Virus record (IMG/VR): IMGVR_UViG_3300021087_000044
Coordinates: 1 to 33,057 of that record
DNA from: a virus
Reading direction: 5' to 3' (one strand)
DNA length: 33,057 nucleotides
In this document: piece by piece, positions 1-33,057 of the stretch
How the letters are laid out: every line of letters begins with the position of its first letter
Position numbering within the stretch: the first letter of the stretch is position 1
Notes under the pieces: model-generated
What the model was told of the DNA's origin: nothing
Database searches by the model: none
The model's input: the letters and a program-made list of their open reading frames with translations, nothing else
Made by a program: the position numbers and the translations under genes

Positions 1-742
1 ACTCTGTTGCAGTTGCACCCAAATTAGCTGTTGTGCCTGAAGTTCCACCTGTAATTTGTTCCGTTGCACTAAAAGTACCAACAATATTTGTTAACCTTAT
101 AATACTATCTTCACCTGAAGTTGATGTTTGTAATACTTCTGCTGTTGCGCCCGAAAGAGCTCCTGTAACAGTTTCATCAGTTGTAAAAACACCCGAATTA
201 GCGGAATATACATATTCTACTGAATAAGCATTTTCAACTTCTACTTTATCTATTGCTGCTATACCTGTATCAATATCTTCATCACTATACTCAAACAATT
301 CACAAGATAAATCATAAACAGGAAGTTTTCCCATTTGATAAAAGACAGCCTGGTGCTCAACAAATTGTATTTCAAATAACTTACTTGTTAGAGGCATCCA
401 AATTAAATCGCCTTCTAAAGGTCTATCAGATATTCCTTGTCCATCCCAAGTACGTCTTGCAACAGTAAATGTTATTTGTTCTCTGATTTCTAATCCAAAT
501 CTACCAACAAATGCACCTTCACCTTCAAATCCGTCAGTATTTTTAATATACATTTCTACAGGATAAGCTGATTCAAAAGATGAAGTTGGATCTTCACCAT
601 ATATGTTATCTACGTTATTTTTTGTTCTAGGTAAATAAGATACATCGTGCCCAAAAATTTGAATAGACTCCACCATTAAATCTTGAAGAAGATTTTGTTC
701 ATTATTATGATCAAATTTTTGAAAATAATTACTCGTCGGCAT
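1..742 (-). CDS. 14: Neck protein, T4 gp14-like (3' end cut by window edge)
   Basis: An open frame starts at the ATG at 742 (MPTSNYFQKFDHNNEQNLL) and runs without a stop to base 1, giving 247 codons; T4 gp14 is about 256 aa. The N-terminal pattern (YFQKFDHNNEQNLLQDLMVE, then IFGHDVSYLPR, then IYGEDP near residues 48-53) is that of gp14 neck proteins of marine T4-like phages. By family knowledge, gp14 joins gp13 at the head-tail connector and seals the neck after DNA packaging. Its position after gp13 agrees. The start lies inside the end of the preceding small gene (14-nt overlap), suggesting coupled translation. Residues from about 190 onward form a Thr/Ser/Gly-rich beta module (TDETVTGALSGATAEV, repeated once more) of a kind also present in other virion proteins here. 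The true C-terminus is outside the window. Confidence 0.85.
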   Translation of the reverse strand, partial: MPTSNYFQKFDHNNEQNLLQDLMVESIQIFGHDVSYLPRTKNNVDNIYGEDPTSSFESAYPVEMYIKNTDGFEGEGAFVGRFGLEIREQITFTVARRTWDGQGISDRPLEGDLIWMPLTSKLFEIQFVEHQAVFYQMGKLPVYDLSCELFEYSDEDIDTGIAAIDKVEVENAYSVEYVYSANSGVFTTDETVTGALSGATAEVLQTSTSGEDSIIRLTNIVGTFSATEQITGGTSGTTANLGATATE

Positions 743-932
743 CGTCAGCCTTTTCGTCTGTTATTCTGATCCTGAGAATTGATTTTCCATTAATAGTAAT
801 ATCACCCTTTTCATTTTTTCCGATATCTTTTACTTCTATTCTTCTATTTTTAAATTTCCCACCGAGAACAATATCTCCAACTTCTATGGGCAAATTGATA
901 TCTTCATCAATATATTCTTGAAACGTTTTCAT
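729..932 (-). CDS. Small beta-rich protein with T4 internal-protein-like N-terminus
   Basis: A 67-residue protein beginning MKTFQEYIDED, followed by a compact beta-rich segment (VGDIVLGGKFKNRRIEV, then GDITINGKSILRIRI) that looks like a small SH3/KOW-like barrel, and an acidic tail (DEKADDADE). The start ATG overlaps the stop of the upstream gene as ATGA. Its own stop lies 14 nt inside gp14. Small proteins of this kind sit beside neck genes in marine T4-like phages, but I know of no assigned function. The first ten residues resemble the capsid-targeting start of T4 internal proteins (MKTYQEF-type). That raises the possibility of packaging into the head, but this is inference only. Confidence 0.75.
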   Translation of the reverse strand: MKTFQEYIDEDINLPIEVGDIVLGGKFKNRRIEVKDIGKNEKGDITINGKSILRIRITDEKADDADE

Positions 933-1174
933 CCAGCAATTTCCGAATGTTTGGTATATTTTGCAATTAATTCAGCTTGTTCTTGAGTAGATAAACCTAA
1001 TTTTTTCCACTTATCTTTTTTATCCTTCAAAGCTTTTGATCTAATATCAGCTGATTGAGGTTCCGGTTTTTTCTTTTCTGGTTCTGAACACCTTGCTGCA
1101 AGAGCAGGACTTTTAACGCCACCGGGCACATTACAGAATTCAGGTTTCTCTATAAAGGTTTTAAATTTTTCCAT
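929..1174 (-). CDS. Small hypothetical protein between gp13 and gp14
   Basis: An 81-residue protein with a start ATG one base after the gp13 stop (TAA-A-ATG) and a stop overlapping the next start as ATGA. It begins MEKFKTFIEKPEF, then has a Cys/Pro-containing stretch (PEFCNVPGGVKSPALAARC), a charged Lys/Glu/Pro linker (EPEKKKPEPQS) and a Lys-rich, probably helical C-terminal half ending in STQEQAELIAKYTKH. I recognise no domain. Tight coupling on both sides and conservative spacing make it a real gene. It is probably virion-associated or a neck-assembly accessory by position only. Two cysteines, at residues 14 and 29, could form a pair but do not make a complete metal motif. Confidence 0.7.
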   Translation of the reverse strand: MEKFKTFIEKPEFCNVPGGVKSPALAARCSEPEKKKPEPQSADIRSKALKDKKDKWKKLGLSTQEQAELIAKYTKHSEIAG

Positions 1175-1175
1175 T

Positions 1176-1919
1176 TTATCCTACCATAAAGTCGTCAGGT
1201 AATTGATACTTAGTATATATTTCATCATCCAACATTTGTAATTCAGTTGTTGCATCATCAAAAATTTGTCGGCCATTTAATGTAGTGCCACCAGGTAATT
1301 GCATACCCTCATATTTTAATAGATTAGATCCCCATTGTCTTTTAAATAATGAAGATATATATTTTTTTAGCCAAAGATCATTATATGCATCACTTAATTC
1401 TTCCGGGTCTACAGTTTTATAACATTCAAATAATAAGTATTTACCAACAACTAATTCCTTATCCCAATCAACATCAATATAAACTTTATCTGTATGTCTA
1501 TTAAATCTAAATGAAGGCGATTGATTAAATAAATTTTCTATTAAGCTCAAGTGTTGCATAGCCATAGTATATCCTGAAAGTTGCTGCTTACTCAAATCAA
1601 ATATATCATTTAATCTTAATTGATATCTTACATCAAACATATTAATATTTCCTGTTGTTGAATCAATAGGATGTATTTTGATTATACTTATAGTTGATTC
1701 TCCAACGGTAATATACTCGTTAGTAATATCATCTGATGTAACTTGATGTTTTAAATAAATTTTTTCTGACCCATCATAATGATAGTCGTTCCAGATTTGT
1801 ATAGCTTCGTCAATACGATCTTCTAATTGATCGTCATCAACATTAACTTCTATAACTGGATGACCTAAGCTTCTGAGGCAGTATTGTTTTAATTGTTCGC
1901 GGGTTTGCGGTTTTGCCAT
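1176..1919 (-). CDS. 13: Neck protein, T4 gp13-like
   Basis: A 247-residue protein. The N-terminus (TREQLKQYCLRSLGHPVIEV, then NVDDDQLEDRIDEAIQIWNDYHYDG at about residues 26-50) is the hallmark of the gp13 neck protein of marine T4-like phages. T4 gp13 itself is about 309 aa. By family knowledge, gp13 forms the neck with gp14 on the portal vertex after packaging and accepts the finished tail. It is followed by two small genes and gp14, the expected order with small insertions. The ATG at 1919 is preceded by a TAGGAT ribosome-binding site about 8 nt upstream. A GATAAATA box 41 nt upstream may be a late promoter. The downstream small gene starts one base after its stop. Confidence 0.88.
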   Translation of the reverse strand: MAKPQTREQLKQYCLRSLGHPVIEVNVDDDQLEDRIDEAIQIWNDYHYDGSEKIYLKHQVTSDDITNEYITVGESTISIIKIHPIDSTTGNINMFDVRYQLRLNDIFDLSKQQLSGYTMAMQHLSLIENLFNQSPSFRFNRHTDKVYIDVDWDKELVVGKYLLFECYKTVDPEELSDAYNDLWLKKYISSLFKRQWGSNLLKYEGMQLPGGTTLNGRQIFDDATTELQMLDDEIYTKYQLPDDFMVG

Positions 1920-1959
1920 GGTTCATATCCTACAATACATTTTCTGTCTACATATATTG

Positions 1960-1967
1960 TATTTATC
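1960..1967 (-). promoter_or_regulatory. Candidate T4-type late promoter for gp13
   Basis: The minus strand reads GATAAATA, seven of eight bases of the T4 late consensus TATAAATA. It overlaps the stop codon of the oxygenase gene upstream and lies 41 nt before the gp13 ATG, in one of the few intergenic gaps of the window. The box has one mismatch and the genome is AT-rich, so chance occurrence is possible. Confidence 0.4.
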
Positions 1968-2550
1968 TCCATGGAGGTCCTGAGATCCACGCAACTAAAG
2001 AATACCGAGTATTTGAGATTACCGGGAGGACTCTATGCTCCAAAAAACTAGGGAATACTATTACATTTCCAGATTCTGCAGGTATTTTTCTTATTCTGGC
2101 GTTATCATTTGGTGATAATTTAATTTCAATCTCACCACCTTCATATTCACCAACGTTTAAAGGTATTGACATACTTAATTTTCTTATACTATGTGTTTTT
2201 ATATGTGTATTAAGCATATCATCATCTGAATGCCATTCATAAAAATCATCTTTTTGATATCTAGTAAATTGAACATTTATAGTAGAATAATCTAAATCAA
2301 ACCCATAGTTTTTATTTTCTGTAGTAAATATCTCTTTAACTTTAAAAATAATAACTTTTTTAAAATCGGATAATTCTAATCTCCAAATATCAAAAAGATG
2401 AACATCTGATTTTCTTTTTTCGTTTTTATTTCCACCTACAGTTGTTCCTTCTTCAACTAAAGATTCAAATTCTTTAATAATCTTATCTTTATTCTTTTCA
2501 AACCATCCACTTTGAAGTCTTATATAAGGAGGTTTCTTATCGAGGACCAT
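1963..2550 (-). CDS. 2OG-Fe(II) oxygenase, PKHD/prolyl-4-hydroxylase-like
   Basis: A 195-residue protein with a complete double-stranded beta-helix signature. FYEWHSDDD (residues 103-111) supplies the H107-x-D109 iron ligands. The core strands are RKLSMSIPLNV and YEGGEIEIKL. VIVFPSFLEHRVLPV supplies the distal iron ligand H172, and NTRYSLVAWISGPPW supplies R182, the expected 2-oxoglutarate anchor. The family uses Fe(II), O2 and 2-oxoglutarate to hydroxylate protein side chains or small molecules. Such enzymes are common in marine T4-like phages, but their substrates are mostly unknown. The ATG at 2550 overlaps the end of the preceding oxygenase-like gene by 14 nt. Placement among fibre and neck genes suggests a virion or host-surface protein as substrate (inference). 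Confidence 0.88.
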   Translation of the reverse strand: MVLDKKPPYIRLQSGWFEKNKDKIIKEFESLVEEGTTVGGNKNEKRKSDVHLFDIWRLELSDFKKVIIFKVKEIFTTENKNYGFDLDYSTINVQFTRYQKDDFYEWHSDDDMLNTHIKTHSIRKLSMSIPLNVGEYEGGEIEIKLSPNDNARIRKIPAESGNVIVFPSFLEHRVLPVISNTRYSLVAWISGPPWR

Positions 2551-3337
2551 ATTTTACACCTGAAGGACTTTTATCAAGCTCATCAATTAAGTCGTCACTT
2601 AATTCATAATTGATAATACTATCTTTAGTATTCTCCCACCATTTAGATTCATATTTTAAATCAGTATCACCTATAAAACAACCGGGACTCCAAGGTGTTA
2701 AATTAAAATCATCTTCTAACATTTCATCGGACATTCGATTACTATGAATTACAAAAGCAAGAGTTGCTCTTAAACATTCTGTGCCTGCACAATGCCAACT
2801 ATAACCTTCTTTTTCAGATTCACCATGACTGAACCAATCAAAGGATTTTACATTCCAACCTTTATAATCTGGAATATCAAAATTATAACCCTTAGTATAG
2901 TTCTTATATCTAAAGAGCCCTTCACCTGTTTTAGACCAAGTAAATATTATATTTCTTCCTGGAACATCTGCGTTATGATGCCAGCTCAAATAACCGCCGG
3001 GAGGATATATTGCACTAAGAGCTTGTTTTCTTCCTGTTATTCTTGATCCTAAAGAAGTAGCAAGATCTGCCATTTTTGTATTACGATTTCTTTGATTTAG
3101 ATCTAATAGAAGATCTACTATTTTTTGATGCCAAGGAGGTCCTGGCCTAACTGTTTTTCTAAATGTACTTAAATAATTATCTGAAACAGCAGTTTTCCAT
3201 TCAATCCGATTTTGACGACCTTCGCGGGGTTTTAAACCTTTCAAATCTATACTATCTAAATATTCCCCAATTTCTTCTAAAATATCTAAAACACCTTGAT
3301 CACTACAAAAATTAGCAATATGTTCTGTATGTTTCAT
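2537..3337 (-). CDS. Probable 2OG-Fe(II) oxygenase-like protein
   Basis: A 266-residue protein. The core from residue 108 to 197 reads as a jelly roll: SAIYPPGGYLSWHHNADVPG, then NIIFTWSKTGEGLFRY, then GWNVKSFDW, then WHCAGTECLRATLAFVI. H120 or H121, H182 and R190 occupy the positions expected for iron and 2-oxoglutarate binding. The proximal motif reads W-H-H-N-A-D, not a plain H-x-D/E. This could mean an H-x-N variant, an H-x-x-D geometry or a non-catalytic relative. The C-terminal third (about 200-266) is acidic and Trp-containing with no recognised domain. It begins as ATGA overlapping the glycosyltransferase stop and ends 14 nt inside the next oxygenase, so the three enzymes form a coupled cassette. 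The assignment is structural-motif based and less certain than for its neighbour. Confidence 0.6.
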   Translation of the reverse strand: MKHTEHIANFCSDQGVLDILEEIGEYLDSIDLKGLKPREGRQNRIEWKTAVSDNYLSTFRKTVRPGPPWHQKIVDLLLDLNQRNRNTKMADLATSLGSRITGRKQALSAIYPPGGYLSWHHNADVPGRNIIFTWSKTGEGLFRYKNYTKGYNFDIPDYKGWNVKSFDWFSHGESEKEGYSWHCAGTECLRATLAFVIHSNRMSDEMLEDDFNLTPWSPGCFIGDTDLKYESKWWENTKDSIINYELSDDLIDELDKSPSGVKYGPR

Positions 3338-4137
3338 GCCCTTCCGTTTTGATATTGACTTTTAAATAATAAACACGAATAATCACGAAATACTATATCT
3401 TCTGGTTTCATATTTTCTCTATCAAAATGATAACCAATAATCCAATTCCATCTTGAATCACTTCCATCATTCCAATCATCTGTTTCAGGTGTACAGGGTG
3501 GATCTCCACCATATACCCAATGCCATTTTATATCAGGTCTATACCATGGATCATCCTGTCTAATAACACCCATCATTAAATGTAAAGGAAACTGATCCCA
3601 TCCTCTGGTTTCCCAATAAGGATATTTGCCATTCCATCTTTCGTCCCACTCTGCAACTTGATTCTTTTTCCAATTCCAATTTTCCCACCATTCATCCATA
3701 AAAGAAATCATTTTATCTGATTTTCTATATAAACACATTCCTCCATGTGGAACTTTTAATTTAGTCTTATTCCACCAGACCATGGCTGCTGCATAAGTTC
3801 TAATTTTAGTCCACGCCATATCATATCCATCTTTTAAACCTTTAAAAATTAAAGGTGCATCCGGATGGACACATACCATATCAGAATCTAAATAACATGT
3901 AATATCGAAAGGTGTATCTTTTAATGCTAATAATTTTGCGCGATTAGAATTAGGCATACCTCCACGGACTTCATCAAAAATATGATTTCCGGGGCAATCG
4001 ACCCATTTATCTTCTGTGAAAAGTATTACTGGATGTTCAGGAGCAAATTCTTTTAAACTATCTGCTAACTGTTGTGCCGCAGTATGATACGGTTTATGGT
4101 TAGTGGCTACTAATAAAAAACCTTCATCAGTTCTCAT
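3334..4137 (-). CDS. Glycosyltransferase, GT-A fold (DxD, GT8-like)
   Basis: A 267-residue protein from the ATG at 4137. The N-terminal strand (GFLLVATNHKPYHTAA) begins a nucleotide-sugar-binding Rossmann-like fold. NSNRAKLLAL followed by ITCYLDSDMVCVHPD (residues 79-93) carries the D84-x-D86 motif that binds the metal and UDP/GDP-sugar in GT-A enzymes. HGGMCLYRKS (131-140), GWDQFPLHL (179-187) and a late IIGYHFDREN (233-242) fit the acceptor loop, the DQ motif and the C-terminal metal-binding His of GT8-like enzymes. The frame stays open upstream to a TTG at 4167, but the ATG at 4137 begins right at the conserved first strand and has GAGG 9 nt upstream, so I prefer it. It overlaps the upstream gene by 11 nt. 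The likely role is glycosylating a phage or host surface molecule; the donor and acceptor are unknown. Confidence 0.82.
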   Translation of the reverse strand: MRTDEGFLLVATNHKPYHTAAQQLADSLKEFAPEHPVILFTEDKWVDCPGNHIFDEVRGGMPNSNRAKLLALKDTPFDITCYLDSDMVCVHPDAPLIFKGLKDGYDMAWTKIRTYAAAMVWWNKTKLKVPHGGMCLYRKSDKMISFMDEWWENWNWKKNQVAEWDERWNGKYPYWETRGWDQFPLHLMMGVIRQDDPWYRPDIKWHWVYGGDPPCTPETDDWNDGSDSRWNWIIGYHFDRENMKPEDIVFRDYSCLLFKSQYQNGRA

Positions 4138-4714
4138 CCTTAGGAACCTCATTAGCAACTTCTTCAATTGTTCCAGAAGTTTCTTTTACTTCTGATGTTT
4201 CATCTAAAAGGTCTTCTGCTTTTAAGGTTACCCTGATAATAGATAGAGTAATGAGTGAAGCAACTAACGCAGAAATTTCTGTTAATGATTTAGATTTTCT
4301 AATACGAGATCTTAAATCTCGATTTTCACTGTCTCTAACTTCTGGTATTTCAAAAGCTTCTAATTTTGCTCGAAAAAGAGATTCTAATTCATCAGCTGCT
4401 TTTTTTCTTTCAACTGCTTGTTTGTCTTCTCTTTTTTGAATTTGTTTTTCATGATCAGGCCTCGGCCCGCGGGCTTCTCTTTGAGCACGATGTGCATCTG
4501 TAAAAGAGTCTACTTGGTCGGTAGTAAATTTAAAAAAGAAATCTTTCCATTCTCTTGTTCCCTCAGCTGCCTGTCCGGAATATCGAGATTTATCTTCTCG
4601 TTCATATAAAATGGAAACTTCTTGTTTTTCACCAGTGCGCCATAATCCTTCAATCATTGTATCGTGACCCCACTCTTGTTCAGTGGCTTCAGCGACTTCT
4701 GCTGTTTCTGCCAT
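4127..4714 (-). CDS. Charged coiled-coil protein with one hydrophobic segment, unknown function
   Basis: A 195-residue protein. Residues 1-20 are acidic (MAETAEVAEATEQEWGHDTM). The middle (about 22-70) has aromatic patches such as REWKDFFFKF. Residues 75-142 are strongly charged and likely helical (RAQREARG, KREDKQAVERKKAADELESL). A hydrophobic stretch at about 146-164 (ISALVASLITLSIIRVTL) could be a single membrane segment or a helical core. The tail is acidic. The ATG at 4714 has GAGG 4 nt upstream (GAGGACATATG). It lies 30 nt after the second repeat protein and overlaps the glycosyltransferase start by 11 nt. I recognise no family. A fibre-assembly chaperone, a virion protein or a membrane protein are all possible. 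Confidence 0.6.
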   Translation of the reverse strand: MAETAEVAEATEQEWGHDTMIEGLWRTGEKQEVSILYEREDKSRYSGQAAEGTREWKDFFFKFTTDQVDSFTDAHRAQREARGPRPDHEKQIQKREDKQAVERKKAADELESLFRAKLEAFEIPEVRDSENRDLRSRIRKSKSLTEISALVASLITLSIIRVTLKAEDLLDETSEVKETSGTIEEVANEVPKDEN

Positions 4715-4744
4715 ATGTCCTCTTCATAATATGTTATTAATTAT

Positions 4745-6580
4745 TTAGGCGTGTCTTTTCCAAAGACTATAATTTTGTGTTTCTAGAGTTGAAAATACCG
4801 TTATTCCAGTATATTGATTACTATAAAATCCAGAATATTGTCCAGAATATATTCCACCATATTGGCCACTATAAAAACCAGAATATTGAGCAGAATAAAA
4901 TCCTTCAAATCCTCCGGAGTATATGCCAGAAAAGGTCCCGGAATAAGTTCCAGAAAAGGTCCCGGAATATGTTGGGCCTTCTGAACTTGCCTGCGGGTTC
5001 GGAGTCTCATCCATAGATCCATAAGTTAGAGTATAAGCACCTACATAAGCGCCGGTATATCCACCCGCATAAGCACCCGTAAATCCTTGTGAATAAAATC
5101 CTTCATAATTTGTAGAATATATTCCTTCATATCCAGCTGAATATATTCCTTCATATGCTGCAGAATAAATTCCTTCATAACCTTGTGAATATATTACATC
5201 ACCAACTGTTGTAACCATATCATATACATTACCACAAAATACCCATGTGCCAGTTGCTGGAGCTGTATTACCTGTTACTAAACTATATTTACCAGCTTCA
5301 GCTGTCATTAAATGTTTAATCCAGTGCAAATGTATACCGGCATCATCAGCGGTATCTTGTAAGACTGCTGAATGCCCATAGGCTTGAACAGTATTTGCCT
5401 CTTTAGCTTGACTATTACTTTGATTATAAATTGGTAAGTATATTACTTCATCTGTTGCTGCGCGTGGATAACTTCCTACGGCAATATAATCGGCATTAGC
5501 ACCGGTCCAATGTGTAACAGAATTTGCGGCTCTTGCTTCTGTATTAGCATTTGATAAAGATCTTGAAGTTGACCATCCTCTAACCGCTCCTGATTCTTTT
5601 CTATAAAAATGATATGCAACGTTTGCTGTTCCGGAAGATGCAATTACTGTATCTGTATACCATGTTTCATCATGCCAAGAACTAGTATCTGAATCTCCTG
5701 CAGCAGTACCAATATGATAAGATCCAACAGTATTTGCAGACGAAGTAAAATATGCATTACATCTAGCAATAACAGGGCCAGCGGCCATTTCCGCGTCTAA
5801 TATTTCGTATACCTTATCACCGTGGGATCCACCTGTATTAGCGCCTAAAAATTCTACAGTGCTATCTAAATCATCAACATGTGTTGCATCCGCCGCGCCA
5901 TTAAAAGGCTTTGTTCCAACACATTGTTCTAATGAAAAGCTAGTTATAGTTACATTATTTGCTACTGGGTGATCACCTACTACATCTGGATCTCTATATC
6001 TTTCACCAACAGTTCCACATAAATCATAACCAGATGTATTAGAAGTACCAGATAAAGGTTTTACATGACCTCTCCAATCATCATGTGTTGCAGTTCCTTT
6101 TGTATAGGATCCCCATCTATTAAAAACTTCTGGAACTATTGAATCATCAATTTGGTCGTTAGTCATTTCTCTAACACCCCAACCCGCTACCTTTTCAAAT
6201 GTAATGCCTACGCTAGTTTGTCCTGTATAACTTGCTCCGGATGAATTTAAATATTTGTAAAATTCTGCGGTATTATCTTCTAATGTTAATTCTGCTGATG
6301 CACCAGTACTTGAAACAGATTCAACTTTAATCCATTGACCAACACCTAACATTCCATATTGTTGATGTCTAATAATAAGATAATCACCGGCAGCAAATAC
6401 ATCATCATATACCCCAGCTCCCGGTGTAGATGTAATAGTTGTAATTTTACCAATATTAGCAGAAGCACCAGAACCGGTTTCAGTTACCGATCCTATATAT
6501 AATTTTCCACTTTCTGTTGCGGCTAATTCTGTATTACTACCCAGTGGATAGATTCTCATCACTCTTCCATCAGTAGCCAT
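4745..6580 (-). CDS. Tyr/Gly octapeptide-repeat fibre-like protein (second paralogue)
   Basis: A 611-residue protein from the ATG at 6580. The frame remains open to a TTG at 6598, but the ATG forms TAATG with the upstream stop and has GGAAGAGGG 8 nt ahead, so the ATG is preferred. Residues 1-130 are a beta-rich N-terminus with the TESGKLYIGSV and FAAGDYLIIRHQQYG strands. Residues 136-156 carry an EMTNDQIDD helix motif shared with the upstream paralogue. Residues 440-455 carry APATGTWVFCGN. From residue 462 to about 590 the chain is nearly all repeats of the form [YF]xG[IFA]YSxx, split by a PNPQASSEGP linker. It ends in NYSLWKRHA. Layout and repeats mark it as a fibre or adhesin-like virion protein, expected to be exposed on the tail. 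Function is inferred from context only. Confidence 0.75.
   Translation of the reverse strand: MATDGRVMRIYPLGSNTELAATESGKLYIGSVTETGSGASANIGKITTITSTPGAGVYDDVFAAGDYLIIRHQQYGMLGVGQWIKVESVSSTGASAELTLEDNTAEFYKYLNSSGASYTGQTSVGITFEKVAGWGVREMTNDQIDDSIVPEVFNRWGSYTKGTATHDDWRGHVKPLSGTSNTSGYDLCGTVGERYRDPDVVGDHPVANNVTITSFSLEQCVGTKPFNGAADATHVDDLDSTVEFLGANTGGSHGDKVYEILDAEMAAGPVIARCNAYFTSSANTVGSYHIGTAAGDSDTSSWHDETWYTDTVIASSGTANVAYHFYRKESGAVRGWSTSRSLSNANTEARAANSVTHWTGANADYIAVGSYPRAATDEVIYLPIYNQSNSQAKEANTVQAYGHSAVLQDTADDAGIHLHWIKHLMTAEAGKYSLVTGNTAPATGTWVFCGNVYDMVTTVGDVIYSQGYEGIYSAAYEGIYSAGYEGIYSTNYEGFYSQGFTGAYAGGYTGAYVGAYTLTYGSMDETPNPQASSEGPTYSGTFSGTYSGTFSGIYSGGFEGFYSAQYSGFYSGQYGGIYSGQYSGFYSNQYTGITVFSTLETQNYSLWKRHA
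4805..5197 (-). repeat. Tyr-Gly-Tyr-Ser tandem repeat block, paralogue 2
   Basis: The coding strand repeats a roughly 24-nt unit encoding Tyr/Phe-x-Gly-x-Tyr-Ser-x-x, for example GYEGIYSA and NYEGFYSQ. This is followed by a stretch with period 4 (YSGTFSGTYSGTFSG) and a return to period 8 (QYSGFYSGQYGGIYSG). A non-repeated linker encoding MDETPNPQASSEGP divides the block near 5000. Units vary at codon level, so the array is old or under selection at the protein level rather than a recent DNA expansion. Confidence 0.9.
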
Positions 6581-8046
6581 TACGCAACCCTCTTCCAAAA
6601 TGTGTACGTTGCAGAACCTAATGATGCTAGCACTGTTAAACCTGTATATTGATTACTATAAATTCCAGTATATTGATTACTATACATACCAACATAAAAC
6701 ATACTATAAAATCCTTCGAATCCTGCTGAATAAATGCCTTCAAATCCTCCGGAGTATATTCCTTGGTAACCTTGTGAATATAATCCTTCATATTGGTTTG
6801 AATAAAAACCTGCATACTGGTTTGAATATTGTCCTGAATAAATGCCAGAATATACACCAGAAAATATACCAGAAAATATACCGGAATAGATTCCTGAATA
6901 AGTGCCTGAATATGTACCAGTATATGCTGGGCCTTCAGATGAACCTCTAGGGTTAGGGGATTCTCCGCCAGATCCATAAGTATGAATATAGCTTCCTTCA
7001 TAATCACCACGATAATCGCCCATAAACCCTGCTACATAAGTACCTGTATATGGTCCTTGGTAACCACCTTCATAACCACCTGAATATCCTTGTGAATAGA
7101 ATCCTTCATAACCTCGCGAATATATACCAAGAAACTGTCCCGAATATATACCAGTAAATTGTCCTGAATACATGCCGGTAAATTGTCCTGAATATAATCC
7201 TTCATATTGATTAGAATATATTCCTTCATATCCAGCTGAATATATTCCTTCATAACCTTGAGAATATATTACATTACCTGTATCCGTTAAATAATCTGTA
7301 TAACTTCCTGCTGCTGTCCATGTACCTGTTCCTGGTGCCGATGCTCCAGAAACCATTTCATAATGACCAATAGATTCAACATTAAATAAATAGTTTCTCC
7401 ATTCTGCTGCCAATTCTTTCATATCAGCATCAGTCATTTCCTGGACACCATCATTACCTGATCTATTATAAACAGGTCTTGAGCCAGAAGTGGATGTTGG
7501 TCCTGTTTTTCTCCACAATTTATAATCAGTTGAACTATCTGTGCCAGTTTGTCTATAAGTTTCTGTTAGAACATCACCACAATAAATCCATGTATCTGCA
7601 TCGGGCGCAGAAGTACCAAAATAATAACCACCAACGGGATAGGTAGTTGTTTTCCAATGATTAGCAACTCTAGCTAAAATAGTAGCTTGTAATTCAGCAG
7701 TAGTCATTTGCTGTAACTTGCCACCAGATGTAATCCATTTAGTGGGATAAACTACACTTGTAGTTCCAGCAGCGTTGGATTGCTCTTGTTGAATAGACCA
7801 GGAAGTTGTATCAAAATTACCAGCTGAAATAGGATGTTCTCCTACATCATCATTTCGGAGTCTATTATCAAACCCGCCGGCGTTCCCAGAGTTGTTTGCA
7901 TATGCAGTTACGTTACCTCGAACATTATATGTTTGATTAGAGGCGAACTCCTGCAAAACAAGCGGAACTATCATGTTGTCTATTTCTGTATCGGTCATTT
8001 GTTGGAGATCCGATCCAGTATTTATAACCTTTAACGGTGATGCCAT
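6580..8046 (-). CDS. Tyr/Gly octapeptide-repeat fibre-like protein (first paralogue)
   Basis: A 488-residue protein. The N-terminal half has three copies of an amphipathic motif: LQQMTDTEIDNMIVPLVLQ (14-32), LQQMTTAELQATILARVANHW (111-131) and VQEMTDADMKELAAEW (201-216). These alternate with TSAPDADTWIYCGD and SAPGTGTWTAAG strands, so it looks like a repeated domain of about 90-100 residues. Residues 258-355 and 375-470 are tandem [YF]xG[IFLM]YSxx octapeptides, separated by a GESPNPRGSSEGP linker. The C-terminus is YTFWKRVA. I recognise no catalytic motif. It follows a fibre-like gene and is coupled by TAATG to its paralogue. A receptor-binding or fibre-shaft role is plausible but inferred. 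A possible late promoter box lies just upstream. Confidence 0.78.
   Translation of the reverse strand: MASPLKVINTGSDLQQMTDTEIDNMIVPLVLQEFASNQTYNVRGNVTAYANNSGNAGGFDNRLRNDDVGEHPISAGNFDTTSWSIQQEQSNAAGTTSVVYPTKWITSGGKLQQMTTAELQATILARVANHWKTTTYPVGGYYFGTSAPDADTWIYCGDVLTETYRQTGTDSSTDYKLWRKTGPTSTSGSRPVYNRSGNDGVQEMTDADMKELAAEWRNYLFNVESIGHYEMVSGASAPGTGTWTAAGSYTDYLTDTGNVIYSQGYEGIYSAGYEGIYSNQYEGLYSGQFTGMYSGQFTGIYSGQFLGIYSRGYEGFYSQGYSGGYEGGYQGPYTGTYVAGFMGDYRGDYEGSYIHTYGSGGESPNPRGSSEGPAYTGTYSGTYSGIYSGIFSGIFSGVYSGIYSGQYSNQYAGFYSNQYEGLYSQGYQGIYSGGFEGIYSAGFEGFYSMFYVGMYSNQYTGIYSNQYTGLTVLASLGSATYTFWKRVA
6588..6596 (-). promoter_or_regulatory. Ribosome-binding site that fixes the start of the second repeat protein
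   Basis: The minus strand reads GGAAGAGGG here. Its GAGG core sits 8 nt before the ATG at 6580, and that ATG also shares bases with the upstream stop (TAATG). This argues for the ATG at 6580 over the in-frame TTG at 6598, which would begin within the site itself. Confidence 0.7.
6637..7275 (-). repeat. Tyr-Gly-Tyr-Ser tandem repeat block, paralogue 1
   Basis: A coding repeat with a 24-nt period. Successive protein units include GYEGIYSA, GYEGIYSN, QYEGLYSG, QFTGMYSG, QFTGIYSG and QFLGIYSR. A central linker encodes GSGGESPNPRGSSEGP. The next part shifts to a four-residue period (YSGIYSGIFSGIFSGVYSG), then returns to eight (QYEGLYSQ, GYQGIYSG, GFEGIYSA, GFEGFYSM). The arrangement mirrors the block in the neighbouring gene, linker included. 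Confidence 0.92.
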
Positions 8047-8058
8047 TTGTTTTCATCG

Positions 8059-8066
8059 TCTTTATA
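8059..8066 (-). promoter_or_regulatory. Possible T4-type late promoter before first repeat protein
   Basis: The minus strand reads TATAAAGA, seven of eight matches to TATAAATA. It comes directly after the TAA stop of the fibre-like gene and ends 12 nt before the ATG at 8046. The geometry (stop codon immediately followed by the box) is the same as at gp25. The short distance to the ATG and the mismatch keep confidence low. Confidence 0.33.
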
Positions 8067-9599
8067 TTACGGTCCGAGTCTCGTTCCGGATGAATCATAT
8101 ATCCCAAAAGCTACCCATGAACTTTCTCCGGTTGCGCCTCCACTTTTTAAAATATAATTAGCGGCGGCAGTTCCACCTGCAGTAGTTTTAAATGTGCCGG
8201 AATGAGTCATTGTACCATCATGCACTACAGCAGCATCAATATCCAAATCACCATCCATATCTATTGTACTTGTAAAATGAGCGGCACCATTGCTCTTCAA
8301 TCCATCAGAAGCAACCCATTTTCCATCTGTACTATTATATAATATACTGTGTACAGTGGCACCGGGTATTATCATACCACCGCCCGTTGCTTGAGCATCT
8401 GTATGACATTTCGCGAAATCAAGCGATCCAGTTCCAGCATATCCTGTTAATGTAAGTGTAGATGTTGTCGGTACTGAATTCACTGTATATATTGCTTCTG
8501 CCGTTAATCCAGAATCACCTGCATCAGTAATAAAAACTTTATCGGCGACAGATAATCCATGTGTTTCAGTTGAATTATTTCTCTGAGATGTAATTGTACC
8601 AGAACTAGCATCTGATTGACTAAAGATATTACTTGCTAATCCAAAGACCATTGTTTTATCTTCGGAAACCATAATAGTTGTATCATTATATGTTCTGGTT
8701 CCTTGAACAACTAAATTACCTGTTATAATTACTGTATTAGAATCTAACGTCATAGATTCTGTTGCAAAGTTAACATAATCATCAACAGCTACATTAGCCC
8801 AAGCACCTCCATCTATATGCGTATTACCCTTTAAATTAGTCCTATTTGTGAAGTTTACAGTGCCGGTGACGTTAGCTGTGCCTTCAACGTGTAACATCGC
8901 ATCACCAAGAGTTGAACCAGTTCCGATTGCTAGGTTACCTGATGTGCCTAGATTCATTCGTTCGGTTGATTGCGAAAGAGCATTACCAGTAAAGAATCTA
9001 ATTATATCTTCGTCACTTGCGTTGTCTGTAGTAATTTTTGTATCAGCATCTTGATCCTGTGGTTCTGCTAAAGGATAAAATAATGTTCCTGTATTTCCTT
9101 CAAATCTGCTTAAAGTTGTATTCCATCTAATTGCGCCAGTTACGCCTGCTCTTTCAGCAGATGTACCGGAAGGCAATATAATAGAGGCAGACGAGTTTGA
9201 ACCTACAATACCACTAACATGTACTGTTCCCCATCTCCATGTACTATTACCGAAATTCTTGTCGCCATCGGTATAAGGTATCGTATCAGAATCAACTCTC
9301 GCAGTAATTGTTAAAGTATCTGCGTTCGTATCACCAATATCGGTATTACCTTGTAAACTTGTTACTTTTGTTACCGTTAAGCCTGAATGTGTGAGTACAT
9401 CACCACCGATGACTGCCGACGCTTTAATTCCTATACCACCATTTGAAGTAATTGCACCTGTTGTATTAGATGTTGAATTGGTAGTATTAGAAATGTGTAA
9501 TACGTCTTTTCCACCCTGTGTTTGAGTGTACATCAAAAGTTGATTTGTACGTGTTCTCCATAAATCAAACGTATCTGATAACGCTACATTAGCTGCCAT
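8067..9599 (-). CDS. Tail-fibre-like structural protein
   Basis: A 510-residue Thr/Ser/Gly/Asn-rich, beta-dominated protein with no catalytic motifs. Near residues 90-200 it has strands typical of phage fibre proteins (YTDGDKNFGNSTWRWGTVHV; GAIRWNTTLSRFEG, the pattern common in marine phage fibre proteins). At about 290-330 it has GNLVVQGTRTYNDTTIMVSED, resembling the V.GTTT.VNSTTV.V.DK signature of cyanophage fibre proteins. The C-terminus contains GYAGTGSLDFAKC and ESSWVAFGIYD. The ATG at 9599 has AAGGA about 5 nt upstream and overlaps the preceding small gene by 11 nt. The likely place is a short or long tail fibre attached to the baseplate; which fibre cannot be said. Confidence 0.75.
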   Translation of the reverse strand: MAANVALSDTFDLWRTRTNQLLMYTQTQGGKDVLHISNTTNSTSNTTGAITSNGGIGIKASAVIGGDVLTHSGLTVTKVTSLQGNTDIGDTNADTLTITARVDSDTIPYTDGDKNFGNSTWRWGTVHVSGIVGSNSSASIILPSGTSAERAGVTGAIRWNTTLSRFEGNTGTLFYPLAEPQDQDADTKITTDNASDEDIIRFFTGNALSQSTERMNLGTSGNLAIGTGSTLGDAMLHVEGTANVTGTVNFTNRTNLKGNTHIDGGAWANVAVDDYVNFATESMTLDSNTVIITGNLVVQGTRTYNDTTIMVSEDKTMVFGLASNIFSQSDASSGTITSQRNNSTETHGLSVADKVFITDAGDSGLTAEAIYTVNSVPTTSTLTLTGYAGTGSLDFAKCHTDAQATGGGMIIPGATVHSILYNSTDGKWVASDGLKSNGAAHFTSTIDMDGDLDIDAAVVHDGTMTHSGTFKTTAGGTAAANYILKSGGATGESSWVAFGIYDSSGTRLGP

Positions 9600-9822
9600 C
9601 TTTATCCTTTTCTAAAACTTTCATTAATAATTTTTCTATCTTATCCACAGTATTACTTAATCTATCAAGCTCTGCCCTATGCTCGGCTCGTTCTTTAAGA
9701 GCATTCTCAGCAGCAATCCGGGCTGATCTATGTCTATTTAGGGCAGTTTTATCTGTGGCTAAAAGTGCCTTTGAGTGTATGTCCCTGACAAAACGAGGGT
9801 CCTCGGTTTGTATCTTATTCAT
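9589..9822 (-). CDS. Small coiled-coil protein between baseplate and fibre genes
   Basis: A 77-residue protein. The N-terminus (DPRFVRDIHSKALLATDKTA) is followed by a long predicted helix with heptad-like hydrophobics (AENALKERAEHRAELDRLSN, then VDKIEKLLMKVLEKDKDG). Its ATG lies inside the last codons of the DUF4815 gene (8-nt overlap), and its stop lies 11 nt inside the fibre gene. Similar short proteins occur at this place in marine T4-like phages. I know of no assigned function; a fibre trimerisation helper or assembly chaperone would fit the size, coil and location. Confidence 0.72.
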   Translation of the reverse strand: MNKIQTEDPRFVRDIHSKALLATDKTALNRHRSARIAAENALKERAEHRAELDRLSNTVDKIEKLLMKVLEKDKDGS

Positions 9823-12800
9823 CCAACGCTATTGCTCTTAAATCTTTCAATTTAGGAACTTTTAAGGTACTAGTAGAAGTTATACATAACTTAATTGAAA
9901 ATGTTTTAAACTTCTTATAATTAGTTCCTGAATCATCAGTATAATCAATTGTATCATTTGGTGATTTAAATAAAAATTCTTTATAATCATCTTCATTTAA
10001 AGAATGGACAGAAGCTGCTGTTTCTTGTGATAATAAGATATAATCTCTATCATCAAATGCAGAGGGGTCATCGGGACTTAAAACTTTTGCATATGCATAT
10101 ATTTTAGCACTTTCTGGTTTATAAGCCTGAACGATAACTTTAATATCTTCTGCTTCAAAACCATCCTCAAGGTTAACTTTCCTTGTAATATATTTAGCAT
10201 TGATGGGTCCGCCTTGAGCATCTAACTCACTACTTACAACAACATTTGCGTAATTGGCACCAGTATGTCCTGTATCTGATATTGTTATTGTTGGGGTTTC
10301 TGTATAACCCGAACCGCCATTAGTAACTGTTGTGCCCGTAATGGTTCCGGCTGACAATGTTAATGCAATTTCTGCACCTGTTCCATTTCCGCCAGAAACT
10401 GTAGCTACTGCTGAAGATGTATAACTTGCTCCTGCATTAATAATATATATATTCGAATTTGCAAGAGCTGCATCATCAACATCATTTTCAATTGTAGTTA
10501 AACTAAATCTTGAAGTATCAATCAATGGCGAAACAAATTTTGAGGTAGATCTCATAGTAATATGTGCACTAAAACAATTTGCTGTATTAGACTGCATCAT
10601 CATTCGTTCTTCAAGATTGACATTTTTATCTTTTATACCTGTTACGTAATTCGTTGTTGAATATCCACCAGATGTATTAGTAGTCTTGAATGACAATCCA
10701 ATTGTTGTACTATCAAAATCCATCACTGTTGTATTAAATTTATATGCATCTATATAAACATTAGATGAGGCCCTATTTTGACTATGTGTATTAGACATCA
10801 AAATTATGTTGCCTTGATTTTGTGTTGTAAAATGACACCTATTAACTCTCATCATTAATGATTCACCTGGAGATATTTGTGGCATACCTGCATTAGTTGG
10901 TAAATACATTGTTTCAATATTTGGTTGCTTAGGTATTCTAATATTAGGACTGATAGATGCATCAGTTAAAGGACTTAATCCTTGTATAGCTGTCCATAAC
11001 TGATACTCAGAACTATTTGAAAGAATAACCAATGCATATTCATCACCTGTTAAATATACTGGTGCAGGAAATTCAAATGTTGTATAATGAGATGTATTTG
11101 AAGCGTCCGGAGCAGTTACTATAGTATTAATTTCTTCTGGTCTTTTTACTGCTTCACTGTGCGGAATAATAGTTCCTGAACTTGGATATCCATTAATCAG
11201 TGGTCTAAGTTGAATCGTTATAGGTAATTGTGGTGTTGAACTATTAGCTGTTGCTTTTTGTCTAAACCACAAATCTACTGATTTAATAAAAGCTCCTTCA
11301 GGATAATTACTCTTATTAACAATAAATGTTTGAGCCATTGGATCCATCCACTGAGATGAACCTTCAATTCTACTAGTAGGACTTGTTATTACATTTTCAT
11401 TAGTGACATCTTCTCTTCGTGAAACGGAAGGCCTAGTTGAAATCGAAGTTGGTTCTCTGCCATCTATTAAACCTCTTGCGGCGAAAGTACATTCTGCTGC
11501 CATAGTTGAATCTGGAACAGAATTTGTTTCTTGATCGGTAACTCTTAATAATCTTTCACCTGATTTGTGAGCTCCTGCTGGTAAAGAAAGAATACCTGCA
11601 AATTCTCCGGCTTGATTAGTCGACATATAATCTGCATGCCCTTTTGTAGGCACAGTTCTATTTGATACAACTCCGGAAACACCACTATTAGATGTAAGAA
11701 TAGTTGTTGAACCTGGTGAAAAAGTTTGATCTAAATCAGCATTATCACCATTAAGATCTAATGCTTTAACTACTTTAATATATGCTGTTGCGGTTCCACC
11801 TGAAGTAGTTAATTGTGGTAGTATAATTTGTGCGACGTTCGAACCTTCAGATATGGTTTCACCCAACATTAGATGTTTAGATGTATCAACACCATTAATT
11901 GTTAAGAATGGCATAGGATAAACGTTTGCTGATACATTATCCCCATCAAAAAATACATATACATTTGTTGTTGGCTTTAATCCTCTTGCTACAAAATATA
12001 TTCTATTATCATCTGGTGTATATTGAGAACCAAGTAAGTGCGCCTTCATCCAGAATGTCATGGAAATATCTGCTACTTTATTTCCTAATGATCTTTTAAT
12101 TGAATCTGGAATATTTTTTGAAGTTATACCTTTTCGTGTTTGTCCTTTGTTAATAAGATTTGCTTTTCTTATACCAACAGAAGTGGCACCAGCATCCTTA
12201 ACACTTATTTCTGGTTCTGGATTAATTTGTTCACCATGCCAATTTTTAGTCCAATTATCCCATTGTGATCCATGACCGGCACGATAATTTCCAAACTGCC
12301 AATTATCATTAACACCTTCAATATTAACTAATACTTCAGGACGGGATTCAGTATCATACCATGTATCTGAATCAGGATATGTTTTAATACCACCAGTAAA
12401 TTGAGCTAAACCAAAAGGATTAACTCCTTTATAAGTACTTGCTAATGGTTGATTTACTAAATTAGCAGTTGTATAAGGTAATGTTATTAATTCTTGTGCT
12501 GGAAAATGCCATTGAACATTATTACTAGAACCACCAATATCGGTCATCTGGAAAGTATAGTTATCAGTTTTAAATGGGGGTCTTAATTCATTCTTTTCAA
12601 TATCAATTGAATTCCTATAATCATTGTTTATAACATCCCCAATACCGTGACCTTTGAATCCGTCTACTAAAATACCATTTTTAAATCTATCACCGGCAGG
12701 ATTAAAGAGCGAGTCTTGTGTTGATCCACCAGAAATAGATGAAGCCGCGGCTTCTTTTTCTAACATTGATAATGCAGTATAATATTCTAAATTTTCTATT

Positions 12801-15800
12801 CTCTTTTCTAATTTACCAATATCTCTCATTGTATAACGTCTATTATCAATATACTTTGTTTTAATATCTTGAGTATTAAAAGTATATGGAGGAATAGTTA
12901 ATGTATACAACGTCATAGAATCGTCGTCATCCGGAGGAGCAACTGGTTCTAATGCTGGTACACCTTTAAGTACATTAAACTTCCTATCTTTAGAAAGGGT
13001 TAATTTATCTTTACGGCCCAAATAGTATTTAATATTAAATTGAAATGTATATTCGGGGTCTGGTGTTCCGCCAGCAGATCCCAACTGTGAAGAAGGAATC
13101 GCTTCATTATTAGATGTCATATCATTTGTAGTATTAGAACCTTTGTCATTATTAGCAGAATAACGTGTAGGTCTAAAATCTATACAATCTCTTAATTCAA
13201 TTTCTTCACCTGTTGTAGGACTTGTATATTTTGGAACAGCAGAAAAATTAAATCCTTTTCTTTTAACACCTTGTAGGTCATAATGGTATCCTGTATTTGA
13301 ACTTACGTCGGCATATGATGCAATTGAAAAATATCCAGCAAGCGCATCTTGAATTGGTGGTGTTAAAGCAGGATTACTAAAATGATCACAAATTATTAAT
13401 AGTTGTCCAGCAGGGGCTGGTTGACCAGGCTTTAATAAAATGGAAGCCCAATCATAATAATTATCTCGTTGTCCGTTATCTAAATCATATCTAGAAGTAG
13501 CATCTACGGCAGTTGTTGATGCAGCATCTTTAAGTGCTGTTATCATTGCTGAACTTACCGGTTGCGCAGCGTCTCCAGAATCAATTATATAAGCTATATT
13601 AACAACATCGGATATCATCAAGGTATCTTTTTTACCGGCCTTTTTATTAGGCTCAGCAATATGGACTTGACCTTTAGAAATAGTTGTATTTGAAGCTATA
13701 ACAGTTGTATTTCCAACTGTTAACGTTTTTGATCTTGGTGTTGCATTAGCTGTTCTAATAGTTGAAAGTACTTCTACTTGATATGCGCCACTTTTTGTAT
13801 TTAAATTTAATGTTGTTTGAGTAGCACTATCAATAGTTGCTGTTCTACCTGTGGATGCATCAAAATTTAATAACTGCCCTTCAGTTAATGCTTCTCCTGT
13901 TACATTATCAATCGGTGGATTGGCGGCATTGTCAATTGTTTTAACAGCTACTGAAAACAATTCTTTCGCAGTTGATGCAGACTGTGACCCTGATCCTATA
14001 AAAGAACCGGTTGATGTCGATACAGTTGTTGTTCCTGCCATCGGCACAGAAATTGATTGAAATGTTTTATAGGTATAAGTAACCCCGTCGGGTATAGTTG
14101 CCAAAGGTGAAAATGGTAATTGATATAATAATGTATTTTTACTTACGCCTGTTAATTGGGCTATTCCCTCAGGATCATTATTAAATCTTGATAATTTATC
14201 AATATCTGCAGATGTCGTTTTTACAACATAAGTTGTGTTCGCAGCAGTTAATTGATTTATATTTCCGTGCTTTACAACCATCGATCCTAAATCTTGAAAT
14301 TTAAAAGAAATAGTAAATGATGAATTTGATAATACCTTTTGTGATAGAGCAGTATTAGCTTTAACAGTATGTTGTGAACCTATAGCAATATATTCAGCAA
14401 TAGAAACTGTATCACTTGAAACAGTGGTACCATTCGTGGTATTAACAGTTACTACTGCACCTTTATATGCTCCATTTGCATATGATGTAAGTGCTGCTGG
14501 AACACCAATAGTTGTTAAATCATCACCTTCACCAGATACTTCACCGGAGATAGTTTTATCTAAACGTATGTCATATATTCGAGATGAATATACTGAATGA
14601 AAGTGTGTAGTATTAGATGCAGTTAGATCTGCTTGTTCCCAATCAAACGATCTTATTCTTGCTGTTCCCATCTTCGTTTGATTGTATTTTGTTAACGCAT
14701 TAGTATCATTTGACATAGCATTAACAGAAGCGGAAGGACAACAATGCAAATCCACCAATTCATGTTTGGATATATCGAAAGTACCTAAAACATTTTTAAG
14801 ATACAAAGAATTGCCATAATCTGATGCAACAATATAATCTGATACATCTGCTGTATCACGACCTCTTTCTACATCAATATATTGTGTTGCAATATTTTCA
14901 TATTCATAGCCTTTTACATAAGCTTTACCTGCTTCTAATCCGGCAGAGATTAAAGCAGTATTTCCATCTTTATGATTTCTTAATTGTATTCCAAATGGTC
15001 TTACAGTATATGAGCCTGATTCATCAAATGTTCTTCTGGCTAATGTTTTTTCAAGTTCCCCATAAATTGGAAACTTGGTTTCTGAAACTTTAACACCGGA
15101 TTCTAATCTAACTAATTCTATAAATTTTTCACCAGCATATTCTGTAAAAGTACTAGAAGTAGTTGTGACAGTTCCATCTGTAGCGGTAGTTGTTGTTGCT
15201 ATATCTAAAGATGTTAAAGTCAATGCCATTTTAAATCTATCAGCACCCGGTGCCGCATAGTTAGCAGTACCCTGTGCATTATCTAAAATGGACGAATCAT
15301 CATCTGTTTGAACAATAGATTCAGTAACTGTTAAACCAACTCTTTTTGTTGGAAAACCGCTATACTTATCTAAGGCAATAGTTTGGGCAGGATTTAAAAC
15401 AAAAAATCCACTTATATAAAAACATCCTTCTGTAATACTTGCAATAGATGATGTATTTTGAGCATACTGCACTCCAGAAGCACCACTTAAACTAACAGTA
15501 TTAGCTTGATATGGTGTTGTTTCTAAAGTGGAAATTGTTTCACCATCTAAAAAATTTCCACCGCCTAATTTAGAAAAAATTAAAGTAGGTTGATCCGATA
15601 CAGTAAGAGCTTCTGCTCTAATAACTAAACCTTTAGCACCTGATGTGCCTCCAGTAATAGTTTTACCTTCAAAAGAACCAACGGTCACAGTTGCAGCATC
15701 AAAAGCCGATTCTAACTTTAAAGAATTAACTTGTGTATTGAGTGTTACATCTCCACCAAAAACTTTACTACCTTCTTTGAAGATATGATCTCCGAACCTG

Positions 15801-15952
15801 GTAACTTGCTCTTGCAAGATGGTTTGCATTTGGGTAAGTTCCCTTGCCTGAACTGCGAAACCAGGTCTGAATAATATCCTATGAAAGCTTTTTGCTCCAT
15901 CAAAATCATCATAGTATGGTGCAATGTTAAAATTTGTTTTTACGCCTGACAC
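9815..15952 (-). CDS. DUF4815-family baseplate/tail structural protein
   Basis: A 2045-residue protein. The N-terminus matches the DUF4815 signature closely: RILFRPGFAVQARELTQMQT at residues 25-44, then QVTRFGDHIFKEGSKVFGG. Near 1317-1337 is YFVARGLKPTTNVYVFFDGD and near 1536 DPMAQTF, both features of large marine phage structural proteins. A glycine-rich GxGY beta module lies at about 1840-1890, and the protein ends LKDLRAIALDE. The start is GTG: in-frame stops (TAATAA) precede it directly and AAGG sits 6 nt upstream, so no other start is possible. It lies between gp8 and the fibres, where T4 has genes 9-12, so it probably forms the outer baseplate or a fibre-attachment arm. I do not assign a T4 gene number. 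Confidence 0.82.
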   Translation of the reverse strand: MSGVKTNFNIAPYYDDFDGAKSFHRILFRPGFAVQARELTQMQTILQEQVTRFGDHIFKEGSKVFGGDVTLNTQVNSLKLESAFDAATVTVGSFEGKTITGGTSGAKGLVIRAEALTVSDQPTLIFSKLGGGNFLDGETISTLETTPYQANTVSLSGASGVQYAQNTSSIASITEGCFYISGFFVLNPAQTIALDKYSGFPTKRVGLTVTESIVQTDDDSSILDNAQGTANYAAPGADRFKMALTLTSLDIATTTTATDGTVTTTSSTFTEYAGEKFIELVRLESGVKVSETKFPIYGELEKTLARRTFDESGSYTVRPFGIQLRNHKDGNTALISAGLEAGKAYVKGYEYENIATQYIDVERGRDTADVSDYIVASDYGNSLYLKNVLGTFDISKHELVDLHCCPSASVNAMSNDTNALTKYNQTKMGTARIRSFDWEQADLTASNTTHFHSVYSSRIYDIRLDKTISGEVSGEGDDLTTIGVPAALTSYANGAYKGAVVTVNTTNGTTVSSDTVSIAEYIAIGSQHTVKANTALSQKVLSNSSFTISFKFQDLGSMVVKHGNINQLTAANTTYVVKTTSADIDKLSRFNNDPEGIAQLTGVSKNTLLYQLPFSPLATIPDGVTYTYKTFQSISVPMAGTTTVSTSTGSFIGSGSQSASTAKELFSVAVKTIDNAANPPIDNVTGEALTEGQLLNFDASTGRTATIDSATQTTLNLNTKSGAYQVEVLSTIRTANATPRSKTLTVGNTTVIASNTTISKGQVHIAEPNKKAGKKDTLMISDVVNIAYIIDSGDAAQPVSSAMITALKDAASTTAVDATSRYDLDNGQRDNYYDWASILLKPGQPAPAGQLLIICDHFSNPALTPPIQDALAGYFSIASYADVSSNTGYHYDLQGVKRKGFNFSAVPKYTSPTTGEEIELRDCIDFRPTRYSANNDKGSNTTNDMTSNNEAIPSSQLGSAGGTPDPEYTFQFNIKYYLGRKDKLTLSKDRKFNVLKGVPALEPVAPPDDDDSMTLYTLTIPPYTFNTQDIKTKYIDNRRYTMRDIGKLEKRIENLEYYTALSMLEKEAAASSISGGSTQDSLFNPAGDRFKNGILVDGFKGHGIGDVINNDYRNSIDIEKNELRPPFKTDNYTFQMTDIGGSSNNVQWHFPAQELITLPYTTANLVNQPLASTYKGVNPFGLAQFTGGIKTYPDSDTWYDTESRPEVLVNIEGVNDNWQFGNYRAGHGSQWDNWTKNWHGEQINPEPEISVKDAGATSVGIRKANLINKGQTRKGITSKNIPDSIKRSLGNKVADISMTFWMKAHLLGSQYTPDDNRIYFVARGLKPTTNVYVFFDGDNVSANVYPMPFLTINGVDTSKHLMLGETISEGSNVAQIILPQLTTSGGTATAYIKVVKALDLNGDNADLDQTFSPGSTTILTSNSGVSGVVSNRTVPTKGHADYMSTNQAGEFAGILSLPAGAHKSGERLLRVTDQETNSVPDSTMAAECTFAARGLIDGREPTSISTRPSVSRREDVTNENVITSPTSRIEGSSQWMDPMAQTFIVNKSNYPEGAFIKSVDLWFRQKATANSSTPQLPITIQLRPLINGYPSSGTIIPHSEAVKRPEEINTIVTAPDASNTSHYTTFEFPAPVYLTGDEYALVILSNSSEYQLWTAIQGLSPLTDASISPNIRIPKQPNIETMYLPTNAGMPQISPGESLMMRVNRCHFTTQNQGNIILMSNTHSQNRASSNVYIDAYKFNTTVMDFDSTTIGLSFKTTNTSGGYSTTNYVTGIKDKNVNLEERMMMQSNTANCFSAHITMRSTSKFVSPLIDTSRFSLTTIENDVDDAALANSNIYIINAGASYTSSAVATVSGGNGTGAEIALTLSAGTITGTTVTNGGSGYTETPTITISDTGHTGANYANVVVSSELDAQGGPINAKYITRKVNLEDGFEAEDIKVIVQAYKPESAKIYAYAKVLSPDDPSAFDDRDYILLSQETAASVHSLNEDDYKEFLFKSPNDTIDYTDDSGTNYKKFKTFSIKLCITSTSTLKVPKLKDLRAIALDE

Positions 15953-15967
15953 TTATTACCTTATTGT

Positions 15968-17695
15968 TTAGAAGTTAATTATCAATTTAACATCTTCGAT
16001 CTGGTCACTAGCCCTTGAAATTGGTGATCTATTTTCAACATATAGAATATCACCAGTGTATTGTTTCAAGTCAGGTCCTTCAATAGCACTTGTATTAGCA
16101 GTTGTACCACCTCCGGAAACCGTCAATGCTTCGTTAGATTGAAAAGAACCTGGTGTTCCATCCCAACCGTTTGAGGCATTTGCGCCTTTTGTAACTTGAG
16201 ACATTCTCAACTTACTCGTTCCTGAAGTCCAATCAACTACTCTTCCTGTAGCGCCGGATACTGAACCTGTCACTAATTGGTCTGATGAATATGCAGAACC
16301 TGAAAAAGATTGCACTGTAACTCTAAGTGCCTGGTCACCCAATGAAATGGTTGCTGGTATACCAAGATCATCATCATTGGTTGTGTTAGCTGCGTTCGGA
16401 TGTGAAATTAAACCAATTTTTCTAAAATCATTGGCTACTGTAAATTCCCCGGATTCATCATTTTCAAGTCTAACGTTAATCATAACGTTATATCCACCTA
16501 ATTCTTCTGTGGCATCAAATCCATGGCCACCTTTTGGTTCAATAATAGCTTGAACTGTGGCATCATCTGTATTCCAGGAACTATTAGCTAAAACACTAAC
16601 AGCTGCATTTGTGTATCCAGAACCTGCGGCAATTGTTATAACATCAGTTAAACCGGAAGTATTAGTTCCGTTTGCCCTACAATTTGCTCCGCTTCCATCA
16701 CCTAATATCTGTAATCTGGGTGCTACTTGGAAACTATCACTTTGTGCCGCGGCAGTTGAAACTGCTGGTGCAAAAGTAATTACTTTTGTAGTACCATCAT
16801 AATCTGTAATGGTTCCGCCTTGTCCTTCAGCATCTCCTGAAGTAAAGAATATATCTGAACCGATATAAACATCATCAGATGCACTCGCAGTACTATGAAT
16901 ACGCACGGAAGTAGTAGTATGTGAATATCCACTTCCGAAACCATTATCTAGTGTATTGGTTTCAAAAATTAAATATTCAGCACCACCAACTGTTCCGTTA
17001 GCTGTTTTTCTATAGATATTAATAGCACCATCAGTAGCTGCGTTTTCAACAGCACGTTGTAAGGTATTTTCCTGAGTGGCTGATGCCATAACAGTATTCT
17101 GATAACGTACTTGTTGTACAGGAATATAATTAGTAGTTACAAATTTCAAAGCCGATGCGGCCGAAATTGTGTACATATACTTCCACTTATATCCATCTGA
17201 TCCAGGTGTAACAATAGTTGCTGCTTGACCTGTTGGTTTTGCAACACTTGTTCCACCAGTGTTATTGTTTGCTAAACACTTATATACATTATATTCATCT
17301 GTCATGACATAAAAGGTATTGGCAAGCATAGCATTTTGCGTATTATCATAAGCAAAATAAGATGTATTGTTTGCCCAATTATATCTAGGAATACAATGTG
17401 TCACATCAGTAGATACAACCTTTTTAGCTGCAATCATATCTTTCCAATGATTATAATAAGTATTTGATACTGAATCGGTGGGTGTAGGGGGTGTTGTGTC
17501 GTTGTCTGCTGCCGCGGCTCCTGCTACATTAGCCCAGTTCTGGACTCCACCGATGAAAAGATACATATTAGATTCTAAGTATGTATCGCCCGCGACTGTG
17601 TTCGCAAATGTTGTCATTCCGGAATCTTCGTCAAAAGACTCTCGAAACTGCTTTGCATTGAACATTCTAAATTTGTTTGTTACTAAAGCCGGCAT
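15968..17695 (-). CDS. 8: Baseplate wedge protein gp8
   Basis: A 575-residue protein. It is recognised from both ends of T4 gp8: LVTNKFR (4-10), MYLFIGGVQNW (44-54), PTDSVSNTYYNHWKDM (72-87), HCIPRYNW (100-107), GSDGYKWKYMYTI (165-177) and the C-terminal GDILYVENRSPISRASDQIE. The latter equals the GEMIYMENRPPI...DQTEE of T4. T4 gp8 has 334 residues, so about 240 extra residues are inserted in the middle. These include a GSGYTNAAVSV beta module (about 331-365), a KGGHGFDATEELGGYNVM motif (about 385-403) typical of marine gp8, and a VTGSVSGATGRVV module (about 470-490). It forms part of the wedge in the baseplate periphery. The start ATG has GGAG 8 nt upstream. Confidence 0.9.
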   Translation of the reverse strand: MPALVTNKFRMFNAKQFRESFDEDSGMTTFANTVAGDTYLESNMYLFIGGVQNWANVAGAAAADNDTTPPTPTDSVSNTYYNHWKDMIAAKKVVSTDVTHCIPRYNWANNTSYFAYDNTQNAMLANTFYVMTDEYNVYKCLANNNTGGTSVAKPTGQAATIVTPGSDGYKWKYMYTISAASALKFVTTNYIPVQQVRYQNTVMASATQENTLQRAVENAATDGAINIYRKTANGTVGGAEYLIFETNTLDNGFGSGYSHTTTSVRIHSTASASDDVYIGSDIFFTSGDAEGQGGTITDYDGTTKVITFAPAVSTAAAQSDSFQVAPRLQILGDGSGANCRANGTNTSGLTDVITIAAGSGYTNAAVSVLANSSWNTDDATVQAIIEPKGGHGFDATEELGGYNVMINVRLENDESGEFTVANDFRKIGLISHPNAANTTNDDDLGIPATISLGDQALRVTVQSFSGSAYSSDQLVTGSVSGATGRVVDWTSGTSKLRMSQVTKGANASNGWDGTPGSFQSNEALTVSGGGTTANTSAIEGPDLKQYTGDILYVENRSPISRASDQIEDVKLIINF

Positions 17696-17723
17696 TTCGA
17701 TAACTCCAATCGTTATTAATTAA

Positions 17724-20700
17724 TTACTCTAAAACTGCATGTTGAGCGACATGATCTCTACGTCCTTCCGGGAAGTATTTATTCGCGCGCTCATGAACAT
17801 TAAAATTACTCGTGGTATAATTACCTACAATATATTTAGCATCAAATCTACTATATATATTAATACGTTTATAGTCACTACCTGTATTTATAAGGTCTTC
17901 ATATAAGAGATAGTCATCCTCGATTTTTAATTTACCCATAAAGGAAATTTCATCATCACCAGATGTTTCTAATAGAAGTTCTGTTCCATCTTCATTTAAA
18001 ATTACATCTTCTCCAGAACCAGCATCAGATTCTAAAATGATAGTATCTGATTGTAATAATCCATCTTCCATTAATAATTCATCACCATCTTCGAGAAGCA
18101 TCCCATCGTCTTCTTCCAGTATAATATTTATATCATCAAATAATATAGTCTGCCCAGATTCAAGATTTTCTACTGGGGTTTCATTCTGTGGTATAGCTAA
18201 TTCTATACCATGGTTCGCATATTCTTGTACTATGCTACCTTTTTCAGGCATATCGTCACCAATATGTGGGGTTGTGGATACTTTACAATAAGTATTCCAT
18301 GGCCAACTGGCTCTCGTTTTATCCCATGTAGGTGAATATGTCCCATGTATTGGTATATCACATGTTACCAATACTACTTCTTCTGTTCCCTGTTGCCTAG
18401 CAAGTGATTTTCCAATCTTATTAAGTGGATGATTGCTATAAGCAACATTTAATTTTATAGTAGCATCTCTATAATCAACATAAAGATCTGTATCCGTCGC
18501 CCATGTAAAGGTTGTTTCTGCACCTTGAAGGAATGTTGCCATCTCGTGAGTTTGATCTTTTGTTATTATTTCAACCCAATCTCCTTCTAAACAATCTGCT
18601 TTTACTATGCCAAGTAAGGAATGAACACTATCTAATACTGGTTTTGCTGTTCCATCTACTTCACAGAAAACTTTTTGTACCTTACCATTAGACATTAAGC
18701 CTACAACATTTCCTTCTGATAAAGCTTCATGTGCTTGATAAGTATATAGCTGCCATTGAGGAAAAGATAAATCTAATGATTCATTTGTGGCTGCTTTTCC
18801 TAATTTAATTCTATCAAGACTATCTGCAGAAGTTATTGTAGGAGTAGTAGTAGTAACATAACGTGCATAAACGTTATTACTATAATCAGGATAATATTCA
18901 GCACCAGGTGTTAGATCATAAGCTCTTTCTTCTGTTGCATCAGTATCATGAACTTCAACAAATTCTCCAACAATAGCATCTGTCTGTACTATTCCTAATA
19001 ATGAATGTACATAATTGATTCTTGGGAAACAAACATTCCCTGTTTGATATACCTGTTGTATTGTTCCATCCGTTCTTAATCCTACAACCATTCCGGCTTT
19101 GATATTTGCAACTGCAACTTCAAATTTATTATCAGCTCTTAATGGATTATTTAATCTCTTATCTTTTGGTCTAGCATATGACTGTCCATATTCATAAGTT
19201 GGATCTCTATAAATTCCGGAACCGGTAGTATCTGGAGCAGTAACACCCAGAGATTTTTTAATATGCATCCATTCGGAACCATTAACTACTATCTTTTCTT
19301 CTGTTTTTACTGGACCACCCATATCTGAATGATTATGGCAATAAGCCCATACTGTATCGTTTTTACTCCAAACACCAGAACCATCAACATGTGCTATATC
19401 AAAATCTGGAATTTTAAAATCAACATATGCCCCGCCACTTCCTGGAGTCCCAACCGCAGTATAAGGATATTGATTTGTTGCTTCTGCATATCCTGCAGCA
19501 TGTATACCGTCAAGTACATTTGCAAATCTTATTAGATGTCCTGAATTAGTACTATCTTCTTGATTAAAACGATATGTTACACCCTTGATAAGTTTTCTTG
19601 ACCATGCACTATCATTAATGTTTACACCATCAAAAAGAAAATCAGTGCTTGAAACTGTTACTGCAATTATACGATCTGCAGCATTTGGCCAATTTACAGT
19701 TTGTCTATCAATGGACATATTATCAAATGGCTGTACTTTTACCCTACTCTCATCTAATTTAACATATGTATCAACACTAGTTAAATTTGGTAATGACGCG
19801 GTTGCCATTCTTATAGGCAGTGTAGGCTCTTTCCAACTTATTACAGTTATAGTAGCATCACCGATCAATTCAACTTCTTCTTCACCATAACTTACATGAG
19901 TGGTAACTAATGGCATTGTTTCATTACCATCTGGTGAAGTATATTTTCCTAATATACCTATTTCTGGCCAATATTCAAATCCACCTTTACGTACTAGATT
20001 TGGATTACCATCTCCACCTAGACCCCAGAAAGTCTCCGGCGGTCTTTGTGCACCTGCATATGCTCCAGCTGCATTAGTCGAGGTTTGAGGATTAAATCTA
20101 TTTTCTGTATTATAGTGTGAATCCTTACCGTGTAGGGAAACTCCACCGCCCGCGCTATGTCCTGTACATTCATTTCCTTCATAGTGACCTGGAATAATAT
20201 ATTCTGCGATTACATTCGGATACCAAGGTACAATTTTAGTACTTTCATTCAGAGCATTAGTTTGATCATGTTCTATGAACCAATGTGTTATTTCTACCCT
20301 GCCGGCATCAGTACTATTCCAAGGTGTAGCTACTCCAAATTGTCCAGCTAAATTACCACGGTAATTCTTTTCATAGTCCCATCCAAGTCCATTTAACCAG
20401 GTAGTACTGTCTTGTCTTCCTAAGTGAAATGCAAAATGTTTATCATCTGTCGTTGGACCAAAACCAATGCATCTTGGATCCAAGAATTCAATATGATAAT
20501 TATGAATAATGCCCCAATCAAAATCAATTTGACCAAATTCACTTTCAAACGGCATCATTGTTCTATTATAGCCCATTCTCATATCTTTATCAATTGGACC
20601 ATATTCTGTAACATATGCTGGTGTTCTATCAACGAATAATTCAAGCTTTTTACTAGTGACCGATTCCGCCTCAATGGACATGCTAATAAGAAATTCAATA

Positions 20701-23700
20701 CCTATCTCACCAAATACTGCCCATCCTGCTGGATGAACAAAAGACCTTACCATATCTCTAAAGGTACCAATCTGAATATCAGATCTCAAAACATACGAAA
20801 AATCTTGATAATAGTAAGAATCCTGTACCCTGATAATATCACTAATCATTCCTAATTTACTTTTAAACGTTCCAGGATAATTAGTTATGGTTGTGCGCTG
20901 AGCTGAAAATGTTGCGTTGTTATCACCTGTTGGGGCTGTAACTGTAGGAATTGTAGTATAGTTTATACCTGCTTGTGAAATTGTAAGAGCTTTAATAGCT
21001 CCAGTTTTTAAAGCTCCAGATTTTAATACAGCATTATTACCATAATTTTCAGTTGATTCAACTGATTTTACATTTGCACTTGCTAATACAGCTGTTCTGG
21101 AACCAGCTAAAGATACAACAGTTTCACCGGCAGCAAATTCCGATGCTTCCATAATCATAAATGATTCTGGTTCATCCGCGGCATTAAATCCTTCATATTC
21201 AATTTTACCGCGCTCTGTAACATCTATTATTTCAAATTTGTCTACATGCAATACATATGTCGAAGATGCATTCATTTTTATATACAAATATAATGCATGA
21301 TAATTACCTGTAAGACTAGCTGTAAATTTGCCTTCATATGTATAAATTTGATCAGCATTATTAGTCCCTATTTGACTATATAAGTCTGCATTTGTTGGTC
21401 CACCTATTGCACCATCGCTTACAAAGGCTACATCTGTTTTGGAATATGCATATCTAAGAATAACACTTGATAAAACAATACTAGATCTAAAACTTATTCT
21501 TGCAATATATTCGTCGCCAGCATTTAATAAATTCTCATAGTCCCCACCTGCACTATTATTTAAACCTTTAAGTCCAACATATGTTTCCACTTGATCATTA
21601 ACAGCAATTTTGCCACTATATGAACCATATATTGTATTTGAAGATTCAATAGAAAGAGAGTTATTACCAGTATCACCGGTCTGGGCATCCCAAGACTCAT
21701 TTCCGTTTGTTGCTATAACAATAGCGCCACCGATGGCCTTAGTAGAAAAAGAATAAAGATCAGAAGTATTATTTTCAAATGTTCCTAATCCATTTAAAAT
21801 AATATTTTCATCTTCAAGAGAAAATGATGTATCTACTTCTCTCACTTTCATTGAACTAACAGTAGAATTCGCCGTCGAATTAACATATGGTTGTACTACT
21901 TGAGCTTTTTTGCCTGAAGTCTGTCCAATAACATATTCACCAAATCTATATTTTCCCTGAATATTTTCCGCAAAATTTAAATAAGCTAACTCAGCAGTAT
22001 TTTTTCCAGTAATAGGATCTTCAAACTCATATGATTTCTTTCCTAATATAGTTTGATTAGATGCTTCATAAGTTGGACCTTTTAAATAATCAATTCCAGT
22101 AGTTATAACCTGTACATTTGAAATTGCACCAAAAGAAGTATAAGTATATCCTGTTGCTCCATAATAACTATCAATAGAATAAGTATTATCTCCTAATTGA
22201 TTTTCTTCTATTTCATAATAGCTAGCTGGTTTGATTGAAGAAATTTGAAACAATTGGGATTTCCCAGGAACTGCTGTAGCGTTTGCACTATAATATAGAT
22301 CACCATAACTATTTTCAACAAAGTTAGAGGAGCCTGCATGTTCAATTACATAAACAAAACATGTAGTGTTTACTGATGGTCCTGCAATTGTTCCTTTAGT
22401 TCCTGTTTTAGAATCATATACATAATAGCCTGCTTGCATATCATCTTCAAAATTCTTTGTATGAAAAAGAATATTATCACCTGCGTCTGCTGTACCATCT
22501 GTACTATCTATTAAAATTAACCCATCACCTTCTTCAAGTAAAATATTTGCGCCGCCATCTTCAGTATCTTGATTTATTACCTCAGCAACCCAAGTAGTTG
22601 AATTACTTGAACTAAAATGTGTATTAATATTTTCAGGATATCTTACATCACCTGGATCATCAACAGAAAATGAAAATGCATTTAAAGAAATAGCAGAAGG
22701 AGCTGAACCACCGTCAGCAGTTGAAATAACTTTATCAATTGTTGAATTAGAATCTCTAAATGTTCCTGTTTCTAGAATTCCACGAATAGCACCAGTATGA
22801 TTGGTACCCTGTGTACCAGCGCTATTAACTATTAACATTTCACCGCCCATATATCCATTACCACCATCATCCACAATAATCTCATCAATTGCGCCATTAG
22901 CTGTCGCGGATACACGTGCAACTGCACCTTGTCCGGCACCTCCTTTTATTACCAATTCATCGTTAACTTTATAAGCTGTACCGTTACTTACAATTGTAAT
23001 TTCACCAATAACAGCAATACAATCTCCTCTAGAAGAACCTGCCGGAAATGCCATTGCTTTCACAGCATCAGAAGAATCAGGACTGTTCATAAGTTCAGTA
23101 TCAACAAATGCTTCAATCGTTGCTATTTTTTCGCCAGGTTGAAAATCAGAATAGATATCAAAACGGGCATCATACCCTTTAACATAATCTGTCAAATATA
23201 ATTCTGTTACTGCGGTTGAACCTTCAATATATGCAATAGAATTATCAACAGTTGCTGTGGCTTGAGAATCTTCACCTTTAATAACTTTACTATTAAATTC
23301 ATCTGGATTTATAGCGGTACCAGTATACAATTTAATCGACTGCGATGAACTCCAGTCGCCATCAGAAGGCCTTAACAATCTTTCTTTTGGATATATAAAA
23401 CTTAATTGATCAGAACCATATACTGTTCTCCATAACCAAAGAAAAGAATCTTCTGTACCTCTACTTCTATAGATATCCCTTGCTGTTTTAATTGCTTGTC
23501 TTAAATCCCCAATTGCATCGAAAGGAATATTTGATAGGAAATCTTCTCTAAATTGTTGTAACATGTAGTTATCAGCTGCATCAACATCGGTCATTAAATC
23601 TATATCGGCAGCACCTCGAAGAGGATTTCTCAATAAATCTATATCCGTTTCGCCTACTGAAGCTTTTGCACGTGTCAATTTACCTCTAATAGATTCTCCG

Positions 23701-24440
23701 TGTATCAAGACTCTTCCATTAATAGGTCGTGCGAATAATAAATGTGGATCTAAATTATATTTTGGAGATGCAGTATTTGCTGTTTCTAAAAATTTACCGG
23801 CAGGTTCGTTTTTTCTTTGATAACCAGTTACTATAAGTTGAGCACCGGATGTGGCACCTACAATTATTTCACCAATAGCAAATGTAGCATCTTCCCCTCT
23901 TTCCGATTCAACTATAATTTCTGTATTAGCTTTCCCATCTTCTGGTGAATCTTCCTTTACAATTCTGGAAGCGGCTGTATATGCAGTATATGCAGCGGTA
24001 GGAGGATCTTTTATTGCTATACCATAGTTACCACCATTTGCTCCACCTTTTCTCGGCATATAAAATACATTACCCCTTAGCTCTTCTAATTCCAATTCAT
24101 AAATTACACCATCATCAGAAGCGGCTATAGCAGGCGCCTTATTTCCATAAACAGGAAAGAAGTGACCAAATTGCAAACCAGCATCAGTTGACTCTGCACC
24201 ATCTGAGGGTTCATAAACAAGTTCTCTTTGATCTATAGCAGTACCTCGAACAAAATATGCACCATCGTCATCTTCTTGTACAATATTATATTCGTCTAAT
24301 TCTAAATCAGTATATTCTATTTGATAAGATTCTAAAAATTCAAAATACTTTGTCATGAAGACAGGGAGGTTACTGCCTTCTTCAGTAAAGAAAGCTGGTA
24401 ATTGATTTTGTATTATTTCAGATATTCTATTATCAGCCAT
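17724..24440 (-). CDS. Giant baseplate wedge protein, gp7/gpI-like, modular
   Basis: A 2238-residue protein. The N-terminus (IIQNQLPAFFTEEGSNLPVF, then MTKYFEFLESYQIEY) and residues about 295-351 (GDLRQAIKTARDIYRSRGTE, then WRTVYGSDQLSFIYPKERLL) are the pattern of the large wedge protein that follows gp6 in marine T4-like phages. The KGT-like RSRGTE helix recalls gpI-type wedge proteins. T4 gp7 has about 1032 residues. Added modules include TSGA beta repeats (about 180-210, 830-860), glycine-rich GxGY strands (about 485-545, 1150-1170), a cupredoxin-like segment (1610-1715), a duplicated VHSLLGIV domain (about 1770-1950) and acidic ILLEEDDG repeats (about 2100-2170). Coupled to gp6 by TAATG. 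By context it pairs with gp6 in the wedge; assigning the whole as gp7 is inference. Confidence 0.7.
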   Translation of the reverse strand: MADNRISEIIQNQLPAFFTEEGSNLPVFMTKYFEFLESYQIEYTDLELDEYNIVQEDDDGAYFVRGTAIDQRELVYEPSDGAESTDAGLQFGHFFPVYGNKAPAIAASDDGVIYELELEELRGNVFYMPRKGGANGGNYGIAIKDPPTAAYTAYTAASRIVKEDSPEDGKANTEIIVESERGEDATFAIGEIIVGATSGAQLIVTGYQRKNEPAGKFLETANTASPKYNLDPHLLFARPINGRVLIHGESIRGKLTRAKASVGETDIDLLRNPLRGAADIDLMTDVDAADNYMLQQFREDFLSNIPFDAIGDLRQAIKTARDIYRSRGTEDSFLWLWRTVYGSDQLSFIYPKERLLRPSDGDWSSSQSIKLYTGTAINPDEFNSKVIKGEDSQATATVDNSIAYIEGSTAVTELYLTDYVKGYDARFDIYSDFQPGEKIATIEAFVDTELMNSPDSSDAVKAMAFPAGSSRGDCIAVIGEITIVSNGTAYKVNDELVIKGGAGQGAVARVSATANGAIDEIIVDDGGNGYMGGEMLIVNSAGTQGTNHTGAIRGILETGTFRDSNSTIDKVISTADGGSAPSAISLNAFSFSVDDPGDVRYPENINTHFSSSNSTTWVAEVINQDTEDGGANILLEEGDGLILIDSTDGTADAGDNILFHTKNFEDDMQAGYYVYDSKTGTKGTIAGPSVNTTCFVYVIEHAGSSNFVENSYGDLYYSANATAVPGKSQLFQISSIKPASYYEIEENQLGDNTYSIDSYYGATGYTYTSFGAISNVQVITTGIDYLKGPTYEASNQTILGKKSYEFEDPITGKNTAELAYLNFAENIQGKYRFGEYVIGQTSGKKAQVVQPYVNSTANSTVSSMKVREVDTSFSLEDENIILNGLGTFENNTSDLYSFSTKAIGGAIVIATNGNESWDAQTGDTGNNSLSIESSNTIYGSYSGKIAVNDQVETYVGLKGLNNSAGGDYENLLNAGDEYIARISFRSSIVLSSVILRYAYSKTDVAFVSDGAIGGPTNADLYSQIGTNNADQIYTYEGKFTASLTGNYHALYLYIKMNASSTYVLHVDKFEIIDVTERGKIEYEGFNAADEPESFMIMEASEFAAGETVVSLAGSRTAVLASANVKSVESTENYGNNAVLKSGALKTGAIKALTISQAGINYTTIPTVTAPTGDNNATFSAQRTTITNYPGTFKSKLGMISDIIRVQDSYYYQDFSYVLRSDIQIGTFRDMVRSFVHPAGWAVFGEIGIEFLISMSIEAESVTSKKLELFVDRTPAYVTEYGPIDKDMRMGYNRTMMPFESEFGQIDFDWGIIHNYHIEFLDPRCIGFGPTTDDKHFAFHLGRQDSTTWLNGLGWDYEKNYRGNLAGQFGVATPWNSTDAGRVEITHWFIEHDQTNALNESTKIVPWYPNVIAEYIIPGHYEGNECTGHSAGGGVSLHGKDSHYNTENRFNPQTSTNAAGAYAGAQRPPETFWGLGGDGNPNLVRKGGFEYWPEIGILGKYTSPDGNETMPLVTTHVSYGEEEVELIGDATITVISWKEPTLPIRMATASLPNLTSVDTYVKLDESRVKVQPFDNMSIDRQTVNWPNAADRIIAVTVSSTDFLFDGVNINDSAWSRKLIKGVTYRFNQEDSTNSGHLIRFANVLDGIHAAGYAEATNQYPYTAVGTPGSGGAYVDFKIPDFDIAHVDGSGVWSKNDTVWAYCHNHSDMGGPVKTEEKIVVNGSEWMHIKKSLGVTAPDTTGSGIYRDPTYEYGQSYARPKDKRLNNPLRADNKFEVAVANIKAGMVVGLRTDGTIQQVYQTGNVCFPRINYVHSLLGIVQTDAIVGEFVEVHDTDATEERAYDLTPGAEYYPDYSNNVYARYVTTTTPTITSADSLDRIKLGKAATNESLDLSFPQWQLYTYQAHEALSEGNVVGLMSNGKVQKVFCEVDGTAKPVLDSVHSLLGIVKADCLEGDWVEIITKDQTHEMATFLQGAETTFTWATDTDLYVDYRDATIKLNVAYSNHPLNKIGKSLARQQGTEEVVLVTCDIPIHGTYSPTWDKTRASWPWNTYCKVSTTPHIGDDMPEKGSIVQEYANHGIELAIPQNETPVENLESGQTILFDDINIILEEDDGMLLEDGDELLMEDGLLQSDTIILESDAGSGEDVILNEDGTELLLETSGDDEISFMGKLKIEDDYLLYEDLINTGSDYKRINIYSRFDAKYIVGNYTTSNFNVHERANKYFPEGRRDHVAQHAVLE

Positions 24441-26326
24441 TATGCAGTATTAGCTCCAAAAATTACCTGCGCGGGGGTTTCATCAGATGTTGCCATTTGG
24501 AAATCACCTGTACTTAATGTGGTATCAGACATCATATTAACTTGGATATCTTTCTTTTCAACTATAATAACTTGTTCTCTTATAGGTGTTATATCCAATA
24601 CATTAGTTTGTACATATATTTCAATTGTATTATTATTTACAACAGCCTCAACTGTTATAGGTTTAAATGATACCAAAGTCATCTTACCTGTAGTATAATC
24701 TAACGTTCCAACATTGGAATTAATAACTGCGGTTTCACCGGCGGCTTCTTTTACAACTTGAATAATACCATCTTTATCGGCTAATGTACAACCTGTTTCT
24801 GTAACCTCAGTTGCTTCATTAATATATTGAAATTTTGAAGAAGTCAATGTTCCTTTATAACCAACATATGGATATTTTAATTGATTAGAAAAATTTTGTG
24901 CATAGTTGAAAGCTTGTGCTAACTCTACTACTAATCTCTTAAATAAAAGAACAGTTGTTTGGTTATTTAAAATAGCTGGATCTGTATTATCAATTAAAGT
25001 AGTTAATCGTGAATACCTAAATCTTAAATCAAATTTTCCTAATTCATTTTGATTATAATTTAGAGCCACATTAACAATATTTGCTCCTATTTGATCTGCA
25101 GATTGAATAGTTTTATTTGGGTCATATCTAACATCTGAAGTAATTTTTAGATAAAGATAATCAGGAGCAACAATCTCTGGTGTTACCGAAACCATATTTT
25201 TTCTTAATAAAATATCATTTTTAATTGCATTTTTATCTTTTGATGTTAGGTATAATCCACTCTTGGGTTTTACTGCAATATAAGCTTTTCCATATCTTGG
25301 CGGATCATTTTGTTCTCCACCCCAACATGTTACCGATTCTGCGTTAACCCACTCTTTTTCTACAATTCTTTTATAATCATTTAATGTAACTGCTCTATTT
25401 TGAGTTTCATATAATTTAGGAGCACCATATTTTATTTCTTCTATTGATTCTCTTACAGCACCACCATAACCAGCAGTTGTAGTTACTACAGAAACTTCTG
25501 CATATCCTCCTATTGTATCAATAGCCTGAAACACACCAGCTGAATTTGTAAGATCTCCATCAGAAATATTTGATGTTAAAATAACTTGACTTCCATCTGC
25601 TGGTCTATAACCTACTTTATTATCACCAAATTGTACTTCGAATCTACCATCAAATTCTTCATATAAGAAATATACTTTAGATGTTGCTGTTACTTTAGCT
25701 GTATCTGACACTAGTGAATAGGTATCTATAACTGTAGCAGTCGGCGAAGCTTTTACGGTAACCTCTAATGTTGTAACATCAGTCTGCGGATTAGGTAAAA
25801 GAAATTTTTGTTCTTTGTTAGAATAATCAACTGCATATTTGTGAGTTAATCTTATGCCTTGATTTAATTGCACATCAGTGACAGTGAATCTTCCATCGGC
25901 TCCAATTATAGCATTATACGAATTTGCAGTAGTAAAAATATATTTGTTCTGATCTATAGTAGCAGAAAATCTTTTATCTTTTTCTACAACCATTGTAGTT
26001 GCTTGATCACTAGGAGTTATTTGCAATGTTACTATTGCTTTTGTTCCTTGAACAGAACGAGGCGTATAGCCCATCTGTTTAGCTTTTTGCACAACAGAAT
26101 TTCTAAGCTCCGCAGTATCTAAAAACATTTCATTTGCTAACATGTTTAAATAAAATGAATTATAATAAGTATTATATGCTAGCATATCCATTATTACGTC
26201 CAATCCTGAGCCTGCAAAGTCAAAATTTGCAAATTCACTTTGACTTTTTAAAAAGGCTATCATATTGGATTTGATAGCCGGCATGTCCAGTTCTGAAACA
26301 TTTAATTTCGCTACATCTGTTGCCAT
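24440..26326 (-). CDS. 6: Baseplate wedge protein gp6 (baseplate J-like)
   Basis: A 628-residue protein; T4 gp6 has 660. The N-terminus (FANFDFAGSGLDVIMDMLAY, then NTYYNSFYLNMLANEMFLDT, AELRNSVVQKAKQMGYTPRS) is diagnostic of gp6 in T4-like phages. The middle contains the FDGRFEVQFGDNKVGYRPADG strand pair and TLNDYKRIVEKEWVNAESVT, matching the baseplate J-like core. By family knowledge, gp6 dimers link wedges into the inner ring around the hub and drive baseplate rearrangement on infection. The start ATG follows the gp25 stop by 3 nt with AGG close upstream, and the stop overlaps the next ATG as TAATG. Confidence 0.93.
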   Translation of the reverse strand: MATDVAKLNVSELDMPAIKSNMIAFLKSQSEFANFDFAGSGLDVIMDMLAYNTYYNSFYLNMLANEMFLDTAELRNSVVQKAKQMGYTPRSVQGTKAIVTLQITPSDQATTMVVEKDKRFSATIDQNKYIFTTANSYNAIIGADGRFTVTDVQLNQGIRLTHKYAVDYSNKEQKFLLPNPQTDVTTLEVTVKASPTATVIDTYSLVSDTAKVTATSKVYFLYEEFDGRFEVQFGDNKVGYRPADGSQVILTSNISDGDLTNSAGVFQAIDTIGGYAEVSVVTTTAGYGGAVRESIEEIKYGAPKLYETQNRAVTLNDYKRIVEKEWVNAESVTCWGGEQNDPPRYGKAYIAVKPKSGLYLTSKDKNAIKNDILLRKNMVSVTPEIVAPDYLYLKITSDVRYDPNKTIQSADQIGANIVNVALNYNQNELGKFDLRFRYSRLTTLIDNTDPAILNNQTTVLLFKRLVVELAQAFNYAQNFSNQLKYPYVGYKGTLTSSKFQYINEATEVTETGCTLADKDGIIQVVKEAAGETAVINSNVGTLDYTTGKMTLVSFKPITVEAVVNNNTIEIYVQTNVLDITPIREQVIIVEKKDIQVNMMSDTTLSTGDFQMATSDETPAQVIFGANTA

Positions 26327-26329
26327 TCC

Positions 26330-26752
26330 TTACCTATACAAAAAAGTTTCGAAAGTTTCGTCAGTTTGTTGCCCTAACATCGTAAAAATAATTTTTATTT
26401 TATAAGTATTTCTATCTGGCTCACCCATTACAATTATATCCCTTATTGTACAACGAGGTTCTAGCATTCTTAAAGAGTCTGCAATTTTTCTAACGAGTCT
26501 ATTTTCTGTTAATTGATTTATTGGTTCAAATAATAATTCTTGAACACCTGCCCCAATTTCCGGATGACCTAATCTTTCATTTGATCTTGTCTGCAGTATC
26601 TGACGCATAGACTGTTTTATCACAGTTGCGTTCTTTGTTTTAATAATATCCCCTGTTACAGGATGGGCTTTAAAGGATATATCAACATCAGAATAGATAG
26701 TTTGTCCGGTATTTTCATCATACTCTATTTCTGTGTATCGTGTTTGTGCCAT
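26330..26752 (-). CDS. 25: Baseplate wedge protein gp25 (GPW/gp25 family)
   Basis: A 140-residue protein; T4 gp25 has 132. Residues 24-115 carry the family pattern: DISFKAHPVTGDIIKTKNAT, VIKQSMRQILQTRSNERLGH, PEIGAGVQELLFEP and, in the second half, the conserved EPR of MLEPRCTIRDI. gp25 connects the sheath to the wedge and belongs to the same family as P2 gpW and the T6SS TssE protein. The ATG at 26752 has AAGGA 7 nt upstream. A perfect TATAAATA box lies in the 27-nt gap before it. It lies directly ahead of gp6. Confidence 0.94.
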   Translation of the reverse strand: MAQTRYTEIEYDENTGQTIYSDVDISFKAHPVTGDIIKTKNATVIKQSMRQILQTRSNERLGHPEIGAGVQELLFEPINQLTENRLVRKIADSLRMLEPRCTIRDIIVMGEPDRNTYKIKIIFTMLGQQTDETFETFLYR

Positions 26753-26771
26753 AGATGTTCCTTATTCAATC

Positions 26772-26779
26772 TATTTATA
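26772..26779 (-). promoter_or_regulatory. T4-type late promoter for gp25-gp6 and downstream
   Basis: The minus strand reads TATAAATA, a perfect match to the T4 late promoter consensus. It comes right after the TAA stop of the 1130-residue gene and 19 nt before the gp25 ATG, with the AAGGA ribosome-binding site in between. It is the only perfect match seen in an intergenic gap. T4-like late transcription uses the sliding clamp with gp33 and gp55, whose genes are not in this window. Confidence 0.65.
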
Positions 26780-29700
26780 TTACCAACCCTCATTAGACAA
26801 TTTGTCCAGGTGATCATAAACCTCATCCGCCTGAGCATTAATATCAGCCAAATAATCAAGAAATTTATTTCTACTATCCTGTATCTTATCTTCTTGTGCC
26901 TTAACTTGTTTTTTGCCAATTGATAACTCAAAATCCCATTCATCGTGATATAACAAGACTTGATACGGGGAGTCACCTCCTGCTTGAATAGCAGAATCAA
27001 TTGCTATATGTGTATCATCAATAACTTCCTGAATATACTTAGTAAACGTTCCTGTATCAAGGGTTACAATTAAAAGATCATCTTGTGAAACACCAATAGC
27101 ATTCCAAGTTTCTGCTACAGATTCTTGTTCTTCTAATAATATTTCTACTCCGCCTCCGCCAATAAATCCTTCTGATAGTGGGACAGTTCCATTTATTTCT
27201 ATAATAGTACCAAGCGGATATTCATTAACATTCCGTGGTTTCCCTTCGAACGCTGTACCGAACCGTGATCCCCCTTCATGATTAGGTATATCTTTATAAT
27301 TACCATTTACTTCAACTTCTGAATAAGTTGAAATAGTATTTGCCTTGGCTGCAAATTCACGTAATCTATATCCTGGGTGATAATAATGTGAAGTATTTGC
27401 TCTATTTTCAGGCTTATACTTATATTCAGTTTCATTATTATCACTTAAAGTTACATCATAAGGTAGTGCTTCTTCTATATCTGGTTCAAATGCTCGATCA
27501 AGAATAGCCACTGTTGTATTTGCCATATATTCTACAGATCTTGTTTGACCAGAAGCTGGATTGAGAAGAGACAGAACAGTAATAGTTGTATTTGGTTTAA
27601 CTCTTCTTTGTCCACCTTCAAAATCATCAACTTCATCTATAAATTCACCTTTTAAAATAAGTAACGATTTACCTTTTGATCTCAAACTACCAGGTTCTGT
27701 GTCTACATCTGGTGTCTCTTGAATCATTGTAATTTCTATTGTAATCAACATTTCTTTGATTCTTAGAACTAACAAATCTAATTCTTCTATATCTACATCT
27801 CTTAGCTCTACAAGACCATCATAAGTAGCTTTATTTGCACCATGTGTAATAAACGCTGGTGGCGATTCCAATGGATCCATTGCTCCATAAAGAGGAACAT
27901 CCATAATCTTCTTTCTTAAACTCGCTGCACCAGGTGAAGCACCATTTAATTTAACTAAAATATCACCTAAAGCCTTTTTAGTATCTTTCAAAAAATCTAT
28001 TTTAGCTTTTCTAATTTCTTCAGGAGTTCTAGGATCCCCAATTATAACTTCTTCATCTTCTCCTCCAGCTTCTCCTTCTCCTTTCCAAAATGCTTCATTA
28101 ATCACATCTTCATCATCCAGATTTTTTATTATAGGAAGTTCACCCGATGTATAATTAACTAAACAGGTATAATTAACACCTTTATAATAAATTTTATCGC
28201 CGGCCATATATGTTTTTGTTTCATCAAAAACCGGAGTTGCTAATGCTGTAAGCTTTTCTGTTCGCTTTGCTTCCTCTGCTGTTTCTTGTCGTAAACCAAT
28301 TACCAATGCCAAAGCTTCAATAGATTTAATTAATGGTCCTCCTGTTGGTCCACCACCTAAAAAACAAACGCCGGCACAAAATTTTAAATTCTCAGGTGGC
28401 TTATCAGGTCCTCCTGCGGATAACAATCTCTCTCTAAAATTTGCTGTTCCTCCTAATCGGGGTGCTAAGTATAATGTATATAATCCAGTTGCGGGAATAC
28501 CTACAGCAAATAATTCTAATATTTCTTCAATTTCTTTACTGAATGCTTGAAGTTCATCCATCTTACCATCTAACCATTTTATAATAGGATCAAGAGTTTT
28601 TTGGTAGCTTTTAATAGTTGCGAATATACTTCTTACATGTGTTTCAGTAGTATCTAAAATTGCTCCTAAAGGTGGAATCAATTCTTCTAATCTTTTACCT
28701 CTCCAATCTGGTTTTTCAGGTAAAGCATCTGAATAGAATTCATCTACTACTTTCCCGACTATAAGTTCACCCTCAGTGATTTGAACATATTCCTTATCCT
28801 GTCCACCTGGATTACCTTTGGCACTTGTTGGATCATCTATTGGATTGTTATGTTTATCACTGGTTCCTGCTGATGAAGTAGCAGGTAGCGCTTCATAAAC
28901 AATATCACCTTTTTTAAATTCTTGACCAGGTGAAAGGTATGCAATTTCTAATTCTTGGTTTTGATAAGGAACCAAATTTCTATCTATTTTTATTTCTTGA
29001 TGATTCCTTTTAACCTGTGATTCTGTTAAAGGGGTATTATGGGTATCTGCTTTATGGCCTACTGTTTCTCTATCTTCAATTACCATTTTGTCAGTCGATA
29101 TAACTTTAGTGACTCTAGCTACTGCTTCGCCCACATTTGCTTTCAGAACTTTTTCTGTTTCTTTAGGGTCCATAATATCAAATTGGCCCATAGTATCATC
29201 TTGTTCCACATAAGTTTTTACTGCAGTCGAAGTATCTGGTGCTGGTGGGGTATTTAAATTTACAGAAGAAGCAGTAATAGTTTTAGTACTTACCCAAGAT
29301 ACTTTTATTGTATGTGTTTCCGGTGGATTTAATATTTTTTGTACATCTTTCAGTAAAGTATTGAAACTTTCTAAGTCAATAAATTTATTAAATGTTTGTA
29401 AAATACCTGCAAAAACATCAAAGGAAGGGGCCCCTATTATAACAATAATTCCACCTACCGTTGCAGAATTTGAAAATATTGGTCGCCCTGACAGATAATA
29501 ATCTTCTGACAATAATTGTGTTGTATCGGTTGTAAAAGCTGTATTACCTTTAGGGACATCATTTTTATCGTCAAAAGATCTATCAATTGTTTGTAAAATA
29601 CCACCTGGAGTTAATTGTGTTAAACCTAACTTCTCGTTAGCATATACAAAGACATTCTCTACAGTTAAATCAACTTCTTTAGGGTTACCATCTGCATCTT

Positions 29701-30172
29701 TAGCATTAAGTGGATCCTCCCAAGCTGTATCTTTTACATATATTTGTTCACCTGATTCCGCATCCGTTGCCGGAATATCCCCAGCTAAAAGATCAGCTTT
29801 TATATATTCTCCTGGACTCTTTTCGGCTGCTTTTGCATAATATTCACCTCCGATCAATAATCCACCTGTAACAGGATTTCTTTGTATTTGATTCGATGTA
29901 CCAATTGATTTTGAATGAACAGGTAAATAATAAAATCCTAAACCTCTAAGATCATCTAATAGTTTTAAAATTTCTTCTAAAAGTTTATCTAATGCTGCAA
30001 ATAATGGATCCACCTTAGCAAATAACATTGCCTTATTAATTTCATAAATTGACTTAATAAATGCCGCGTTCTCCTTATGAAGTTGGAGACCTTTTGCTGC
30101 CGCCTCAAAAAAGGGTTTTAAAGGACCTAAATCCCCTAAATTTGTCGAAGCCCAAAGATCAGCTTGTGCCAT
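26780..30172 (-). CDS. Large uncharacterised virion protein between spike and gp25
   Basis: A 1130-residue protein. The N-terminal 90 residues look helical and amphipathic (AKVDPLFAALDKLLEEILKL, LDDLRGLGFYYLPVH). Around 535-645 are helices with a hydrophobic Gly-rich stretch (CAGVCFLGGGPTGGPLIKSI). Residues about 646-699 read TYMAGDKIYYKGVNYTC ... FWKGEG, the Y-x-x-G-D-x-V-x-Y-x-G-x-x-Y pattern of CBM5/12-like carbohydrate-binding modules. The last 45 residues are a coiled coil (VKAQEDKIQDSRNKFLDYLA). The ATG has AGGGGAAG just upstream and overlaps the 56-residue gene by 14 nt. Proteins of this size and N-terminal style occur beside gp5 in marine T4-like phages as virion proteins without known function. 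Position suggests a hub or inner-baseplate component. Confidence 0.72.
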   Translation of the reverse strand: MAQADLWASTNLGDLGPLKPFFEAAAKGLQLHKENAAFIKSIYEINKAMLFAKVDPLFAALDKLLEEILKLLDDLRGLGFYYLPVHSKSIGTSNQIQRNPVTGGLLIGGEYYAKAAEKSPGEYIKADLLAGDIPATDAESGEQIYVKDTAWEDPLNAKDADGNPKEVDLTVENVFVYANEKLGLTQLTPGGILQTIDRSFDDKNDVPKGNTAFTTDTTQLLSEDYYLSGRPIFSNSATVGGIIVIIGAPSFDVFAGILQTFNKFIDLESFNTLLKDVQKILNPPETHTIKVSWVSTKTITASSVNLNTPPAPDTSTAVKTYVEQDDTMGQFDIMDPKETEKVLKANVGEAVARVTKVISTDKMVIEDRETVGHKADTHNTPLTESQVKRNHQEIKIDRNLVPYQNQELEIAYLSPGQEFKKGDIVYEALPATSSAGTSDKHNNPIDDPTSAKGNPGGQDKEYVQITEGELIVGKVVDEFYSDALPEKPDWRGKRLEELIPPLGAILDTTETHVRSIFATIKSYQKTLDPIIKWLDGKMDELQAFSKEIEEILELFAVGIPATGLYTLYLAPRLGGTANFRERLLSAGGPDKPPENLKFCAGVCFLGGGPTGGPLIKSIEALALVIGLRQETAEEAKRTEKLTALATPVFDETKTYMAGDKIYYKGVNYTCLVNYTSGELPIIKNLDDEDVINEAFWKGEGEAGGEDEEVIIGDPRTPEEIRKAKIDFLKDTKKALGDILVKLNGASPGAASLRKKIMDVPLYGAMDPLESPPAFITHGANKATYDGLVELRDVDIEELDLLVLRIKEMLITIEITMIQETPDVDTEPGSLRSKGKSLLILKGEFIDEVDDFEGGQRRVKPNTTITVLSLLNPASGQTRSVEYMANTTVAILDRAFEPDIEEALPYDVTLSDNNETEYKYKPENRANTSHYYHPGYRLREFAAKANTISTYSEVEVNGNYKDIPNHEGGSRFGTAFEGKPRNVNEYPLGTIIEINGTVPLSEGFIGGGGVEILLEEQESVAETWNAIGVSQDDLLIVTLDTGTFTKYIQEVIDDTHIAIDSAIQAGGDSPYQVLLYHDEWDFELSIGKKQVKAQEDKIQDSRNKFLDYLADINAQADEVYDHLDKLSNEGW

Positions 30173-30329
30173 CTTCCCCTTTCTTCACTTTATCTTCTAG
30201 CGCAATTTTAATTTCTGTCATCACTTTAGTCTCGAGATCACTTAATTGTTTTAACTTAGACATTAATTCTACTAGTTTTGGATGAGGAACTAATGATTCT
30301 GTTTTTTGCCACTGTGGTTCTTTTGTCAT
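30159..30329 (-). CDS. Small helical protein (56 aa) between spike and 1130-aa gene
   Basis: A 56-residue frame from the ATG at 30329 (MTKEPQWQKTESLVPHPKLV) to a TGA at 30159. It is largely charged and predicted helical (ELMSKLKQLSDLETKVMTEI, ALEDKVKKGEDG). It fills the otherwise 170-nt gap between the spike gene (stop 13 nt upstream) and the 1130-residue gene (14-nt overlap). A Shine-Dalgarno sequence is not obvious, so it may be translated by re-initiation after the spike stop. No family recognised. Tight packing and an AT-rich but stop-free frame support it. Confidence 0.62.
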   Translation of the reverse strand: MTKEPQWQKTESLVPHPKLVELMSKLKQLSDLETKVMTEIKIALEDKVKKGEDGTS

Positions 30330-30342
30330 ATTATTTTTTCAG

Positions 30343-32358
30343 TTATGCTGCGAAAAAGCCTTCTAACGTTGCTTGTTCTTTAAGTGCGTCTGGATACCAA
30401 GGTTGCGGCGCATTTGGTAATGTGATGCCCTGTATTGGTCCTCCTGGAGTAGTATCCACATGTGCATGATCGTGGTCCAAGAGAGTTTTAAAAAGAAATT
30501 TTACGATATTCGTTAAAGAAGTTACCTCATTTTTGAGACTAATCTTACCCGTTTTATCAAAACTTAGTTCTGCCATTTGTGTTTTAATTAATAACTCTCC
30601 GCCCATACCATTTGACTCTAGAGTTATATTTGCTCCAGATCCCATAGGAGCTTCGCCTAATGTTATTTCACCGAAATTATTTTTCATAGAAATGTTACCA
30701 AATGTCGAACATAATTCAATATCTGTCGAGATTGGATCAGTAGGTAAAATAGACAAATAACCAACCGCTGATGACGTTGCTGCTCCCGGACTCGAAACTG
30801 GTAATTCATTTACATGAAGTAAAATTCCACCTGTTCCAGCTTTGGCATCTGCACTTCTTAAATTAATAATTCCATTTTGAACTTGAGTGCTCCAGCCGGC
30901 TGAGCCTTGACCTAAAAGAATATTTAATCCCATAACTGTTGTTTCTGAACTATGAGAAATATTCTTTGATTCACTTTGACATGATGTAGTAAAAGGTCCC
31001 ATTGTATTCATTCCAATTTGACCAGCATTTACTGTTTTTGCACCGCCAACATTTTCCGATTGATTTCCTGCTACCTCAACTTCCTGTCCTGATTTCTCTC
31101 CCTCTTCTGATGCATTTAAACTTGGATTGTTCCGTGGAAATTTTGTTTGTTGGATTCTCGGAGCAGCCATTTTAATATATTCTTTAGCATTAAATTCAAT
31201 TCGCTTCGCATTTATAAAAGTTACGCCGTTTTTAGTATACATTTCAATATTGCCTTCTTCGGCCTCTAAATGAACATCGCCGGTACCGCATACCCTAAGC
31301 CAATAATCTTCTTTTCCTCCTGTAGCAGCAACAGCTAATTCATATCCATAATCTATCGAAGAAAATTTATTACCACCTATTTGTTCATATGAGTTTCTCA
31401 AAACACAGGACCATGCATCTCTGGTTGCTTTATCTACAACATCACCTGTTGGTCCCATTTCTCGGTAGGCGCCTGATCTATGTGTCCAAGACAATCTTTC
31501 CGCAGTTGGAGTATCATCCATTTCTATAACATGCCCACTTTCAGTCTGATGAACATGATTATAGGGATACTGTGCAGCATATGCAGACTGTGGTTCCATG
31601 AAAGTTGGTCTACTGGCATAATCACTTGCTCTAATACCAAATTTGCCCATCTTTACATCTCTTCTATTTTGTAAAGGGGACTCTGCTCCGCCTTCAACCA
31701 TTATAGATGCGGGTCCAGGACCAGGTCTTACTCTATTAAAAATTTTAGCAGACATATCCGCTATGCCCCTAGCCAATCTAGGAGTAGTGGGTTCATTTAA
31801 AAATCTTATATTAGGAAAGTTATAAGAAAAATCCCAAATATTTTTATCTTCATGTTTATCAGGATCATCAGTACGTTCTGTAATTTCAACGCCCTTATCT
31901 CTAACTCGGTTCAGTTTTAATGGAAATTGGGGCACGTCTTTAAATTCAACTGAACCTTCAATAATTGCACCGTTGTCATCTATTTGAAATGGTTTAGGTT
32001 GCCAAGTTCGAGGATCATTAAAACCATCACGTGGATCACATGCTCTATCAGGTCGACCAGGCAATGTTCCTAACATAATTGGATCATTGGCATCTTCACC
32101 GTCTTTAAAAAAAGATAAAACCCAAGTTCCTGGAACAGGACCAGTAGGACTTGTACCAACCTGTGTTTGTGAAGCAGATGTTATTGGCATTAAAGGAAAT
32201 GACCAAGGTAATACTGATGTTGGCAATTCTTGTTTATCTCTAGTATGCCAGCCTAAGTACCTTACTTTGCATCTTCCTAGATACAAAGGATCATTTCTAT
32301 CCTCAACAACACCGATGGCCCAAACAAAGCCAGCTTTTCCCATAAAGTCAGTTTCCAT
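30343..32358 (-). CDS. 5: Baseplate hub spike, gp5-like, without lysozyme domain
   Basis: A 671-residue protein. Residues 10-105 are the gp5 OB-fold: VWAIGVVEDRNDPLYLGRCK, VRYLGWHTRDK, LPWSFPLMPITSAS, SPTGPVPGTWVLSFFKDGED and PIMLGTLPGRPD. A VgrG/gp5-type segment at about 271-295 (SGHVIEMDDTPTAERLSWTHR) leads into the beta-helical needle (about 340-671; GNIEMYTKNGVTFINAKRIE, FGNISMKNNFGEITLGEAPM). T4 gp5 has a lysozyme domain between OB-fold and needle. Here residues 110-265 contain no recognisable lysozyme motif. A second Met at residue 6 could also be the start. Gene order (after gp27-like) agrees with a hub spike that pierces the outer membrane. Confidence 0.88.
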   Translation of the reverse strand: METDFMGKAGFVWAIGVVEDRNDPLYLGRCKVRYLGWHTRDKQELPTSVLPWSFPLMPITSASQTQVGTSPTGPVPGTWVLSFFKDGEDANDPIMLGTLPGRPDRACDPRDGFNDPRTWQPKPFQIDDNGAIIEGSVEFKDVPQFPLKLNRVRDKGVEITERTDDPDKHEDKNIWDFSYNFPNIRFLNEPTTPRLARGIADMSAKIFNRVRPGPGPASIMVEGGAESPLQNRRDVKMGKFGIRASDYASRPTFMEPQSAYAAQYPYNHVHQTESGHVIEMDDTPTAERLSWTHRSGAYREMGPTGDVVDKATRDAWSCVLRNSYEQIGGNKFSSIDYGYELAVAATGGKEDYWLRVCGTGDVHLEAEEGNIEMYTKNGVTFINAKRIEFNAKEYIKMAAPRIQQTKFPRNNPSLNASEEGEKSGQEVEVAGNQSENVGGAKTVNAGQIGMNTMGPFTTSCQSESKNISHSSETTVMGLNILLGQGSAGWSTQVQNGIINLRSADAKAGTGGILLHVNELPVSSPGAATSSAVGYLSILPTDPISTDIELCSTFGNISMKNNFGEITLGEAPMGSGANITLESNGMGGELLIKTQMAELSFDKTGKISLKNEVTSLTNIVKFLFKTLLDHDHAHVDTTPGGPIQGITLPNAPQPWYPDALKEQATLEGFFAA

Positions 32359-32393
32359 TATCTTTCAATCCTTATACTATGTGTCATATGGTT

Positions 32394-33057
32394 TCACCGC
32401 CCACTACCGCCGGGCGTAATTGTATCGGATGCGCTGGTTGCATCTGTCGTTATCTGCGCATCTTTAACGCCAAGCATTTTATTGGCTGCTTCAGCCTTAC
32501 TGGTGCCGTCTAATTTCCGGGATGCACTAAGTGCTTGATCCCATGCTGGTAAATCAGAATACCAAGCATCTTTTCTACATTGAACATGCATCATATAACT
32601 TTCAGCATTAATAACATGTCTAATTTTTGTTATAATATATTTACCACTTAAAAATACATCCTCTTCTTGATCTTTTCCTTCTTGCAAAGTTTGAGAAGGA
32701 GCATAAAAGTTTATAATTTCTCCAACCCTTAAAGATGAATCACCATACATTCTAAGTGTAACTTTAATATTATCTAATTGTTGTAATTGTGAATCTCTTA
32801 ATTGTACTCTTCTTTCAAGACTACTTTCTTTTATTCCTTTTTCTCTTCCACCGCCAGCAGCTTTTCTATTTGCTTCAAAAAAATAACCATGATTTAAATC
32901 AGTTGCCATAAATTTTATTTTACAGCGTTCCCCATTATCATTATCATGTAAAAGATCATTTTTATTTGTACATAATTTACCAGACGCACCAGGTCTAGCC
33001 AGTGATAAAGTTAAATCTGGTAATTTCTTTTTTGAAGCTTCCGGTTCTGTGCCGCCG
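32394..33057 (-). CDS. Baseplate hub protein, gp27-like (5' end outside window)
   Basis: The frame is open from base 33056 to a TGA at 32394, 220 residues with no stop. An internal ATG at 32909 is not the true start, because coding continues upstream in the same frame (GGTEPEASKKKLPDLTLSLA...). The visible C-terminal part has NIKVTLRMYGDSSLRVGEII, NFYAPS and SGKYIITKIRHVINAESYMM HVQCRKDAW-type strands. These resemble the last domain of gp27/gpD-type tail hub proteins, in which a beta-barrel is followed by a GKYLVT.v.H strand. It directly precedes the gp5 spike, its structural partner in T4. The tail after residue 170 is low-complexity (Ala/Thr/Gly). Assignment rests on pattern and neighbour. 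Confidence 0.6.
   Translation of the reverse strand, partial: GGTEPEASKKKLPDLTLSLARPGASGKLCTNKNDLLHDNDNGERCKIKFMATDLNHGYFFEANRKAAGGGREKGIKESSLERRVQLRDSQLQQLDNIKVTLRMYGDSSLRVGEIINFYAPSQTLQEGKDQEEDVFLSGKYIITKIRHVINAESYMMHVQCRKDAWYSDLPAWDQALSASRKLDGTSKAEAANKMLGVKDAQITTDATSASDTITPGGSGR

Follow-up and report, generated by a model that had tools for sequence, protein, structure and literature searches.

Two adjacent genes in the tail and baseplate region of a T4-like bacterial virus end in long runs of tyrosine and glycine, which raises the question of what such repeats fold into and what they are for. The window analysed here comprises all 33,057 nucleotides of IMG/VR record IMGVR_UViG_3300021087_000044 (positions 1 to 33,057). 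From their gene neighbourhood the products of the two genes, A and B, would be virion proteins; in a profile scan of these two genes at E <= 0.01, neither matched a family in PHROGs or Pfam. We propose, with a probability of about 0.78, that each protein consists of a carrier and a very long two-stranded antiparallel beta-hairpin grown from the last hairpin loop of that carrier.

Repeat unit and layout of the arrays

Judged from the sequence, the arrays are built from a tetrad, [YF][TSA]Gx, which occurs 47 times in gene B and 27 times in gene A, and residue autocorrelation peaks at 4, 8, 12 and 16. The octapeptide described in an earlier sequence-only reading is two tetrads, and the period-4 stretches that it had seen in part of each array reflect the true period. 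Its octapeptide counts (25 or more in the first protein, about 15 in the second) were too high, the strict [YF]xG[IFLM]YSxx units numbering 16 in gene B and 9 in gene A. It was right that both genes carry arrays, on the minus strand: when each whole protein was shuffled 2000 times, strict units averaged 0.017 (B) and 0.0125 (A) and never exceeded 1. The interval that it gave, 4805-7275, is roughly right and also takes in the non-repetitive carrier of gene A (5192-6580), the arrays themselves spanning 4814-5191 and 6649-7266.

Both arrays share one layout, in which an arm is followed by a tip (PNPxxSSEGP), a second arm and a cap (YxxWKRxA) (Table 1). The tip that splits each array into two matched arms had been missed. 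The ATG of gene A overlaps the stop codon of gene B by one base, and the closest gene A orthologues likewise begin MATDGRV or MAADGKL.

Table 1. Parts of genes A and B and of the genes downstream, in window coordinates
Feature	Coordinates	Strand	Details
Gene B	6580-8046	minus	488 aa
Gene B N-terminal carrier	7267-8046	minus	260 aa; repeated domain with GTW and LW.K motifs
Gene B arm 1	6979-7266	minus	24 tetrads; arranged as octads towards the base and as pure YxGx close to the tip
Gene B tip	6925-6978	minus	YGSGGESPNPRGSSEGPA
Gene B arm 2	6649-6924	minus	23 tetrads; order mirrors arm 1 (T/t mirror agreement)
Gene B C-terminal cap	6583-6648	minus	YTGLTVLASLGSATYTFWKRVA; stop codon 6580-6582
Gene A	4745-6580	minus	611 aa counted from ATG at 6580
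Gene A N-terminal carrier	5192-6580	minus	463 aa from ATG at 6580
Gene A arm 1	5024-5191	minus	14 tetrads
Gene A tip	4970-5023	minus	YGSMDETPNPQASSEGPT; resembles gene B tip
Gene A arm 2	4814-4969	minus	13 tetrads
Gene A C-terminal cap	4748-4813	minus	YTGITVFSTLETQNYSLWKRHA; stop codon 4745-4747
Helper gene	4127-4714	minus	195 aa; conserved after hairpin genes
Putative nucleotide-diphospho-sugar (GT-A type) transferase	3334-4167	minus	DxD motif
Third cassette gene	2537-3337	minus	266 aa; conserved WH.N and H.A..R motifs

Purifying selection acts on these genuine repeats at the protein level, as dN/dS of 0.10-0.25 in the arrays of eight ortholog pairs shows. This bears on the idea that they are disordered, low-complexity Tyr/Gly stretches or were left behind by slippage of DNA repeats, which their composition and a low AlphaFold2 pLDDT might suggest. 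That idea is disfavoured and hardly credible, and we rejected it on the dN/dS values and the mirror complementarity described below: the register is held across hundreds of residues, and slippage of direct repeats does not yield complementarity.

The earlier suggestion of a repetitive beta fibre with an aromatic and glycine face is supported, since at period 4 one face of an extended strand would show Tyr and Gly in turn and the other mostly Thr, Ser, Ala and Asn; strands predicted in a relative and the tail and baseplate neighbourhood point the same way.

Matched arms

In both genes arm 1 is longer than arm 2 by a single tetrad, and this rule recurs among the metagenomic relatives. We analysed arm length in 61 clusters, 30 of them simple and 31 not, and found arm 1 to equal arm 2 plus exactly one tetrad in 24 of the 30 simple ones; out of sample, the same held for 17 of 24 clusters, against 1.1 expected. 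Gene B orthologues have 24 and 23 tetrads or 21 and 20, with 12 residues absent from each arm near the tip, and gene A orthologues range from 9 and 8 up to 17 and 16, both arms having changed length together. Across the relatives arms run from 4 to over 100 tetrads and tips can multiply, as in one array of 33 tetrads, several short hairpins and 33 tetrads, and another of 115 tetrads, three hairpins of 3 and 2 tetrads, and 114 tetrads. No matched-arm parse was found for nine of the non-simple clusters, namely giants of the type of Phage C48C1 (L001, L069, L098, L107 and L139), L160, L100, L124 and L129, nor for L153, L051 and L152, which were counted as simple. Four more (L121, L143, L115 and L132) have just a short one-way last run, and in L104 only the first arm carries one-residue bulges.

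Within gene B, tetrad types (T/t) agree at 20 of 23 mirror positions (permutation p 0.0045), with shifts by two tetrads agreeing almost as well (17 of 21) because octads alternate; in gene A the agreement is 10 of 13 and not significant (p 0.13).

Register breaks and pairing of units

The pairing code described here comes from the relatives only, six-residue breaks being absent from genes A and B of the window. In 19 of 23 clusters, and in 34 of 37 once the set was enlarged, the breaks of the two arms mirror each other exactly. The opposed units are of two kinds, YxG[ADPS]Kx on one strand and YxGTSx (or TG) on the other, and a Lys unit stands opposite a Thr-Ser or Thr-Gly unit in all 84 classifiable pairs (6 more could not be classified), whereas units dealt at random give 52 +/- 5.5. 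Pairing by mirror position alone makes 84 of 87 pairs K:T and leaves 9 units without a partner.

Complementarity is also seen among tetrads. In the relative L126, with arms of 40 and 39 tetrads, arm 1 has 11 non-Gly tetrads and arm 2 has nine, each of which has a non-Gly partner across from it. Eight of these nine pairs join an Arg and a Ser/Thr tetrad, and one joins an Arg and an Asn tetrad. Among the 953 mirror pairs of 57 loci, non-Gly tetrads faced each other 110 times against 62 +/- 5.6 expected, and R/K tetrads faced R/K tetrads 11 times against 9.9 expected, without depletion.

Two origins at the DNA level were considered and rejected. A recent tandem duplication of one arm might seem to fit the copy-like direct order of the break units (38 K:K, 36 T:T and 10 K:T), but translation fits the break positions in only 4 of the 23 clusters. 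An inverted DNA repeat would not give the mirror order seen here, and the longest inverted match in the gene B array is 10 bases.

A one-way shaft, either the beta spiral of the sequence-only reading or a triple beta-helix, in which the tip is no more than a hinge, is strongly disfavoured. A one-way tetrad array, [VL]xGN, is known in a structural protein of the cyanophage S-RIM2, and the four clusters with only a one-way last run would suit such a shaft, but equal arms, paired indels, mirror breaks and K:T pairs would have no reason under it. The tip is a centre of mirror symmetry for arm lengths, register breaks and unit types alike, as a two-stranded antiparallel hairpin would have it, and we reject the beta spiral on the arm lengths and mirror-placed breaks.

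Under the hairpin model, the carrier would be built of repeated domains of roughly 100 aa each, with its last beta-hairpin loop extended. Arm 1 would run outward, turn at the tip and return in register as arm 2, the k-th tetrad from the base of one arm lying opposite the k-th of the other and two-residue register breaks occurring as opposed pairs, and the cap strand (LWVR/FWKR) would then close the carrier domain. The arms would be hydrogen-bonded beta strands within one chain. If fully extended, at about 0.33 nm per residue, the shaft would measure about 32 nm in B and about 18 nm in A. The fibre is probably a tail or baseplate fibre and may present its tip for host contact.

Structure prediction

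Single chains were modelled with AlphaFold2. For the window protein, with 10 close sequences, the result was unusable (pLDDT 27.9); for the relative L077 pLDDT was 80.5 overall, around 90 in the carrier and around 40 in the array. The L077 model has strands at residues 235-255, 275-287, 290-303 and 323-351, near one antiparallel register around residue 289, and these predicted strands fall where a hairpin would place them, at low confidence within the array.

Phage fibres are usually trimers, and the mirror and complementarity data fit pairing between chains as well as within one. The needle of T4 gp37 is six-stranded, its three chains being intertwined at the head domain, according to excerpts of PMC9659904. 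Antiparallel arms paired between chains, as a strand-swapped needle, or forming two side-by-side solenoids are nevertheless an unlikely alternative: the L077 model puts its predicted strands for the cap and for the arm 1 base where one carrier-domain hairpin needs them, which favours the intrachain hairpin.

Foldseek searches of the PDB and BFVD returned no match at E <= 0.001, and profile searches of solved structures (A1, A2) gave only weak, non-fibre matches (best E 0.054). A further comparison with VIA-align gave Z 2.2-2.4 to T4 gp11, a baseplate protein at the short-fibre interface, and to the Klebsiella phage counterpart of gp11, with Z 2.4 over 45 residues of the L077 carrier for gp11; it is not relied on.

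Genes downstream

A conserved cassette follows the hairpin genes. In 69 clusters the sequence extends 2.5 kb or more downstream. The helper gene lies within 6 kb in 68 of them (within 100 bases in 62), the transferase gene within 6 kb in 67, and both follow in 67. Both Asp residues of the DxD motif are invariant in 17 transferase members, 5 of which match PF03407 at E <= 0.01; the L126 copy scores 30.9 bits against a cut-off of 22, that of L060 falls below it at 19.8, and the window copy has no Pfam match. The adjoining transferase may glycosylate the fibre. The third gene was considered as a 2OG-Fe(II) oxygenase, H and R motifs picked out by eye being the sole hint, and this is not supported: 16 members that were scanned matched no oxygenase family in Pfam, and hhalign against the window's own oxygenase gave a probability of 2.3.

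Relation to known systems

The T4 gp37 needle has iron-binding His motifs. It is part of the long tail fibre of phage T4, a six-stranded antiparallel beta needle with a receptor-binding head (Bartual et al. 2010, as excerpted in PMC9659904 and PMC7291167), and the out-and-back strands that we predict, from mirror symmetry and the pairing code and from the modelled strands of L077, would resemble it. We found no sequence similarity between the two, and gp37 differs from the hairpin proteins, which have a Tyr/Gly tetrad, mirror breaks, a pairing code, multiplying tips and arms of widely varying length. Tentacles of phage fibre chaperones (Alteromonas phage A5 gp9) are long beta-hairpins that protrude from a folded body, as is proposed here; in the portions of PMC10579305 consulted, the longest modelled is about 88 Angstrom, and they are part of chaperones and not the fibre itself. 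Tentaclins, as far as the text of PMC10743442 covers them, are different. The S-RIM2 array shares period 4, Gly at position 3 and a structural gene module, but it is aliphatic, sits on another carrier and shows no mirror arms or LW.R cap.

A homologous carrier was found in Phage C48C1 CDS0201 (OQ984149, Kyanoviridae), together with [YF]xGN arrays, the same cap and the same downstream helper and transferase. At 3347 aa, with several arrays, inserted domains and Arg-rich octads, it stands apart from the matched-arm members. It was the sole record with a carrier relative when a 50,697-record phage collection was searched by tblastn with B, L052 and the C48C1 N-terminus; A and L077 found none there. 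A match in Enterococcus phage Riverwalk, an unannotated tandem repeat, was taken as chance. A cyanobacterial host was considered and gained no support, the psbA family matching 0 of 10 records, which are possibly fragments, and two scans of cellular genome contigs confirmed no relative. The literature search, whose scope lay outside most subscription journals and preprints, returned no paper on the repeat or on matched arms among the matches listed, and no family, solved structure or publication with the hairpin design came to light.

Implications

The proposal offers a function for a large tail-module family of metagenomic T4-like phages, two members of which, in the window, match neither Pfam nor PHROGs. 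If the two strands can be matched up from sequence alone, this would be a rare fold with a readable code, one that would make shaft length, register and branching predictable from metagenomic sequence and provide a tunable beta-ribbon scaffold. We give roughly even odds to a broader view, in which these proteins form a class of fibres resembling RNA secondary structure, with matched stems, paired bulges, multi-tip branches, compensating evolution, glycosylation by the cassette transferase and a two-letter code that sets Lys units opposite Thr-Ser units and Arg tetrads opposite Ser/Thr ones. If that is true, shaft length and branching would evolve through compensating changes in both strands. 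There may also be a dedicated protein-glycosylation step during phage fibre assembly.

Equal arms in the repeat arrays

Both repeat proteins of the window, encoded by genes A and B, carry their arrays between an N-terminal carrier part and a C-terminal cap. Gene B encodes 16 octapeptides of the strict form and gene A 9, versus about 0.02 in shuffled sequences. Since the residue identity autocorrelation has its maxima at 4, 8, 12 and 16, we take the tetrad as the repeat unit, the octapeptide of the window being a YxG[IFLM] tetrad plus a YSxx tetrad. Among 2088 tetrads from family members of at most 800 aa, position 1 is Tyr (79%) or Phe (21%), position 2 is mostly Thr (40%), Ser (29%) or Ala (14%), position 3 is Gly in 78%, and Thr, Ser, Ala or Asn are commonest at position 4. 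In eight ortholog pairs the array dN/dS is 0.10-0.25, similar to that of the carrier parts (0.11-0.29), showing selection at the protein level.

Each array is split by a tip into two arms: B, with the tip ESPNPRGSSEGP, has 24|23 tetrads (arm 1|arm 2), and A, with the tip DETPNPQASSEGP, has 14|13. Both arms of B have octads at the base and pure YxGx next to the tip, and tetrad types at mirror positions agree in 20 of 23 cases (p 0.0045); agreement after a shift by two is also high (17/21) because the octads alternate. The corresponding agreement in A is 10 of 13 (p 0.13). Where an orthologue of B has a shorter array, 12 residues are missing from each arm close to the tip; the orthologues of A span 9|8 to 17|16 tetrads.

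A degenerate DNA scan of IMG/VR returned at least 119 stretches, a few of them plainly chance. From 175 loci we obtained 140 distinct array ORFs, 88 of which were complete with a cap and formed 61 clusters (40 were left out without a cap match and 12 as incomplete). Thirty clusters had no more than one large gap, and in 24 of them arm 1 was longer than arm 2 by exactly one tetrad; in the other six the difference was -26, -22, -6, 0, +2 and +12. The 31 clusters left over had several large gaps, or none. The same rule was applied out of sample to the best 80 of 203 loci found via the carrier domain. These gave 57 ORFs (one without a cap match, 24 resembling earlier proteins), leaving 32 in 25 clusters, 24 of them simple, and the difference was exactly +1 in 17 of these 24 versus 1.1 expected. 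In five of the seven misses a register break had been taken for the tip, and these are mirror-exact in the break test described below; the others are L192 (-6) and L231 (0).

Some long members have several tips between equal basal stems: 53 and 53 in L108, whose inner breaks are not exactly mirrored, 28 and 28 in L134, 33 and 33 in both L110 and L092 (561 aa), 10 and 10 in L102 (683 aa), 115 and 114 in L058, enclosing three 3|2 hairpins, and 127 and 125 in L102 (1379 aa). The 683-aa ORF of L102 has a 12-residue insert (FTHINVTLRSVN) in one arm only, and the two arms still match in tetrad number (6+17 against 23). Parsing found no equal stems in L100, L152 (143 and 111), L129, L124, L160, L153 or the C48C1 type, and nothing beyond a short last run in L121, L143, L115 and L132. 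The 3347-aa protein of Phage C48C1 (L001, 19983-30026) contains [YF]xGN tetrads, octads rich in Arg (YTRxRxSx) and inserted domains without repeats. In a 'structural protein' of S-RIM2 (L176, 4408-10146), encoded ahead of the neck genes, [VL]xGN tetrads form a one-way array.

Mirrored breaks and a pairing code

In many relatives six-residue units replace tetrads, although 78 of 134 ORFs have none. These units are exactly mirror-placed in 19 of 23 clusters versus 0.55 expected at random (L160, L052, L116 and L051 fail), and a translational arrangement fits 4 of the 23. In the enlarged set they are mirror-matched in 34 of 37 clusters, the exceptions being L165, L160 and L051. They are of two kinds, YxG[ADPS]Kx (K) and YxGTSx (T; TG in L219), and K stands opposite T in all 84 pairs with both units classifiable, with other units in six more pairs. 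Random dealing across both arms would give 52 +/- 5.5 K:T, 16 K:K and 16 T:T, and if the same units are matched in direct order the result is 38 K:K, 36 T:T and 10 K:T. Strict mirror-position pairing yields K:T in 84 of 87 pairs, leaving nine units unpaired; the number of units was odd in one of 38 clusters. The unit order in arm 1 varies (K T; T K; K T K T; K K T T; K K K T; K K T T K K K), and K:T pairing is therefore not a single inherited pattern that has been copied.

Tetrads lacking Gly also tend to face each other. All nine in arm 2 of L126 (40|39) lie opposite such tetrads, of which arm 1 has eleven; an Arg tetrad faces a Ser/Thr tetrad in eight of the nine pairs and an Asn tetrad in the ninth, and the Arg tetrad is now in one arm, now in the other. 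Over 953 mirror pairs from 57 loci, non-Gly stands opposite non-Gly 110 times versus 62 +/- 5.6 and Arg/Lys opposite polar residues 27 times versus 13.6 +/- 3.1, with no depletion of Arg/Lys opposite Arg/Lys (11 versus 9.9).

An antiparallel two-stranded structure held in fixed register requires the features found here: equal arm lengths, indels in pairs, mirrored breaks and pairs of unlike units. They are not predicted by a shaft in which the repeats run one way, nor by a disordered linker. In the antiparallel structure, both strands likely come from a single chain.

AlphaFold2 gave an unusable model for gene B with 10 close sequences (pLDDT 27.9). Run on L077, a relative, from 23 diverse sequences, it reached a mean pLDDT of 80.5 (carrier about 90, array about 40), and the predicted strands (235-255, 275-287, 290-303 and 323-351) lie near one antiparallel register about residue 289, so the arms would extend strands of the carrier domain. 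No match was found at E <= 0.001 among solved or predicted viral structures.

Gene neighbourhood and downstream cassette

The window is a 33,057-base virus record from a T4-like phage. Its minus strand carries modules for the head-tail connector and the baseplate, with proteins resembling T4 gp5, gp6 and gp8 and one more wedge subunit, which we take to be gp25. Genes B and A come after a gp8-like gene, the giant of phrog_358 and the genes for a structural protein of 77 aa and a protein of 510 aa, and lie ahead of a head-tail adaptor gene. Of 10 records tested, 9 have gp8-like genes. The ATG of gene A at 6580 overlaps the gene B stop by one base, and neither gene matches a Pfam or PHROGs family at E <= 0.01. 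A phrog_358 protein also lies upstream of the hairpin gene in L060, and an ORF of similar length takes its place in L126.

Features of the window around the hairpin genes
Feature	Coordinates	Remarks
2OG-Fe(II) oxygenase gene	1963-2550	after the cassette in window-type phages
Third gene	2537-3337	conserved cassette after hairpin genes
Transferase	3334-4167	conserved cassette after hairpin genes
Helper gene	4127-4714	conserved cassette after hairpin genes
510-aa protein	8067-9599	no family match; fibre-like by eye
2045-aa protein	9815-15952	phrog_358 (function unknown); among connector/baseplate genes
1130-aa protein	26780-30172	baseplate module; weak match to carbohydrate-binding module PF02839 (25.5 bits versus cut-off 26.2); no PHROG match

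Sixty-nine of 86 clusters had at least 2.5 kb downstream. Within 6 kb, 68 of these 69 have the helper gene (about 150-195 aa; within 100 bases in 62) and 67 a GT-A type sugar-nucleotide transferase. Reciprocally, among 87 loci picked by transferase, many on contigs already in the array sample, an array gene lies directly upstream in 66 of the 68 with enough upstream sequence, the other 19 being too short; L304, one of the two without it there, has an array protein in the enlarged break set. Eleven of the clusters in this sample were new; in 10 the basal runs are of equal length, and in L309 they are 2 and 1. Of the 28 clusters whose downstream sequence reaches 5 kb or more, 27 also have the third gene. 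In its product (L138 8111-8767 and relatives in set A3), W, H, N, H, A and R residues are invariant, and it matches no recognised family. Within the phage collection, only C48C1 had matches to the helper and the transferase.

Implications for the proposed phage fibre

Among the papers listed by our searches, none was found to describe the repeat or the matched arms. The antiparallel needle of T4 gp37 (PMC9659904, PMC7291167) comes closest in working to the probable hairpin arrays, which are possible members of its family. Gene position and the similarity of the A and B tips suggest that the fibre is attached to the tail or baseplate and that its tip contacts a receptor. From the gene neighbourhood we propose that the fibre may be glycosylated, for which the Thr/Ser at tetrad position 2 (69%) would provide candidate sites.
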